From Candidatus Gastranaerophilales bacterium (GTDB taxonomy: Bacteria; Cyanobacteriota; Vampirovibrionia; Gastranaerophilales; Gastranaerophilaceae), in assembly GCA_944323665.1 (NCBI GenBank), contig CALUTN010000183.1, positions 66,619 to 130,618 on the forward strand: a stretch of 64,000 bases of DNA, read 5' to 3'. Position 1 is the first letter of the stretch. Every line of letters starts with the position of its first letter. The translations under genes were made by a program, and so were the position numbers. This document shows, one piece after another, positions 1 through 64,000 of this stretch. The notes beneath the pieces are model-generated. The model searched no databases, was not told where the DNA came from, and saw only the letters and a program-made list of their open reading frames with translations.

Positions 1-1
1 A

Positions 2-1012
2 ACATTAAGATTAGAAAAAATAAGTGATAAAATTTATTTTTCTGAGAAATATAGTAATTATGTAAGTAATTCTAGATTAGGATTAATTAATCCTAGACAA
101 GATGGTTCCCCAGAAAAATTCTTTGCTGGATTTAGTAATACTTTCTCATCTTCTCTAGAAATGGGAAGTGCTGTTCATGAATTGGTTTTACAACCAGAAA
201 GTTTTGAATTATCTAAAGATGTCGGAAAACCTACAGCTAAATTAGGAGCTATGGCAGACGAATTATATCCTATATTTATTAATAGAGATATTACTATAGA
301 GGATGTAATTGAAGCATCTAATAGTATTAATTACTATAAAAATAAAATTGATTCAAACAGATATTCGGAAATATTAAATTCATGTAATAACTATTGGGAA
401 AATAGAAAGAATAAAGAACTAGATTTGTCTCAAGATAAGGAAATTATTTACTTGGATAATAAATCCTTAGAAATAGTAAAATCTTGTGTAGAAGCATTAA
501 ATAAAAATACTAAAGTACAGGATTTATTGCATCCAAAGGGTTTATTAGAAGATCCTATTTCTGAAAATGAGCAAGCTATTCTTTTAGATGTAAAAGCTGA
601 ATGTCCAAATGGAAAAGAGTTTATTTTGCATTTAAAATCTAAACTAGATAATTATACCATTGATCTTGAGAATAATATAATTACTGTTAATGATATTAAA
701 ACTATCGGTAAAGTAGTTAGTGAAATTGATAATAATATAAAACGATTTCATTATAGTAGAGAATTTGCAATGTATATTTATCTATTAAAACTTTGCGCAG
801 AAAAATTCTATAATTTAAAAGATCCTAAGATTAGGGCAAATTATTTAGTAGTTTCTACTATTCCTAACTTCTATTCTAAAGTAAGGCCAGTTACTTATTC
901 AGAAATAAGGGAAGGATTTCATGAATTTAGAACATTACTAAAATATGTAGCTTATAATATTGGTTATAGAGATTTTTCTCTTGAGGATAAGCCTAATAAA
1001 TATCAATTATAA
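2..1012 (+). CDS. PD-(D/E)XK exonuclease, RecE/ExoVIII-like (5' partial)
   Basis: The reading frame is open from the first complete codon at base 2, so the N-terminus lies outside the window; the ATG at 161 is probably internal because the frame upstream is coding-like. The GSAVHELVLQPE segment resembles the G-x-A-x-H-E/x-x-L-x-P-E motif of phage PD-(D/E)XK exonucleases. A candidate catalytic core follows in ILLDVKAEC and VNDIKTIGK, where the D-x-K pair would complete the D...D-x-K metal site. Family knowledge suggests end resection of double-stranded DNA for recombination or replication. It heads a run of replication genes. The nuclease fold is fairly sure, the substrate is inferred. Confidence 0.72.
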   Translation, partial: TLRLEKISDKIYFSEKYSNYVSNSRLGLINPRQDGSPEKFFAGFSNTFSSSLEMGSAVHELVLQPESFELSKDVGKPTAKLGAMADELYPIFINRDITIEDVIEASNSINYYKNKIDSNRYSEILNSCNNYWENRKNKELDLSQDKEIIYLDNKSLEIVKSCVEALNKNTKVQDLLHPKGLLEDPISENEQAILLDVKAECPNGKEFILHLKSKLDNYTIDLENNIITVNDIKTIGKVVSEIDNNIKRFHYSREFAMYIYLLKLCAEKFYNLKDPKIRANYLVVSTIPNFYSKVRPVTYSEIREGFHEFRTLLKYVAYNIGYRDFSLEDKPNKYQL

Positions 1013-1014
1013 GG

Positions 1015-1380
1015 GTGAGTGAACTTCAAAATATTAGTTTTGATAAATTATTAACTATATATTCTAAGTATTTTTCCCTACACTACTTAAATAGTAACAT
1101 GGGAGATAAATTAGCATGTATAGCTTTAACTTGTTACATTACTAATGAAATTAGAAAGAAAGGGAAAAAAGTAACATGTTATGATATTTTATTAAAAATA
1201 GCTAGTCAAAATAAAATGAATAACTTTGGAGAGGTTGAAAAGAATACTTTTCTAAAATCTCTTGGAGTCATTTGTGAAGATTTTATGTATGGGTGTAGTG
1301 AATTTTTGGATTTTGGTATTAAACCAAAAGATATGCCAAAAACTTTGCAAAATTTATTGGATAAGTATTGTCCATTTTAA
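1015..1380 (+). CDS. hypothetical protein, 121 aa
   Basis: The ORF starts with GTG two bases after the stop of the exonuclease gene (TAA-GG-GTG), so it is probably translationally coupled. The product is mostly helical with several Cys residues (C35, C40, C55, C86, C94 and near the C-terminus) but no clear zinc motif. No family is recognised. It is the last gene before an intergenic gap that carries promoter-like sequence, so it closes a transcription unit. Confidence 0.6.
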   Translation: MSELQNISFDKLLTIYSKYFSLHYLNSNMGDKLACIALTCYITNEIRKKGKKVTCYDILLKIASQNKMNNFGEVEKNTFLKSLGVICEDFMYGCSEFLDFGIKPKDMPKTLQNLLDKYCPF

Positions 1381-1514
1381 CACTCATTAACATAAAATTA
1401 TTTTGAGATTTCTTATACCGGTAGTATTATTGATTACGTTAAAGGATATAATAATTGTAGATAACAATATTATTTAGATAATTGATTTAATGATTATGAA
1501 AATGTTTTTAATTT
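1381..1514 (+). promoter_or_regulatory. intergenic region, probable promoter for the 1515 gene
   Basis: This 134-bp gap is one of very few gaps of this size in the left block. It is AT-rich and contains a TTG at about 1431 followed some 19 bases later by a TATAATAATTG-like segment, loosely like the -33 TTG and -7 TAnnTTTG elements of Bacteroidetes sigma-ABfr promoters. The match is imperfect. The gene behind it is followed by its own terminator, which supports a separate monocistronic unit. Confidence 0.35.
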
Positions 1515-2072
1515 ATGAGTACAACAATTTTGAATTTTGAGAAGAAAGAAATCGTAGCAGAAAGTAGAGAAGCAGCAGTAGAGCAGGTTGAAAGCACAAT
1601 GTTCCATGTTAATGGAGATGCCACACAAGCTTATAAAAATTGGAAGTCAAAGCAGACTCAGGGTATTACTGAACGAGATGTTAAAGCATTTATGTTGGAT
1701 TATCTCGCTAAAAAGGGAAAGAATTGTCCTGGTGCCGGTTATATGATTACAATAGAATCTTCTGTTTCAGATACAAGAGAGCGTCCTTATAAGATTGATG
1801 ATATTAAGGGTGATGGAAAAAGAAAGTTCAAAACTTTCTACAAGTGGGTTGATAGAGAAACTAAGACAGTAGTATGTCAGGTAGATACCAATAAGGTAGA
1901 TGCTAAAAATGCAATTAAGGAACTTTATAAGAGTGGTAAATATAAAGGAAATGCCGACTTGGTAAAAACTAAGGATGTAATTGAAGGTCAAGCTGTTGTT
2001 GCTACAGCCCAGTATACTCCTTCAAAGAATACTAAGAAAGGTACTTGGATTGCTTTCGGTATTAAAGCGTAA
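1515..2072 (+). CDS. conserved phage protein of 185 aa, possibly DNA-binding
   Basis: The protein is Lys-rich (for example KGDGKRKFKTFYKW) with mixed alpha/beta character and no membrane segment or catalytic motif. The gene lies between a promoter-like gap and a strong terminator, so it forms its own unit, and its codon choice (more CAG and GGT) differs from its AT-saturated neighbours. That pattern is typical of a highly expressed early product such as a single-strand-binding or nucleoid-type protein. This function is only inferred, as no SSB/OB signature was recognised. Confidence 0.65.
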   Translation: MSTTILNFEKKEIVAESREAAVEQVESTMFHVNGDATQAYKNWKSKQTQGITERDVKAFMLDYLAKKGKNCPGAGYMITIESSVSDTRERPYKIDDIKGDGKRKFKTFYKWVDRETKTVVCQVDTNKVDAKNAIKELYKSGKYKGNADLVKTKDVIEGQAVVATAQYTPSKNTKKGTWIAFGIKA

Positions 2073-2116
2073 TTAAGCTTTTTTTCATTGAAATAGGATT
2101 AAAAATTTACCCTGTT

Positions 2117-2152
2117 AGGCAGATTGTCCGCGAGGATAGTCTGCCTTTATTT
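2117..2152 (+). terminator. rho-independent terminator
   Basis: AGGCAGATTGTCC (2117-2129) pairs with GGATAGTCTGCCT (2134-2146) to give a 13-bp stem with two G-U pairs and a GCGA tetraloop, followed by a T-rich run. It stands 44 bases after the stop of the 185-aa gene and insulates it from the 2212 gene. Confidence 0.88.
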
Positions 2153-2211
2153 TTCTAATCAGATAAATACATAATTAAATGGTAAAGACTTAACAGTAAT
2201 TTAAACATTTA

Positions 2212-2892
2212 ATGAATTTAATTCTTCACAAAAAATATATAGAAGATACTCTTAGAATAGCTAAAAGATTAAATTCTGAAGATGAGGCCTCCTATCAGGC
2301 ATGTTATCAAATAACTAGAAGTCAAGTTATTCCAGATAGAATTTTCTATATTCCTAGACAAGTAGATATATTAGGAAAAAAGTGTCATAATGATGGTATT
2401 GCTCAATTTTATGGAACAAGAAAAGACAAATGTTTATTCTTATCAGAAATTGAGTATAAAAAGGGTCAGTTAAATTCCTCCAAAATAGAGGAAATTATTT
2501 GTCAACTTTTAGCTTATCATATGCCTTTTCAGACTAAATATATAGATGATTTTAAAATGAGAGAGGTATGTGAAGTAGATAAATTCAGATTTTTTGAAAT
2601 GGCAACGGAAAAACAATATGGATTAATTAAATTATATAATCCAGAAGTTAAAACCTTACTGCAACAATTTGAAGAAAAATTCCTAAGTATAGGAGCTATT
2701 ACTGCTTGTAAGGCAAGTAATTTTTCAGATTATAAAGAAGTTGCTAGGAAATTAGCTAATTTTGTAGAAATTTGGAATGTTGAAGATGTTGAAGACCATG
2801 AAATAGTGGCTATGATGTATAAAGATTATTGTTCCGAAAAAGATATTAATTTAACTATTAATTTTGTAGACGATTATGGAATTAACTATTGA
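2212..2892 (+). CDS. hypothetical protein, 226 aa
   Basis: First gene after the terminator; its last 17 bases overlap the next ORF, so the two are probably co-translated. The sequence is soluble, rich in Lys/Glu/Ile, with a region around residues 75-110 (FLSEIEYKKGQ, QLLAYHMPF) that does not match a family I recognise. It precedes a second unknown protein and nrdD, so a role in nucleotide or DNA metabolism is possible but not shown. Confidence 0.6.
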   Translation: MNLILHKKYIEDTLRIAKRLNSEDEASYQACYQITRSQVIPDRIFYIPRQVDILGKKCHNDGIAQFYGTRKDKCLFLSEIEYKKGQLNSSKIEEIICQLLAYHMPFQTKYIDDFKMREVCEVDKFRFFEMATEKQYGLIKLYNPEVKTLLQQFEEKFLSIGAITACKASNFSDYKEVARKLANFVEIWNVEDVEDHEIVAMMYKDYCSEKDINLTINFVDDYGINY

Positions 2893-3643
2893 GCAACTTT
2901 TTAAAGGTAAGGCAACCAGAATTAAAGAAAAGGAATATTTTACCACTGAACAGTATGTTACTCCTTTTATTAATTCTGTCTCTAAATTAACTAATGATTT
3001 TATTATTAATGTTAAACCAGCTGATCAAATCTCATTAACTAAAGATGGTGAAATAAATTTTGAAGATGTAATTTATAATAGAGTATGGATTCAGGGAGTA
3101 CTTCCAGATGAATATGCTTGGGATAATCATAAAAAAGTTATAAGTATGATTTATGCTCTAGATACTCGTAAACCTCTTGTAAAATTTTATACAGGTGCCT
3201 TAAATATGGCATGTTTAAATTTATGTGTATTTAATCCAGAAATGCTTAGTGTTTCTGAATTAGAACCAGAATCTGCTATAAATTATAGTTTTTTAAGAAA
3301 TGCCATATCTTTAACAGATGAAATTCATGCATACTTAAATAAATTATCTAATATAGAATTTAAAAAGAATGATATATATGCTGATCTAGGCCATTGGGTA
3401 GATAATTGTATTAAAGCAAAAATAAATAATGGCTTTGGAACTGTAAAATTAACTGAATCAACTCCTATTGATGTTTATAAGAATTTATTCTATAATGATA
3501 AATCTAAATACTTTACTACAGATGATAGAGTTGATGGTTTTACTGTATATAATGCATTTACAGATCTTATTACTCAAGATAAAAGAGACTTAGTTAATAA
3601 GTTTGAGAAGACTCTACTAGTTAAAGATGTAATAGGAATTTAA
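2876..3643 (+). CDS. hypothetical protein, 255 aa (weak DUF932-like character)
   Basis: ATG start overlaps the end of the preceding gene by 17 bases. The C-terminal third (VYNAFTDLIT, then DLVNKFEKTLLV) and the overall layout recall the phage/plasmid DUF932 proteins, but the similarity is weak and judged by eye only. No catalytic motif or membrane segment is seen. The gene ends 14 bases before nrdD. Confidence 0.55.
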   Translation: MELTIEQLFKGKATRIKEKEYFTTEQYVTPFINSVSKLTNDFIINVKPADQISLTKDGEINFEDVIYNRVWIQGVLPDEYAWDNHKKVISMIYALDTRKPLVKFYTGALNMACLNLCVFNPEMLSVSELEPESAINYSFLRNAISLTDEIHAYLNKLSNIEFKKNDIYADLGHWVDNCIKAKINNGFGTVKLTESTPIDVYKNLFYNDKSKYFTTDDRVDGFTVYNAFTDLITQDKRDLVNKFEKTLLVKDVIGI

Positions 3644-3657
3644 TTAATTTATAAGGT

Positions 3658-5826
3658 ATGCAAGTAAGAAAAAGAGACGGAAGTTTACAAGAATTTGATA
3701 GGAATAAAATTAAAGAGGCAATATCTAAAGCATTTGAAGCTTGTAACTGTACAATAGATCAATCAGATCTAGATAATATGGTTAGAGATATAAAAGTTTG
3801 GAACTTAATAACTATTGAAGAAATTCAAGATATTGTTATTGAGACCTTACATGACTATAACTTTGATATGGTTGCAAGTGCTTATGAATCTTATAAAGAT
3901 AAGCAATCTAGAACAAGACTACTTTTAGATAAGATTGCTTATATGGAAGACTATATAAATAGTTCTGAGAATGCAGCTACTATGTCAAATACTGATGGTA
4001 ATGCTAATACTTCAGCAAAAAATGTAGCTACTCTAGAGCCAGAAGTATTTAAGGATAATTTTAGAGATATACAAAGGTATAGAATGAAAAAGATTCTTAA
4101 AAAACTATATCCAGAAGTATCTTCTCAATATGAAAAAGATTTAAATCATCATATTATTTATACTCATGATGAAGCTTCTACTCCAACTCTAAAGCAATAT
4201 TGTATGGCAGTATCTCTATATCCATTAATGCTTAATGGTTGTGGAATACTAGATAAAACTACTCCTTCTGCTCCAAATGATATTCAGTCATTTAGTGGAC
4301 AGTTAGTTAATTCAATCTTTACTTTATCTTCTCAATGTAAAGGTGCAGTAGCGGTTGGTAGCTATTTTATTGCTCTTAATTATTATATTATAGCTGAATA
4401 TGGACCATATTGGTATACTAAGCTTGATGTAGTAGTTACTAATGAACATTGTTTGAAACAGAGAACTTTAAAAAATATTATTCAAAAAGCGTTTAAACAA
4501 TTTGTATTAGGAATAAATCAACCTGCTGGAAATAGAGGATATCAAAGCCCGTTTGTTAATGTTTCATACTATGACCATACTTATTTCAATTCTCTGTTTG
4601 GAGATTTCTATTATCCAGATGGTACTAAACCAGAATGGAAGGCTATAGATGCTTTACAGAGATTATTTATGAATTGGTTTAATAAATGGAGATTAACACA
4701 ATTAGCTACATTCCCAGTAGAGACATTTGCTATGGTTCACGACGGACATGATATTATAGATAAAGAATATAAAGACTTATGTGCAGAAATGTATGCTAAA
4801 GGTCATTCATTCTTTACTTATATATCTGATAGTGCTGATTCATTAGCTTCGTGTTGTAGACTTAGAAATGAGTTAGCTGAAAATACCTTTAATCCTACAT
4901 CAGGACTTACTGGTATTAAAACAGGAAGTTGTAATGTAATCACATTAAATATTAACAGAATTGTTCAGGATTGGTGGAAAACTCAAAATGGGCCTAGGGA
5001 AAGAGAAGATCCTATGAGTGTAGTATTTAATAAAAATCTTAATATTGGATTAAAGGGGTATATAACTAAGATATTAAATAGAGTATATAAGTACCATATT
5101 GCTTATAAAACTATGCTTTATGAGTGGGAAGATAAAGGAGCTTATGCTTCTTCAAATGGTGACTTTATTCATATTAGTGATTTGTATAGTACTATTGGGT
5201 TAAACGGTCTGAATGAAGCTGCTAAATTCTTAGGATTAGAAGTATCTAATAATCCTGAATATTTTAAGTTCTTACAATTAATTCTTGGAACTGTTAAAGA
5301 ACAAAACAAACTTCATTCTATTCATGATAAGAAGAGACCTTTCTTATTTAATAGTGAAGTTGTTCCAGCTGAGAGTCTTGGAGGAAAGAATTATAGATGG
5401 GATAAGGAAGACGGTTATGTAGTTCCTGAAGATGAAAATCTATATAATTCTTATTTCTATGATGCTCATGATGATACCTCTGTATTAGATAAATTTATTC
5501 TACATGGTAGACAAACCTATCAATATACAGATGGAGGTAGTGCAGCTCACATAAACCTAGAAAATCACTTATCTAAGGAACAATATCTAAAGTTAATTGA
5601 TTTTGCTATTAAAGAAGGTACTAATTACTTTACTTTTAATATTCCAAATAGTAAATGTGATGATTGTGGCTTTATAACTAAGCATCCTATTACAGAATGT
5701 CCAAAATGTCATAGTCATAATATTACTCAATATACAAGAATTATTGGATATTTGAGACCTATTACTGCATTTGGAAAGGATAGAAGAGTAGAAGCTGAAC
5801 AAAGAACTTATAGTAAAAATGTATAA
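3658..5826 (+). CDS. nrdD: anaerobic ribonucleoside-triphosphate reductase
   Basis: A 722-aa class III reductase, which makes dNTPs by glycyl-radical chemistry in an anaerobic host. The N-terminal ATP-cone (residues 1 to about 95, beginning MQVRKRDGSLQEFD) is the allosteric domain. The C-terminus carries two CxxC zinc pairs (CDDC and CPKC) followed by the glycyl-radical segment IIGYLRPITAFGK. Length fits the family. The activase gene nrdG lies 1.5 kb downstream on the same strand, and a thioredoxin gene is further along. No aerobic reductase is present in the window, which matches a strict gut anaerobe as host. Confidence 0.95.
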   Translation: MQVRKRDGSLQEFDRNKIKEAISKAFEACNCTIDQSDLDNMVRDIKVWNLITIEEIQDIVIETLHDYNFDMVASAYESYKDKQSRTRLLLDKIAYMEDYINSSENAATMSNTDGNANTSAKNVATLEPEVFKDNFRDIQRYRMKKILKKLYPEVSSQYEKDLNHHIIYTHDEASTPTLKQYCMAVSLYPLMLNGCGILDKTTPSAPNDIQSFSGQLVNSIFTLSSQCKGAVAVGSYFIALNYYIIAEYGPYWYTKLDVVVTNEHCLKQRTLKNIIQKAFKQFVLGINQPAGNRGYQSPFVNVSYYDHTYFNSLFGDFYYPDGTKPEWKAIDALQRLFMNWFNKWRLTQLATFPVETFAMVHDGHDIIDKEYKDLCAEMYAKGHSFFTYISDSADSLASCCRLRNELAENTFNPTSGLTGIKTGSCNVITLNINRIVQDWWKTQNGPREREDPMSVVFNKNLNIGLKGYITKILNRVYKYHIAYKTMLYEWEDKGAYASSNGDFIHISDLYSTIGLNGLNEAAKFLGLEVSNNPEYFKFLQLILGTVKEQNKLHSIHDKKRPFLFNSEVVPAESLGGKNYRWDKEDGYVVPEDENLYNSYFYDAHDDTSVLDKFILHGRQTYQYTDGGSAAHINLENHLSKEQYLKLIDFAIKEGTNYFTFNIPNSKCDDCGFITKHPITECPKCHSHNITQYTRIIGYLRPITAFGKDRRVEAEQRTYSKNV

Positions 5827-6130
5827 AGTAGAAGAATTTTACGGAAAGTCAAAAGAATTAGAAGAATATCTAAACAAGAAATGTGAGATAGAACATTTAT
5901 CTATTTCACAAATAATGTCTCCAGTAAGAAATAATTATGTAATAGTATTTTATGACGATGATGATGAAATAGAGAAGAAGCAACTATTACTAGATTATGC
6001 TAAAGAAAATTTATGTGAAAAATGTCTAACTTGTGCAAGCTTTGGATATTTCTGTGGTGGAACTAAAAATGGATGTAGTAAGTGGGAAGAAGATATAAAT
6101 GCTTGTGAAAGAATAAGTAGAGTAATATAA
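5819..6130 (+). CDS. small Cys-rich protein, 103 aa
   Basis: The start ATG overlaps the nrdD stop by 8 bases. The C-terminal half has a Cys cluster CEKCLTCASFGYFCGGTKNGC plus a final Cys, suggesting a metal or iron-sulfur site. No family is recognised. Coupling to nrdD suggests a partner in anaerobic reductase function, but this is inference. Confidence 0.62.
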   Translation: MYKVEEFYGKSKELEEYLNKKCEIEHLSISQIMSPVRNNYVIVFYDDDDEIEKKQLLLDYAKENLCEKCLTCASFGYFCGGTKNGCSKWEEDINACERISRVI

Positions 6131-6157
6131 TGAGTTAAATTTAAATATAAAATCTAT

Positions 6158-6859
6158 ATGAGTAAGTATTTAATTGTTCCAGATGTTCATGGTAGAACAT
6201 TTTGGCAAGAAGCTAAAAACTTAATTAATGAGATGGGTCGAGTAATCTTTTTAGGGGATTATCTCGATCCTTATTCTTATGAGGGAGTTAGTAGAGAACA
6301 GGCAATAGAACAGTTTAAAGAAATTATTAAATTTAAAAAGGATAACCCAGAAAAAGTAATCCTTCTTTTAGGAAATCACGACTGTGCATATTGCTTTGAT
6401 TTTGGTAGTGCCTCACGATATGATTATGAAAATGAGTTAGAGATTAAGCAACTCTTTAAAGATAATATGAGTTTATTTAAATTATATTATCTTACTGATG
6501 CTTATTTGTTTTCTCATGCTGGTATTACTAATGATTGGTTGCAGAACTCAATTAAAACTAATGTTGATGGATTTCTGGATAAATCAGAAAGTGAACTAAT
6601 ATCGCATCTTTGGGAAGTATCTTTTATGAGAGGAGGGTGGACAGATACAGGTAGTCTTATCTGGAGTGATGTTAGGGAAGGTGATAGAGAAGAAACTTTC
6701 TACCAAATATTCGGACATACCCAACTTGAACAGAATCCTATTATTACTAATAAATATGCCTGCTTAGATGTAAGAAGATGTTTCTTACTTGATACTGAAA
6801 CTAAAAAAATAACAGAAAGCAATGGAACTGAAGTTATATTTCAAAAAAACTATCGCTGA
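6158..6859 (+). CDS. calcineurin-like metallophosphoesterase, 233 aa
   Basis: The family motifs appear in order: PDVHGR near the N-terminus (D-x-H), FLGDYLD (G-D), LLLGNHDC (G-N-H-D) and a C-terminal IFGHTQLE (G-H). These ligate two metal ions in protein phosphatases and nucleotide or nucleic-acid phosphoesterases. The protein is a Ser/Thr-phosphatase-like member with no extra domain, so the substrate cannot be told. It is one of three such enzymes in the block (also 15455 and 31089), which differ in sequence. Confidence 0.85.
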   Translation: MSKYLIVPDVHGRTFWQEAKNLINEMGRVIFLGDYLDPYSYEGVSREQAIEQFKEIIKFKKDNPEKVILLLGNHDCAYCFDFGSASRYDYENELEIKQLFKDNMSLFKLYYLTDAYLFSHAGITNDWLQNSIKTNVDGFLDKSESELISHLWEVSFMRGGWTDTGSLIWSDVREGDREETFYQIFGHTQLEQNPIITNKYACLDVRRCFLLDTETKKITESNGTEVIFQKNYR

Positions 6860-7085
6860 AAAAGTAAATCTTGACTTAGATAAAATAGCCAAGATATTAA
6901 TAGAGCAAAATATAGATATTATGTTAGATGACTTTTCTTGCAATATAGAATACTATTTATCTAATATTTGTGATAGTAAAGAAGTCATTAGTATATTAGA
7001 GTGTGAAGAAAACGTTTCTAAATTGGAAGGAAAATTAAAAAGTTGTTTATTATCAATTTGTAATTATGAAAGTACAAGTAATTAA
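6822..7085 (+). CDS. hypothetical protein, 87 aa (paralogue of the next gene)
   Basis: The only reasonable start, ATG at 6822, overlaps the phosphoesterase gene by 38 bases. The protein is helical and acidic. Its N-terminal pattern V-x-L-D-x-D-x-I-A-K-x-L-I-x-x-N-I-D matches that of the following 78-aa protein, so the pair look like diverged tandem copies. Function unknown. Confidence 0.55.
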   Translation: MELKLYFKKTIAEKVNLDLDKIAKILIEQNIDIMLDDFSCNIEYYLSNICDSKEVISILECEENVSKLEGKLKSCLLSICNYESTSN

Positions 7086-7302
7086 AAGAATTAAAACAGA
7101 AGTAGAGCTTGATGTTGAATCAGTTGCTAAGAATTTAATTTATCATAATATTGACTATATTATTGATAGTTTAATGGATGAATTTATAGATAATCCAGAA
7201 TCATACATTAAGAATAATATAGTAATGGATGAAGATACACAAATTACATTAAGTTCCTATATTAGAGAAGAACTTGGTAATAAACTTTCTAAATTATGTT
7301 AA
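7066..7302 (+). CDS. hypothetical protein, 78 aa (paralogue of the previous gene)
   Basis: ATG overlaps the upstream stop by 20 bases. Residues 12-32 (V-E-L-D-V-E-S-V-A-K-N-L-I-x-H-N-I-D) repeat the pattern seen in the preceding 87-aa protein. Small, acidic, soluble; no recognised domain. It overlaps nrdG by 7 bases, so it belongs to the reductase operon. Confidence 0.58.
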   Translation: MKVQVIKRIKTEVELDVESVAKNLIYHNIDYIIDSLMDEFIDNPESYIKNNIVMDEDTQITLSSYIREELGNKLSKLC

Positions 7303-7778
7303 AGTACGTTGATACAAGAGTAGTGTTTGCAGAAATACCAGACGAAATAACTTTAGCTATTAATATTTCAAATTGTCCATGTCATTGTAGGGGCTGTCAT
7401 AGCTCTTACTTAGCAGAGGATATTGGAACTATCTTAGATAAGGATATACTTATTAATTTAATACGAGAAAATAGAGGTATTACCTGTATTGCTTTTATGG
7501 GGGGAGATTCTAATCCAGAAGAAATAAATGATTTAGCTTTTTGTATTAGAGTATTATCGGAGTATCAATATAAAGTAGCTTGGTATAGCGGCAGACAAGA
7601 ACTATCTAAAGAAATAGATTTAAAGAACTTTGATTATATTAAACTAGGTCCTTATATAGAAGAGTGGGGACCTTTAGATAATCCTACTACTAATCAGAGA
7701 TTATATGAAGTTTGCAGAATCAGTAAGTTACCAGATAAGTTTATAATGAAGGATATAACATCTAAATTTTGGAAATAA
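7296..7778 (+). CDS. nrdG: anaerobic ribonucleotide reductase activating protein
   Basis: A 160-aa radical-SAM protein. The segment CPCHCRGCHSSYL holds Cys residues spaced as C-x3-C-x2-C, the 4Fe-4S site that cleaves S-adenosylmethionine, and GGD at MGGDSNPEE is the SAM-binding motif. The length is typical for NrdG. It generates the glycyl radical on the NrdD encoded upstream. The gene overlaps both neighbours by a few bases. Confidence 0.93.
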   Translation: MLKYVDTRVVFAEIPDEITLAINISNCPCHCRGCHSSYLAEDIGTILDKDILINLIRENRGITCIAFMGGDSNPEEINDLAFCIRVLSEYQYKVAWYSGRQELSKEIDLKNFDYIKLGPYIEEWGPLDNPTTNQRLYEVCRISKLPDKFIMKDITSKFWK

Positions 7779-8029
7779 TGATATATTTAGTATTAAATGC
7801 AGACAATATTGAAGAACCTTATGTTATTGATATATGTTCTAATAAAGAAACAGCTACCAATTTAAAAGATATTTATATACAAAATTTTATCAATAATGAC
7901 GGTATACCAAAAAATTATGCTGAATCTCTTATTAAAATAGAAGAAGTAGATATAAATACTGACAATAATGTATTTTGGACAGCATATCCAGAAGATAAAG
8001 AAACAGATATCACTTATAATATTGATTAA
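7778..8029 (+). CDS. hypothetical protein, 83 aa
   Basis: The ATG at 7778 overlaps the nrdG stop by one base (TAATG); an in-frame ATG nine bases upstream is a possible alternative. The product is small and acidic, starting MIYLVLNADN, with no recognised domain. Confidence 0.55.
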   Translation: MIYLVLNADNIEEPYVIDICSNKETATNLKDIYIQNFINNDGIPKNYAESLIKIEEVDINTDNNVFWTAYPEDKETDITYNID

Positions 8030-8030
8030 T

Positions 8031-8336
8031 ATGTTTTCTTTAAAAGTAGCTTACGATGATAATAGTGAGAAGTTAATTAAAGAATTAGAAACATTAATTT
8101 CTAATAGTTATCCTTTAATTAATTTAGAATCTTTTCATGAAAATTTATTTAAAGAAAAGAAAAAGGCTTTAAAATTAAAAAGTGGCTATAGTGCTAGAAA
8201 ATGTCCATTTGCAGTCTTATTAGATATAGATAAAAACGTAGTTAAAGCATTCTATAGTGAAGATAATAAATGTACATTAGATAATATCAAAAAAACTTTA
8301 ACTAAATTTATTCCTTATGAAAATACAAGTAATTAA
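8031..8336 (+). CDS. hypothetical protein, 101 aa
   Basis: The ATG at 8031, one base after the previous stop, is preferred over the longer frame starting at 7968, which would be mostly inside the upstream gene. The C-terminal part, [14 protein letters not shown] followed by VVKAFYSED, looks like an alpha/beta domain with one conserved-looking Cys, but no family is recognised. It overlaps dut by 20 bases. Confidence 0.57.
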
Positions 8337-8751
8337 CCAATCAAAACATTCTTTACCAGAGTATGCAACTCCATTTTCGGCAGGTCTTGACCTTAGAGCA
8401 AATATAAATTCTGATATAGAATTAAAACCTATGGAACGTAAGCTTATTCCAACAGGATTATTTATAGCTCTTCCAGTAGGATATGAAGCACAAGTTAGAC
8501 CAAGAAGTGGTTTGGCTATAAAAAAGGGTATTACTGTACTTAACTCCCCTGGTACTGTAGATGCTGATTATAGGGGGGAAATATGTGTAATACTTATTAA
8601 TCTTTCTAATGAACCATTCATAGTTAAGGACGGAGAACGTATTGCTCAACTTGTAATTGCTAAACATGAACAAGCTGAATGGGTAGAAGTTAAGCAATTA
8701 AATGAAACAGAGAGAGGAGTAGACGGTTTTGGACATAGTGGGATTAAATAA
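8317..8751 (+). CDS. dut: dUTP diphosphatase (trimeric dUTPase)
   Basis: A 144-aa trimeric dUTPase that converts dUTP to dUMP and pyrophosphate, supplying substrate for ThyX and keeping uracil out of DNA. The motifs are clear: AGLDLRA (motif 1), RPRSGLA (motif 2), [10 protein letters not shown] (motif 3), GERIAQLVI (motif 4) and the C-terminal [10 protein letters not shown] (motif 5). The length is standard. Confidence 0.96.
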
Positions 8752-8860
8752 AGAAGAATTTATTGCATTAGTAAATAAATTTGTTAAAAACTATTATACT
8801 AATGTTACTATAATTGAACTATCTAATGAATCTATTAATCTTTTAAATAAATATATATGA
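8738..8860 (+). CDS. small ORF of about 40 aa
   Basis: Fills the otherwise empty space between dut and the 8857 gene. A GTG at 8738 (or TTG at 8729) overlaps the dut stop, and the TGA stop overlaps the next ATG in an ATGA arrangement, a spacing used repeatedly in this block. The peptide (beginning [11 protein letters not shown]) is helical and Lys/Asn-rich. The overlap pattern is the only evidence that it is real. Confidence 0.4.
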
Positions 8861-9168
8861 TTACTAAAGAATTATTTATTAAATTTATTGAGAATGCTCA
8901 AAAATATGATAAGGAGCTTGATAGATGGAGTGATTTTGGTATTGATTTATTTGAATTGCCTATTTCAGAGCTAGGTTGGAAATTTTTTGAACAATTTCTA
9001 GAACAATCTTTTACAATAAATGGTATTGATTGGATAAATTGGTGGATGTTTGAAAAATTCTCTCCATATTCTGAAGAACCGTTAGAGGCTACTGATGAGT
9101 ATGGAAATATTATTCCTACAGATACTATAGATGATTTATGGGAACTTGTTAAGGATTATGCAAAATGA
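8857..9168 (+). CDS. hypothetical protein, 103 aa
   Basis: An acidic, aromatic-rich protein with a central WINWWMFEKF segment and an acidic C-terminus. It overlaps the next gene by 4 bases (ATGA). No family recognised; the compact alpha-helical composition is typical of small phage accessory proteins. Confidence 0.62.
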   Translation: MITKELFIKFIENAQKYDKELDRWSDFGIDLFELPISELGWKFFEQFLEQSFTINGIDWINWWMFEKFSPYSEEPLEATDEYGNIIPTDTIDDLWELVKDYAK

Positions 9169-9608
9169 CAGAAATAAAAGAAGAAATATTAAATAGACTT
9201 TGTCCTGAATATGAAGATATTAAAAACCAATTAGAGGATTATTCTGATTATGAATTAAATCTAATTATAAATAATCTTCCTGATAGTATAGATGATTTAC
9301 AAAATTCAATTTGTTTAGAGCTTCAATGGACTATAATAGGAGACTTGTGTGCACCTATTATAAATAATTGGGATGATTTCTATTATGAGAATGAAGGGAT
9401 GATTATGGATAATTGCTGTAATGATCCTTTTATCGATTACAATTATAGTAATCATTCATATGAAATTTGTAAAGAAACTATTATAGGTTTGTGCTCGGAT
9501 TTAGTTTCTGAAGCTAATGGGGATTATACTATAAATGAAGAGGTAGATTTCTCAGAAATAATAGCATATCTGAATAGATACTATCCAGTTAAATTTTGTG
9601 AGGTATAA
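9165..9608 (+). CDS. hypothetical acidic protein, 147 aa
   Basis: Starts in a 4-base ATGA overlap with the previous gene and ends in a 1-base overlap with the next. The protein is strongly acidic (many Asp/Glu/Asn, for example ICLELQW, DCCNDPFIDYNYSNH has a CC pair). No recognised motif. Confidence 0.6.
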   Translation: MTEIKEEILNRLCPEYEDIKNQLEDYSDYELNLIINNLPDSIDDLQNSICLELQWTIIGDLCAPIINNWDDFYYENEGMIMDNCCNDPFIDYNYSNHSYEICKETIIGLCSDLVSEANGDYTINEEVDFSEIIAYLNRYYPVKFCEV

Positions 9609-9997
9609 TGAACTATTTATTAGTAATTACTTGTGATGTTAATGAAGACGATTATATCACTAATGCTACCATAATTGACGATAATGAGTTAAATGATTTA
9701 ATAGAAGAGTTGAAGGTTGTAAACAACTTTAGAAAAGAATTTGCTGTAAATTATCCTAAAACTCTCCGTTATTATAAAGATGGGTTACCTTATTATGGTA
9801 GAGTGAGAGATTTTATTTTAGATCCATGCAGATGGAGTTTTAAATATGATTTTCTTAAAGATTCAATAAGTAAGGATTTAGAATGTTTTGAAAGCTTTGA
9901 TGAAAGGCTTCCATTTCTTTCTGGAGTAAGAGTACGTAGTATAGAAAGTATTGAGATTTATGAATTATCTAACAAAGAACCTATTAAATTAGTATGA
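9608..9997 (+). CDS. hypothetical protein, 129 aa
   Basis: TAATG coupling with the upstream gene and ATGA coupling with the DNA ligase gene. The N-terminus (MNYLLVITCDVNEDDYIT) looks like a beta-strand followed by an acidic turn. No recognised family. Confidence 0.6.
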   Translation: MNYLLVITCDVNEDDYITNATIIDDNELNDLIEELKVVNNFRKEFAVNYPKTLRYYKDGLPYYGRVRDFILDPCRWSFKYDFLKDSISKDLECFESFDERLPFLSGVRVRSIESIEIYELSNKEPIKLV

Positions 9998-11199
9998 TTA
10001 AATATCTTTTATCTAAAGCAAGTACTGGTAAGTTTAGAGTAGCTTATTTGGAATGGAACGAAGAATGGGATGAAGAACGTAATGGATTTGTTATTACAAG
10101 AACTTACGGTCAATTAAATGGCAAGATGACACAAGCTCCAGATATAGTAATTACAGTTGGTAAAGCAGGGCGAACTCATAGGGAGCAAGCCTTGCTCCAA
10201 TTTAATTCTGAACTTAAGAAATACTTAGATAAAGGATATAAGGAAATGGAGAATGATCCAGAAACTTATAGCGAAACTCAACTAGAAGAATTTTATGGAG
10301 ATTTAAAGACTGACCAAAATGGTTTTGCTAAACATATGTTAGCTAAATCTGCTGATAAAGTTAAAGAGTCTTCAATTAATAAAATAAAATTCTGGTATGC
10401 TTCAAGAAAAATAGATGGAGTGAGATGCTCTTTCTATTATAAAGATGGAGAAATTCATTCTGCATCTAGAGGAGGTGGAGATTATGACCCAGCTACTTCT
10501 CATTTTAGAAAAAATAAAGAATTAATTAAATTCTTTGAAAATCATCCTGATTATATTCTTGATGGGGAGTTATATAAACATGGTAAGTCTCTTCAGCAAA
10601 TTAGTGGAGCAGCTAGACTTGAGAAAAATGCCTATGATTGTGATTGGCTAGAATATTATATCTATGATGTAATGATACCTAGCATGAAATTTTCAGATAG
10701 ATTAGAAATTCTAAAGCAAATTAAACAGGAATTAAATCTATCCTTTGATCCAAATAGAGAATGGAATGAGGGAGAGTTACAAATGCAGATGGTACCACAA
10801 GAAAAGGTTTCTGGATATGATAATATTATGAAACTCCATAATCAATATGTGTCTGAAGGTTGGGAAGGAGTGGTATGTAGAAATCCTGATAAAGACTATG
10901 GATTCGGTAAGCGTACTAATGATATGCTTAAATTCAAGATGTATAAAGATAATGAATTTATTATCACTGGATATGAACTTGGTTTGAGAGGTACTGAAGA
11001 TATGGTATTTATCTGTGAAACAGAAGATGGTATAGAATTTAAAGCTAAACCATGGGGAGATAGAGCTTTGAAAGAAGAATATATTGAAAACTTCAAAACT
11101 AAATGTCTTGGTAAAATGGCAACAGTTAAATATTTCTATCTTTCTGATGAAGGTACTCCTCTTCAGCCTTCTGTTAAATGTATTAGGGATTATGAATAA
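9994..11199 (+). CDS. ATP-dependent DNA ligase
   Basis: A 401-aa ligase that seals nicks in duplex DNA. Motif I with the adenylated lysine is ASRKIDGVRCSF (about residues 137-147); later motifs are ILDGELY (motif III), WEGVVCRNPD (motif IV) and MLKFKMYKD (motif V), then an OB-fold domain containing GYELGLRGTEDM. The N-terminal 110 residues may be an added WGR-like or DNA-binding segment (YLEWNEEW, RTYGQLNGKMTQAP). It overlaps the upstream gene by 4 bases. A separate RNA ligase is encoded 1.7 kb downstream. Confidence 0.93.
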   Translation: MIKYLLSKASTGKFRVAYLEWNEEWDEERNGFVITRTYGQLNGKMTQAPDIVITVGKAGRTHREQALLQFNSELKKYLDKGYKEMENDPETYSETQLEEFYGDLKTDQNGFAKHMLAKSADKVKESSINKIKFWYASRKIDGVRCSFYYKDGEIHSASRGGGDYDPATSHFRKNKELIKFFENHPDYILDGELYKHGKSLQQISGAARLEKNAYDCDWLEYYIYDVMIPSMKFSDRLEILKQIKQELNLSFDPNREWNEGELQMQMVPQEKVSGYDNIMKLHNQYVSEGWEGVVCRNPDKDYGFGKRTNDMLKFKMYKDNEFIITGYELGLRGTEDMVFICETEDGIEFKAKPWGDRALKEEYIENFKTKCLGKMATVKYFYLSDEGTPLQPSVKCIRDYE

Positions 11200-11208
11200 A
11201 ATTAATAA

Positions 11209-11460
11209 ATGGAAATAGAAATTGCAGTTAATGAAAACTTTAAAACGAGCTATTGTAGTACTTATAGAATAAATATTAAGGAGTATAAAGAATGGCTCGG
11301 AGATCAAGAAAATAATGAGGAAAATCTATTAGAATATATTTCTATGTTTGGGGAAATAACTGATAGTTTTGAAAATACTTCTAATTTCATAGATTGGGAA
11401 ATGAAAGATACTAATGATATAGAAAGAATAAATAATTCTTATGAACAAGAAACAGTTTAA
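11209..11460 (+). CDS. small acidic protein, tandem paralogue 1 (83 aa)
   Basis: First of four related small proteins. The shared core is Y-K-E-W-L-G-D/E-x4-N-E-E-N-L-L-E-Y-I, here at about residues 25-43, preceded by a Tyr-rich beta-like segment and followed by an acidic tail. Function unknown. It overlaps the next copy by 20 bases. Confidence 0.62.
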   Translation: MEIEIAVNENFKTSYCSTYRINIKEYKEWLGDQENNEENLLEYISMFGEITDSFENTSNFIDWEMKDTNDIERINNSYEQETV

Positions 11461-11674
11461 TATTATAGAGCATTGTTTAGTAGACTATTATACTACCTAT
11501 GAAATTGATGTAGATGATTATAAAGAATGGTTAGAAGGTGAAGAGCCTTCTAACGAAAATCTACTCGAATACATGAGAGATTTTGGAGATTTTATAGATA
11601 GTACAGAAATGGAATCATATACAGAATCTTATGAACTAGAGAATAAAGAAAAAAGTTTAGAATTTGTAAAATAA
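11441..11674 (+). CDS. small acidic protein, tandem paralogue 2 (77 aa)
   Basis: Repeats the core YKEWLEGEEPSNENLLEYM, aligned with the previous copy, and keeps the upstream YYTTYEIDVDD segment. Strongly acidic. It starts inside the end of copy 1. Unknown function. Confidence 0.62.
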   Translation: MNKKQFNIIEHCLVDYYTTYEIDVDDYKEWLEGEEPSNENLLEYMRDFGDFIDSTEMESYTESYELENKEKSLEFVK

Positions 11675-11683
11675 TAAGTAACT

Positions 11684-11917
11684 ATGATAGTACAAGTAGG
11701 AGAAGAGTATTGGATAACATATATCAAACATTATGATGTAGATATAGAGGATTATAAAAATTGGCTAGATGGAGAAAAACCTACAGAAGATAATCTACTA
11801 GATTATATACATGAAATAGGCTTAGATCCAGAAAATGCATTTGAAGATAATCGTGATTATATGAACTCTTATATAGATGATATAAATGAAGTCTTTGAAG
11901 AATTAAATAATGAATAA
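11684..11917 (+). CDS. small acidic protein, tandem paralogue 3 (77 aa)
   Basis: Core YKNWLDGEKPTEDNLLDYI and the preceding KHYDVDIED match copies 1 and 2. The C-terminus is again acidic and helical. It overlaps the next, unrelated small gene by 8 bases. Confidence 0.62.
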   Translation: MIVQVGEEYWITYIKHYDVDIEDYKNWLDGEKPTEDNLLDYIHEIGLDPENAFEDNRDYMNSYIDDINEVFEELNNE

Positions 11918-12116
11918 CGATATTGCAAAAAGGGTTCATCATATTATGTTAAATATAGTAGGTAATGCCCCTCAACCAACACATAATTACTTTACTGTAT
12001 ATTTAACAAAAGAAGAAGCGGAGTATTTAAAGTCTCGTTTTATAGGAAAAGTAAAGGATGACTATTATGAATATCTAGATAATAATTTTTATAATATATA
12101 TATAACTGATAATTAA
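11910..12116 (+). CDS. hypothetical protein, 68 aa
   Basis: Lies between paralogues 3 and 4 but does not share their core. It is more basic in its first half (AKRVHHIMLN) and contains FTVYLTKEEAEYLKSRF, a strand-helix unit common in small phage proteins. No function recognised. Confidence 0.57.
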   Translation: MNNDIAKRVHHIMLNIVGNAPQPTHNYFTVYLTKEEAEYLKSRFIGKVKDDYYEYLDNNFYNIYITDN

Positions 12117-12118
12117 TT

Positions 12119-12343
12119 ATGGAAGTATATTTTAAAGAGGAATATGAATTAACTAGAGATTATATCTATGATATAGAACCAGAAGAATTTCTTGAATGGT
12201 TGGGTGATAGAGAGCCAAATGAAGAAAACTTAGCAAAATATATAAGAACTATTAATCCAGATAATGTTTTTGATGATGAAACAATATTAAATTCTTATTT
12301 TGAAAATTCTGATTATTTTTTAAATAAATGCTGTAATGAATAA
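12119..12343 (+). CDS. small acidic protein, tandem paralogue 4 (74 aa)
   Basis: Core FLEWLGDREPNEENLAKYI matches the three upstream copies, with the most divergence outside that core. It begins two bases after the preceding stop and overlaps the next gene by 8 bases. Confidence 0.6.
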   Translation: MEVYFKEEYELTRDYIYDIEPEEFLEWLGDREPNEENLAKYIRTINPDNVFDDETILNSYFENSDYFLNKCCNE

Positions 12344-12641
12344 TATTCCTCAATCTTTTAAAATAGCTAATCAAGAAATTTCAGTTTCTACAGTAAATGA
12401 AACTGAAAATGATGATTATGGATATTTTTGTGATGCTACTAATACCATTGTAATCGCAAAAACAGTAAAAGTAAATAATAAACCAGTTAATTTAACTGAA
12501 AAGCAAATTAAAAATACATACTGGCATGAAGTTTTTCATACCTTTCAATTTTATTATAATAACAAATATGATGAAGCACAAGCTCAAGTATTTGCTAATT
12601 TTATGTGTGAATTAGAAGATAGTATTGATAAACCTTTTTAA
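12336..12641 (+). CDS. small zincin-type metallopeptidase, 101 aa
   Basis: Contains WHEVFHTFQ, an HExxH zinc-binding motif, and 14 residues later YDEAQAQVFANFM, where the Glu is a plausible third ligand as in ImmA/IrrE-like or SprT-like zincins. Upstream strands (GYFCDATNTIVI) fit the sheet preceding the active-site helix. Phage members of this type are usually intracellular. Target unknown; the protease call rests on the motif and its spacing. Confidence 0.65.
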   Translation: MNNIPQSFKIANQEISVSTVNETENDDYGYFCDATNTIVIAKTVKVNNKPVNLTEKQIKNTYWHEVFHTFQFYYNNKYDEAQAQVFANFMCELEDSIDKPF

Positions 12642-12642
12642 T

Positions 12643-12900
12643 ATGACATACGAGTGTAGTAGAATAGAGGAAATAGTTGAAGCAAAATCATATGCTAAAC
12701 TAGTACTTGATCCTAGTGATTATTTATATTGTGATGATGTAAATGAATTAGCAAACGATGTTGAGGAAGATTTAATATATAGTGTTAATTATGGAGATGT
12801 TGATGTAGAAAATACTGCTAATATATTATTAAATATACCTCAAGAATTTATCGAAGAATGGAAAAAATTAAAGAAAGAGTATGAAGCTAACGAAGAGTAA
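12643..12900 (+). CDS. hypothetical acidic protein, 85 aa
   Basis: The ATG at 12643, directly after the metallopeptidase stop, is preferred over a TTG 18 bases upstream. Acidic, predicted helical, ending EEWKKLKKEYEANEE. It overlaps the RNA ligase start by 20 bases. No family recognised. Confidence 0.58.
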   Translation: MTYECSRIEEIVEAKSYAKLVLDPSDYLYCDDVNELANDVEEDLIYSVNYGDVDVENTANILLNIPQEFIEEWKKLKKEYEANEE

Positions 12901-13450
12901 AAAAGCAAATGAGAATTATTTATCTAAAATAGTTAATATTCAAAATTTTAGAGCACACAGTAATCCAGAGGTTACTAAATTAAAATGTTGTACAATTGAT
13001 GGTTTTAATATTATTACTGGTATTGATTCAAAGCCTGGACTATATGTATACTTTCCAGCTCTTTCATGTATTAATGGAGACTTCTTAAGTTATGCTAACT
13101 TATATAGACATACAGAACTTAATAAGGATTCTGATCAATCTGGTATGTTTGAGGATAATGGTAGAGTTAAAGCTATTAGACTTAAAGGAGAAATATCAGA
13201 AGGATTTATTCTTCCTGTAACTATTTTTGAGAATTATATTTTATCAGTAACTAATAAAGAAATAGAAAATGTCGAAGAAGGTATTGAATTCGATACGATT
13301 TCAGATAACGGAAAAGAGTTCTGGATCAGTAAAAAATACTTCATCAAAAAGTCATATACGCAAAACCAATTTTCATCAGGAAAAATCTCAAAGAAAATCC
13401 CAAAAGGCATCGACAAAATCATTGACACCCAATTTAGATTTCATTACGAT
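12881..13450 (+). CDS. RNA ligase, exon 1 (N-terminal 190 codons)
   Basis: Exon 1 encodes the N-terminal region of an Rnl5 (DraRnl)-like RNA ligase: beta-rich, with IVNIQNFRAHSNPEVTKLK at about residue 18 onward, which fits an OB-type domain preceding the nucleotidyltransferase. It ends after codon 190 in a T at 13450 (FHYD), the base expected before a group I 5' splice site. Without splicing the frame reads four more codons and stops. Exon 2 resumes in phase 0 at 14640. Confidence 0.85.
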
Positions 13451-14639
13451 AGAATTTGTGTCGCCTAATCCAGTAATGGGTTAGTGAAAATTGGGCAAAA
13501 TCGAAGAAAACCTAAAATTTCATTAATTATAAACTTTTTATTTGGAGTAGTAGAAAATTTTTAGTATCATTATATAGAGTAATAAATTATAATGATATGA
13601 TAAAAAAGACTGCTAAAACTGAACAAATGTTAGAAATTCTAAGACAGAATTTCACCGATGAAGATTATAAAGAATATATTCTCGGTAATTTGAAGATGAA
13701 AGATGTATACAAAAAGTACGAAGTTAACCAAAATGCAATGGATTATTTCTTTGCAGAAAAAGGTTACATTAAAAGAAGTACATTACGAAAAGAAAATATT
13801 AAAATAGATATTTTTAATCCTGTAAATACTCCAGAAGCTGCCTATATATTAGGTTTTTATGTTGCTGATGGTTGTTTAAACGGAAATAAATTCGTAATTA
13901 CTTTAAATGAAAAAGATAAAGAGATTCTTGAAAAAATAAGGGATTATATGTCTCCTATTACTAAACTAATCTATAAAAAAGAAACTATTAATAAACAAGG
14001 TATTGTATCGCATCCTATGTACAGTTTTGCGTTCTCTTGTAAAGAAATAGTCAACAATTTAGAAGAATTAGGTTTAGGTAAAAATAAAACTTATTTAAGT
14101 AAATCTATTAAAAATGTAGTCCCTAAAGAATTAATGTGGGATTTTATAAGAGGATATTGGGATGGAGACGGTTGTATCTCTAGTTCTAACGTAACTAAAA
14201 ATGTTAAAGAGACTTCTTATAATTATATTAATATCGGATTTACTATCATTTCTAAAGATCCTAATATTCTTAACGAAATGAATGAATTTTTTATAGAAGA
14301 AGGTATTAATACTCATGTTTATCCCGATAACAAAGGTAATTATTTAGTCGGAACACATAGTAAACCTGAAGTGGAAAAAATTTATAATAAGTTATATACT
14401 TCAAGTAATCTTTTTATGGAAAGAAAACGTACTAAATTTAATGAAATCATGGCAACATCGAGATAAATTAACGTGTAATAACGTTAATCATTGTAACGCG
14501 TAGACATTGAAACTGATAAATCAGAATATAATATGTCCAAGAGTGCCCAACACCCTACAGATGAGGGTGAAAATGTACGCTGAACTCATAGGAAACTATG
14601 AGAGCTAGAGGATAAAAAGCCTCTAGGATAACAAAATTG
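13451..14639 (+). mobile_element. group I intron in the RNA ligase gene
   Basis: A 1189-nt intron splits the ligase between FHYD and TTLIKKC. The exon ends in T and the intron ends in G (14639), as group I splicing requires. Core-like segments are visible: CCTAATCCAGTAATGGGTTA (P3-P4 region) near the 5' end, a P7 pair formed by GCGTAGACATT (about 14499) and AATGTACGC (about 14572), and a P9-like hairpin GAGGATAAAAAGCCTC before the 3' end. A LAGLIDADG endonuclease ORF sits between the P3-P4 region and P7. Boundaries are inferred from protein continuity and base rules. Confidence 0.85.
13597..14466 (+). CDS. LAGLIDADG homing endonuclease (289 aa) in the RNA ligase intron
   Basis: Two LAGLIDADG-type motifs are present: AYILGFYVADGCLNG (about residue 80) and FIRGYWDGDGCISS (about residue 185), each followed by the expected beta-strand region, so it is a monomeric double-motif enzyme. 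The first 65 residues, including YKEYILGNLKMKDVYKKYEV, resemble a helix-turn-helix addition. The enzyme should cut intronless ligase alleles and spread the intron. The ORF is intact and has its own ATG. Confidence 0.92.
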   Translation: MIKKTAKTEQMLEILRQNFTDEDYKEYILGNLKMKDVYKKYEVNQNAMDYFFAEKGYIKRSTLRKENIKIDIFNPVNTPEAAYILGFYVADGCLNGNKFVITLNEKDKEILEKIRDYMSPITKLIYKKETINKQGIVSHPMYSFAFSCKEIVNNLEELGLGKNKTYLSKSIKNVVPKELMWDFIRGYWDGDGCISSSNVTKNVKETSYNYINIGFTIISKDPNILNEMNEFFIEEGINTHVYPDNKGNYLVGTHSKPEVEKIYNKLYTSSNLFMERKRTKFNEIMATSR

Positions 14640-15443
14640 ACAACTCTTATTAAGAAATGTCCTACTGTAATTACTCCAGAAACTAGAATTCAGATGTCTT
14701 ATAAGATTCACGGGACTTCTGGTATTTCAGCTTATGTATTATGTAAACAAGAACTAAATTGGAAACAGAAGCTAGCTAAATGGCTTACCGGAGAAGAATT
14801 TAATAGGTATGATTATATTTATTCTTCTAGAACTGTTATTAAGAATAAATATTATAATCATAATGTTGGAGACGGTTTCTACGGTGTTGATGTGTGGGCA
14901 GAAGCTGATAAAATTGTTAGACCTTGTTTAACTAAAGGACAAACTGCTTACTATGAGATTGTAGGCTATCTTCCTAATGGAAAATATATTCAAAAGAAGT
15001 ATGATTATGGATGTGTTCCTCCAGAGAAAGGAGAAACTTATACATCGGAAAAGCATTTTAAAGTTAGAGTTTATCGTGTAACATATACTAATGTTGATGG
15101 TAGAGTATTTGAATATACTCCACATCAAGTTCAACAATGGTGTGCTAAAGTAGGACTTATTCCAGTGGAAGAATGTTACTGTGGACTAGCCAAAGATTTA
15201 TATCCAGAACTTGATGTAACAAATCATTGGAATGAGAATTTTTTAAATAAACTTGCAAATGATAAACAATTTTACATGGAATTAAATTCTCCACATTGTA
15301 AAAATAAAGTACCTCATGAAGGTTTAGTAATTAAAATTGATGAGGGAATTGCAAGAGCATTTAAATTAAAATGTTTTAGATTTCTAAATAAAGAACAAGA
15401 ATTACTAGATAAAGGAGAAGATAATATTGAGGATAACGCTTAA
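14640..15443 (+). CDS. RNA ligase, exon 2 (catalytic nucleotidyltransferase domain)
   Basis: Exon 2 supplies the active site. SYKIHGTSG is motif I (K-x-H-G-T-S) with the lysine that is AMP-modified; AYYEIVGYLPNG is motif III-like; HEGLVIKID is motif IV and RAFKLKCFRF motif V. The joined protein is 457 aa, with the catalytic lysine near residue 214, which matches Rnl5-type ligases that carry an N-terminal OB domain. Expected role: sealing 3'-OH/5'-phosphate RNA nicks, probably in repair of damaged tRNA together with the kinase and phosphatase at 22.5-23.9 kb. Confidence 0.88.
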   Translation, partial: TTLIKKCPTVITPETRIQMSYKIHGTSGISAYVLCKQELNWKQKLAKWLTGEEFNRYDYIYSSRTVIKNKYYNHNVGDGFYGVDVWAEADKIVRPCLTKGQTAYYEIVGYLPNGKYIQKKYDYGCVPPEKGETYTSEKHFKVRVYRVTYTNVDGRVFEYTPHQVQQWCAKVGLIPVEECYCGLAKDLYPELDVTNHWNENFLNKLANDKQFYMELNSPHCKNKVPHEGLVIKIDEGIARAFKLKCFRFLNKEQELLDKGEDNIEDNA

Positions 15444-15454
15444 AATAAATAATT

Positions 15455-16153
15455 ATGAAAATTTGTGTATTAAGTGATTTACATGGAAACCTTATAGATA
15501 ATATAGAACCATGCGAAGTAGTTTTAATTTGTGGCGATATAGTCCCTTTAAGAATGCAAAGAAATTTCCCACAATGTGAGAAATGGTTAAGTACAGAATT
15601 TTCTAATTGGATAAATAGTTTACCTTGTGAAAATGTCTTTATGGTTGCTGGAAACCATGATTTGATATTTGAAAATCAACCTAAAGATTGGATTTCCACA
15701 ACTTTATATAAGCCTACCCAATATAAGTTAATATATTTAGAAAATAATTATGTTGATTATATTAGTATAGAAAGCAGTAAATCATATAGAATTTATGGCA
15801 CTCCATTGTGCCATAAATTTGGAAATTGGGCATTTATGTATGAAGATGATATTATCTATAGATTATTAACCACTTCAATGCCTAAAGATTGTGATATAAT
15901 TCTCTCTCATGATGCTCCATATGGAACTAGTGATATTTGCTATGAATCTACTTGGAATACTTTAGATGAGCATATTGGTAGTAGGCCATTAAAAGAGATT
16001 ATTTTGAAAAAACAACCTAGATATCTCTTTCATGGACATTTACATACATCTAATCATAATGAGGAAATACTAGGAAATACTAAAATATATAATACTAGTA
16101 TTTTAAATGAAAGATATGAAATTTCCTTTAAACCATTATATTTAAATATTTAA
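15455..16153 (+). CDS. calcineurin-like metallophosphoesterase, 232 aa
   Basis: Motifs are LSDLHGN (D-x-H), ICGDIVP (G-D), VAGNHDLI (G-N-H-D), LSHDAP (H) and LFHGHLHTSNH (G-H-x-H), all with normal order and spacing. This is a compact single-domain enzyme similar to the YfcE/Rv0805 style of phosphodiesterase. It sits 11 bases after the RNA ligase, so a role in processing RNA ends is an attractive but unproven possibility. Confidence 0.86.
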   Translation: MKICVLSDLHGNLIDNIEPCEVVLICGDIVPLRMQRNFPQCEKWLSTEFSNWINSLPCENVFMVAGNHDLIFENQPKDWISTTLYKPTQYKLIYLENNYVDYISIESSKSYRIYGTPLCHKFGNWAFMYEDDIIYRLLTTSMPKDCDIILSHDAPYGTSDICYESTWNTLDEHIGSRPLKEIILKKQPRYLFHGHLHTSNHNEEILGNTKIYNTSILNERYEISFKPLYLNI

Positions 16154-16154
16154 T

Positions 16155-16400
16155 ATGAATAAAGAAGAATTTAAAAATCTATTATTAGAATTTAATGACT
16201 TAAATGATAGAACTTCAAAATTAAGAACTCTTATTTTAGATAAAGATAAATTTGATAAAATAGATAATTTGAATAAAGATTTGCTAATAGCTCAATTAAA
16301 AACTATGGAATCATATTTATCAGTTTTATCTATTAGAATAGGATTAAATAATACTAAAGATAATGCAGAGTCATTAAAAAATGAATCTGATCATGAGTAA
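16155..16400 (+). CDS. hypothetical helical protein, 81 aa
   Basis: A Lys/Glu/Asn-rich, probably coiled-coil protein (FNDLNDRTSKLRTLILDKD). It begins one base after the phosphoesterase stop and overlaps the sigma factor start by 8 bases (ATGAGTAA). No family recognised. Confidence 0.58.
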   Translation: MNKEEFKNLLLEFNDLNDRTSKLRTLILDKDKFDKIDNLNKDLLIAQLKTMESYLSVLSIRIGLNNTKDNAESLKNESDHE

Positions 16401-17238
16401 AAAAATAATATTTACTGATAGATCAGATTCTTTATTATCAAATTATTTAAAAGATATATCTAAATATAAAATTTTAGATTCGGATAATTTAATAGAATTA
16501 ATAAAAGAAGCTCAAAGTGGTAATGAGTTAGCCAAAGAAAAAGTAATACAATCTAATTTGAGATTTGTAGTAACTATAGCTAAACAGTTTCAAAATAGGG
16601 GTATATCTTTAATGGATTTAATATCTTCTGGAAATCTAGGTTTAATAAAAGCTATTGATAAGTTTGATACATCAAAAGGGGTTGCTTTTCTATCTTATGC
16701 TGTATGGTGGATTAAACAAGGAATTTATAATTCTATTTATTGGCATGGCAAAGAAATTAGACTTCCTATGTCTCAACAACTTTTAGTTACAAATATATTA
16801 AATACTTCTAATGAATTTTTTCAAAAAACAGGAAGAAACCCTAGTTCTGAAGAAATCTCTGAACTTACTGGAATACCGGTAGAACAAATAGATTATTTAT
16901 CACAATTTTCCAATAAGCTAGTATCTGTTGATGATTATATTGGAGGAGATGATGAAAATAGTCAAGTTTGTGATATAATACCAGACGGAGAACCTCCATT
17001 AGAGGATATAATAAATAAAAATTTTGATTTAAAAGTTTTGGAGGGAATTTTATCTAAATTAAGTATAAGAGAACATGATGTTATATGTTTATTATATGGA
17101 ATAGGTATTAATCAAGTTAATCCAAAAGTAGTAGCTGATATGTTTGGGGTAGGAAAGGAAAGAATACGTCAGATGAAAGAATCTGCTTTATCTAAAATAA
17201 GACGTCGATTTTCTAAACAACTTAAGCATTTACTATAG
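16393..17238 (+). CDS. sigma-70 family RNA polymerase sigma factor
   Basis: A 281-aa primary-type sigma factor. Region 1.2/2.1 begins with DSLLSNYLKDISKYK; region 2 contains SNLRFVVTIAKQFQNRG, LMDLISSGNLGLIKAIDKFD and FLSYAVWWIKQGI; region 3 has GRNPSSEEISELTG; region 4 ends with DMFGVGKERIRQMKESALSKIRR. The lack of a long region 1.1 resembles Bacteroidetes RpoD. It probably redirects host RNA polymerase to phage promoters. The ATG at 16393 is preferred over 16381. It ends in TAG followed at once by TAA. Confidence 0.93.
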   Translation: MSKKIIFTDRSDSLLSNYLKDISKYKILDSDNLIELIKEAQSGNELAKEKVIQSNLRFVVTIAKQFQNRGISLMDLISSGNLGLIKAIDKFDTSKGVAFLSYAVWWIKQGIYNSIYWHGKEIRLPMSQQLLVTNILNTSNEFFQKTGRNPSSEEISELTGIPVEQIDYLSQFSNKLVSVDDYIGGDDENSQVCDIIPDGEPPLEDIINKNFDLKVLEGILSKLSIREHDVICLLYGIGINQVNPKVVADMFGVGKERIRQMKESALSKIRRRFSKQLKHLL

Positions 17239-17307
17239 TAATAGATAATATCATTTATGAAAGTACTATAGATTAGAAAAAAAAATTACAAAATATTATA
17301 TACTTAT

Positions 17308-17553
17308 ATGCTTGATAATTATCCTCCAGGAGCTGCTAATGATCCTAGAGCCCCATATAATGAACCTCTTCCAAAAGAGGAGGTTCTTAACTTTGAATTA
17401 AATGCTAAAGGCAAAGTATTCATTCAATATAATTCTGAAGAAGAGTTAGAAGAGAGAATTAAAAACTTTAGAGAAGAGTTAGATTTACTAATTGATAGAT
17501 TAGGTTTAGAAGAAGAGATAAAAGTAGAGAATCTTTTTTCAGAAGTTTGGTGA
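17308..17553 (+). CDS. hypothetical protein, 81 aa
   Basis: Preceded by a 69-bp gap. The N-terminus is Pro-rich (LDNYPPGAANDPRAPYNEP) and the rest is a Glu-rich helix ending in LIDRLGLEEEI. A leader of the PPGAANDP type is familiar from small phage proteins of unknown role. Its stop overlaps the DNA polymerase start. Confidence 0.6.
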   Translation: MLDNYPPGAANDPRAPYNEPLPKEEVLNFELNAKGKVFIQYNSEEELEERIKNFREELDLLIDRLGLEEEIKVENLFSEVW

Positions 17554-19192
17554 TTTATTTAGTAAGTAAAAACAAATCTTTATTCAAAAGCTCTAAATAT
17601 TCTCAAATAGAATTTAATAAAGCTATGGATAAATTAATTCCTCTTAAAGAGGTTCAATTTGATACTGAAACTAGAGGATTAGATGCTCATACAAAGGAGT
17701 TATTAACTATACAACTTGGTTGCAGAAAATTTCAAATAGTATTTGATTGGACTACTTTGAATAAAGATGAAAAATTAATATTAAAAGTATATTTTGAATC
17801 AGATCGATTATTTATAGGTCATAATTTAATGTTTGATACTATATTTTTATATGTACAAAATATATGGATTAAACATTTATATGATACTATGATAGCAGAA
17901 CAACTTATTTATTTAGGATATCCAAAAATATTAAGTAAAGATTTAGTATTCGATCTTGGAATAGAGTTTCCTTTTTATGAAGATACCGGTTCTAATTATG
18001 AATTAAGTTATTCTTTAAAAGCTACAGCAAAAAGAAGACTAAATATTGATATTGACAAAACCGTTAGAGGTAAAATTATCAATGAAGGACTTACTGAAGA
18101 AGTTATAGTATATGCAGCTGGTGATGTAATGTGGCTTGAGGATATCAAGGATAAACAAGAAGAAGAACTTTATAAACAAAAATTAACTAATGCTTTAAAA
18201 TTTGAATGCGAATTTATTAAAGGGTTAGCTTATACTAAATATTGCGGAGTTCATTTGGATATAAATAAATGGAAAGCTAAAATGGATTCTGATCTAAATA
18301 AATTAAAAGATTCAATAAAAAGATTAAACGATTGGGTAGTTGAATGGGATACAAATAGACAACATAATGGAGATTGGGATATTCAATATCCTGAAATGAA
18401 TGTTTCTGGTAATTTTAATCTAGCTGAAGAAGAGATAAAATTAGTTAAAAATGGATATAAAAGATCTCCAGTAGATGATCTAGAAGTTCCTTATCAAACT
18501 ACTAAATTAAAAGCTTATAAAAAGAAGGTAACTTCTCTTTTTACAAAAATAGATACTCAAGGAAACTTATTTGATGGATTTGATACTAAACCAAAATGTA
18601 TAATTAATTGGAGTAGTTCTAAACAAGTAATTCCTTTATTTGAAGCATTAGGTATAAAAGTAGACACTTTTGATAAAAAAACTAAAAAGAAAAAGAAATC
18701 TATTGAAGAAAAACAAATAGCTCCTCAAAAAGATAAATTTCCTATAATTCCTATATTTCTTGATTATCAAGAAGCTGCTAAAGTCGTATCTACTTATGGA
18801 GAAAACTGGCTAAAAGCAGTAAATCCTAAAACTGGTAGAATACATGCTGAACTTCACTCAATAGGAACTGATACTTGTAGAATTTCATCAGGTGGAGGTG
18901 TTTATAAAGTTAATCTTCTTAATTTACCCAGAGATCCAATAACAAGAGCTTGTTTTACTGCTGAAAAAGGAAACGTATGGATTAGTGCAGACTATGCAGG
19001 TCAAGAATCTGCAATTACTGCCTCTACATCTAAAGATAAAACTATGATACATATTCTTAGTAGTGGAGGTGATATGCATAGTGAAGTAGCTAAAGCTTGT
19101 TGGCCTGATATTCTTGGTAATTTAACTGATGATGAAGTAAAATCTAAATATAAACATCTTAGACAATTTGCCAAAGCTGTAGAATTTGCGAT
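17550..19192 (+). CDS. DNA polymerase family A, exon 1
   Basis: Starts at GTG 17550 (or TTG 17547), overlapping the previous stop. It contains the 3'-5' exonuclease domain (FDTETRGLD, Exo I; GHNLMFDTIFLY, Exo II; VYAAGDVMWLE, Exo III) and the beginning of the polymerase domain with TDTCRISSGGG and motif A ISADYAGQE. The exon breaks off in motif B after KAVEFAI, two bases into the Ile codon. Phase fits exon 2 exactly: 1643 + 784 nt = 809 codons including the stop, 808 aa. Confidence 0.93.
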
Positions 19193-19669
19193 AAACTAAC
19201 TGTTTAACAAAATTTAACATTTATAAGTTTGGATTTTTAGAAAAAATAAAAAATATACTAGATTCTGTAGGCATTTATTCTATTTTGTATCAACATACTG
19301 ATTGTAAAGCATATAAAATACGTATAGATAGAAAAACAGAATCTGAAAAATTCTATAGGTGGTTATATTCCGATATGGTTACATGTATGTCTAGAAAGTT
19401 AAACAATTTTGTCGCCCTTTATGGAAACATAAAGGAAAAAGAATCGGGTGAAATCATGGAAAGTCCTGAAACGGATAATCATGAGTCAAGCGTACCTTTA
19501 ACAAAGTACGAAGATGCAACGACTAACTCTTGAAACTCAAATATGAGAATATAATAGAGACACGAGCGCCCGACACCTAAATCCTGTAAAGGACATGGTG
19601 ATGAGATAGTCTGAGCTGCATAGTAATATGCAGAATTTGGAACTAAATATTCCAAAGATAACATAACTG
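19193..19669 (+). mobile_element. group I intron in the DNA polymerase gene
   Basis: A 477-nt intron inserted in motif B. The upstream exon ends in T (19192) and the intron ends in G (19669). Core elements are readable: CCTTTATGGAAACATAAAGG (hairpin near 19416), the P7 5' strand in GCAACGACTAA (about 19516), GACACGAGCGCCCGACACC (about 19558), and the P7 3' strand in GAGATAGTCTGAGCTG (about 19603). The P7 pair GACTA/TAGTC is shared with the thyX and RNA polymerase introns, so these three look related. A decayed endonuclease ORF lies 5' of the core. Confidence 0.85.
19204..19533 (+). pseudogene. decayed LAGLIDADG homing endonuclease in the DNA polymerase intron
   Basis: The open frame has no ATG, begins near the 5' splice site and covers only about 80 recognisable residues. 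FLEKIKNILDSVGIYS, then YKIRIDRKTESEKFYRWLY and CMSRKLNNF, resemble the C-terminal end of LAGLIDADG_3-type endonucleases; the LAGLIDADG motifs themselves are absent. The final part of the frame runs through the ribozyme core. This looks like a relic left after loss of the N-terminal half, so the intron is probably no longer mobile. Confidence 0.6.
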
Positions 19670-20453
19670 ATTTTATGGTGGTGATGATAATACTCTTGTT
19701 GCAAATAGTGGGTTTAAACCAGAAGATGCTAAAAATATTTATACTAATTTTATGGCTAAATTTTCTGGAGTCAAAGCATATCAAGACTATTGTAGAAAAG
19801 CAGTAATGGTTAATGGATATATTCTAATGAATAATGTATTGAATCATAGGGCACATATATTTGATGCTGAATGGATGAGAAAAGTAGAAGAGAAGTTTAA
19901 AGAAGATGGTTTTTGGGAATATTATAGAGAGATGAAGAGAGATGCTCCATCTTGTGAAACTGTTCAAATGGTTAAAAGATATTTCAAAAGAAAATCAGAA
20001 TCTGAGAAACAATCCATTAATTATCGTATTCAGAATAGAGGAGCATGTGCTTTTAAACTATCTATGATTAAATTATTTAATTGGATATGTGATAATAATT
20101 ATCAAAATATAGTTAAAATATGTGTTACGCCATATGATGAATTTAACTTAGAATGTCCAGAAGATATGGGAGATATAATAGCAGATGTTTTAGCTAAATC
20201 AATGATAGAAGGAGGAAAACCATTTTGTCCAAATGTATATTTAGGAGCAGATGTAGCTAGATTAAGTATTTGTATAGAAGATTTTTATTTAGATAATAAA
20301 CTAATAATGGAAAAAGGTGATATTATTGAATTATTCAATAAATCAGTAAATAATATAACTAAAAATACTTCTTATAAAGAAAAAGAATTAGGTAAGGGGT
20401 ATGAAAATTATATAAAAGCTGAAGGACCTCTTCCTACTTATTGGATTCATTAA
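19670..20453 (+). CDS. DNA polymerase family A, exon 2
   Basis: Begins with the remaining base of the Ile codon and reads FYGGDDNTLV, completing motif B (K-x3-F-x3-YG; KAVEFAI-FYGGDD after splicing). Motif C follows in the segment ICVTPYDEFNLECP, where the Asp-Glu pair is the catalytic DE analogue of the family A H-D-E motif. The C-terminus is short and ends in a TAA. The polymerase should replicate phage DNA with the ligase and exonuclease encoded upstream. Confidence 0.92.
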
Positions 20454-20459
20454 TTTCGA

Positions 20460-20563
20460 ATAAGGGGCTATAGTAGATAGACTCCAAACCTGAGCCCCCT
20501 TGGCCTACTAACAGTGCCTACAGTCCAAGCCGTAATGGTAAGAGCGCAGTTAGGGAGTCTTTT
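20460..20563 (+). ncRNA. structured intergenic RNA candidate
   Basis: The gap between the polymerase and the 20576 gene is unusually GC-rich for this genome and holds nested complementarity: AGACTCC (20479-20485) pairs perfectly with GGAGTCT (20554-20560); CTAAC with GTTAG (20549-20553); GTGC with GCGC inside it; CTTGG with CCAAG; and AAGGGG with CCCCCTT, which competes with the first stem. Four T residues follow the outer stem. The order TAACA, TGCC, GTCC, AAGCC, GGG recalls the twister ribozyme core, but P1 and one L4 cytosine do not fit. Not a tRNA: no T-arm. Confidence 0.5.
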
Positions 20564-20575
20564 AAATATAATTTT

Positions 20576-20776
20576 ATGAATAATCTAATAAATAAACTTC
20601 CTAGAACTATAGGAACACATCATTTAATTATTGATTTGTATGAGAATACAATAGGATATATTAAATATGCTGAAGATAAAAAGTATATTCTGAAAATGGT
20701 TAAATATGAAACTTTAGAAAAAGGTATAGATGATTTATATAACTGGGGAATTAAATATAATTTCATACATGAATAA
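20576..20776 (+). CDS. hypothetical protein, 66 aa
   Basis: First gene after the structured gap. Small, with alternating strands (GTHHLIIDLYENTIGYIKYAED) that look like a compact beta-sheet protein. It overlaps the MazG-like gene by 8 bases. No family recognised. Confidence 0.58.
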   Translation: MNNLINKLPRTIGTHHLIIDLYENTIGYIKYAEDKKYILKMVKYETLEKGIDDLYNWGIKYNFIHE

Positions 20777-21458
20777 AGAACAATTATATAAACAAGCTTT
20801 AGAAGCTTATGGTTTCGATGCTCAATCTAGAATGGTTGATGAAGAATGTGCTGAATTAATCAATGCTTTATGCAAATATAAAAGAGGTAGAGCAAATGGA
20901 TATGACGTAATCACCGAGATTGCAGATGTTATGATTATGTGTGAACAAATGGCCACCCATTTTGGAAAAGAGGCAGTAGAAAAAGAAATAGAAACTAAAC
21001 TTTCTAGATTAAAAGAGAGACTAAGTAGAAAGAAGTATTCTGTAGATGATATGATAGAACTTTGGAGGATTTGGGAGTATGAAATGGGAGAATCTTTTAT
21101 AGATTATATAGTTGATAATATAATTAATGTAGAAGAAATTATAAATTATTGGAAAATAGAATTCCCTGATTTGTATGTATACCTAATGAATTTAACTAAT
21201 AATATCATTCCGTGGAAATATGTACTTGATGCACCTAAAGGATATGATACTTTAGATTATGAAGTAGCAAAATTCTATGGATTACATAAGGGAGAATTTT
21301 CTGAAGAAAAATATAGAAAAAGTATACTTCCTTGGTGTTCATATTTATATAAATTCTGTTATGATAAATGGTATGAAAACTTCTTCTATGAAGGGGATGA
21401 AGATGATAAAGAATTCTTAGAAAGAGTAATGAAACAATTTAATGAAAAGGTACATTGA
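20769..21458 (+). CDS. MazG-like nucleotide pyrophosphohydrolase fused to an unknown C-terminal domain
   Basis: The ATG at 20769 is preferred over an upstream alternative. Residues 1 to about 90 form an all-alpha NTP-PPase: DEECAELINALCKYKRG gives E-E-x-x-E and ITEIADVMIMCEQM gives E-x-x-D, the Mg-binding set. Residues about 95-229 (DDMIELWRIWEYEMGESFIDYIVD onward) form a second domain that recurs as a stand-alone protein at 22075. The first domain probably cleans or lowers NTP or ppGpp-like pools; the second is unknown. Confidence 0.78.
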   Translation: MNKEQLYKQALEAYGFDAQSRMVDEECAELINALCKYKRGRANGYDVITEIADVMIMCEQMATHFGKEAVEKEIETKLSRLKERLSRKKYSVDDMIELWRIWEYEMGESFIDYIVDNIINVEEIINYWKIEFPDLYVYLMNLTNNIIPWKYVLDAPKGYDTLDYEVAKFYGLHKGEFSEEKYRKSILPWCSYLYKFCYDKWYENFFYEGDEDDKEFLERVMKQFNEKVH

Positions 21459-21747
21459 TTTAATTGCTATAGATGATAATAGTACAGAACTACATAATAA
21501 GTTAAAAGAGTTGGGATATAAACCCCTTTCTTGGACTACTAGTACTGGCAAAGATAATCTTCGTACTGTATTAACAAATTATTATCCATATAATAAAGAT
21601 CTTAGGCTAGCATTTTGGAATAGTGGAAGTTCTATTGATAAATTTGAAAATAGTGATAATGTTATATTTTGTGATACAGTAGAAGAGTTTATAGAGAAAA
21701 GTATATATTTATTGAATAATGATAATATAATAATAGAAAATGACTAA
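21442..21747 (+). CDS. hypothetical protein, 101 aa
   Basis: Overlaps the upstream gene by 17 bases and the next by 8. Pattern of alternating strands and helices (YIDLIAIDDNSTELHNKL, then NVIFCDTVEEFIEKSI) suggests a small alpha/beta protein. No recognised family. Confidence 0.58.
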   Translation: MKRYIDLIAIDDNSTELHNKLKELGYKPLSWTTSTGKDNLRTVLTNYYPYNKDLRLAFWNSGSSIDKFENSDNVIFCDTVEEFIEKSIYLLNNDNIIIEND

Positions 21748-22093
21748 GTATTGGCATGCATTTTATGTAAGTGATTATAAAGGAGGAGAGCTTTGTAGTA
21801 GAGTAAATACGGATATAGAAGGAATTCTAAATTTTATAGTATATGATTGGAAAATTACAGATGCATTTGATGAAGTTGAAAATTTAGATGAACTTACTGA
21901 AGATGATCTATATGATATATATTGTTCAAATATAAGTAATAATACATATGCGTTTGATACCTGTTCTGCTCCTGAAATTTATTCTACATCAGAATCTGGT
22001 AAATTAACAGAAGATTTTCCGCCTAAAGAAGAAGTAGTTAAATATATGTATAAACAGTTAAAATCCTATAAAAAATGGAAAAGTGGTCAATAG
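21740..22093 (+). CDS. hypothetical protein, 117 aa (ends in TAG)
   Basis: Acidic soluble protein beginning TKYWHAFYVSDYKGGE. It is one of only five left-block genes ending in TAG; an in-frame TGA lies three codons further, so readthrough would add Gln-Lys-Lys. It overlaps the next gene by 19 bases. No family recognised. Confidence 0.6.
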   Translation: MTKYWHAFYVSDYKGGELCSRVNTDIEGILNFIVYDWKITDAFDEVENLDELTEDDLYDIYCSNISNNTYAFDTCSAPEIYSTSESGKLTEDFPPKEEVVKYMYKQLKSYKKWKSGQ

Positions 22094-22524
22094 AAAAAAT
22101 GACTGAGTATTGGAATCTATGGGAAATCCGTTTCGGAGAATCCTTTATAGATTATTTTGTAGATGATTATATTCATAATATGGGAATTGTAGTTGGATTC
22201 TTTTGTGGGAGGTTCCCTGAACTTGGTAAATATATCTTAGAAGCATCTAATTATAAAGTACCTTGGACATATATACAAGATTGGATTACTAAAAAAGAAC
22301 CTGAAAAAGATATTCCTAGTATCTCTCATCTAGTAGAGTTGTTTTATGAAGTAGAAAATGAAGAAGGGATATTTGATAAAAATAGATATGCCGAATCAGT
22401 ATATGCTTGGTGTACTCTAATACATGATATAGATGCTTATTATAATAGATTTATTGAATGGGTAGAAAAGAATAATGATGAAGAATTAACTCAAGAATTA
22501 AATAATTTATGGAAAGAAAAATAA
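22075..22524 (+). CDS. hypothetical protein, 149 aa, stand-alone copy of the MazG C-terminal domain
   Basis: Residues 7-30 (EYWNLWEIRFGESFIDYFVDD, read in two parts) align with the second domain of the MazG-like protein at 20769; later matching points are the FPEL segment, VPWTYIQD against IPWKYVLD, and YAWCTLI against LPWCSYL. The copies are diverged but clearly homologous along their length. Function unknown. Confidence 0.65.
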   Translation: MEKWSIEKMTEYWNLWEIRFGESFIDYFVDDYIHNMGIVVGFFCGRFPELGKYILEASNYKVPWTYIQDWITKKEPEKDIPSISHLVELFYEVENEEGIFDKNRYAESVYAWCTLIHDIDAYYNRFIEWVEKNNDEELTQELNNLWKEK

Positions 22525-22970
22525 TACTTACACGTGGGATACAGGGAAGTGGTAAATCAACTTTTGCAAAAGAATGGGTATTAGAAGACCCAGAGCATAG
22601 AGTGAGATTTAATAATGATGATATTCGTAATATGCTTGGCAAGTATTGGGTACCTAGTAGAGAAGGGGTAGTATCGGATCTTAAGAAAGAATTCCTCTAT
22701 TCTGCAATGAGTTATGGTTATGATATTGTAATCGACAATATGAACCTTAATCCGAAAGAAGTTAAGTATTTCCAAGGCTTAGTGGAAAGCTGGAATAATC
22801 CTAAAGGTGTAATCCCAGCTGTTGTTAGAGCTGTTTATGAAATAGAATTTAAAGACTTTAAAACTCCTCTTGACGTATGTATTGAACGTGATTCTAAGAG
22901 AGAAAACCCTATTGGTGCAGGAGTAATTACTGCTACCTATAACCGATATAAAGACTTTTATAATGATTAA
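22509..22970 (+). CDS. polynucleotide 5'-kinase (P-loop kinase domain)
   Basis: A 153-aa P-loop kinase: TRGIQGSGKSTFAKEW is Walker A; RFNNDDIRNM matches the catalytic D-D-x-R segment of T4 Pnk; IVIDNMNLNP is Walker B-like; and CIERDSKRENPIGAGVI supplies the R-D-x2-R lid arginines. It transfers phosphate from ATP to 5'-OH nucleic acid ends. The 3'-phosphatase half of T4-type Pnkp is encoded separately at 23448. The gene overlaps its upstream neighbour by 16 bases. Confidence 0.88.
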   Translation: MERKIILTRGIQGSGKSTFAKEWVLEDPEHRVRFNNDDIRNMLGKYWVPSREGVVSDLKKEFLYSAMSYGYDIVIDNMNLNPKEVKYFQGLVESWNNPKGVIPAVVRAVYEIEFKDFKTPLDVCIERDSKRENPIGAGVITATYNRYKDFYND

Positions 22971-23076
22971 TTATAAGAAACTCGAAGATATAGTTAAAGA
23001 AACTATACAAAATACATACTATGGAGATGAGTTTTTAATATTTTTTAATAGAAAATGGTATGATAGTAGTAAATAA
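22963..23076 (+). CDS. small protein of 37 aa
   Basis: ATG overlaps the kinase stop by 8 bases (ATGATTAA) and the end overlaps the next ORF by 17 bases. The peptide begins INYKKLEDIVKETIQ and ends in basic residues. Only the overlaps and coding-like composition support it. Confidence 0.45.
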   Translation: MINYKKLEDIVKETIQNTYYGDEFLIFFNRKWYDSSK

Positions 23077-23491
23077 TGAAACCCTTGACTTAATAAAGCA
23101 AGATATTGACAGAGGTAATATAGTTTTTGCAGGAAGTACTATTGCACAATATATTGAAAGCAAAAATCCTCATGAAAATCTAACTCTTGCTTTAAGAAGT
23201 ATAAAAGAGGATTTAAAAGAAATCTTATCTCAATACCCTGATGAGTTTATAGCAGGTCAATTGCATTATTCTTTACTAGAAGAGGTAATGAAGGAGTTAG
23301 GATGGGAAGAAGATGATAATTCTTTCTATCATAATGGGTGGGAACATGATACTTGGTTTGATGTCTTAATAAAAGATAAAGGGATTGGTTATCATGTATT
23401 TTGTAGTTGGGCAGATCCAAGAGTATCTTTTAATAAATTTATAATAAATGAAACAGAAAGCGATAATTGTGGATATAGATGGAACTATTAG
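23060..23491 (+). CDS. hypothetical protein, 143 aa (ends in TAG-TGA)
   Basis: Sits between kinase and phosphatase, overlapping both neighbours; the last 44 bases overlap the phosphatase. Contains WEHDTWFDVLIKDKG and FCSWADPRVSFN, mixed alpha/beta, no recognised motif. The stop is TAG followed directly by TGA. Confidence 0.6.
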   Translation: MIVVNNETLDLIKQDIDRGNIVFAGSTIAQYIESKNPHENLTLALRSIKEDLKEILSQYPDEFIAGQLHYSLLEEVMKELGWEEDDNSFYHNGWEHDTWFDVLIKDKGIGYHVFCSWADPRVSFNKFIINETESDNCGYRWNY

Positions 23492-23879
23492 TGAGAATGT
23501 CACAGGTAGACCGTGGTTTGGTAAAGGAACTGCAGAAGGTATGTTAACAGACAAACCTTATACAGATATTATGAATCTTATTGATGCCTATGCTTACAAT
23601 TACGATCTTGAGATAATAATTGTAACAGGTCGTCATAAAGGAAAAGAGCTAGAAGCAACTAAGAAATGGTTAGACAAGAATTCTTTTTACTATAATGAAA
23701 TACATGCTAGAGATTTAAATGATTATTCAAAAACCGCATCTTATAAAGAGAAGGTTTATGAGGAAAAAATTAAACCTTACTATGATGTAGTTATGGTATT
23801 TGAAGATAATAACTCTTGTGTACAGATGTTTAGAAGCAAAGGATTAACAGTTTTACAACCTCAAAATTCTGATTATTAA
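23448..23879 (+). CDS. polynucleotide 3'-phosphatase (HAD domain of Pnkp)
   Basis: A 143-aa HAD protein: IIVDIDGTISE is motif I (D-x-D-G-T), IIVTGRHKG motif II (S/T), a Lys region in the middle and MVFEDNNSCVQMFRS motif IV. The arrangement matches the C-terminal phosphatase of T4 polynucleotide kinase (for example the T-G-R segment). It removes 3' or 2',3'-cyclic phosphates so that the RNA ligase can seal the ends. With the kinase at 22509 it forms a split Pnkp. Confidence 0.85.
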   Translation: MKQKAIIVDIDGTISENVTGRPWFGKGTAEGMLTDKPYTDIMNLIDAYAYNYDLEIIIVTGRHKGKELEATKKWLDKNSFYYNEIHARDLNDYSKTASYKEKVYEEKIKPYYDVVMVFEDNNSCVQMFRSKGLTVLQPQNSDY

Positions 23880-23880
23880 T

Positions 23881-24303
23881 ATGATAAAGTTTGATAATAA
23901 TTTAGTAGATAATGAGGTTGGAAAAAATTTTATTATTAGAAGTATAGAATATTTTGTCAATAATTCTAGAGATACATTAAAAGATTCTTCATTTAAAACT
24001 CTAGATGAACCGAGATCAATTAGACTCTATGATGAATATTTAACGGTTTTAAAAATAACTAAAGAAAACACTACTAATATAGAAGAAATTTGTAATCTAC
24101 TTTTAGATAAAGCTTGTAATTATTTAAATTATACTGAAGATGGATTAACCTATGAAAATAGCCAACCTTATAAGGGATTATCTTTATTTAATCTTATTTA
24201 TTGGTACAAAAATCTTTCTCCAGAAAATTATACTCTTAAAGAGCAGTTTATTTTAATAATTAATAAATTATCTAAAACTTTTTTCTATAATTTAAAATTT
24301 TAA
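23881..24303 (+). CDS. hypothetical protein, 140 aa
   Basis: Starts one base after the phosphatase. Helical and Asn/Lys/Leu-rich with no membrane segment or motif. Followed by a 26-bp gap. Confidence 0.57.
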   Translation: MIKFDNNLVDNEVGKNFIIRSIEYFVNNSRDTLKDSSFKTLDEPRSIRLYDEYLTVLKITKENTTNIEEICNLLLDKACNYLNYTEDGLTYENSQPYKGLSLFNLIYWYKNLSPENYTLKEQFILIINKLSKTFFYNLKF

Positions 24304-24329
24304 TATAATAATTAATATCATACAATAAT

Positions 24330-24686
24330 ATGGAAAGTTATCTAATAGTTTGGAATGATGATTGGGCAGATGAATTTTATATCTTTGGATACGAAATATT
24401 ATCAGAAGCTAGAGTAAAAAGATTCATAAAAGCAATAGAATCTATGCCTGATGAAGAACTTAATGAAGAAGGAGAATTCTATTTTGGAACCAATGAATAT
24501 ATAATTCTTACCTATAAAGATATTCTTAAAAAACTTCATAATGCAATATTATTAACTGATTCAGAATATAATACCATTATTAAGTTATTTGGAGATAGAA
24601 GTAAAGGACAGTACTTTTTTGATATAGTGTACGACGAACTTGTAGATAGAGATTATTTAGAACGGTTGGAAGACGAAGAATATTAA
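24330..24686 (+). CDS. hypothetical acidic protein, 118 aa
   Basis: Begins ESYLIVWNDDWADEFYIFG, a strand-turn-strand typical of small phage alpha/beta proteins, with an acidic C-terminus (RLEDEEY). No family recognised. Confidence 0.6.
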   Translation: MESYLIVWNDDWADEFYIFGYEILSEARVKRFIKAIESMPDEELNEEGEFYFGTNEYIILTYKDILKKLHNAILLTDSEYNTIIKLFGDRSKGQYFFDIVYDELVDRDYLERLEDEEY

Positions 24687-24687
24687 T

Positions 24688-24864
24688 ATGCTAATAGGAC
24701 AATTAATAGAAATACTCAAGCAATATGATTATGATAGAGAAATCTATATTCATACTTTAAGTGGAGAAACTGTTTTAGTTCAAGGCTTTTTTATACAAGG
24801 TGAAGATGATAAATTCTATATAACAGATTTAAGAGTAGAACCCATAATATATGATAGGAAATGA
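24688..24864 (+). CDS. small protein of 58 aa
   Basis: Fills the space between two genes with one base upstream and an ATGA overlap downstream. The peptide (LIGQLIEILKQYDYDREIYIH, then ITDLRVEPIIYDRK) follows the helix-strand pattern of the phage DUF-type pattern 'L-I-E-x-L-x-x-Y-x-x-D-x-x-I', often seen in small phage proteins. Confidence 0.6.
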   Translation: MLIGQLIEILKQYDYDREIYIHTLSGETVLVQGFFIQGEDDKFYITDLRVEPIIYDRK

Positions 24865-25217
24865 TAGAACAAGAATTTCACAATATTAGAGTCCCTTTGT
24901 ATCTTGATATAGACACTCTTAATGTTAAACTTGCAAAAGGAAAATATGCTAATATGTCTCATGCTGAATGGTTTAACGAAATAGGATACCCTTTTGTACA
25001 TACTGTAAGGGGATATTATATGAAAACAGAGAATGATGAGTATATTATGCTTTATTGGAACGATTTTGAAGTTCCTAATATAAATGCAAGCTTGTTTTCT
25101 TATATCTTTAGTTATTTTCCCACCCTTAAATGGCTTGGATTAGGTTGTCATATTGGGAAAGAGAATGAAATCTGGAAACCTAAATACAAAATATATAAAT
25201 ATGATATTTTCGAATAA
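24861..25217 (+). CDS. hypothetical protein, 118 aa
   Basis: Starts in an ATGA overlap. Contains VPLYLDIDTLNVKLAKGKYANMSHAEWFNEIGYPF and an aromatic C-terminal half with LKWLGLGCHIG; the layout is alpha/beta with no catalytic motif recognised. Confidence 0.6.
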   Translation: MIEQEFHNIRVPLYLDIDTLNVKLAKGKYANMSHAEWFNEIGYPFVHTVRGYYMKTENDEYIMLYWNDFEVPNINASLFSYIFSYFPTLKWLGLGCHIGKENEIWKPKYKIYKYDIFE

Positions 25218-25434
25218 TGAATTAGCATTTTTATCTACTTTACCTATTACTTTATATGGAATGCTCTATTCTGTATTTTTAATAATAGCAAGTTTATCTA
25301 ATGCTTACTGGTTTAGATTTACATTAAAGTTGGGGGATAGTAATCCCCTTATAACATGCTTTATATGGGGATTAATATTATTAACAGTAAATAGAATATT
25401 TGAAGTTTATGAAGAACAACAATCTAGGAGATAG
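25201..25434 (+). CDS. small membrane protein, 77 aa (ends in TAG)
   Basis: The ATG at 25201 overlaps the previous gene by 17 bases. Two hydrophobic stretches (about residues 12-30 and 50-65, the second FIWGLILLTVNRIF) predict two membrane helices. The TAG stop is followed five codons later by in-frame TGA. Function unknown; it overlaps the Thg1 gene by 26 bases. Confidence 0.58.
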   Translation: MIFSNNELAFLSTLPITLYGMLYSVFLIIASLSNAYWFRFTLKLGDSNPLITCFIWGLILLTVNRIFEVYEEQQSRR

Positions 25435-26179
25435 AATGAAGGAGTTCTATGAAAATAGAGCTAAAACAAGTTTAATCAGACGAACTCCTGTCATTATAAG
25501 AATTGATGGAAAGGCTTTTTATACCTTTACTAAAGGGTTTGAAAAGCCTTTTGATTCTATAATGATTAAAGCTATGCAAGATACTATGAAGTATCTTTGT
25601 GAAAATATACAAGGTTGTGTATTAGGTTATACACAGTCTGATGAAATTACTCTAGTATTAGTAGACTATAATAAACTAGATACAGATGCATGGTTTGATT
25701 ATGATATACAAAAGTTATGTAGTGTATCTGCATCTATGGCTACTTTTGCTTTTAATAGAAGTTATTCTAAATATTTTGGAGAATTTGTTTATAATCTAAA
25801 AGAGTTTAAAGATAATTTAATTACTGCTTATAAAAAGGCTGGAAAAATAGGAGCTATATTTGATTCTAGATGCTTTAATATCCCAGTAGAAGAAGTAACT
25901 AATTGTATTCTTTGGAGACAGCAGGATGCTACTAGAAATAGTATTCAAGCAGTAGGCCAAGCTAACTTTTCCCATAAAGAACTCCAGGGATTAAGTACAA
26001 ATCAAATTCAAGAACTATTATTTTCTAAATATGGAATTAATTGGAATGATTTTCCTACACATTTAAAAAGAGGATGCTGTTGTATTAAGAAAGAAGATGG
26101 TTGGTATATTGATGAAGAAATTCCTATTTTTACAGGAGAAGGAAGAGAATATATTGAAAAATTAATTAATTATGAGTAA
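25409..26179 (+). CDS. Thg1-like 3'-5' RNA polymerase (tRNAHis guanylyltransferase family)
   Basis: A 256-aa protein with the whole family signature: VIIRIDGKAFYTFTKGFEKPFD (metal-binding Asp and Gly), GYTQSDEITLVL (S-D-E, second metal site), FDSRCFNIP and CILWRQQDATRNSI. Thg1 enzymes add nucleotides to the 5' end of RNA in the 3'-5' direction; bacterial and phage-type members act in template-dependent 5'-end repair of tRNA. Its position near Pnkp halves and an RNA ligase suggests a tRNA-repair set. Start at 25409 avoids a TTG alternative. Confidence 0.92.
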   Translation: MKNNNLGDRMKEFYENRAKTSLIRRTPVIIRIDGKAFYTFTKGFEKPFDSIMIKAMQDTMKYLCENIQGCVLGYTQSDEITLVLVDYNKLDTDAWFDYDIQKLCSVSASMATFAFNRSYSKYFGEFVYNLKEFKDNLITAYKKAGKIGAIFDSRCFNIPVEEVTNCILWRQQDATRNSIQAVGQANFSHKELQGLSTNQIQELLFSKYGINWNDFPTHLKRGCCCIKKEDGWYIDEEIPIFTGEGREYIEKLINYE

Positions 26180-26387
26180 TATAGCTATTATAAAAATAAC
26201 TGATTGTTTAGCATGTCCTTATATAGATTGCTCATGTGAAGATGCTGATGATTATTCTTCAGTATATTGTGGATATATGAATGAGTTTTTAGGAGAATGT
26301 AAAACAAGATGGATAATAAACGGAACTAGCAGTATTCCAGTTCCAGATAATTGTCCATTATTAAATAATAATAACAATGATGATTGA
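26172..26387 (+). CDS. small Cys-rich protein, 71 aa
   Basis: Seven Cys residues, including ITDCLACPYIDCSCED and a later CGYM, CKTR and CPLL, fit a metal-binding or iron-sulfur-type mini-protein. It overlaps both neighbours. No family recognised. Confidence 0.6.
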   Translation: MSNIAIIKITDCLACPYIDCSCEDADDYSSVYCGYMNEFLGECKTRWIINGTSSIPVPDNCPLLNNNNNDD

Positions 26388-27003
26388 TAATTTTGAATTT
26401 TTATCTTCTTGGTTTGATAAACTAAAAAGTCAAGATGATTTTTATTTTGTTCAAATTATCCAGAGAAAAAAGGATGGAGTTCAACTTCCATCCTATACTT
26501 CTGGAGCAAGAACAATAAGAAGTTTTTATTTCTTTAATAAAGAAGAATTTATTAGACAAGAACTTTATATTAAAGAATTATGTGATAGGAATAATGCAAG
26601 AGCATATTTCTGGGTAAATCCTAGAAATGCTGTAGATGTAGCTTGTGAATCTATTAGACAGTTTGCTGAACTTATTAAAAATGGTACTACTAGACAAGGA
26701 GTGGCTATATATGATAGAGCTACTGGAACTAGTAGAAGCTCAAAATATGATAAATTATGGATAATTGATATAGATACTAAAAATTCAGAATATATTAAGA
26801 AAGTAGAATCTATTATTAATTATTGTAGAGGAAAAGAAGGTAATAGAATACATTATCATATTCCTACTTTAAATGGATATCATTTAATTACAGATAAATT
26901 TGATAAAAGACAATTTGCTCAAGAATTAGCTATTAATAACTTAGATCAAATTAATATTCATGATGATAATCCAACTTTATTATATTATAATAAACAATGT
27001 TAG
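26377..27003 (+). CDS. possible archaeo-eukaryotic primase-like protein, 208 aa (ends in TAG)
   Basis: The C-terminal half has KLWIIDIDTKN (D-x-D after a hydrophobic strand) and, about 40 residues later, PTLNGYHLIT, which resembles the S/N-G-x-H-h motif of AEP/PrimPol catalytic cores. The N-terminal part contains ARAYFWVNPRNA. The order fits, but the third AEP metal ligand is not obvious, so primase activity is uncertain. TAG stop with TAA two codons on. Confidence 0.55.
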   Translation: MMIDNFEFLSSWFDKLKSQDDFYFVQIIQRKKDGVQLPSYTSGARTIRSFYFFNKEEFIRQELYIKELCDRNNARAYFWVNPRNAVDVACESIRQFAELIKNGTTRQGVAIYDRATGTSRSSKYDKLWIIDIDTKNSEYIKKVESIINYCRGKEGNRIHYHIPTLNGYHLITDKFDKRQFAQELAINNLDQINIHDDNPTLLYYNKQC

Positions 27004-27173
27004 AATTAATAATATTTATAGTAACTTTAATATTATTTCCAATTTGGTTTCCTATATTGTTAGTATTAATTACAATTATTTTACTAATATTTATATATAT
27101 AATAATTAATATAGTAGGAATTCCATTAATTATTTTTTATTCTATTTTTGATAAAAATCTTTATAAAAAATGA
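26997..27173 (+). CDS. small very hydrophobic membrane protein, 58 aa
   Basis: Starts inside the end of the previous gene and ends in an ATGA overlap. Nearly the whole chain is Ile/Leu/Phe/Val (for example IIFIVTLILFPIWFPILLVL), predicting two membrane helices with a basic C-terminus (DKNLYKK). The role is unknown. Holins and membrane-stress proteins are alternatives. Confidence 0.58.
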   Translation: MLELIIFIVTLILFPIWFPILLVLITIILLIFIYIIINIVGIPLIIFYSIFDKNLYKK

Positions 27174-27547
27174 ATTTTAATGCTTCAATAGTAAAATATT
27201 TGTGTCCTATTTGTGGAAAAGAGGCTGAGGAAGGAATAGTAATAAATTCTCTTTTAACCGAAAAAGCTGCTAAAGAAGTGGAAAAGCTTAATGGGAAAGC
27301 TATAGGATATGCAGATCATGCTTGTAAAGAGTGCTCTGAATATAAAGATAAAGTAGTATTTTTTATTGGGATAGATACAAATAAATCTGAAAAAGATGAT
27401 CCTTATAGAACTGGACATATAACTGGAGTTAAGAAAAATTCCCAACTTGTTAATCAATGCTCAGAATTTATAATAACTTTAAAAGATAATTCTCAATATT
27501 GTTTTATTGATTATAATGTTGGAAAACAAATAGGATTATGGAATTAA
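27170..27547 (+). CDS. zinc-ribbon protein, 125 aa
   Basis: Two Cys pairs, YLCPICGKE near residue 12 and HACKECSEY near residue 50, make a likely zinc ribbon, followed by a beta-rich C-terminal region. No family is recognised. Overlaps its neighbours by 4 and 10 bases. Confidence 0.6.
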   Translation: MNFNASIVKYLCPICGKEAEEGIVINSLLTEKAAKEVEKLNGKAIGYADHACKECSEYKDKVVFFIGIDTNKSEKDDPYRTGHITGVKKNSQLVNQCSEFIITLKDNSQYCFIDYNVGKQIGLWN

Positions 27548-27735
27548 AATTAGTACCTAAAGATGAATTAGCAGATTTAATTAGAGCAAGTATTATTCTA
27601 AATTATTTAGAAAATGCTGGAGTAGATAATTGGGGATGGTATGGAGAAGCTCTTTCTGACTATTATAAAGATGAAGAACATATGGAAGATAATGATTATT
27701 TAACTAGTGATTATAAAACTTATGAATCTAATTAA
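27538..27735 (+). CDS. hypothetical acidic protein, 65 aa
   Basis: Overlaps the zinc-ribbon gene by 10 bases and thyX exon 1 by 14 bases. Contains VDNWGWYGEALSDYYKDEEH. No recognised family. Confidence 0.57.
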   Translation: MELKLVPKDELADLIRASIILNYLENAGVDNWGWYGEALSDYYKDEEHMEDNDYLTSDYKTYESN

Positions 27736-28189
27736 ACCTAAATTTGAAATTTTAGAGCAACAATCAGGTATAGACGGTATTTATAAAATGATAGAGTTAG
27801 CAGGAAGAACCTGCTATCGTTCAGAAGATAAGATTACTCCAGATTCAGCTAAAGGCTTTGTAGAGAGAATGATTAAGTCTGGACATGGTGCTATGTTAGA
27901 ACATGGTACTGTATATCTTAAAAGATACTCTTCTAAAGAGAGTAATTTAGTATGGGTTGAAAAATACGCTCTTAGCCCCTATTCAAGAATTTCCTATGGT
28001 GAAGGTAGTACTAGAATAGATGGCATGTTATATAATACTGTCTATATAACAACTAACCTTAGAGTTCTAGTGGAAAACAGCTGGATGGATGATTTGAAAT
28101 ATATTTGTGAACCTATAGAATATCATGAGAGAAGAGTATGTGTTAGATTTATTTGTGACAGAGGAGTATCTCATGAATTTGTAAGACAT
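27722..28189 (+). CDS. thyX: FAD-dependent thymidylate synthase, exon 1
   Basis: ATG at 27722 gives MNLIKPKFEILEQ. Family landmarks are LAGRTCYRSEDKI, GHGAMLEHGTVYLKR and the dUMP/FAD-binding segment GVSHEFVRH. Exon 1 ends in the T of the His codon at 28189, exactly two residues into the R-H-R-x7-S signature. Splicing to exon 2 in phase 0 gives 276 aa. ThyX methylates dUMP with FADH2 and methylene-tetrahydrofolate, complementing the dUTPase. Confidence 0.93.
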
Positions 28190-28304
28190 AAATTACTTTG
28201 TGCCGCCTAATGGTAACATTAGGGCAATAACCCAGTGAATTGCTGGAAGGCTAAAATTTAATATTTATTAACAAAATTTAATAGAGTGATTTAATTTTAT
28301 TTAG

Positions 28305-28312
28305 TATCTTTG
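28305..28312 (+). promoter_or_regulatory. Bacteroidetes-type -7 element in front of the HNH gene
   Basis: TATCTTTG matches the TAnnTTTG -7 consensus of Bacteroidetes housekeeping promoters and lies 25 bases before the HNH start codon at 28337. No convincing -33 TTG was seen at the usual distance, so it is a partial match, but it would allow the endonuclease to be made independently of thyX. Confidence 0.45.
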
Positions 28313-28336
28313 CATGAACTTAAAAGTGTAAAGGAC

Positions 28337-29113
28337 ATGAAAAAATTAAATTGTAAACTCGGTGATACATTCGGAAATTGGACTGTGGTTGATGATAACA
28401 CATTCGTCAAAAGTGGTCATACTTATGTTAAAGTACAATGTAAGTGTGGTAAGGTAGAAGATAAGTGTCTCAGCGATTTAGTAAATGGTAGAACTAAAAG
28501 CTGCAGAAGTTGTGCAGCTCGTGCTAGAGGTGCTTCAATTAAAATTGGAGACAAATATAAAAGCTGGACAGTAATTGGAGGACCAAAATTATCTGATTAT
28601 GGTAGCCAGTTATACGAAGTACAATGTGATTGTGGCACTGTAAAATGGGTTCAGGCTAATGAACTTACTAATCCTAACCGTAACTTTAAGTGTGCTAAAT
28701 GTGCTGCTAAAGAAAGAGGAGCTGTTCAGGCAGAACGTAATGGTAAGGTAGGAGAACTAACTCTAACTAGATTTACTAAATTACAACGTTCGGCTGAGAG
28801 AAGGAATATAGAGTTCCTAGTATCTTTAGAATATCTAAGTAACCTGTACGAATCTCAAAACCATATATGTGCAATAACTGGTAGACATATTGACTCTATA
28901 GATGAAGCATCTTTGGATAGGATAGACTCATCTAAGGGATATATTGAAGGAAACGTACAGTGGACTACTTATCAAGCTAATGTAAGTAAACACACTATGA
29001 CAATGGAAGAATTGTATCAATTTTGTAAAGATGTATTAAATCATGCTAATCAGCAGCCAAGCCAACCTTTAACAAAGTTGGAAGGTTCAGAGACTAATGG
29101 TATTATATGGTAA
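28337..29113 (+). CDS. HNH homing endonuclease in the thyX intron
   Basis: ATG at 28337 follows an AAAGGAC ribosome-binding-like sequence and is preferred over TTG 28310. Two zinc-ribbon DNA-binding repeats come first (VQCKCGKVEDKC with SCRSCAARARG, then VQCDCGTVKW with KCAKCAAKERG). The C-terminal HNH domain reads CAITGRHI, ASLDRIDSSKGYIEGNVQWTT and a final YQANVSKHTMT. The last 20 codons overlap the intron's P6-P7 strand. The ORF is intact. Confidence 0.88.
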   Translation: MKKLNCKLGDTFGNWTVVDDNTFVKSGHTYVKVQCKCGKVEDKCLSDLVNGRTKSCRSCAARARGASIKIGDKYKSWTVIGGPKLSDYGSQLYEVQCDCGTVKWVQANELTNPNRNFKCAKCAAKERGAVQAERNGKVGELTLTRFTKLQRSAERRNIEFLVSLEYLSNLYESQNHICAITGRHIDSIDEASLDRIDSSKGYIEGNVQWTTYQANVSKHTMTMEELYQFCKDVLNHANQQPSQPLTKLEGSETNGIIW

Positions 29114-29134
29114 GAACAAGCTAAATGTTTGATT

Positions 29135-29749
29135 ATGACGAAAGAAGAAAAAGCAACATTAATTGGATTAGTGCTAGGCGATGGTCACTTAGCATGTAGT
29201 AAGTATAAAAATTGCAATGCTTTCCACCAAGAGTTTTCTTTAATTCACTCTATAGAACAAAGAGAATATCTTGAATGGAAGGTTAATTTAATACATTCCA
29301 TTTTAGGAGGACATAAGCCATCTATTATAGAGTTTAATAATAATGGATACAAAGGTGTTAAAGCTATGAAGTCTCATAGATATTTTAGGGTTTTATATAA
29401 ATATTTATACAAAAATGGAATTAAAACAATTCCATTAAAAGCCCTTAATAGATTAACTCCTCTGGCTATTGCTATATGGTGGATGGATGACGGTTCTCTA
29501 TGTAAGAAAGTTAGGAATGGTAAAGTTCACGCATGGGAATTATATCTAAATACCTATTTGAGTAAGGAAGAAAATCAAACTATAATTGATTATTTTCAAA
29601 ATAAATGGAATGTTAAATGGAATCTTAATTTGAGTAAAGGTAAATACAGATTAAGATGTTCTACGAGAGAAGGTAGAAAATTTCTAACTATTATAAGACC
29701 TATTGTATCCCAAATTAAGTGTATGCAATATAAATGCTTAGAAATCTAA
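29135..29749 (+). CDS. LAGLIDADG homing endonuclease in the thyX intron
   Basis: A 204-aa enzyme with motifs IGLVLGDGHLA and AIAIWWMDDGSLC, the standard pair for the LAGLIDADG_2 (I-CreI/HNH-unrelated) group. Close relatives in form are the endonuclease in the RNA polymerase intron at 48926, which shares the EQREYLEWK / EQREFLTWK segment. It lies in the P8 region, after the HNH gene. All in-frame codons are intact. Confidence 0.92.
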   Translation: MTKEEKATLIGLVLGDGHLACSKYKNCNAFHQEFSLIHSIEQREYLEWKVNLIHSILGGHKPSIIEFNNNGYKGVKAMKSHRYFRVLYKYLYKNGIKTIPLKALNRLTPLAIAIWWMDDGSLCKKVRNGKVHAWELYLNTYLSKEENQTIIDYFQNKWNVKWNLNLSKGKYRLRCSTREGRKFLTIIRPIVSQIKCMQYKCLEI

Positions 29750-29764
29750 CTAACAGTTGAAACT

Positions 29765-29869
29765 ATGGAACAAATTGGAATTATAGTATTATTTACCACA
29801 ATTCTGGCGTGGATTATTCCCGCTGGAATACAAGAATATAGAAATGGAAAGATTAGTAAAGAAAAATAA
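29765..29869 (+). CDS. small membrane peptide, 34 aa, inside the thyX intron
   Basis: One hydrophobic helix (IGIIVLFTTILAWIIPAG) and a basic C-terminus, typical of a single-span membrane mini-protein. It lies between the LAGLIDADG gene and the 3' part of the ribozyme core. Being inside an intron, it may be a captured cargo gene. Confidence is limited by its size. Confidence 0.4.
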   Translation: MEQIGIIVLFTTILAWIIPAGIQEYRNGKISKEK

Positions 29870-30062
29870 TTGTAAATATCAAATATTTATAGAATTGTTT
29901 CCATATGCCTTATGTGAGAAACAAGGATATATTCCTGTTTGGTGTCCTAATAATTGCTCCATAGAATATAATACTGACACGAGTGCTGGGCATCCTATAA
30001 AGGATGATGATATAGTCCGATACTCCTTTGAAAAGAGGAGAGTTAAGGATAAAGAGCCTTAA
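29844..30062 (+). CDS. hypothetical ORF overlapping the 3' end of the thyX intron
   Basis: The first 45 residues (KYQIFIELFPYALCEKQGYI, then VWCPNNCS) look protein-like with four Cys, but the remaining codons run through the P7/P9 core. The gene, if real, would use the intron core as its 3' coding part, as the HNH gene does upstream. It could equally be a chance ORF. Confidence 0.3.
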   Translation: MERLVKKNNCKYQIFIELFPYALCEKQGYIPVWCPNNCSIEYNTDTSAGHPIKDDDIVRYSFEKRRVKDKEP

Positions 30063-30073
30063 CATAACAATTG

Positions 30074-30436
30074 AGAGTATTTAGCTTTGCACAGGAGAGT
30101 ACCCGCTATTGCAACTACTCTAAGGATAAGTTTGGTAATGAACTTACTTTTATTCAACCTTTATGGTTAGAGGATATAGATTCCAGTTTAGATTTCAAAG
30201 ACTGTTTACAACATTCTGAACTAGCTTACTTTAATTTACTTGATAGAGGATGGAAGCCTCAACAAGCAAGAGCTGTTCTTCCTAATGCCCTTAAAACTGA
30301 GTTGGTTATGACTGGCTTTGTGTCTGATTGGAAACACTTCTTTGAATTGAGAGATGCTGGAAGTGCTCACCCACAAGCACAAGAGTTGGCTAAGCCATTG
30401 CATGAAGAGTTTATTAAAAGAGGATATATTAAATGA
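30074..30436 (+). CDS. thyX: FAD-dependent thymidylate synthase, exon 2
   Basis: Continues the signature as RVFSFAQESTRYCNYS; joined to exon 1 this gives RHRVFSFAQESTRY, a clear RHRxxSxxxESxRY-type motif that binds FAD and dUMP. The C-terminal region has ARAVLPNALKTELVMTG, also typical of ThyX. The stop TGA overlaps the next ATG. Confidence 0.92.
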   Translation, partial: RVFSFAQESTRYCNYSKDKFGNELTFIQPLWLEDIDSSLDFKDCLQHSELAYFNLLDRGWKPQQARAVLPNALKTELVMTGFVSDWKHFFELRDAGSAHPQAQELAKPLHEEFIKRGYIK

Positions 30437-30729
30437 CAGAATTAGAAGAAAAAATTTATAATGGAATAAAGCTCACTTCTAAAGAGCTAGAAGAGGCTAT
30501 TTTGGAATGTGAAGAAGTTACAACAGAATATGGAAGAAATATGAGATGGTCTAGACCTGTTAGTACTATTATTAGAATAAAGGATAAACTATTCTGTATT
30601 GAATGGGAAGAAGGTCTTACTGAATGTCAAGATAATTATTTTGAGTATCAACCTTATGAGGTAGAGGAAAAAGAACGTGTTATAATCATTAAAAATTATA
30701 TAAAAAAAATAAATAATAAAGTTTTGTGA
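30433..30729 (+). CDS. hypothetical protein, 98 aa
   Basis: ATGA overlap with thyX. The segment RWSRPVSTIIRIKDKLFCIEW followed by YFEYQPYEVEEKE is a recurrent pattern of small phage beta-rich proteins; its role is unknown. Confidence 0.62.
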   Translation: MTELEEKIYNGIKLTSKELEEAILECEEVTTEYGRNMRWSRPVSTIIRIKDKLFCIEWEEGLTECQDNYFEYQPYEVEEKERVIIIKNYIKKINNKVL

Positions 30730-30748
30730 TTAGTATAATGATAAGTTC

Positions 30749-31021
30749 ATGAAAACAATTTATATAATATGGAATAAATCTTTTGAATGGGATGATCCTA
30801 TTCCTAGTAGTGATAGCATAGTTTTTATATCGCAAGATTATGAATCTGCTATAAATAAATTTAAATTTTATATAGAATTATGTAATAATTTTTGTAATGA
30901 TTCTAAATGGTGTTATGAATATTCTTTATATTCATATATTCCAGAAACTTGTCCCATAGAAGGTAAATTAATAATGAATGTAAATAATATTATTAATGAA
31001 GAAACTAATACACCGAATTGA
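30749..31021 (+). CDS. hypothetical protein, 90 aa
   Basis: Preceded by a 19-bp gap. Starts KTIYIIWNKSFEWDD, then an aromatic and Cys-containing middle. The 67 bases that follow, before the phosphoesterase, contain no gene. Confidence 0.58.
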   Translation: MKTIYIIWNKSFEWDDPIPSSDSIVFISQDYESAINKFKFYIELCNNFCNDSKWCYEYSLYSYIPETCPIEGKLIMNVNNIINEETNTPN

Positions 31022-31088
31022 TAAGACTATAGAATTTTATAGTTTTTAAAACAGGAATTAAAGGATAAAATTAAAAAATTAGAAGGAA

Positions 31089-31715
31089 ATGTGGAATGAT
31101 GTAAAACCATTAAAATTTAACTCATCAGAGGTGAACATTTGGTTCACTTCTGATTTACATTTTGGTCATAAAAATATTATAAAATTTTGTAATAGACCGT
31201 GGGAAACTGTAGAAGAAATGGATGAAGCTCTTATAACTAATTGGAATTCAATTGTGGGAGAAAAAGATATAGTCTTTGATTTAGGAGATTTTGCATTTGC
31301 TACTAATGGTAGATGGAAAGAATTAGTTCAAAGACTAAATGGTAAGCACTATCTTATTTTAGGAAACCATGATGGGATAAGATGGCCTGGTGATAAAACT
31401 ATGCAATTATTTGAAAGAGTAGAACAGCAAATGATTATTTATATAGATAATAGATGTATCTACTTAAATCATTATCCATATTTATGTTATGGAGGAAGCT
31501 GGAAAAATCCAGAACATGCTGTATGGCAGTTACATGGACATGTTCATACTTGTCCAAATTCAAGTGGAGCTGATGATAAAAGAATGATATATAAATTTCC
31601 ATATCAATATGATGTTGGTGTAGATAATAATAATTATACTCCTGTATCATTTAAACAAGTTAAAGATATTATTAATAGTCAAGTAGAACATGAACTTAAA
31701 AAGAATAAAATATAA
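31089..31715 (+). CDS. calcineurin-like metallophosphoesterase, 208 aa
   Basis: Motifs WFTSDLHFGHKNII (D-x-H), VFDLGDFAF (G-D), LILGNHDG (G-N-H-D), LNHYPY and LHGHVHTCPN (G-H-x-H) are all present. The DLHFGHxN-I start marks the phage/bacterial DUF-like subgroup often called 'phosphoesterase with DLHFGH'. Third enzyme of this fold in the block; substrate unknown. It overlaps the next gene by 26 bases. Confidence 0.87.
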   Translation: MWNDVKPLKFNSSEVNIWFTSDLHFGHKNIIKFCNRPWETVEEMDEALITNWNSIVGEKDIVFDLGDFAFATNGRWKELVQRLNGKHYLILGNHDGIRWPGDKTMQLFERVEQQMIIYIDNRCIYLNHYPYLCYGGSWKNPEHAVWQLHGHVHTCPNSSGADDKRMIYKFPYQYDVGVDNNNYTPVSFKQVKDIINSQVEHELKKNKI

Positions 31716-32157
31716 AATAAAGTATTTTATAAGTACTTTACCTTTTACTAAGTTATGGAATGAATATCATAATCCTATCTATTATTGGTGGAAAGCAAGA
31801 AAATATTTTAAATTTCCATCAATTCGTTTCTATAAAGGTAAGAAGATTTGGTTCTTTGGATTACCTATAAGAAATGATTATTATAATAGATTTATTGATA
31901 TTCGTTTATCTGGGTTAGGGTGGAAAGATAAATATGACTCTCCGAGATTTGAATGGCATCCATATATTATGATTATGTTTTTTAGAAAATGGCAAATAAT
32001 ATGGACCTTCTATTATAAACCAGATCATACCTGGGAAGCCATTCTTGATTATTTATATTATGGAAAATCAATAGAAGAGGCTATTAGAGATAATACATGG
32101 GTTAATATGAACACAGGAAAGGAAATAAGTATAAATAAATATATAAAATATGACTGA
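31690..32157 (+). CDS. hypothetical aromatic-rich protein, 155 aa
   Basis: Unusually rich in Trp/Tyr/Phe and Lys (for example YYWWKARKYFKFPSIRFYK and FRKWQIIWTFYYKPDH). It looks like a basic, membrane-peripheral or nucleic-acid-binding protein, without clear transmembrane helices. A similar composition is found in phage proteins of unknown role. Confidence 0.6.
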   Translation: MNLKRIKYKIKYFISTLPFTKLWNEYHNPIYYWWKARKYFKFPSIRFYKGKKIWFFGLPIRNDYYNRFIDIRLSGLGWKDKYDSPRFEWHPYIMIMFFRKWQIIWTFYYKPDHTWEAILDYLYYGKSIEEAIRDNTWVNMNTGKEISINKYIKYD

Positions 32158-32548
32158 CCTAGGAAAAGAATGGCTAAAAGAATTAAAGGATTCTGACTGT
32201 AAATATTTTGTAATTAAAGTAGAAGATTTCTTTGAATCTCTATGTGAAGATATGCTTAGAGAGTTTAATGATATGCTATATTATTACAATGATTATAGAG
32301 AGAAACAAGGTAAGCCAGTTAACAAATATTTCGTTTTAAATAGAGATGAATACCCTCAATTTAAATCTTCAAAAGAATTTATTAATTGGGTAAATAATAA
32401 AGTAAAAACCAGATGGGAATATAGAATTATAAATGTTCATAGTAGACTATCTGAGGAAGATCTTGATAAATATGGAGAAAGTGGTTGGGAATTAGTGAAC
32501 TATGATTATGGTACACTTACTTATCATTTCAAAAGACTAAAACAATGA
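32150..32548 (+). CDS. hypothetical protein, 132 aa
   Basis: Overlaps the previous gene by 8 bases. The C-terminal part, VKTRWEYRIINVHSRLSEED then YGESGWELVNYDYGTLTYHF, resembles the small DUF4177-like fold (W-E-Y ... L-N-x-x-G-x-x-G-W-E-L-V), which is common in phages but has no defined activity. Confidence 0.65.
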   Translation: MTDLGKEWLKELKDSDCKYFVIKVEDFFESLCEDMLREFNDMLYYYNDYREKQGKPVNKYFVLNRDEYPQFKSSKEFINWVNNKVKTRWEYRIINVHSRLSEEDLDKYGESGWELVNYDYGTLTYHFKRLKQ

Positions 32549-32844
32549 ACCCTAATACACTTAGAAAAATACAAAGGCTTCTTAATGGGGAGTCTTTTAT
32601 TACTAGTGAACCTGGTAATTCAATGCTTCCTTTATACAAGAGTAATGAGAAACATCTTGTTACTCCTATAAAATGGGAAGATTGTAAAGTGGGAGATGTG
32701 GTATTTTGTAAAGTTCACGGTTCTTGTGTTACTCATAAAGTTTATGCTATAGATAAAGAGAAAGGATGTCTTATCGGCAATAACAAAGGACATATGAATG
32801 GTTGGTCTAAAAATGTATATGGATTAGCTCATAAATTAAAATAA
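32545..32844 (+). CDS. S24/S26 (LexA/signal peptidase)-like domain protein, 99 aa
   Basis: TSEPGNSMLPLYKSNE is the S-M serine segment of the S24/S26 fold, followed by CKVGDVVFCKVHG and VTHKVYAIDKEKG, the core strands. The general-base Lys is less obvious (T-H-K-V). It may be a repressor-cleaving or self-processing remnant. There is no DNA-binding or membrane domain. Confidence 0.7.
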   Translation: MNPNTLRKIQRLLNGESFITSEPGNSMLPLYKSNEKHLVTPIKWEDCKVGDVVFCKVHGSCVTHKVYAIDKEKGCLIGNNKGHMNGWSKNVYGLAHKLK

Positions 32845-32845
32845 T

Positions 32846-33424
32846 ATGAAAAAGTTAGATTATTTGCAATTTTATTACAGAGGAGAATATACTAAAGAAT
32901 CTATCGAAATTCCAGATGATGCTTTAGTATTTAAAATAAATAATAATAAAGTAAGTTATCGTTATAAAGAAAAGGATATATGGTCTTATAATATTATTAT
33001 TTTGTCTAAAGAATCTACTATGGAAGAATTAGAAGGTATATGTTTAGGCGAGTGGAATATAGCTATCATAAATTCTGTATATTCTGAATATAACTTTAAT
33101 GATATTAATGATTTCCCCAAAATAGAATTTTATCTTGTTGAAAATAGTTTTAGTAAAGTAGATTTATCTTTACCTTTAGAAGAAATAGAAAAAGAATCTA
33201 TTTGTAGAATCTCTAAATTTAGAGGTATAGATGATAATAATATCTATTTTAGTTATGTTACTATAAATAATCCTATTACTATGGATGATACATATTTATT
33301 AGAATATGGTGGATATGATATATGTAATACTTTATTTGGATATAGAACCAAAATAGCGTATGGAGAAAAATATAAAAAGTTATATGAAGAATTTTGTAAC
33401 AAAGTAATAAGTAAAATTTTATGA
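32846..33424 (+). CDS. hypothetical protein, 192 aa
   Basis: One base after the previous stop; overlaps nadE by 4 bases. A soluble, beta-rich, acidic protein (MKKLDYLQFYYRGEY, later RISKFRGIDDNNIYFSYV). No family recognised. Confidence 0.58.
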   Translation: MKKLDYLQFYYRGEYTKESIEIPDDALVFKINNNKVSYRYKEKDIWSYNIIILSKESTMEELEGICLGEWNIAIINSVYSEYNFNDINDFPKIEFYLVENSFSKVDLSLPLEEIEKESICRISKFRGIDDNNIYFSYVTINNPITMDDTYLLEYGGYDICNTLFGYRTKIAYGEKYKKLYEEFCNKVISKIL

Positions 33425-34362
33425 TAAATTACGAAAAAGTATTTAATGTACTTGTAGAAGAAACTAAGAATTATCTTTTAGATAATAATTTAAAAGCAAT
33501 GGTTCTTGGTATTAGTGGTGGTATAGATAGTACTGTTACTGCTGCTATATGTCATGAAGTAAGTAAACAAACTGGTATACCTCTGATTGGTAGAAGTCTT
33601 CCAATTAAAAACAAGGATGATGAATTTAGTACTTCTAAGTTAGTTGGAGAAGCTTTCTGTAATGATTTTTGTGTTTGTAATTTGTTTTCTATCTATGATA
33701 AAGTAAGCAAGGATATTAAGAGTTTTGAATATGGTCATTCCATAAAAACTTATAACAACACTGAATATTATGGAACTACTTCTATTTCAGAAGGTAATAT
33801 CCAGGCTAGACTTCGCATGATGTATCTTTATAATCTTGCTTCTATTCATAATGGTCTAGTAATGTCTACTGACAATCAGACTGAATATCAGTTAGGATTC
33901 TGGACTATTCATGGTGATGTTGGTGACTTTGACCCATTGCGAGACCTTTGGAAAACTGAGGTATATGAATTAGCAAAGTATATATTTAATATGTATGATG
34001 CTGATGCTAGAAAAATTGGAGCATATTTAACCCCTAATGCTTCTTATTTTGTGAAAAAATTGGATGCATTAAAACATTCTATAGGCCTTACACCAACTGA
34101 TGGTCTTGGAATATCTAATTCAGATTTAGATCAAATTGGAGCTAAGTCTTATGCTGAAGTAGATGCTATCTTACAAGACTTTCTAGCGTTTGCTGATGAT
34201 TATGTTAATACTTCTGATGCTGTAGAAGATTATTTAGAATATAATGCTCTATATGATATAGAACCAGAAGTTATTAAGAAAGTATTAAATAGACATCTTA
34301 ATTCTGAATTTAAAAGAAAATATTTACCTATCTATGTTGAAAGAGAAAAGTATGAATCTTAA
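33421..34362 (+). CDS. nadE: NAD+ synthetase, ammonia-dependent type
   Basis: A 313-aa ATP pyrophosphatase: LGISGGIDSTVTAAI is the S-G-G-x-D-S P-loop that adenylates nicotinate adenine dinucleotide; EGNIQARLRMMYLYNLA, STDNQTEYQLGFWTIHGD and DLWKTEVYELAKYI are the conserved NadE segments. No glutaminase domain is present. It makes NAD+ from NaAD. In a phage this may restore NAD+ drained by host defence or support ligases; the ATGA overlap with the upstream gene puts it in the same operon. Confidence 0.92.
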   Translation: MINYEKVFNVLVEETKNYLLDNNLKAMVLGISGGIDSTVTAAICHEVSKQTGIPLIGRSLPIKNKDDEFSTSKLVGEAFCNDFCVCNLFSIYDKVSKDIKSFEYGHSIKTYNNTEYYGTTSISEGNIQARLRMMYLYNLASIHNGLVMSTDNQTEYQLGFWTIHGDVGDFDPLRDLWKTEVYELAKYIFNMYDADARKIGAYLTPNASYFVKKLDALKHSIGLTPTDGLGISNSDLDQIGAKSYAEVDAILQDFLAFADDYVNTSDAVEDYLEYNALYDIEPEVIKKVLNRHLNSEFKRKYLPIYVEREKYES

Positions 34363-34918
34363 AGGATATACATTACACTCTGGAGGAGCTGTTGGTAGTG
34401 ATTATGCTTGGGGTTATGTAGGTAGTTTATACGGTCTAGAACCAGAAAAGATAAATCATTATTTCTATGGTAGAAGAACTCCGTATGGTAATAATCCTAT
34501 ATCTTCAGAACAATATCTAGAAGGAGTTGAAGCTGTTAAAAAAGCAAATGAGACTCTAAAAAGGGTTAGTTATGAGAATTATTTGTATCTATTAGCTAGA
34601 AACTGGATGCAAGTAAAGAAGTCAGAAGCAGTATATGCTATAGTAGAAAAAATTAGTAATCCTATAGTATATGGAGGTACTGGATGGGCAATACAAATGG
34701 CGATAGACCATGATGTAGAAGATATCTATATATTCCATCAAGGAGCTAGTACATGGTTAAAATATAATTATAAAAATAAACTTTTTGATAAAATAGATAC
34801 AGTTCCAGTACTAAAGAAATCATTTGCAGGTATTGGGACTAGAAACTTGAATCCAAATGGATTACAAGCAATTATAGATGTTTACAATAAAGCAACTAAA
34901 GAGCCGACATTATTTTAA
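34352..34918 (+). CDS. SLOG/Rossmann-type nucleotide-binding protein
   Basis: ATG at 34352 (alternative at 34334) overlaps nadE by 11 bases. YTLHSGGAVGSDYAWGYVG is a G-G-A-x-G-S-D loop, and KSFAGIGTRNLNPNGLQAI is a second G-x-G-T/S-R loop; both are hallmarks of SLOG/LOG-DprA-like folds that bind nucleotides. VYGGTGWAIQMAID contributes another Gly-rich turn. With nadE adjacent, an NAD-derived ligand is plausible but unproven. Confidence 0.65.
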   Translation: MNLKGYTLHSGGAVGSDYAWGYVGSLYGLEPEKINHYFYGRRTPYGNNPISSEQYLEGVEAVKKANETLKRVSYENYLYLLARNWMQVKKSEAVYAIVEKISNPIVYGGTGWAIQMAIDHDVEDIYIFHQGASTWLKYNYKNKLFDKIDTVPVLKKSFAGIGTRNLNPNGLQAIIDVYNKATKEPTLF

Positions 34919-34920
34919 CT

Positions 34921-35148
34921 ATGAAATCTGAATTTACTTATACAACAGTAACTAATAGAACCTATCCTTATTTAGGAATATCTATAAATGGAGTAGGAAC
35001 AACTATTGTTCTTTTCTCTGCTCCAAATACGGGGATTGTAGTAGGAGTATCAAGTGAAAGTCTTAATAAGATAGGGGCATATTCTGAATCTTGGGCAGAA
35101 AGTGTTTTTATGATTTTTGAAGGAGAAGTTAAATTAAGAAATGAGTAA
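34921..35148 (+). CDS. hypothetical protein, 75 aa
   Basis: Two bases after the SLOG-like gene. Hydrophobic beta-rich sequence (YLGISINGVGTTIVLFSAPN, VVGVSSESLNKIG), no signal peptide. No family recognised. Confidence 0.58.
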   Translation: MKSEFTYTTVTNRTYPYLGISINGVGTTIVLFSAPNTGIVVGVSSESLNKIGAYSESWAESVFMIFEGEVKLRNE

Positions 35149-35404
35149 AATTATGAAATTGTATTATTTATTTTTGTTAGTAATGTTCTTTCTAATGAGT
35201 TGTGAAAGAACTAGTAATGTATCTGAAGGAAAGCGTATAGGCAAATATGATCTTACCCCAATTTTTGAATATACTATAGATGGACATGATTATGTTAAAA
35301 AAGGTTATGGAATGGCTCACTCAGGTACTTGTAAAAAATGTAAACAAGAAAGAGATAGTATTGTTAATGTAATTATTAATGAAATAAGAAATGGAAAAAA
35401 GTAA
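35141..35404 (+). CDS. lipoprotein, 87 aa
   Basis: The N-terminus has a short basic start, a hydrophobic stretch (LYYLFLLVMFFLM) and a lipobox L-M-S-C, so the mature protein would be a lipid-anchored peptide with GTCKKCKQER (C-x2-C) near the C-terminus. ATG 35153 is an alternative start. Phage lipoproteins often act in superinfection exclusion or lysis timing; here that is only a suggestion. Confidence 0.72.
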   Translation: MSKIMKLYYLFLLVMFFLMSCERTSNVSEGKRIGKYDLTPIFEYTIDGHDYVKKGYGMAHSGTCKKCKQERDSIVNVIINEIRNGKK

Positions 35405-35603
35405 AAGAAAAACTGTCTATGAAGATTTAAAAAAATTCTGTTATATAGCTAAAGATAATGATTATATAGAAGTAACAGAATGGACTAATGGAGAAGGTTG
35501 GGATATAAATCTTAATGATAAAAAGATATCACTAACTTACGGAGAATTAAATGCAATTAACTATTTAACCAAAGTATTAGAATACGAGTTTAATGAAAAA
35601 TAA
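35391..35603 (+). CDS. hypothetical protein, 70 aa
   Basis: Overlaps the lipoprotein gene by 14 bases. Begins with a basic helix (KSKRKTVYEDLKKF) followed by ITEWTNGEGWDINL-type beta pattern. Unknown function. Confidence 0.58.
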   Translation: MEKSKRKTVYEDLKKFCYIAKDNDYIEVTEWTNGEGWDINLNDKKISLTYGELNAINYLTKVLEYEFNEK

Positions 35604-35624
35604 ATGACTATTATCTAGAATAAT

Positions 35625-35936
35625 ATGAAAACTAATGTTTATCTTTTAGATGGAACATTATTTGCTTCTGGATTTAATAGAGTAGTACATGGAGGAAGAG
35701 GAGATTATGTTGAATTTGAGAGTAAACATATTCCCCTTCCTTTAATATCTAAATTTGATAATGATGAAACAGAAGATTTAGATATTTACTATTGGTGGTT
35801 GTATCCAGAAGGACATCCAGATACTAAAGTATATTTACAGAAGAAAACAGTAAAATACGCTGATTATAAAATTGGCAAGTATTACGTTTCTCCTAGTTTA
35901 TTTAAAGATTTTAGAGACCCTGAAAAATTATTTTAA
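35625..35936 (+). CDS. hypothetical protein, 103 aa
   Basis: After a 21-bp gap. Tyr/Gly-rich beta protein with NRVVHGGRGDYVEFES and YYWWLYPEGHPDTKVY. No family recognised. Confidence 0.58.
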   Translation: MKTNVYLLDGTLFASGFNRVVHGGRGDYVEFESKHIPLPLISKFDNDETEDLDIYYWWLYPEGHPDTKVYLQKKTVKYADYKIGKYYVSPSLFKDFRDPEKLF

Positions 35937-35937
35937 T

Positions 35938-36426
35938 ATGGATAAATTTATATTTTTAGATTTAGATGGTGTTTTGAATAGTAATTTATATTACTGTGAA
36001 AAACATCATAATGAACGTTATGCAGAAGCTATAGCTCAATATCCTGAAGAATTAGCTCTAGGAATAAGTGCTATAGATCCAGTAGCAGTAAATAACTTAA
36101 ATAAGATATTGGATGCCACTGGCGCAAAAATAGTAGTATCATCCTCTTGGAGACATGACCCATACTTACCAGATGTTTTTAAAGCTGTAGGTATTAAAGC
36201 TCCAATATTTAGTATAACTCCTCTTTCAGAATCTAGAATTAGAGGAGAAGAAATAAAAGCTTGGCTAGATAAACAAACTGAGCCATATAATTATGTAATC
36301 TTAGATGATGATTCTGATATGCTAGAATCCCAACTTCCTTATTTTGTACAGACAGATTGGATGAAAAGGGGATTAAGTCAAGACGATGCAGAACAAGCAA
36401 TAAAAATTTTGAATGAAAATGATTAA
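35938..36426 (+). CDS. HAD-superfamily phosphatase, SAK-type
   Basis: ATG at 35938 gives FIFLDLDGVLNSNLYYC (D-L-D-G-V-L-N, motif I), KIVVSSSWRHD (motif II), EIKAWL and YVILDDDSDML (motif IV). This set is characteristic of the HAD 'Swiss Army Knife RNA repair' family. A role in end processing with the RNA-repair genes is possible. Confidence 0.8.
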   Translation: MDKFIFLDLDGVLNSNLYYCEKHHNERYAEAIAQYPEELALGISAIDPVAVNNLNKILDATGAKIVVSSSWRHDPYLPDVFKAVGIKAPIFSITPLSESRIRGEEIKAWLDKQTEPYNYVILDDDSDMLESQLPYFVQTDWMKRGLSQDDAEQAIKILNEND

Positions 36427-36919
36427 TATAAACGAACTTATTAAAAATGCAATGAAGTCTAAAAATCAAGTAGAACTTCGTGCATATAAGAATCTAAAAG
36501 CCGAAATTCAATTATTTGAAACAGCTAAGAATGCTAAACCTTATGATGAGGTAGCTGGGATTCAATTAATCTCAAAAATGTGTAAGAAATTGGAGGATGG
36601 TATTTCAGACTTTTCTGGGGCTGGTAGAGAGGACTTAGCGGCCGAATATAGAGATGAACTAGAAGTACTGAAAAAGTTGCTTCCTGAGCCTGTAAATGAA
36701 TCACAGATATGTTCTGAACTTCGTATCTGGGCTGGAAATAATAAACTAGTTGAAATGTATCTTACTGAAAAAGGAGTTTATCAATTTGATGCTATTGAGA
36801 CTAGTAGACCCTTTATTCCGAAGAAAGAGATGGGAAGTGCAATCAAATACTTAAAATCTAAGTTCCCTCAAGCCAATGGTAAAATGATTTCTAATATTGT
36901 AAAAGAATATATAGTATGA
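36419..36919 (+). CDS. YqeY/GatB-tail-like protein
   Basis: ATG at 36419 (or 36413) overlaps the HAD gene by 8 bases. The sequence is a good fit to the YqeY family: a helical N-terminus with MKSKNQVELRAYKNLKAEI, a middle with REDLAAEYRDELEVLKKLLPE, and the C-terminal MGSAIKYLKSKFPQANGKMIS loop. The C-terminal domain is homologous to the tRNA-binding tail of GatB, the amidotransferase that makes Gln-tRNA in many bacteria. The protein here has an unusual insert around residues 95-140. Confidence 0.82.
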   Translation: MININELIKNAMKSKNQVELRAYKNLKAEIQLFETAKNAKPYDEVAGIQLISKMCKKLEDGISDFSGAGREDLAAEYRDELEVLKKLLPEPVNESQICSELRIWAGNNKLVEMYLTEKGVYQFDAIETSRPFIPKKEMGSAIKYLKSKFPQANGKMISNIVKEYIV

Positions 36920-37221
36920 ATAGTTTTAATGTAATAATCTATAATTTTAACAAACAAAAATTTGAACTTTATGATGTAATGCCATATCTAAGGGAATCAT
37001 ATTATGATGAGGATGAAAAACCTTCTACTTTTGAAGAATTTAGAAACTTTGTATTACATAAAAGTATGTATCAATGGTGGGCAAGATGTGAATATGAAAT
37101 TATATTAACAGATTGGCCAAATCAAAGTCATAAAGAAAAATGGGATATTCATAGACAGGTTAAAATGAATATAGACATTATTACAGAGTTATTAATTAAG
37201 GATATATGCAAATGCCCATAA
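36916..37221 (+). CDS. hypothetical protein, 101 aa
   Basis: ATGA overlap with the YqeY-like gene. FNVIIYNFNKQKFELYDVMPYL followed by YQWWARCEYEIILTDWPNQ resembles small phage proteins of the 'phage-DUF, W-W-x-R-C-E-Y-E' type. Function unknown. Confidence 0.62.
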   Translation: MNSFNVIIYNFNKQKFELYDVMPYLRESYYDEDEKPSTFEEFRNFVLHKSMYQWWARCEYEIILTDWPNQSHKEKWDIHRQVKMNIDIITELLIKDICKCP

Positions 37222-37358
37222 ACTGTTCCGAGTTTATAGAAAAATATTGTTTAATTAACAATAAACATATAAAATTAACTAATACTCAAAATAAATTTTT
37301 AGTATGGTTGTTAGAACATAAAGATAAAAAATATTTTTATTTAAAAGGAAGAATATGA
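37206..37358 (+). CDS. small protein, 50 aa
   Basis: Overlaps the upstream gene by 16 bases and the thioredoxin gene by ATGA. Lys/Asn-rich sequence with a hydrophobic FLVWLLEHK. The perfect overlaps support it; no function is recognised. Confidence 0.5.
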   Translation: MQMPINCSEFIEKYCLINNKHIKLTNTQNKFLVWLLEHKDKKYFYLKGRI

Positions 37359-37603
37359 TAAAGCGAATTGAAAAATTTGGAGCAAGTTGGTGTATGCCTT
37401 GCAAAGTATTAGATAATACTCTAAAACAAATCTCTGGAGTAGAAATAGTTAAACATGATATTGATAAAGAACCAGAACTAACTGAAGAAAAAAAGATTAG
37501 AAATGTTCCAGTTTTAATCTTTTATAATGAAAACAATGAAGAAGTAGATAGATTGGTAGGTGCCGTACCTCTAGGAACAATTTTACAAAAAATTAATAAA
37601 TAA
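37355..37603 (+). CDS. thioredoxin-like protein, 82 aa
   Basis: FGASWCMPCKVLDNTL holds the WCxxC redox site; the cis-Pro is in NVPVLIFYNENNEE. The chain is shorter than the usual 105 aa, as in phage thioredoxins. It may reduce host or phage enzymes such as the reductase. Confidence 0.88.
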   Translation: MIKRIEKFGASWCMPCKVLDNTLKQISGVEIVKHDIDKEPELTEEKKIRNVPVLIFYNENNEEVDRLVGAVPLGTILQKINK

Positions 37604-37794
37604 TGTATAGAGTATTATTAAGTACGACTGGAAAAGCTTACGCTGTAGAATGTGATATTGATAATAGTGAATTTCTAGATGAATTAGAATATTTAGTAAA
37701 TAACGGAGATATTATTCTATTTTGTGAAGATTTAGATGATTTAGAAGATGCTTTAGGTAATGAATATGAAATAGAAGAAGTTTATGAAGAATAA
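37603..37794 (+). CDS. small acidic protein, 63 aa
   Basis: One-base TAATG overlap with the thioredoxin gene. Very acidic (DLDDLEDALGNEYEIEEVYEE); overlaps the last left-block gene by 11 bases. Confidence 0.57.
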   Translation: MYRVLLSTTGKAYAVECDIDNSEFLDELEYLVNNGDIILFCEDLDDLEDALGNEYEIEEVYEE

Positions 37795-38251
37795 TGAGGA
37801 TATTAGAAGTTATAATATAGGAAATTCAAATTACAGTAAACATAAGATACAACCTTGGGATATTTGGCGCGAGTATAATCTAAATCCATGGGATGCTGAT
37901 ATAGTTAAACGTATTTTAAGAACTAAAGAAGAACCAGGGATGTCTAAAGAAGATGCAAGAATAATGGATTATGAAAAAATAATTCATATTTGTAAAGAGC
38001 GAATTAGGCAAATAGAAGAGAACAAATCTAAAATAACTGCAGTATCTGGAAATCTATATAGCACAACATATCCTCTAGAATCTTATACAACTTTTACATT
38101 AAGTCCAGAACAGTTAAAAAAGTATCAGGAGTTTCAAAGCACTAATACTGGTCTTTGCTCTGTAAAATTTACACCAACTGGAGTTGGCTTAGGAGTTGAA
38201 TTTATTTGTGGTGATAATAAACTAAACGTATCTGAATACGAAAAATGGTAA
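37784..38251 (+). CDS. hypothetical protein, 155 aa
   Basis: The last gene of the left block. It contains IIHICKERIRQIEENKSKI, a helix that may bind RNA or a partner, and an aromatic beta-rich end. The terminator follows 8 bases after its stop. No family recognised. Confidence 0.58.
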   Translation: MKNNEDIRSYNIGNSNYSKHKIQPWDIWREYNLNPWDADIVKRILRTKEEPGMSKEDARIMDYEKIIHICKERIRQIEENKSKITAVSGNLYSTTYPLESYTTFTLSPEQLKKYQEFQSTNTGLCSVKFTPTGVGLGVEFICGDNKLNVSEYEKW

Positions 38252-38258
38252 TAATAAA

Positions 38259-38305
38259 GGGGAAGTGGTTAGAACTTATATTCTAGCTGCTTCCCCTATT
38301 TTTTT
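38259..38305 (+). terminator. strong terminator between the convergent blocks
   Basis: GGGGAAGTGGTTAGAA (38259-38274) pairs with TTCTAGCTGCTTCCCC (38281-38296), a 16-bp stem with three G-U pairs and a 6-base loop, followed by a T-run on the + strand. It ends the left block. On the opposite strand, the same hairpin lies just beyond the stop of the last late gene (38304), so it may also serve the minus strand. Confidence 0.92.
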
Positions 38306-41300
38306 ATCCTTCACCAATACCATTTTGTGTATCTCTTATATACATTCTATATGTATCCTATAAAGATCTTGGTAAAGCTATTGATTTAGTAATTAATTCT
38401 CCCATAGTTGTATCTCCAAAAACAAATCCTCCTAAATCATTTATTGTTTTAACTCCCCATTTTACAGAAGCTGGACTTGTATTATTCATAACATAATCAA
38501 ATATAGGATAAGGACCTTTAAATTCTTCATAACTACTTGCACTTCCTTTATATAAAAGTTCTATAACTGCATTAGTTAAGAAATTTTTGCCGTCATCTTC
38601 TTTTTTATGTTTTTTATAGGCAGGATCAATAACTTGATTAAATAATGTATACAATAACAACCACATTAACATATCAGAAAATAATCTTTTCCAATTTCTC
38701 CACTACATTGGATTGTTATATATATTATTTTTTATACCTTCCCAACCTCTACCAAAATATAATTCAGAAAAAGTATCTTTTATAGTTTGCCATACTCCCT
38801 ATACTATTAAAGGTATATCTACCATATATGGTATTCCTGTATCTTCAGTTGTTATATTACCATTTTCGTCTATCCATAGTTTATTTCCGCTTTCGTCTTC
38901 TTTCTAAACTTTCTAAGTTTCATAAGAAGATACTCTTCTTTTTCCTAGATATACATCATAAATACCGTTCATCCAAGTAGAAAATACTCCAAACTAAGAA
39001 CCTATAGCTAAATTTTCATACATAGCTTTAGTACTTCTATTATATGAACCATATATGGTATCTCCTAAATTTTTAATTTCATCTATTTGATTCTAGGTAT
39101 ATCCGTCTGGTAAATCAGTAGAAAGACTAATAACTAAGTTCATTCCAGGATTTTCTTCATTAAATTTTAATAACTAACTGAGATATAAAGATTTCTATTT
39201 ATTATATTCTGTTATATTACTCTAATCATTTGATGCAAGAAGATTAAATCTATCATCCAATCTCCAGTTATATACTAATTTTCCATCTCTTATAGAGTAT
39301 GCTTTATAAGAACCATCATGTTTTAGTTTTCCCATAAATAAAACCATTCTATTTAAAAAGTCTGGTTTTCTAAGAGTGGCATATGCCCAGTTTCCTGCAT
39401 TAGTTATACCACCTCTATTAGTTTTGTAACCTTCTTGCTATTGTTCTATATTAATATTAGATATTAAGTATTTACTATTTAATTTATCTAATAAATCAAT
39501 AGTCATGGCTGAATGTACACCCTGTCTAAGTATAAACTAATAAGCCCACATAATGTCTTTTGCATTCATATCTGTTCTATACTTGGTTATAGTTCTTACA
39601 GTATTAGATAAAAAACCTCCAATAACATCACGCAAAGCTGCTACTGGACTAGCTGCAATATATGCAGTAGATACAGCTTTTCTTAATGGCTATATAGCAG
39701 AAATAATCTTTTTGGAACTCTCTGTCATTATACTTTTATTAAATACAGAAGTTTTTAAATAGTCATCAATATGTTCTATTACTTTAGAAAATTTCTAAGG
39801 ATCCCCATCTTCTCTTATTCCCATTATTTTAAGATGTAATAAAATCCCTTTAGCTCTAGTAAGCATTTTATTCATTTCCTATTCCTATAAATCTTTATAA
39901 GCATAGTCTATTACTAAATTTTGAAGATTAGTCTCAAAGTAATCTTTCTTATATCTTTCAAGTAATAGTTTTCTTCCCCTATTTTCTCTATTAGAACCTC
40001 TAGGTTCAGAAATTTTAAAGGGGTTATAGGCCTACATATTTTCTATGTCTGAATTTATTTGGCTCTCTTCATCTTCTGATAATATACCTTCATACATTTC
40101 TCTAAAGAATAGAGTAGGATTTTTACAATAATTATTAATTCTCCTTTTAAAATCATTAAAATATTTTCCAGGATTACTCCATCTAGTAGATGAAGACGCT
40201 TTTTCTAGAGGAACCCATAAACAATCTGGATTTTTTTCTACAAAAGATTTTAATGCTTTATCATCTTCTAATCTATAAGAAAAATTTCTATCTTTATAAC
40301 GAACTTTATTTATTGTATATAAAGCCTTTTTTAAAAATTTTCTATCATCATCATCTAAGTCATTTGTAGTATCATAGGGATTTTTAAAAAATAACTCATC
40401 ATTTATATTTTGATATAAATGTTTAAATACATTAGCCTAATCTCCTAATAAAGCATTTCTGGCTTTACTATATCCTTTTTTATTATAATATTCTAAACAT
40501 GCTAAATTAAAATCTGATATTTCAGGATCTAATTTATTAGATATATTATGTATAGCATCTTGCAAAAGTTTACTAATTATTCTAATGTGTGTATTAGATA
40601 TATTCTGAGGTCTAGCTAATAATCTTTCTATTTCTGATAAATCTTTTTCCTATATTCTAATTATTCCAGAGAGTCTATCTAATGTTATAGAAGCATTTAA
40701 TAATAATTTACAACAACTAGACACTAATGTATCTTTAGTAGGATCTACAAAATTAGATGATGTTTCAGCATGGGTAATAATACTATCTGGAGATAAGGAA
40801 ATTCCTTTATTAATTAAAATAGTATTCAATTTAGAAATTAATTCTTCCAATCTCTATATCTACACATCAGTTGTTTCTGCTGTAGATAATGAATCAATAG
40901 TAGTTCCATTTAATAAATGCTACAGTCCATCATCCTCAGATCCAGAAATAATTTCTTTTAAAGAATTAAAATCTGTACTTCCCAAATTGGGATTATCTTG
41001 CATTATATCCCAAAATTCATTTATTAAAAGCTCAACTGGAGATATATTTTTTACATTAGTAAAATTGTTCTAAATTTTTAAATTAGGTTCTTTATTATTT
41101 AAAATCTAAATAGCTTTTAAGAAATTTGGTAATATTAATTGTATAGGATAAGATTGACTCTAAATTCTATTTCCCAAACCTCCAATCACAGAAATATCAC
41201 CTAATTTAACATCTCCTTCTAACTAAGGTAATAGTTCATTTAATAAAAACATTGTTCTCATTGTTTCTATATTACCATAAGTTGATTTCATTAACTCTCT

Positions 41301-42956
41301 TCCTTGATTATCTAATGCTTGTGAATCATTTAAATGAAATCCTAATATATTAGTTCTTCCTTCAAATGAGTGGGTCTAGTCAAGATTTAAACCTGATAAT
41401 GTAACTACATTAATCTAATGTGTTAGAGTATTTTCAAATATAATTATATTACAATTATTTAAAGTTTCATTTTTTACTATTTTCCATAGATAATTATATT
41501 TATCTTCTCCATTAATTTTAACAATAGATTTTTCAAAGTATGGATAAAATAACTTATTTAAGTATTCATTATCAAATTTTGGAAATCCAAATCTTCTAAA
41601 TTCGTTAATCTAATTAACTATTCCTCTAGCACTTAAATTTCCAGAATCAATATTTAATAATTCATCCTAATTTTTTCTTATAATATCTACTACTTCTTTA
41701 TTTTTAGATTTTACTTCAGAACTCTATACTGAATACTGTTTTCCGTTAATTATTAAATTCCATCCAGAATTAGGTTGTTCTCCCTAAGTCCAATATTTCC
41801 AATTTTTATCAATATATTCTTCTATAGTAGAAGTAATACCTTCTGCTTTAATACTTTTTTTTGGAAATAATGCTCCTAGCTATATATTTACAGTATCTAT
41901 AGAAGAATCATCAATTTTTATTTCTTCTACATTAGATGCTATAAATTTCTAAGCTAGTTTCATCTACTCCTACATAATAAATGCTCCTTTATTATGACTA
42001 TAACACTCAGCTTTTTGAACTTTTATATCTTTAATATTTTGAAACTAATTATCATACTCTAATACAACAGGAATAATATTAAAACGAATATCTTTAGTAC
42101 TTATTCCATTATATTCTAATATTCTAGAAAGTAAAGCAAATTCATTTCTATATTTTTCCTTTTTAGCCCTATCCCAAAATGCAGGAGATTCATGAGAACT
42201 TTTAATATTAAATATTTCTATAGAGCCATTAGGTTTAACTACTATATAATCTATATGGGCAGTAATATTTTCATCTCTTCCTATTAATTTAGCAGATAAA
42301 TTAATATTTTTTATAATTCGGGGAGAGGAATCATCACCTACTTCTTTTGATTCTTTTCCATTACCTAAATACACTTCTTTAAAAACATCATTATATACTT
42401 TATTATGTATAACATCACTAAGATGTTCAAATGATGTTCCTTTAGTATTTTCTTCAGTCTAAGAATAAGAAGAATCAGAATTTTGTTTTAAAAGTATTTT
42501 ATGTAAATCTCTACCATCCTAAGCAATCTATTTCCAACTATTTTTTAATATAGATAAATGCTTCTAAATCTCATCTTTAGTTAAACCTTTCTGTTCATAT
42601 AATTCTTTCATTCTATCTAAATATTCCTCTACCTAGATAACTGGCATAATCTATCTTCCAACGGAATCTACATATAATCCAGAATCTATAAAAGACTAAG
42701 TTGTATATCCATCTGTATTAATTTCAGCGCAGCCATTAATAATGTCAACTCTATCAGAAAATTCTTTTTTAAATTTTCTTTTTCCCTATTCTTTTAATTC
42801 AGAAAGTTTATCTACTACTCTAGTTTGTTTATTATAATCTTTAGAATAAAGAATATCATAAGCAAGTTGAGGACTTCTCTTTAGTATTCTTACTAATTCT
42901 TCATAAGAATTTTTATACTATCTTTTTCCTATTAATGTGTAAGTACAATTTTTCAT
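38304..42956 (-). CDS. giant late protein with PD-(D/E)XK-like domain, 1550 aa (TAG = Gln)
   Basis: The frame ATG (42956) to TAA (38304) has no TAA/TGA seen inside and uses many TAG codons as sense. An N-terminal nuclease-like domain spans about residues 190-330: HIDYIVVKPNGS then IEIFNIKSSHE, where D236 and K252 fit the PD-(D/E)XK pattern but the middle acidic residue is Asn. The C-terminus has hydrophobic stretches such as LMWLLLYTLFNQVI. This resembles the large crAss-like virion proteins of the RNA polymerase region. It overlaps the upstream gene by ATGA. Confidence 0.82.
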
Positions 42957-45631
42957 TTACAATTTTCTAATATTATACCTTTTTCTATTCCCTATTCTAT
43001 AAGATTAGATATTACTCGATTTTTCTGCATCTAATCTATCTAAGAAGATATTAATGTATTTATTCCTGTCTTAAAATTAAGATCTGTATCAAAATCTAAT
43101 TTAATATCTTTTCTTATAGAATTTTTTATATTTAAAAACTAATCTCTAAATAAATCTATAGCTTCATTAGTTTTATCTTCATAATAAAAAAGATCTCCAT
43201 TTTCAACCTATCTAGCTAAATATCTAACTACACATTCTTCTATTTTATCTAAATAAGCTAAATTTTTATATAGAGTATTTACTCGGTTTCTAGTTATAGA
43301 CTATACTTTTTTATTATAAAATTCCAAAATATTTTTATAATTATTGCTTCCTTCTTTCATATCCTAAGCTTTTATCGCCCCTAATACTATATGAAAAGTT
43401 TCATGTATTAAATCTCCTACATTAGCATTATTCTAATTTATATAAAGATTATTATTATAGATAAAGGCTCTCACATTATCAGTTCCATTTGGAAATATCT
43501 AATTTCCATTATCATCTTTTAATTCCTATAACTAGTTATTATCAGTTATAATAATCTTAATAGGAGTATCTTTAAAGAAAGTATTTTCTAAAGACTCTTT
43601 TAAATTATATAATGTTGCAGTTAAACTTTTAGTTGGAGGATTTCCACTAATATCAGTTCCAGTAGAATTAATAATTATTCCTGAATCTGTTAAGGATTTT
43701 AAATATACAGTATAAGTACCATTATCGTTTTTATAACTTCTTTCTACTAAAAATTGTTTTTTAGGACTATTATTTATTCTATTTATTATTTCATTAATTT
43801 TAATAAAATCTGCTTCTTCTAAAGGTTTATTAGCAATATTATTTTGAGAATAACCATTTTCAGTCATTGCATATAAAAATATACCTATTTTTTCTGGCAA
43901 ATCTAATGAAGAAATATCTATCCCCTATTTTTTATAAAATTCCTATACCTCAGAAGGTTTTTTATTACTTAATAAATTATATTCCTAAGCGTATAATTTT
44001 GTTTTAGAGTTAATAGGATAATCAATAGAATCAATAGTCTATTCAGGATTTACTAAAAATCCTATAGTGGCGCTTCTTTTTCCTGTTGTATTATTGTCAA
44101 ATTTTTTTAAGTCTATTTTAGAAGCTTTTTCAATATTAGCAGATCTATTAAAGCCTTCTATAGCTAATTTTGCATCTTTTAAAGATGAAAATCTAGGAGG
44201 ATTAAATAAATTAGGACTTATTACACTAGTACTTATAATATATATATTATCTCCATTTTCTTTTAAATGGTTATATACATAATATCCTTTATATTCTCCA
44301 TTAATTACCCCATCTTCATTTACTGGAGTAAATATATTCATAGTATCTTGCCCAAAATTAAATTCTTCACTTAAAATTTTACCTTTTCTTTTTAATTTTA
44401 TTTTGTCATTATTTGTTAATTTTTTACCTAAGTAACTATAAATAATTGTATCTTTATCCTAATTTATAGTAATGTTGTAATTCTATCCATCTATTGTAAA
44501 ATTAAGATATCCATTAAAAAAGTTTTTAGCATCTTCTAAACTTTGTATATTATCCTCATATTTAGTAGATAATTCTAACTAACCTAATGCTTTTCTTTCT
44601 TGATTTTTTAACGTAATGACATTATTAAATAATTGTTTAATTTGTGACTAAGTTAAATCAATTCTCTAAGGAATAGTTCTTCCTACTGATTCAACATGAT
44701 AATTTGATAATATGATATCATCTTTAAAATATTCCTATAATAGAGATTCCATTTGTTCAGCATTTAAATTTATAAATTGTTGCTCACTTATTTTCTAGGA
44801 AAATTCCGGAATATATGTAGATAATGATTTGTATAATTCAGATTTACCAAAAGATTCTCTTTTCCAGTGAAGTCTTCTTAAATGTCTAGCCAAGTCAGAT
44901 TCTGAGTCTTCATTTATTACCTATTGTTTAGTTAACTCTCTACAAAAATCATTTAATATAGAACCAGAATCTATAACTTTATCTCCATCTTTAATTAATT
45001 TATTATAATCAGAAATATTATTAAGATAATCTAACACTAAGTATTTAATTGTAAATTTATCTTTGATCTAATTATCTACTTCTTTAGTTATCCTTTCTAA
45101 ATTTTCTTTATAATTATTTCTAATAATTTCTAATTTATTTTTATATTTCTCTGAAAGATACTAATCTAAAATTTCATCATCCTTTATTATCTATTCTACT
45201 AAATATTTTTTATATTCAGTTTCTGCAAAATTTTGAACATCAAATTTATTTCTAAACACATAGCTAACAACTCCATTTACCACTATTCTTCCTTTTAATT
45301 CTGAACCATTAGAATAAGCTTTATCTACTAAAGTAATTATATAAGGTTTATCTATATCTTTAATTAGTTCAGTTTCTTCAGGAAACATAGTTTTCAGATT
45401 TTCAAATGAACAGTTTCCTATAAGCTATTTACCTAAAAAATATTTCTAAGAGTTTTTCATTCTTGTAGATGAAGTCTACAAATCATTAAGTAACTATTTT
45501 ATTTTATGTTCTGGTAATGTCTAAAGATATTCAACAATATCTTGAAGAGAATCCAGCTCCTTTTCACTGGATTCTCTATCAATTTTAAAGTTGTTTTTTC
45601 CTCCTATTTCAAAAATTATATCGCAATTCAT
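42953..45631 (-). CDS. 892-aa late protein with a zincin motif (TAG = Gln)
   Basis: Starts MNCDIIFEIGGKNNFK at 45631 and ends in TGA at 42953 overlapping the next ATG. A zinc site is read as DLIHETFHIVLG (HExxH at about residues 743-747), with KIEECVVRYLA some 45 residues further as the probable third ligand. The N-terminal two thirds are helical repeats without recognised domains. A zincin in a virion protein could process other late polypeptides. TAG codons are frequent. Confidence 0.8.
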
Positions 45632-45635
45632 ATTA

Positions 45636-48600
45636 TTAACATAATTTATAAATAAGTAATCTATTCTATCTAATGTACTATGCTAAAGTTGCTATCTATT
45701 TTTCTATATTATTTACATCTTTTCTTTGTTCAAAAAATGCAGAATTTTCTTTTAATCTTCTATGTAATTCTGGGAACATAGCCAAAGAGTTCTAAGTATA
45801 GTTATATAAACGATCATTTATCTAGTCAGGAGTTAATCCTAAACTATCTAATTGTAATAACTATATTGGATTAGTTGTATATTTCCAAGAGTAATCAGAC
45901 CTATCGTAATATCTCCTATATACATCATAACCATGTAAGGGATTTAATACTTTTACATAAGGTTCTGTTCTATAATTTAAAGCATACTATGAATAAACTG
46001 TTGGAGCAATAGCAATTAAAAAGTCTCTCTTAGTAGGAAGAATATATTTGAAATCACTGCTATAATCAGAATTAGCCATAAACTAATAATAATCATATAA
46101 TACATCTCCTTTAACAACCTAGTCTCTAAATACTCCTGTCATATATTTTCCTCCTAGTTTAGTTCCATTTACAGCAAGATTATATAGCATTAATATATCA
46201 GCAATAGAGTAATTATCATTGAATTTTTCATTAGCTAATTCAGATACTCCTAATAGATATTTATTATATGTCTATTTATTAGGTAAGCTCTAGTCAACAT
46301 CAAATAAATTCAAAGCAGTTCTTAATGCACTTTTACCTCTATTAGAACTCTATACCAATTCTTTAACTAAGTAGTTATCTGGATAATTAGTTTTTAACCA
46401 TTCGTAGAAATCATTCTCTACAAAGTTCTTCAAAGAATCTATACCATTTAAAGAATTAAGATATAATTCGTCTGATTTAACTAACTAATAATCAGAATCA
46501 AATACTTTTGTATTTGGAACTTTAGATATATCTATTGGTTCTGATTTAGATAAGAAATATGAAGTAACTAATATTTTATCAGTATACTAAACAATATTCT
46601 TGTAATCTTTATCAGTTAATGCATTATAAGATAACTCTCCTAATGAAATTAACTAGTCTAATATTTTAGATTTATTAGCAAATAAATGTCTCTACTATAA
46701 AGTATAATTTAATAAATCTAAACTAACCTTATAATGAGGAATTCTATTCATAATATCTAGAATATTCCAACTAGATTTTATAAGATTATAGTAGTCTGCT
46801 GCTAATTCTCTATATGATACTAAATCTCCCTATCTTGTATTATATTGTATAGGAGAATTTTGAGATACTTTTATCATATCATTATTTAAATATTTGTATA
46901 TATCAAAGTTTCCATACAAGTCTGCATTAATAGCATCTATTAATATATTTTTTATTTCTAATTCGTTTAATTCTGGATTATTGCCTTTTATATTACTAAA
47001 TATTTTATGAACTTGCTAGAATAATTTATCTCTTCCAGGATTTCCATCATAGGATCTTATAGCATTAATCATATCTTCTTTAGAAGTATTAGTAGTCTAA
47101 TAATCTTCTTCTGTATCTTGTAAGTCTACAAATGTTATCTTATTAATATCTACTAATTTCTTAATTCCCATTTTATATTCTCTTCCAGATATTGTAGAAT
47201 TCATTCGTTTAACACGCTTAATAAGTTCTATATCTGTCTGAGGAATACCTTGATTTAATTTAAGCCATACAGATGCTAGATTAGAAGTCTCATTAGCTTC
47301 ATCAGTTATTCTAGTAAACTCATTTAAATCTAATTTAAAATCTAATAGAGAATAATTACTATTTGGATGCTACTTATTATATGCTTCTATCTATGTATTT
47401 ACATCATTAATAATCTAATCAATGTACTTAAATACATAATTAGTATTCATATTATCAGTTTTAGGAAGAGTAAATCTAGCTAATTTTTTCATATATTCAG
47501 GGCTAGAATTAGAAATAGGTTGAGTTTTAGCTTGAATATACTTTTTAACAAAATCTTTTAAAGATTTAGATTCTACTTCAGAATATATAGAACCTAACTA
47601 AGAAATTATCCAACTATATTCATTATTAACTTTTCTTGGAACTCTACCTTCTGCTAACATTTCCATTATCATCTCTGCCTCATCCTCCATAGCTGTTATT
47701 TCAGCTTCCATTGCTTCTATTTTTTCCTCAGCAGATAAATTTTCAGAAGGTTTTACTATTAATTTAGATAAATCAATATCTCCATTTAATAATTTAATAG
47801 CTTTATTTACAGAACTAAATTGATTCTAGTATAAGTCATTTCTACTATACTTATCTATTAACTCAACAACAGGACTTGTCATAAATGAAACAATATCATT
47901 TAATTTGAATCCCATTATTATCATATGCAGATAATATTTAGCAAGATTAGTACCAGCATTAATCTTAGCAAGAATCAATTCTTTAGCATTGTCTGTTGCA
48001 GCAGATAGTAACTGAGAAATTAACTAGTCTACATATTTATCACTATAATCAATAGTTCCATCATAATTCTAATAGAACTATTCTTTTAATTTATTAGCTA
48101 ACTACTAGTCTGCATTCCACAAATCTGGAATATGTTTAATATTTATATTCTCAAAATTCCAAGAAGCTCTTCCCTAGATTCTACTATAAGAATGATTCAT
48201 CTTTAGATAGAATAAATCTTTCTAATTCCCCTTTCTAAGAATATTATGATAATAGTAAGTAAGATTAAACCAGTCTTTTTCACCATTAGCAGCAATACCA
48301 ATTACATTCTTACCAACTAAGTTTTGATTCTACATAATATATTTAGTAAGAGGATTAATCATATTTAACTATTTAGTTTTAGCACCTTTAGGAGATTTAT
48401 CTGCCTCTACCTATAAATCTTTCATTGTAATAGGGGAATATGCCTAGTCTCTGTTTCTAATATTATGAACCACATTTCTAATGTTAGCACTAGCAACATT
48501 CTTATAAGCTTGTTCTCTCTGATTGTAAGTTACTTTATAATTTTCATGATACTGAATCTATTTTAATATTCTTTCTTTTTCTTCTGCATTAGAATCAGTT

Positions 48601-48881
48601 AAATAATTATATCTTCCTTTATTATTATCTATCTTATAAATAAGATTAGCAAGATTTTTTATTCTAGAAGCACTATTTCTTGAATTAATTACCTAATTTA
48701 ATTCATTTTCTATAGAATGTTCTGGATTCTCAGAAACTAATAATTTTAAACCTCTTGGTACAGGCAAGAATTTACTAGCTTCTATAGTCTTGTAAGATGA
48801 ATAATTAAATAATGGACTCCAACCTATATAAATTCCATCATCATTAAAGGACTGTCCCATAACATATGCTTTATCAATATC
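45636..48881 (-). CDS. virion-type RNA polymerase, exon 2 (TAG = Gln)
   Basis: Begins with DIDKAYVMGQSFNDDG, completing the DxDxD metal motif with the end of exon 1. About 1081 residues follow, mostly helical, including the coiled coil AEEKIEAMEAEITAMEDE. The end is a double TAA at 45636. Exon 2 keeps many TAG codons, no TAA/TGA inside. Expected role: single-chain RNA polymerase, as found in crAss-like phage virions, used for early transcription after injection. Confidence 0.82.
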
Positions 48882-49965
48882 CGTTTACTCTATTTCTTTC
48901 AAAATAGAACCGACTATATCATCATTCACAATAAGTGAACGTCTTGCGCTTCGGGCGATAATTCAAGAAATTCTTGTTTAGTAAAATCATTTCTTATTTT
49001 ATATTTTAAAGATGGAACTTGTAATATATACGGCCTTATTATAGATATAAAATTTCTACAATCTTCTTCTGAAGAAGTAACTATAGAATAAGTTTCTTTT
49101 CCTTCATGAAAAAGTCTAAATTTTATATTCCATATCTCTGAGAAATATTCTATTATTTCTTCAGCAGTATCTTGATTCACACAAGTTGCTATTCTTATAG
49201 AATGTTGTATAGATGAGCGCTGCTTAGATGTGTTAACGTTTATACAGCCATCATCCATATACCAAATAGCAATTCCTAATGGATTTAACCAATTTAGTAG
49301 TTTTCTAGTAATAGTTTTTTTGGGAATATATACACTTCTGCGAAGAGCTTTTATTGTAGGATTTATAGAAAATTGAGTATATAATACTTTTCTACCTTTG
49401 TTATATCCACAAGTACAAATATATTCCTTTATTCCATTTAACTTAAACCCTAGTTTTATAGCAAGATTATGTTTCCATGTAAGAAACTCACGTTGCTCTT
49501 CTGAGTGGCTAAGCTTAAATACATAATTACTAGATATTGTTCCGTCTCCTAATAATAGAGCTATCAGTAAGCTCTTTTGTTCTTTGTTTAATTTTTTAAC
49601 AATTTTTCTTTTCATAATTTTATTCAATTAGTTATTTAACAAACTGAATAAAAGCCCTACTCTCTTTCGAGATAGTCTGTGAACTTTTATCCTTATAAAC
49701 AAGTATATTGATAACTTTATCAATTAGCTAGTCTAATATACTATAAGTTTATCTAGGATCATTAGCTGCGGATTGTCCAATCCAATTCTTTTTTACTATA
49801 CCGATAATAGTTAATTATCGCCATTAAGATATTACTATCTTAACTTAGTAGAATTGGCTCTGAGGAGTTCCCCGTCAATTCACAAGATTTAACGACTACA
49901 ATATTAATTTACTAAGTAGTATTACTTAGAAGGGTTAATTGTCACACTAGAACGGTCTAATGTCA
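48882..49965 (-). mobile_element. group I intron in the RNA polymerase gene
   Basis: A 1084-nt intron. Exon 1 ends in T (49966, TAT codon), the intron ends in G (48882). Core: on the minus strand CACAGACTATC (about 49675) and GATATAGTCGG (about 48911-48920) form P7, the same GACTA/TAGTC pair as in the thyX and DNA polymerase introns. The endonuclease lies between these strands. It is placed precisely within the catalytic metal site. Intron limits are inferred from protein continuity. Confidence 0.83.
48926..49627 (-). CDS. LAGLIDADG homing endonuclease in the RNA polymerase intron
   Basis: 233 aa with motifs LLIALLLGDGTISS and GIAIWYMDDGCIN. It closely resembles the thyX-intron endonuclease (SEEQREFLTWKHNLA against IEQREYLEWKVNLI). 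No TAG codon interrupts it, and its glutamines are written CAA/CAG, unlike the surrounding late gene. It therefore looks like a later arrival, readable under both codes. Confidence 0.93.
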   Translation of the reverse strand: MNKIMKRKIVKKLNKEQKSLLIALLLGDGTISSNYVFKLSHSEEQREFLTWKHNLAIKLGFKLNGIKEYICTCGYNKGRKVLYTQFSINPTIKALRRSVYIPKKTITRKLLNWLNPLGIAIWYMDDGCINVNTSKQRSSIQHSIRIATCVNQDTAEEIIEYFSEIWNIKFRLFHEGKETYSIVTSSEEDCRNFISIIRPYILQVPSLKYKIRNDFTKQEFLELSPEAQDVHLL

Positions 49966-52900
49966 ATAGTCTGATCCCTACAGATATGTCTGTATATAAC
50001 TTACGTAAGCAGTGTTAGAAGTATCCTAAGTCCAACCTACACAAACCATAGGCATGAAAGATTGTAATGACTGAGCGGGAATACGAGAAGATATAAAATG
50101 TAGAGAATTTAGGAATGAAGAATATTGTTGTTTATAGTGCTATAAAGATTCATAATATTCCTATTTAATATCTTTATAATCATCTTCAAAACTATCTTGT
50201 AAGAGAGCATTTCTTAATTCTATTATATGTTGCTAGAATTTAGGTAACTATTTAATTTCCTAATTAGTCATTAATACTCTTTTACTAGTATTCTAATCAT
50301 ATTTAGTGTCGTTTCCTAAAGAAACTAAACTACTAGATATTACTCTTCTCAAATCTCTATTTAAATCAATACTTGTATTTACTTGTATATCTAGATATTT
50401 ATCCTATTTATATATATCTTCCAAGATTTTAGATATCTAATGATAAGCATCTGAATTTAAAACATCCTAATCGTTTGATTTTTTATCCAAAGCTTCTCTA
50501 ATTTCCTATACTGGAGATACTTTATATAAAGTATAAGTAATTAACTAGTTTTCTCCATTAACTAAATTAGATTTAGTATATTTAAATCTCTTTATATAAT
50601 CAACTCTTTTTAGAACTTTCTAAACATTTCCATTTTCATCATAAATTAATCTATATTTAGACTTATCAACTTCTTGTTTACTTTCATCTAAGACTTTTCC
50701 ATCCACAGGTTCCCATGAAGAAGGAATATATTTTCCTATTTTAATTCCATCTTTATGAGTATATATTTCATTATCGTCATTTATATATTCCTACGAATAA
50801 TCAAATGGATCTTCATAAACATTTAAGGTTTCATTTATATTACTAAAAGAAATTAATGTATGCTAACCATTATTCTTAACAAAAGCTAAGTTATAGAAAC
50901 CAGTAGGTATTTTAGGAATTGTTGTCTATTTTCTAAAGAATTCTTCTCCCTAATCCATAATATCAGCTAGAGAATTATCACCAGTCTAGAAAATATCCTT
51001 ATACATATTACCTAAAACAATTTCAGCTTCTGTATTTTCTAAACTATCTGGAATAATATCTATTAGCTATCCATTTAATTCAAATTTTCCCTAGTCTAAT
51101 AAATCAAGTACTTCTTGAATTTGAGCCTATTTAGGTCTCTGAGATTTAGGTAAATTCCAAGAACCTCTAATAATAGGATGATCATATATATTCATAAATT
51201 TCTATACTCCATCTGCTGGATCTATATACTACCATCTAATAAAGGAAGGTTTTAAATTATTGGGCTTTATAATATTCAATCTATACTTGTTTGAAGATAT
51301 ATTAGAAATTTTTCTATATTCTGATACCTAAGTAGTATTTAAAACTCCAAACTTATCAAAATATTGTACAGTATATGGAGATGATGCTACTTCTAAATTT
51401 ACTCCAGAACGCCTATCCTAGTTTTCTATAATACTTTTATAACCAGATACACTTCCTTTTGTTAAACCACCTATTTTAGTATTTACCTATTCTAATGTAG
51501 TAGGAGATAATCTCAAAATAGAATTATTTGGTAATACCTATAAAGCAGCATTAAATAATCTAATTTTCTAATCTTCAGTAGAACCTTCCCACTAAGTTCT
51601 TCTTTGAGTTACATTGTCTTTTCCTCCTGTTTTGAAGTGTATATTCCACTTATCAGAATCTGTTTCTTTTTCTATAACAAAAGATTGGTTTTTATCTTCT
51701 TTTAAACTAATAGTATATTTTTTACCATCATTTTTAGAAGTTATAGTAACATTATAATTATCTTCTATATCATATATTCCATTTTTAAATTTATAGTAAT
51801 CATCCATTTTATCTAATACATGTGTTACTACTTCCCCATTTTCTTTTATTATATCAACTATATCAGTTGGCATAAACCAAGACTTGTCCCTAATAGGTTC
51901 ATTAGCTTGCTTACTAGATAAGAAAAGATCTACTAATTGACTATTATACTAAGTAGTATCTTGAGTGGTAATAGATAAATAAGGTAGTTCTTCTGGATTT
52001 ATTTTACCTTGAGTTTCCTATAATAATGTAGGTAAATCAAAGTTATAAATTTTTCTGCCCCTATCTCCATACTTATTTGGGTCTATGTTATTAGCTATAC
52101 ACCATTGTTCCAGTTTATTTATTAATTTCCCTCTAAAATCATTCCTAGCTCTTTTCAAAACATCCTAAAACATATACTTTCTATAAGTTCTAGTCTTTGG
52201 ATCATATAACTAGAAATACTAAATTACATTATATCCAGGAGCCATAACATAACCAGAACCGGGATGTTTACGCTTAATAGATTTAGCATTAATTACAGAA
52301 GTAATATTAGTAATAAACTAAGTATAAATACTAGGATCACTAAAAGGAATTTTTAATTCAGAAGATGCACTATCTCTATTAGTTTTAAATTCCTATCTAA
52401 TTTCCTATTTTATTCTTTCTGTTAAGTCCATATCATTATTACTCTTAGATTGGACAATTAACTTGCCTACAATCTTATATAATTTATATTTAGCTTTACT
52501 TGGATCTTCTGCATAGTCTTTAAAAAATCTTGATATATTAGTTAATTCCTATTCAGAAGCCTAAAATGCCGATTCTCCAAGACCATAATAAATCTCATTT
52601 ATTGATTTAAAGTCTTTTCCATATGCAGCACAAGCAGCAACTACCTGAGAGAACTCGGTTAATTCAGAATTTACTACATCATGATCAGCATTTAACTAAA
52701 TTCCCAAACCTTGTATATTTAATTTAAACGTATTTAAAGGACTATCATCTGTCCATACATTTGAATCATTGACATTCTTAGCACCGTTTTTAACAGCTGA
52801 ACTATTAAATACATAAGCAATAAACTTATCTTTTAGTGGCTAGACAATATCCTTAACAGAAGTAACTTTTGCAGTAGTTTTGTATCCTACATTAATAACA

Positions 52901-55900
52901 AAGTTAGCTAATACTTGATTACTAAATTCAGAGATATTACCTTTAGCATCAGTACAATTTATTCCTCCTAATGATACAAATAATTCATATAAACTATCTA
53001 TATCATGATAGCCTTCTCCTCCTACAGTACTATGTTCAGAATTTACGTCACTAAAATAGTGATATACTTTATTAGTTCCTTTTCCTAAAATAGATTCTAT
53101 AGTAAAATAACCTTTATCATCTCTTCCGAAATCAGTTATTTCTACAATATTTCCAAATTGATTTTTATAAAATAATTTCTAATCCTATAATATTGCCTCT
53201 TTAAACCATCTAGATACTTCTTCCTAATCATATAATGTCTACTCAAATTGATTTATATTTTTAGTTAGATCTATAGTTCCATTCCACCTAATATTATGCA
53301 TTTTCTTAAACATATTATACTATGCAGAATTTGATTTTAAAGATTGAAGCATCATAGCATTAGTCTAACCAAAAGATGCGAACTTAGCCAAGAAAGAGGT
53401 TAAATCATCTGTTTGGTCATCCCAGATAGGCTTTCTGTTAGTTCCTACTCTCTAATCACCTAATGAGTTGTTTTCAAAAATAACTTGAATTGAAGACATA
53501 GTAGAACTACCATCCTATGAGTCTATAGAATCAGACTCTCTTAAATTATTTACTGGAGCTGGCATATCTTTTACTACAGCTACATTTACTTGATTAGCTA
53601 CACCATTTATAAGACCAGTCAGAGGATGCTATAAAGTGGCAGGAATAATTACATTACGTTTAAATTGAGTACCCTCTGCAGTATTAATTATCTCAATAAT
53701 AGTTTTATCATATATATCCTACATATTAGGATTGCCATCTAAATCATTTATAGCTTTATAACTAGAAAATTCATTAATAAAACTATCTAAAGACTAAAAT
53801 GGTATATTATTATCTGTAAGAAGTACTTCAAGTTTTTTACGTGCAATATTTATTTGTACGTCATTATTTTCTTTTTCTGTTTCTTCTAATACTGTAGAAA
53901 CTGCTTTTCCTATTCTATTAAATAAAGTATTTTTTGCTTTATCTGGATGATTAATTTCTGAGCCTGATAAACTTAGTCTTAAGTTATTGCTAAATAAACC
54001 TTCTATATAGAAGAATTTCTACAAGAAAGGATTCATTTTATTGTTTTTACTTAAAATAAGTTCTCCAGTATCCTAGTTAATCCATTCTTTGGCAAATTTT
54101 TCTCTATCTATATTTTTAAGAATAGAAGAATCTGATAAAATTCTAGTAATAAGATTTAGATTTTTATCATTTAAGCTTCCATTAATCCATGAGTTCAAAT
54201 CGTTCTTTGAATCAAATAATTTGAAACTAACTCCATATTCTTCTAAATTTTCAATAAATAATTTCTACTATTCAAATATATATTTTTTTAATCTAGTTGG
54301 ATCATTATATAATTTAGCATAGAAATCAACAATTTCATTCAAATCACAGAATTTCTTTCTGTCTCTAAAATCTTTATCTGCTTCTAATTCTATCTTATCA
54401 ACATTATTTTGATTATAAGTATATACTAAACTTAATAACTATTTAGAATTTCTATTTCTCAAAAACTTTCTAACATTATCAAGTCTATTAGAATCAAATA
54501 TATCATTTGGTAACTTAAAGTTAATTCCTGCTTCTGTATCCAAAAATTGCATTAATTTCTCAAACTTAGATACTATATTTACCTAAATTTGATTATGTAC
54601 TGAAAAGAAAGTGTTTCTATATAAGTCTATAAATTCCTACTCTCTATCATTCATTAAATCCATTACTCCTTCACTAAACATCGAAAGATTAGATAGATAA
54701 TTTAAAAAGTTTGTTTTATCAGAATATACAGTAGGAGAAAAACTTATTCTTTTATTTTTTAAATAAGAAGTATAAAACTTGTCTAATATAGCATGCTAAA
54801 ATAATTCAGAGGAAGACATATCTTTTACAGCTTTTACATCTCCTATAGGAGTAGTTATTTCACTATCTATAACAGGATCTACATCTATAGAATTAGGGTT
54901 CTATACAAACAAAAGAGAATTATATACACCTCCAAGTTTCTATTGTTTATATAGTCTTCTATTTAATTCAGAACCTAAACGAGATATGCTGTAATTAGAT
55001 ACACTAGAACCTGCTTTATTTAAAGAAGTTGATCTAGAAGCTTTTCCACTAACTATAGAATTGCATCTAACTAAATCACTAAGTGCTTTATCCTTTGTAG
55101 TTACTGCTTTAAAATATACTTTATTTCCTTGTATATCAAATATACTGGAAGTAGTCTAATTAGATTCTCTATTAAAGAGTCCTGTATATTTAGAACTTTC
55201 TAATAAATAATGTTTTAAATCCTGATTTCCAGCTAATCTTACTTGATTATCTATATCAGCAACTCTTAAAGATAATTTTAAGAAGTGATTTAAATAATTA
55301 TTAGAAAATAATCCATTTTTAGGATCTGATGTATACTATTTTTTATAAGCATATAAAGCATCTAATCCAACTTCTGATAATAGATTAGTATCCAAGTAAT
55401 AATCAAACATTTCAAGGAGATTACTAAATAATGTTTCATATTCATTTAATAATTTCTTATTTGTTAATACTTTATTTTTAAAATCCATTAAATCTATCTA
55501 TGATAATATATCGAGAATAGAAGTATCTTTTCCATCAATATTTATTTTAGTATCTTCTAACTATAGATTATTTAAAGAAGAAAACAATCCTTCTAAATTA
55601 GAAGATCCTTGTTCATATTTGAAACCAAATGTATATAAATCATTTCCTTTACCTTTTAATTCTACTTTAGATATAAAGCTTCCAGCAGAATCTGGAATAG
55701 ATTTATATCTATATTTATCTAGTCTATTAGAAACTAATTTATTTTTTTGTCTAACTTTACTCTAAAAAGATATTCTTTCTACTAAGTCAAATAAATCAGA
55801 ATCCCAATTAAATTTTTGTTTAATAGTAAAAGAAGATTTAGAGGGCTGTAGATTACAATCAATATAATTATTATTTACATTTCTATATAATACAGCACAT

Positions 55901-57630
55901 AAATCAGATACAGTTTCTAAAAAATTTTTACTATACTTTTCAGAACTATTTACTCTATTTAATTCAGCATATATATTAGAACCTGGATTGTCTCTATTTA
56001 AAACTGCATTATAAAATGAATATAATATATTTTTATGTTGCTCATTTAATAACTCAGAACTAGATAAAAAATCTATTATTCTTTCTCTAGAACCTTTTAA
56101 GTAATCAGGCTTAAATAATAACTCTAAAATGTTTATAGTATTATCTAATACATTTACATTTTGAGTATTAATATAATCTTTTAGGGTTTCTACAACAGCT
56201 TTATTATCTTCTAGATTAAAGTTTAGTTTGTTGTTTAACGTATCTGCAATTAAAGATTGCCATGCTTCCATTAAAGACGTCATTGTTAATGGCTAAGGAA
56301 TTAACTAATGCTATTCATTATATTTATATATAAATATGGTTTCAATCATATCTTTTACATTAGAACTAGTATGAAGTTCACTTCCCTCATTTCCCTAAGT
56401 TTCCCATCCAGCACTTTGATGTTTTTTAGATTTTCTAATAATATACTTTTGGGCATCCTATCTCTAAGGCTCTATATTATTTAAAAATCCTTTTTCTATT
56501 CCTATATTATCTCCTAATTTCTGAGAAAGAATATCATCAAAACAAGATAGTTGAACATAATCATCAACATAATTAAGAAAATCATTTTTAGGATTTTCTA
56601 TCTAATTTATTAAGTCCAAAACTTCTTTTTTATATGAAGCACCCCTTTCTATCTCTTTTAATAATTTATCTTTTATTTCTAAATAATAATTTGAGAATCT
56701 ATTAGCAAGAAATAACTGAGTTTTTGCTTCATTATTTATATAGTTATTGCTATATTTATTGTTAAACCAAGTTTTTAAGGAAGTATTTTTTTGAATAAAA
56801 TCTATTAATTGTCTATATAGAAATTCTTGTTGAAGTTTATTTTTCTATAATACTTTATTTTCTAGCTAAGAATTAAATTTAGCATTTCTATTCTCATCTG
56901 ATACTACTAATTTTTTAAATTTGTCTAATACATAATAATACTAACTAGAATTGAGCATCCCGTTGGTATACATTGTAGAGATAGATTGTAAAATAGAATC
57001 ATTTGGAAACTATTGTTTTAAATAACCTACAATTCTCTCAAATTTTCCTTCTTTATATTTTATTATCCTCTCATTTACCTCTTTCGGAGATAATTCATAT
57101 TTAGTTTTTAGATAATCATTATATATCAATTTCTACTTTAATTCTCTACTAAAATCATTAGTTACTTCTTGTATTAAACCTGTATTAATTGGACCATATA
57201 TCTCTAATAAAGCATCTTCTACTTTTTGTAGCTTAATGGCTTCCTTTTCTTCATCTGTCTACTGTTCTTTTTGCTATTCGGTAACAGTAGTATGACCTTC
57301 CTCGACATTATTCATGTCGAAGAAGGTTGATAATATAATATTTTTAAATTTTAATGCTTTTTCAGGAAGATTTTCTAAAGAAGTATTAACTAAGCCACAG
57401 ATAATGTTATTAACATCATCTATAAAAATTTTAGAAGTTTCATCTAAATCCTCTGAACCTGTCAACAATATACGTTTATCCTCCCCAGATTTAGATTTAT
57501 ACTTATATTCTAAAGTTTTAATAATTCTATCTTCTATTCCTGGTCTATTTATCTAATTAAATAATAATTTTAAATCAGTAGCTAAACGCTAATAATTGTC
57601 TTTACTGTAATTAATATTACAAGCTGTCAT
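49966..57630 (-). CDS. virion-type RNA polymerase, exon 1 (2555 codons, TAG = Gln)
   Basis: ATG at 57630 (MTACNINYSKDN) starts a 3636-aa product. Exon 1 ends IQTYLQGSDY before the intron, and its last residues SRIPAQSLQSFMPMVCVGWT and TAYVSYIQTYLQ give the strand-rich approach to the active site. Further upstream, AKSIKRKHPGSGYVMAPG and QYNMFKKMHNIRWNG suggest the first double-psi barrel. No TAA or TGA was seen; standard-code fragments never exceed 173 aa. Confidence 0.8.
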
Positions 57631-57642
57631 AAATTTTACTTA

Positions 57643-60600
57643 TTAAAAACATGAAGTATCTATATATGTTAAATAGTCTAATAATTTATATTTTTCATCG
57701 GTATCTTCTAGTTCACTTACTTTATCTACTATATCATTTCTTAGATTTTCTACTAACTATAGATAATTTTCAATACTTGAAGAATTAGATAATTGGTTTA
57801 CCTACTCATCTTCTGGTAACATTTCTTCTAACTAGTTTAAGAAATCTTGATGTGACATTATATCTTCTCCAATAGGATCTTTAACTATTGAATTAAATGA
57901 TTGTTTTGTTAAATCCTCGTAAGAATTAGAATTATCTGGAGTTAAAGTTATATACATATCTTCTTCATCTAAAGATAATTCTCCAGTATTTTCATTCTAG
58001 TTAGTATAAAGTATTTTACCATTTTCAAATTTAACATCTTTTAAAGAGTCCTTTCCTTCAAGATTTAAATTAATTAAATCTAATATATTATCAGTCCAAG
58101 TTCCATATTTGAAGAAATTTTTTATCTTTTTGTTATTTTGAACTGAAATAAATTTAGAATAATTTTCCTAACTATCTTCTAATCCATTATTTAATATATA
58201 ATTAGAAAAAGCTATCTTCTCTTTCTAATCTATTATTTGAGAAGAGTATCCAGCCTACTATATAATAGAATTATTTGTCTACTAAGTCTAATTATCAATA
58301 GTTATTTTATTTCCCCCATTTATTAGTTTAGTTAAATTAATAGCCATTCCACCAGGAATAACATCAACATCAACATCAAAGTATATAGGATTAGTTCCAC
58401 ATTTTAAAAAAGTATAATCCTGACCATCATTTCCTCTAATATTTATCTGTTTATAATCCTAACTTTCTTCAAGATCTGGGTCAACAAATATACCATATTT
58501 AAATGGAGCATCTTCTGTATAAGCATGTGACTCTTCTAAGCTTTTAGTTGTTCCATGAAAAATAAGATTAAACATATTAAATAATGTATTATCATTACCT
58601 TTTCTTATTAATAATCCTTCTTTAAATAAAGAAGAAATATCAAAATCAAATTTTTCTTGTCTATCTTTTGTATCAATAGTAGATATACTTATTAAACCAC
58701 TAGCTTTGGAATGAGTCTAGTAAATTCTGGATTTAGTAGCTATAGTGGATATTGCTTTTGGAAAGAAACTAAAAATAGAGTTAGCTCCAATAGTAACAGA
58801 TGATATTATCTTTCCATTATCATCAGTTTCTCCTAAAATAATATTTTTATTTGTAGTATGAATAAGTCCAGATAAATTTCTTTTCTATTCACTTTTTCCA
58901 ATATATTCATTAGTTTTAAAATCTGTTCCATCAGATTTAACTAATTTAGTGTGCATTGGTTTAAAATCAAAACCTACATATTTAAATTCTTTAGGAGATT
59001 CATTTGCAGTTAATTGTGATAATATAGTAGATAATAATGTATAATATTTTCTAGCATATTCTTCTTCTAAAGCAATCATATTTGCTTGGTTTTTACCATA
59101 GATAGAAGAATTACTTACATCAAATTGTCTAATAAATCCACCTATTTCCTTATTAGTAAAATCAATTCCTAGTCTAAATGTAGGTATATCTTTGCAATAT
59201 TCCTAGTTAAACTTTATTAAGTTTTTTAAGTCATTAATAGTTACTTTATAAGTATTTAAAAGACTTTTCGCATCTTCAGTATCTAGTTTAGATTCCCATT
59301 TTTTTCCAAATTTATTAAACAGTTCTGCCTCTACTTTAGTTATATCTAATACTTTATTTTCGTTATAATTATTTTCACTTTTCCAATTATCTAACTATAT
59401 TAAGAAATTTTCTAATCCGGCTCTAAAGTTCCACATAGCTGTAAACATTCTTATTCCGAGCGTATCCATTCTCCATGGTTTTTTAGATTTTTCACCATCT
59501 CCATTTAAAAGTTTCTATATTCTATGTGTAATTAATTCTGTAAAACTTAGACCATGATTATTTAATAATACCATTCTAACTTCTGGAGTATGAGCGTTAG
59601 GATTCTTTTTCTATTCTATATATCTTTCTGGAAGTTCTTCCGGAGATAAATTAGTATTAGAAGATACAAAAACTACAGCTTTTCCAAAAATAGATTCTGG
59701 TATAATACCTTTTAGAACATCTGATCTGTTTCCTACAATATATACCGGAGATACTATTTTACGCTTATCAGTATCTATAAAGTTTTTATAATCTTCAATA
59801 TAATTTCCATCCTTATCAACTATATTATTTTCTACTGTAGCTATACTTAAAGTTCCTCCAAGCCTTCTAGGAATTGTTCTTTTAACTAATCTAGTAGTTC
59901 TATGAGATTCATACATATCTTCTGATAAGTCAATAGTATAACCATCTGGATGATCTTTTACTATTTTATTTATAAATTCCTCATATTGTTTAATAGAAGT
60001 AGATAAATTGTCTCTGAAATTTTCAGCTTTGATTTTATCAGAAATTTTTCCTTCAGCTATTTTTCTATTTATTTTATCTTTAATAGCTTGCTATACCTAT
60101 GGATTTTTTAAATTATTAAAATCTGAAAGCCAACATATATCAAATATAGCAGAGAATGGAGAATCCTATAATGTTTTACTTAATCCATCTAATCTACATA
60201 TAATAGATATTATATACTTTTCTCCATTAACATCTATATATCTAGGTTTACCTAAATCAGTGCCAACTCCAAAATTGTCGTAGTCTGTAGCTTTTCTAAT
60301 TTCAAACTATATTTTTCTATTTTTCCAAGCCTAATCAAATCCTATTAATGAAGTTAAAGCTGGGTCCTTTAAATCTCCTCCAAATATAATAGAACTTTGT
60401 ATTCTTGATAATATATCTTGATATTTCTATTTATCAGAAAGTTTAGTAATAGGCTCCTCTCCATTATAAATTGCATTTAAATTTCTTCTTATAGAAGTCT
60501 TTTCTCCTGGTAACCATGCAGAATATTTTCTAGTAGAGCCATCTGGATTAGTAAATGTTTCCTACAATCCAGTAATAGGAACTACTGTATTTGCTTCTAT

Positions 60601-63600
60601 AAATAAATCAGATAAGTTAGATATCTCTATATCATTCTACTTTTCCTAATAAGAGGGATCACTAAAATTATTATATGATTGCTACTTATCATCTTCTAAC
60701 TATCTCTATATTTTTTCTGGAGTATTTTCTGGATTTAATTCTGGAGAGTTATCAACTGTTGGAGAAATAACTAATTCTCCTTCCTATTCTTTGACTTCTG
60801 GTTCTGGAGTAACTTCTGGTTTTTCATTCTGTGTTGTTTCAGATAGATTTAATTTAGATAAAGCTTTCATATAAGAATCTCTAAATGTATTAATCTATCC
60901 AGAAATATTAAATCCTATAGACTTCATTTCATCTACAGTATTTTCTCCCACAAGTTTAGTTAAATTATTATCTAAGAATATAGAAGCTATTTTTCCTCTA
61001 GACATTAAGGTGTAAAATTTTCTTAAAAATGGAATAGATTTTTTAGCTCCAGTATATCCATCTATAGTATCGGGTAATTCAAATTTATCAATAAATACAT
61101 AATCAAATTCCTGTCCCTACATGAACTTTTTTCCAGGAATTAACTCAGACGTTAAAGCATCACTTAAATTAGTGAAACCTGCTGATTTAAGAATTTGATA
61201 AGCTTTAGAATTTTCATCACCAATAAATCCTATATTAGCATCTTTAGGAATCTTCTATATTATTTCATTTATATTTCCACTAATTAAATCTCCGTTTATT
61301 TCTTCTTTATTATAAACTCTGAGATTTAAATTATGAATTAAACCAGGTAACTATTTTTCAAAAATATCCCATTGCTAGGCATCTCCAGTTTCTATAATAT
61401 AATCTATTGTGTCTAAAATATTAGAAATCTTATTATTGTTATTCTATTTTTGTATATTACTAGATCTTAAAGATTCCTACAATTTAGAAGTCCTAGTACA
61501 AAACAAATTAGAAGGTTTTAAATTACCTATTTTATTAACTTCTCCATAACCTGACTAATTAGAATCACTTGCTAAAAATAATGTTCCTCCAACTTTATCA
61601 GCATAGGCTTCTAACATAGATATTTGAAAAGTATTTAAATGTGCTGCTTCATCTACAAATATTAATGGAGCAGTTATATCTGGATTAAATTTAATTTTAT
61701 TTATTTTTAGATCTATTTTAACTTTATCAAAACCAGTAGAAACATGTCTACTTATTGTAAAGTAGTCAGTATCAATACTTTCTTTGTCATTATTGGAGTA
61801 ATTGATTTTTTGTTCTGCTTTTTTAAATTCTTCATTTATTTTATTCCATTCAGGAAATAGCTTATTAAATATATTGTTATCCCCTTCTATAGTATATGAG
61901 ATATTTTCATTTAATGAGTTCTATAATTTAATGGCTTGTGAGGTTGTAGGTCCTATTATTAAAGATTCCTAATCATAATATCTCTACCTTATAGATTTAA
62001 AACATACTTCTGTTTTTCCAGCTCCTGCAACACCGTTCATATAAAAAGTATTAGGAGAAACAGTAACTTTTGGATCAATTAATTTGATAAGATTTTTAAA
62101 TCCTTCTTTATAAGTTTTAGTATGTACAGCTTCTCCAAGTCTAGATATATTTTGCTATATAGTAAGAGGGGCTATATTTTCATTATCCTTAATATAATTA
62201 ATTAAAGATTTATAATAATTAGAGGGATTATCAGATAGTATACTTAGTATATATAAGGCCTAATCATATTTTGTAAATTCTTTTAAATTTTCATTTAATT
62301 TACTAGTCTTCTATAATTCTATATCAGAGTAATTTCCTAAATAAGATTTCCAAAATTCTGAATATTCAAAAAATTGTTTAGCAGATAATTTAGAATCCAA
62401 GAGAATTTTCTAAAAATTATTGTATAATTTCTACTCTGCCTAAAATATCTAATTTAACTAATTTTCTTCATCATCTTTATTAAAAGGAGGAAGCTAATCT
62501 AATCCATTAGATAAATCATATTCTTTATCTCCTATAGTAAATTTAAAAGAGAGTCCTTTTATAATATTATATCTTAATTCATTAGATATTTCAGCGGTAT
62601 TAGTAAATCTTCTAAGTTTATTCATACCATTATTTAATGATATAGCTTCCCATATCTATATTTCGGTATTAAGATTATTTATTTCGCCCTATAGTAATTG
62701 AGCATAATCCTAATCTATTTCAGGAAGAGGTTGCCATTCTCTAGTTAAAACATCTTTATGATTATTTGCAAATTCATTTATCTATCTATTCTAGCCGAAA
62801 AAATGTTTTCCATTCGGATCTACAGACGCTGCATAAATGTATGCAGATAATAACTATAAAGACTTTTTAGCATTATTTAATTGTTTAGCCTAAGAATCAT
62901 TTAATTCAAATGATGCTTGTGTATCGGCAGATATATAATCTTTATAAACCTAATTTAAGATATAATTCAAATTAACTAAATCTTCTTTACTTGTAGATAT
63001 TTCTTTATTTATAGACGAAAGAATATTTTCTAATGGACTATGAGAATTTACTTTAAGTTTATTATAAAAATCATAAATAGGATTCTTCTATATTCTATTA
63101 ACTAAATTATTAGAGTATTTCTATAAAGAATCTAACTGCAACTTCATAGTATCTCCAGCTAATCCTTTAGGATCGCCTTCTAATAATATTCTAAATTTAG
63201 CATCTTTTCCAAAGCTTATTGGGGTATTCTATAATATCTATACTAAAGTTTCTGGTAAAGTAGATAATTTAGAACTAATAAATTGATATACTTCAGAATC
63301 TGGATTCTATAATTCAGTAATCAAATCATTTATGGATAAATCATCTCCTAAACTATTATCTCCTTTTAATCCAAAAGCTTTAGAAGACTTTTTACTTAAC
63401 ATATTAAGAATATCTTTTATTGTTCTATAATCCTATTTTTTAAATTCTATAGGAATCTACTAAAGAACCTATTTATCTAATTCGTATATAGTTCTTTCAT
63501 CAGCATCTTCATCAAAAGCCTTTTCTCTAGAAGTAAATGCAGACTAAATATTAGAAATAATTTCCTATTTATTTTCTAAATTGGAATTATTTATTTCTTC

Positions 63601-63999
63601 AATTATTTTGTTTATATTTCTTTCTCTAATTATAGGTTCTATAATAATATTTATAGAAGGAACCATATTATTAATAGAACTAATAATTTTATTAGATTCT
63701 TCTTTTACTTTAGTATAATAAGAGTCCTATAACTATTTTTGTATATCATCTATATTAGATAAGTCATCTTTTAAAGACATAAATATACTCTAATAAGAAG
63801 AAACATCTAGCATACTTCCAGAAACTAAAAATGGATATAACATTTCATTTTTTATAATATCCTTAATTCTAAGACCTATATTCTAAATTAATGTTCTATT
63901 AGTTGAACTATCAATAGAATAATTTATAGGTCTTAATATATCATCATATTTCTATATATACTGTTGAAGAAGTTGATTATTTAAATCAAATATTTTTTG
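57643..63999 (-). CDS. giant late protein with superfamily 1 helicase domain (5' partial, at least 2118 aa; TAG = Gln)
   Basis: The open frame extends past the window edge. A complete SF1 helicase core lies at about 60950-62100: YMNGVAGAGKTEVC (Walker A), LIIGPTTSQAIKL (motif Ia), LIFVDEAAHLNTFQ (Walker B, D-E-A-A), LFLASDSNQSG (motif III), QGQEFDYVFID (motif V) and FYTLMSRGKIASIF (motif VI). N-terminal residues are long helical repeats. The order resembles Pif1/RecD/UvrD-type helicases. The gene ends in TAA-TAA, 12 bases before the RNA polymerase ATG. Confidence 0.82.
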
Positions 64000-64000
64000 T

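Follow-up and report, generated by a model that had tools for sequence, protein, structure and literature searches.

One group I intron in a crAss-like phage thyX gene carries unrelated HNH and LAGLIDADG endonuclease genes, the latter in a cassette shared with an intron of another gene

The window, the whole 64,000-nucleotide stretch of DNA that was analysed, contains a thyX gene of a crAss-like phage interrupted by one group I intron of 1884 nt. The features of the locus, including the ribozyme helices and the open reading frames that split them, are as follows.

27722-28189, + strand: thyX exon 1, ending ...GVSHEFVRH (Pfam Thy1; spliced product aligned to crAss001 ThyX)
28190-30073, + strand: group I intron in full, of the P7.1/P7.2 (subgroup IA) type, recognised by the P1 U.G, terminal G, covarying core and exon continuity
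28200-28204, + strand: internal guide GTGCC, forming P1 with exon GACAT (28185-28189) with one A.C mismatch
28206-28223, + strand: P2 hairpin, two-sided changes in 6 of 6 pairs
28231-28235, + strand: P3 5' strand CCCAG, pairs with 29986-29990, covariation
28241-28251, + strand: P4 5' strand (28241-28245) and P5 5' strand (28249-28251)
28337-29113, + strand: HNH endonuclease ORF, 258 aa (PHROG endonuclease families; AlphaFold2 model, pLDDT 88; conserved DRID..GY..GN motif)
29045-29081, + strand: P5 3' strand (29045-29047), P4 3' strand (29051-29055) and P6 hairpin (29062-29081)
29062-29066/29077-29081, + strand: P6 strands, covariation
29092-29096, + strand: P7 5' strand GACTA, pairs with 30013-30017, invariant
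29098-29753, + strand: LAGLIDADG cassette between P7 and P7.1, beginning with a degenerate P7.1-strand copy, TGGT
29111-29137, + strand: leader of the LAGLIDADG ORF, these 27 nt opening a 41-nt run shared exactly with relative L009
29138-29749, + strand: LAGLIDADG endonuclease ORF, 203 aa (Pfam LAGLIDADG_2, 120 bits; alternative TTG start at 29129)
29754-29757, + strand: native P7.1 5' strand CAGT, pairs with 29973-29976, two-sided changes in 4 of 4 pairs
29765-29869, + strand: 34-aa frame within the P7.2 loop, unsupported as a gene (no family match)
29844-30062, + strand: 72-aa Cys-rich frame beginning within the same loop, likewise unsupported as a gene (last ~33 residues are ribozyme core read in frame)
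29973-29990, + strand: P7.1 3' strand (29973-29976) and P3 3' strand (29986-29990), covariation
29991-30017, + strand: P8 (29991-30006), which covaries, and P7 3' strand (30013-30017)
30023-30062, + strand: P9 (30023-30040) and P9.1 (30043-30062), covariation
30074-30436, + strand: thyX exon 2, starting RVFSFAQESTR... (Pfam Thy1, 6e-22)
Spliced thyX exon junction: ...GTAAGACAT^AGAGTATTT...

The joined exons encode a ThyX of 276 aa which aligned without a gap across the junction to the intronless crAss001 ThyX (FICDRGVSHEFVRH^RVFSFAQESTRYCNYSKDKFGNE), the insertion point being RH^R within the ThyX signature motif. Since nothing is missing from the joined exons a hidden middle exon is excluded, and the P3 and P7 partners each occur once in the intron; the original prediction of one intron with two unrelated endonucleases was thereby borne out, and the arrangement named as able to overturn it, a pair of introns separated by a short exon, is excluded. 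The intron boundaries were also placed correctly: the upstream exon ends in GACAT, whose contact with the guide supplies the U.G of the 5' splice site, and the last intron base is G. The thyX region of the window is similar to crAss-like phages of the Steigviridae, for which reason contig C183 of the draft genome is taken to be phage DNA that was binned together with bacterial contigs.

The ribozyme core was assessed by aligning the window intron and nine relatives (ten introns) with their ORFs removed, scoring eleven helices. The alignment showed pairing in 95.6% of the cells, and two-sided changes in 33 of 56 pairs against a mean of 18.6 in shuffles, none of 500 of which reached 33; the covariation score was 0.513 compared with 0.175 in shuffles (again reached by 0 of 500), and slid structures paired in only 27-47% of cells. 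Covariation supported P3, P6, P7.1, P8, P9 and P9.1; P4 and P7 were nearly or fully invariant across the ten introns. The partners of P3 change together (CCCAG/CTGGG in the window, TTCCG/CGGAA in L102, CTCCG/CGGAG in L014, TTCGG/CCGAA in L013), as do those of P7.1 (CAGT/ACTG, TAGT/ACTA, CTAA/TTAG, CTCT/AGAG, TGGT/ACCA). The pairings P3, P4, P6, P7 and P8, the U.G at the 5' splice site and the terminal G identify a group I intron, and the extra helix P7.1 between P7 and P3, all four pairs of which covary, places it in subgroup IA (P7.1/P7.2). Both the covariation and the single P3 and P7 partners agree with the expectation of one core with one P3-P4 region and one P7 pair. Rfam RF00028 (Intron_gpI) matched two window fragments with 29.8 and 13.7 bits, the 29.8-bit match (3' half) falling short of the gathering score since the core is interrupted by the ORFs; the ORF-poor relatives L005 and L006 pass with 72-74 bits. 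A placement of P3' directly after the P7 5' strand was dropped, as the relatives place P3' immediately before P8.

An irregularity was seen in P1. The window guide GTGCC matches an exon reading GGCAT, as found in L102, but the window exon reads GACAT, leaving the A.C mismatch; relatives at the same site pair perfectly, either as GGCAT/GTGCC (L102) or as GACAT/GTGTC (L014, L015). This mismatch, absent from same-site relatives, may represent some weakening of splicing of the window intron, or the intron may have come from a GGCAT host.

The HNH ORF, whose frame is intact, occupies the loop of P5 and continues across P4', P6 and the 5' strand of P7. The protein matched PHROG HNH/endonuclease families (up to 7.7e-22); a Pfam search gave no HNH match. 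Its AlphaFold2 model has two tandem modules, each with CxC + CxxC, followed by a bba-Me-like region bearing the conserved stretch ASLDRIDSSKGYIEGNVQW, in agreement with the HNH enzyme with zinc ribbons that had been proposed; the tandem modules repeat one another (local score 107, compared with 49 or less in shuffles). The best matches of the model to solved structures were modest, namely PacI (Z 7.2, rmsd 6.4, 109 residues aligned) and Gme HNH (Z 6.6, rmsd 3.7, 77 aligned), and Foldseek against the PDB gave no match at E <= 0.001. The HNH relatives closest to the window are 57-62% identical and all lie in thyX.

The LAGLIDADG ORF matched Pfam LAGLIDADG_2 (PF03161) at 1.1e-34, with 120 bits against a cut-off of 25; its frame is intact and both LAGLIDADG motifs are present with their acidic residues kept (GDG and MDDG invariant). 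It had been placed between the P7 strands; its location can be narrowed to the interval from the P7 5' strand to helix P7.1, within a cassette of ~656 nt of which 612 are ORF. The cassette is absent from L005, L006, L007, L013, L014, L015, L102 and L183, where GACTAA directly joins P7.1 and TGAAACT. The possibility that the entire P7.1-P7.2 domain had been duplicated on either side of the LAGLIDADG gene was considered and rejected, since no second 3' P7.1 strand follows the gene. RNA folding of the cassette (z -3.5; two-sequence consensus) gave no clear element.

Two copies of the LAGLIDADG cassette are known, that in the window and that in L009, which holds the closest relative of the gene (protein 92% identical, ORF DNA 85% identical); relatives in genome contigs and plasmids were only distant, 27-34% identical. 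Between the two copies dN is 0.045 and dS about 1.0-1.2, giving a dN/dS of about 0.04, so that the gene is under strong purifying selection as judged from this sequence pair. The L009 gene lies at the same P7/P7.1 core position, but in an intron of a uracil-DNA glycosylase (UDG) gene; the exons there meet at GQD^PYP, which bears no relation to the RH^R of thyX. A second, different LAGLIDADG gene lies upstream of P3 in the UDG intron (L009 3248-4612), so that this too is a two-endonuclease intron. Both cassette junctions, left and right, correspond in the two loci, evidence against a misassembly. A 41-nt run (29111-29151, leader and start codon) is identical in the two copies though the ORFs overall are 85% identical, and the leader may be functional.

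Without the cassette the L009 flanks rejoin to a 25-mer, GGTTCAGAGACTAACAGTTGAAACT, that is present unbroken and exact in nine IMG/VR stretches and in the isolates L005 and L006; the host genes identified for the intact 25-mer are thyX (L005, L006, L183), DNA polymerase A (polA; L177) and dUTPase (L215). The rejoining is perfect only for L009, because the left junction reads TGGT in the window and CAGT in L009. As TGGT is the P7.1 strand of L015, the window's recipient intron may perhaps have had the TGGT version of P7.1.

The prediction had also included a 34-aa membrane peptide and a Cys-rich ORF. Both frames exist, but neither is supported as a gene: neither matched Pfam or PHROG, the 72-aa frame did not match NCBIfam, and an IMG/VR search with the 72-aa frame matched only the core region of L102. 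In other introns the P7.2 loop holds different short frames that also finish with EYNTDTSA..., encoded by the core, and this ending of the 72-aa frame is therefore no evidence of a gene. A tRNA-like sequence with a GGAGTTCGAGTCTCC arm lies in the L183 P7.2 loop (about 5280-5420 on the reverse strand); ARAGORN calls no tRNA there.

Related thyX introns show which enzymes occur at which site. Those inserted at the same site, RH^R (L102, L014, L015), have an HNH gene and lack the LAGLIDADG gene; at a site 15 nt upstream (SH^E), L007 and L183 have HNH and L005 and L006 have neither enzyme; L013, at a third nearby thyX site, has HNH. L102 and L009 derive from one metagenome accession, 3300032007. 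The 3' intron halves and 3' exon starts of L005 (Kehishuvirus tikkala) and L006 (Kolpuevirus frurule) are nearly identical while their 5' halves differ, which suggests recombination inside the intron; the records of both annotate thyX as two pieces and a hypothetical protein. The HNH gene of L014 (4001-4768) has TGA at positions that are Trp in relatives, and thus seems adapted to a TGA=Trp code.

The occurrence of such introns was estimated with a DNA core pattern scanned over the fetched loci (mostly IMG/VR), which yielded 108 distinct cores among the matches listed; left-hand ORFs recognised by eye as exons were not counted. Three of these 108 (window, L009 and L010) have an endonuclease on each side of P7, in keeping with the earlier statement that dual-endonuclease introns are rare. 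L010, an IMG/VR phage intron, likewise holds HNH and LAGLIDADG_2 within one intron; unlike in the window, both domains are in a single ORF, with the LAGLIDADG part in the P7.2 loop. This L010 ORF (3284-4624) is one continuous frame of 446 aa, the two domains being joined straight through the ribozyme core.

Having two intact ORFs, the window intron is biorfic (two-ORF). Biorfic introns are known from Podospora mitochondria (nad1-i4; Sellem et al. 1996, Sellem & Belcour 1997, as described in PMC4964425), where a group I intron that had held a single ORF received its second ORF by the arrival of a mobile element. The LAGLIDADG cassette is common to the thyX and UDG introns, and may move by itself between introns. 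Compared with these fungal mitochondrial cases, the window intron is from a phage, carries nucleases of two unrelated families, and has its second gene at the P7/P7.1 junction, recurring in the intron of another gene. A 2025 intron database reported group I introns with more than one non-overlapping endonuclease as a surprise; in the portions of that report dealing with them the validated example is fungal, a cob intron whose endonuclease genes are all of the LAGLIDADG family, and no phage case is described (PMC11835236). The DNA polymerase insert of phiNIT1 (Bastillevirinae) likewise has two kinds of homing nuclease in one interrupted phage gene, but was explained as two distinct introns (PMC11878797), whereas the window has one core. 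Introns of crAss-like phages have also been reported (PMC7886860); cr111_1, K. tikkala and K. frurule belong to the same phage group and have the same thyX intron family, unlike the window with one endonuclease or none, and are annotated with split thyX genes and a hypothetical protein or endonuclease. No validated phage intron with two endonucleases was found in the literature searched, which was largely that outside subscription journals.

We consider it quite probable, from the comparisons above, that this is a single IA-type intron in a crAss-like thyX that was mobile first by HNH and was later entered by a separately mobile LAGLIDADG element. The intron would originally have moved through its own HNH endonuclease, which, because the HNH gene is tied to thyX, would drive homing into intronless thyX. 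A second mobile element, comprising the LAGLIDADG gene and its short leader, would later have entered between the P7 5' strand and P7.1; this junction is peripheral, so the insert could loop out with the core unbroken, and the intron RNA would be expected still to splice. The LAGLIDADG enzyme is proposed to home into the ribozyme core because the feature common to its two homes is the core and not the exon; its target is probably the intron core rather than thyX, and by cutting the conserved core GGTTCAGAGACTAACAGTTGAAACT it would spread between introns of different genes. Of the recent second invasion that had been suggested, the second invasion is favoured by the HNH-only introns L102, L014 and L015; that it was recent is not, with synonymous divergence between the window and L009 near 1.

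A stronger version, in which the LAGLIDADG element is an intron hyperparasite that cuts the 25-bp P7/P7.1 core, has any such intron as a home and rides on the HNH-driven mobility, is tentative, and we lean somewhat against it. Should the LAGLIDADG enzyme indeed target the ribozyme core, its gene would count as a mobile element that lives in mobile introns, which would explain the presence of one nuclease gene in introns of unrelated genes. Targeting of the core is testable, as the cultured K. tikkala and K. frurule (on Bacteroides cellulosilyticus) have the empty core site. The locus and its relatives also provide a clean phage case of endonuclease gain, introns with neither enzyme, with HNH only and with both all being at hand.

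The main rival is that ordinary recombination, through the P7 and P7.1 sequence that similar cores share, carried the LAGLIDADG gene from one intron to another without any part being played by its endonuclease, which we judge unlikely though a serious contender. The breakpoints do fall in conserved core sequence, and intron halves do recombine, as the nearly identical 3' halves of L005 and L006 follow more diverged 5' halves; against this, two host genes with no relation to each other have the insertion at exactly one and the same junction, and the enzyme is under strong purifying selection, as expected if cutting maintains the gene.

Intron-borne LAGLIDADG enzymes usually target the insertion site of their own intron, and the two enzymes here lie within one thyX intron, both of which would suit a shared home, with each enzyme cutting intronless thyX in competition or redundantly. 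We regard this as improbable given the 92% identical enzyme in a UDG intron with an unrelated exon junction, and the same-site thyX introns lacking LAGLIDADG. The competition for one home raised in the original prediction is thus not upheld: the LAGLIDADG gene follows the core position across two host genes and close HNH relatives follow thyX, and the two enzymes therefore probably have different homes.

Some fungal LAGLIDADG proteins act as splicing helpers, and P1 of the window has its weakening A.C mismatch; that the protein is now a maturase and not a nuclease is nevertheless very doubtful with both catalytic motifs intact and same-site introns managing without it. Two separate introns, or a twintron from which the LAGLIDADG part is excised alone, might be imagined from an insert falling inside core sequence, but this is ruled out for practical purposes by the single P3 and P7 pairs and by exon continuity with no residues missing, and 612 ORF nucleotides in an insert of ~656 leave no room for a second ribozyme.

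In addition to the preferred reading of the thyX intron as HNH-mobile and later entered by the LAGLIDADG element, two further arrangements were noted. A second LAGLIDADG ORF in the window (48926-49627, - strand), 41% identical to the first, is surrounded by group I-like core motifs (48900-49960, - strand), a region in which Rfam gave no match; the frame of the gene hosting it appears to require TAG read as an amino acid. In L195 (about 2477-3936) a recA-like gene has, by eye, what seems to be the C-terminus of an intein immediately upstream of a group I intron, the loop ORF of which resembles, also by eye, a VSR-type nuclease.

Follow-up and report, generated by a model that had tools for sequence, protein, structure and literature searches.

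The question raised by this locus is which genes of one phage read TAG as an amino acid, and what sets them apart from the genes in which TAG is a stop. The window, meaning the whole stretch of DNA analysed (64,000 nt), comprises bases 66619–130618 of contig C183, which is 140,120 bp long and lies within a 1.74-Mb bin; its source is a gut phage of the crAss type with two genetic codes in a single genome. The phenomenon is not new, being the code-15 system already known from crAss-like phages: late-gene recoding of TAG to Gln has been described in those of the Zeta and Delta groups (Yutin et al. 2021, PMC7886860; review PMC10136315). As judged by comparison of genomes, the split between recoded and standard-code reading follows genes rather than strand.

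Phage and contig context

The TerL of C183 is related to that of Crassvirales: tblastn against Suoliviridae TerL gave 25–29% identity over 70–82%, with E values down to 2e-41, and there is a match to phrog_6681 (E 1.8e-62). A PD-(D/E)XK nuclease in the structural block, a trait of Crassvirales, is present at contig 16839–17753 (PF12705 above the cut-off). No zeta reference genome was recognised among the database matches; the size, introns and tRNAs of the relatives fit the zeta group. A 117-kb relative, MT835470.1, is standard-code along its whole length and carries no tRNA.

The recoded region runs beyond the window to contig position 139699 and restarts at 609. The two recoded arms probably meet in an unassembled part, since relatives measure 167–187 kb and a search of the bin for the capsid gene of relative G001 gave no match. 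The bin organism was not trusted as the host, because the GC content of the phage is 27.8% against 36% in sampled bin contigs and one phage relative was placed in a Rickettsiales bin.

The portal gene (contig 8646–11982) is interrupted by an HNH-type ORF (9679–10632) containing two TAG codons, likely marking a second late-block intron. Late-block reverse transcriptase genes, perhaps from diversity-generating retroelements, occur in G001 (138420–139694) and in another relative, G002 (27327–28454). A RAGATH-14 RNA and a Pistol ribozyme lie near the tRNA region of C183 (contig 23689–23867 and 25325–25397).

Recoded frames and the code boundary

The features of the window are as follows.

161..38251, plus strand: standard-code (early/middle) block with TAG only as a rare stop; ORF stops TAA 36, TGA 10, TAG 4
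38258..38297, plus strand: terminator-like hairpin with a 17-pair stem and a T run, at the code boundary where the convergent blocks meet
38304..42956, minus strand: recoded gene of 1550 aa with 46 in-frame TAG, no family; homologs in 16 relatives
42953..45631, minus strand: recoded gene of 892 aa with 31 in-frame TAG (code-15 frame)
45636..48881, minus strand: exon 2 of the 3636-codon gene, putative RNA polymerase, beginning DIDKAYVMG, 38 TAG (by intronless relatives)
48882..49965, minus strand: putative group I intron parting GSDY/DIDK, ends set from intronless relatives
48926..49627, minus strand: intron ORF (code 11) of 233 aa, LAGLIDADG endonuclease, 0 TAG/9 Gln codons
49966..57630, minus strand: exon 1 of the 3636-codon gene, ending YLQGSDY, 84 TAG (by intronless relatives)
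57643..64000, minus strand: recoded gene of 3091 aa in the contig, 75 TAG inside the window, with a weak AAA/RecD-like ATPase stretch; continues beyond the window

A sequence-only reading of the window had reported that the longest standard-code stretch of the minus strand outside the intron is 173 aa, and that four ORFs of 892–3636 codons free of TAA and TGA appear once TAG is sense. Translation bears out both statements. Under code 11 the minus strand of 38304–64000 offers at most 173 aa apart from the 233-aa intron ORF; under code 15 it yields frames of 1550, 892, 1074 and 2555 aa and one that leaves the window. The 1074- and 2555-aa pieces are the two exons of one 3636-codon gene, and the block contains four genes (1550 aa; 892 aa; the spliced gene; the 3091-aa gene extending beyond the window). 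These coding frames hold 274 in-frame TAG (272 when the last frame is started at its first ATG) but neither TAA nor TGA internally; the ATG-started ORFs have 272 TAG against 150 CAA and CAG. The other two frames of each stretch contain 54–227 TAA and 7–124 TGA each, so the open code-15 frames are not due to chance.

No credible match to the giant proteins came from searches of PDB sequences. Scans of viral contigs with single proteins (one late structural protein; the 1550-aa protein) returned no relatives, likely because most of the chosen peptides bear Gln, a residue that relatives may encode as TAG; alignment queries, unlike the single-protein ones, did find relatives.

The left block has 50 ORFs of at least 100 aa, only four of them ended by TAG, in agreement with the earlier description of TAG as a rare stop there. 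The standard-code block extends over roughly 31–105 kb of the contig; over the early block of the contig (33–104.9 kb), plus-strand genes cover 93%, with 95 TAA, 33 TGA and 6 TAG stops. The code partition is sharp, falling at 38.25–38.30 kb of the window, and recurs in relatives. Two terminator-like sites were found, against a mean of 0.2 in shuffled sequence. Homologs of the 1550-aa gene mark the same boundary in 12 other recoded stretches, some of which are near copies of one another, with 16–56 TAG in the homolog and 0–1 in the opposite-strand genes beyond. Relative G003 has 8 TAG in the homolog and 9 in ORFs beyond the boundary.

All TAG-ended early genes of C183 have TAA or TGA within six codons. 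Such backup stops were dropped as a candidate feature, as the pooled counts of C183, G001 and G002 were not significant (p 0.16, 0.23). At window 12881–15443, 17547–20453 and 27707–30436, early genes present in one piece in G001 are broken up in C183, with ORFs between the parts; introns are therefore likely in the standard-code block too.

The amino acid at TAG

TAG in the late frames stands for Gln, a reading supported by alignments. TAG codons were masked as X and the genes of C183 aligned to those of the standard-code MT835470.1, in which Q occupies 60 of the 256 TAG sites aligned. By log-likelihood ratio Q scores 71.6 and E 7.2, with the rest negative. Q is also the best residue against G003, G001 and G002. 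The TerL alignment has TAG or Q at column 451 in almost every one of its 18 rows, and TAG and CAA/CAG swap freely between relatives at equal sites. The sequence-only reading had assigned Gln because TAG sits where neighbours have CAA or CAG, as in TYL-TAG-GSDY; the masked alignments agree, and MT835470 has WLQGSDY at that site. The alignments to relatives, which could have placed other residues at TAG and so spoken against the assignment, favour Gln.

Another meaning, such as Glu, Lys or Tyr, is very improbable: many TAG sites do align to E, D or K, but CAA/CAG sites scatter likewise, and the lead of Gln over Glu is 64 log units with MT835470 as reference and 71 with G003. The breaking-up of the ORFs under code 11 would also be expected of degenerate or pseudogene sequence, a view refuted by some 9000 codons free of internal TAA and TGA, by homology along the whole length of the recoded frames in relatives and by the alignment of TAG sites to Gln. 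Nor is it at all likely that TAG means Gln in the host's own code and that the phage just follows. No evidence in favour of a host code was found, and the early block, which is first read by the host, has TAG only as a stop; the bin also encodes both RF1 and RF2, although the bin may not be that of the host.

Suppressor tRNA and translation factors

A CTA-anticodon tRNA, suggested by the earlier reading as something to look for elsewhere in the genome, was found on the same contig; C183 has one (contig 21537–21611, minus strand). The 5′ strand of its acceptor is UGGGGUA, as in E. coli tRNA-Gln; positions 72 (G) and 73 (A) differ from the latter. With this Gln-like acceptor strand, the tRNA is a candidate Gln acceptor. 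One CTA tRNA apiece is present in G001, G002 and G003 and none in MT835470. In C183, G001 and G002 it is the sole late-strand tRNA, and the early strand carries the remaining 11, 21 and 11; in G003 the CTA tRNA and all other tRNAs share one strand. It lies on the TerL strand in 12 of the 13 relatives whose fetched stretch shows one, a biased sample that includes G001 and G002 again and whose stretches reach only about 10 kb. In seven loci (L095, L096, L098, L110, L117, L126 and L129) the CTA tRNAs are 88–90 nt long and differ from ordinary tRNA-Gln in their long variable arm.

Besides the two release factors, distinguished by their PAT and SPF motifs, the bin encodes GluRS and GatB; GlnRS gave no match in it. 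As the bin is possibly not that of the host, these factors and enzymes may not be the host's.

The interrupted putative RNA polymerase gene

The junction of the 3636-codon gene is unbroken in G003, L166, L170, L172 and L173, where the DYDID motif is uninterrupted. The intron of C183 splits this conserved (DxDxD) motif of the putative RNA polymerase; such disruption has already been described in zeta phages (PMC10136315). Assignment to group I is based on a weak match to Rfam Intron_gpI, below the curated cut-off (35.8 bits against a gathering score of 50, E 3.9e-07), together with the LAGLIDADG ORF and the intronless relatives. The predicted fold of the putative polymerase core is poor (mean pLDDT 57.7) and had no meaningful match; a PDB sequence match was likewise lacking.

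Among six recoded phages, the intron ORF has 1 TAG against 46 CAA/CAG, and the aligned exons 324 against 360; some stretches are doubled in the exon counts by two overlapping queries, so that the p value gives just a rough indication. The intron ORF is 70% identical to that of MT835470, compared with 29–33% for the flanking exons (protein), and therefore moves between phages of different code; the DNA of the intron region is 73.6% identical (window 48856–49891, MT835470.1 41937–42983). Recent arrival is a possible further reason for the absence of TAG from this ORF. The polymerase introns of two phages that are 99.4–99.6% identical, L177 and L178, differ by about 650 bases, and only one has the endonuclease ORF.

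Distribution of TAG among genes

According to the sequence-only reading, recoding is confined to the late genes of the minus strand. This holds as a tendency of late genes. As a rule for the strand it fails, given that the early strand has recoded genes and that the intron ORF and a late-strand island avoid TAG. Outside the window, at contig 17877–19834, three clear genes of the early strand are recoded and hold 21 TAG against 13 CAA/CAG; one is endonuclease VII-like and one protease-like. The island is likewise outside the window:

contig C183 15767–17753, late strand: TAG-poor four-gene island (PD-(D/E)XK nuclease, two small ORFs, GroES-like gene), upstream of TerL

The GroES-like assignment is a weak profile match. 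The island has 1 TAG against 15 CAA/CAG in C183, and this one TAG sits in the GroES-like gene, three codons ahead of its stop; in G001 and G002 the four genes have no TAG against 19 and 20 CAA/CAG. A TerL alignment used as query against viral contigs returned 80 loci. In the 37 recoded loci showing both genes, the nuclease and GroES-like genes have 4 TAG against 708 CAA/CAG, and TerL and portal 940 against 1825; the contrast has p < 0.05 singly in 36 of the 37, although these loci are related, some nearly identical, and the tests are not independent. The TAG-poor island is kept in recoded relatives (loci L042–L048 and L091–L165). On the late strand of C183, only the nuclease, the GroES-like gene and the intron ORF are significantly short of TAG. 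Capsid genes of relatives are also TAG-poor, with 1/10 in the major capsid gene of G001 and 0 and 1 of 12 in two Suoliviridae.

A quick TerL tree (68 rows) has at least five switches between the recoded and the standard state; the branches are long and the details unsafe. Code-state changes inside the zeta group have been reported (Yutin et al. 2021, PMC7886860).

Timing, drift and expression level

The best explanation combines two codes, a CTA tRNA charged with Gln, a gene-wise partition and the timing of suppression; taken whole, it is considered highly probable. Early and middle genes would be read by the standard code, and late genes would read TAG as Gln by means of the phage CTA tRNA, which host enzymes would charge with Gln. 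The suppressor tRNA would build up in mid-infection and outcompete RF1, and TAG would consequently be allowed only in genes first needed afterwards. The island genes and the intron endonuclease may shun TAG because they are made before suppression or independently of it. TAG would thus mark genes translated only once the suppressor acts; the lateness of a gene is judged here from its function and the literature. G003, with 9 TAG beyond the boundary and its CTA tRNA on a common strand with the others, counts against this explanation, as do G72 and A73 of the CTA tRNA, in which it departs from E. coli tRNA-Gln. A stronger form, in which TAG content is a gene-by-gene clock, with the island and the intron endonuclease translated before suppression and for that reason kept nearly TAG-free across wide divergence, late genes recoded even on the early strand and the late-strand tRNA coupling the switch to late transcription, is tentative and somewhat less likely to hold than to fail.

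TAG may instead have no regulatory part: one change away from CAG, it could drift in wherever it is harmless once the suppressor is present late, and the partition would then show where TAG is tolerated rather than any control of timing by TAG. The free exchange of TAG with CAA/CAG at equal sites and the repeated changes of state on the TerL tree favour drift, and nothing decisive stands against it, as the assumption about timing is common to it and the best explanation, the sole difference being regulation by TAG. Drift is given a chance a little short of even. Avoidance of TAG in the island and capsid genes could also follow expression level, strong translation shunning a slow codon contested by RF1. 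The low TAG content of capsid genes makes this a rival to timing as an explanation of the island, but the nuclease is unlikely to be among the most abundant proteins and early genes of low expression are free of TAG too; it is thought unlikely.

Relation to known systems and implications

The phage of C183 shares with the zeta and delta crAss-like phages mostly-late recoding, a CTA suppressor among many tRNAs and a large genome, as well as group I introns, a LAGLIDADG intron in the transcription block, code changes over short distances and, with zeta genomes, a broken DxDxD (PMC7886860; PMC10136315); no difference in kind was found. Peters et al. 2022 (PMC9523058) detected Gln at TAG by mass spectrometry, with none in early proteins. 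Their code-15 crAss-like phages likewise use the standard code in part, read TAG as Gln in structural genes and carry a suppressor tRNA; peptide proof exists for them, while the phage of C183 is known from its sequence. The gut phages of Kienbeck et al. 2024 (PMC10879173), whose suppressor tRNAs are accompanied by theta ribozymes, also have a CTA tRNA and code 15; in contrast, no HDV-like family was reported near the CTA tRNA of C183, the 3′ flank of which is A/T-rich. Mention of the TAG-poor nuclease/GroES-like island or of the strand of the suppressor tRNA was not found in PMC9523058, PMC10136315 or the accessible part of PMC7886860. An earlier mention of TAG-free late-block genes in Borges 2022 is possible.

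Recoding has reportedly been proposed to regulate lytic genes (Borges 2022, Nat Microbiol), and the phage of C183 fits this proposal. The strand rule is to be replaced by a gene rule, the cause of which we infer to be timing. A single code table fits neither the whole genome nor a whole strand. The nuclease, the GroES-like protein and the intron endonuclease are predicted to be made before or apart from suppression, and the TAG content of individual genes may predict the timing of their translation in uncultured phages.
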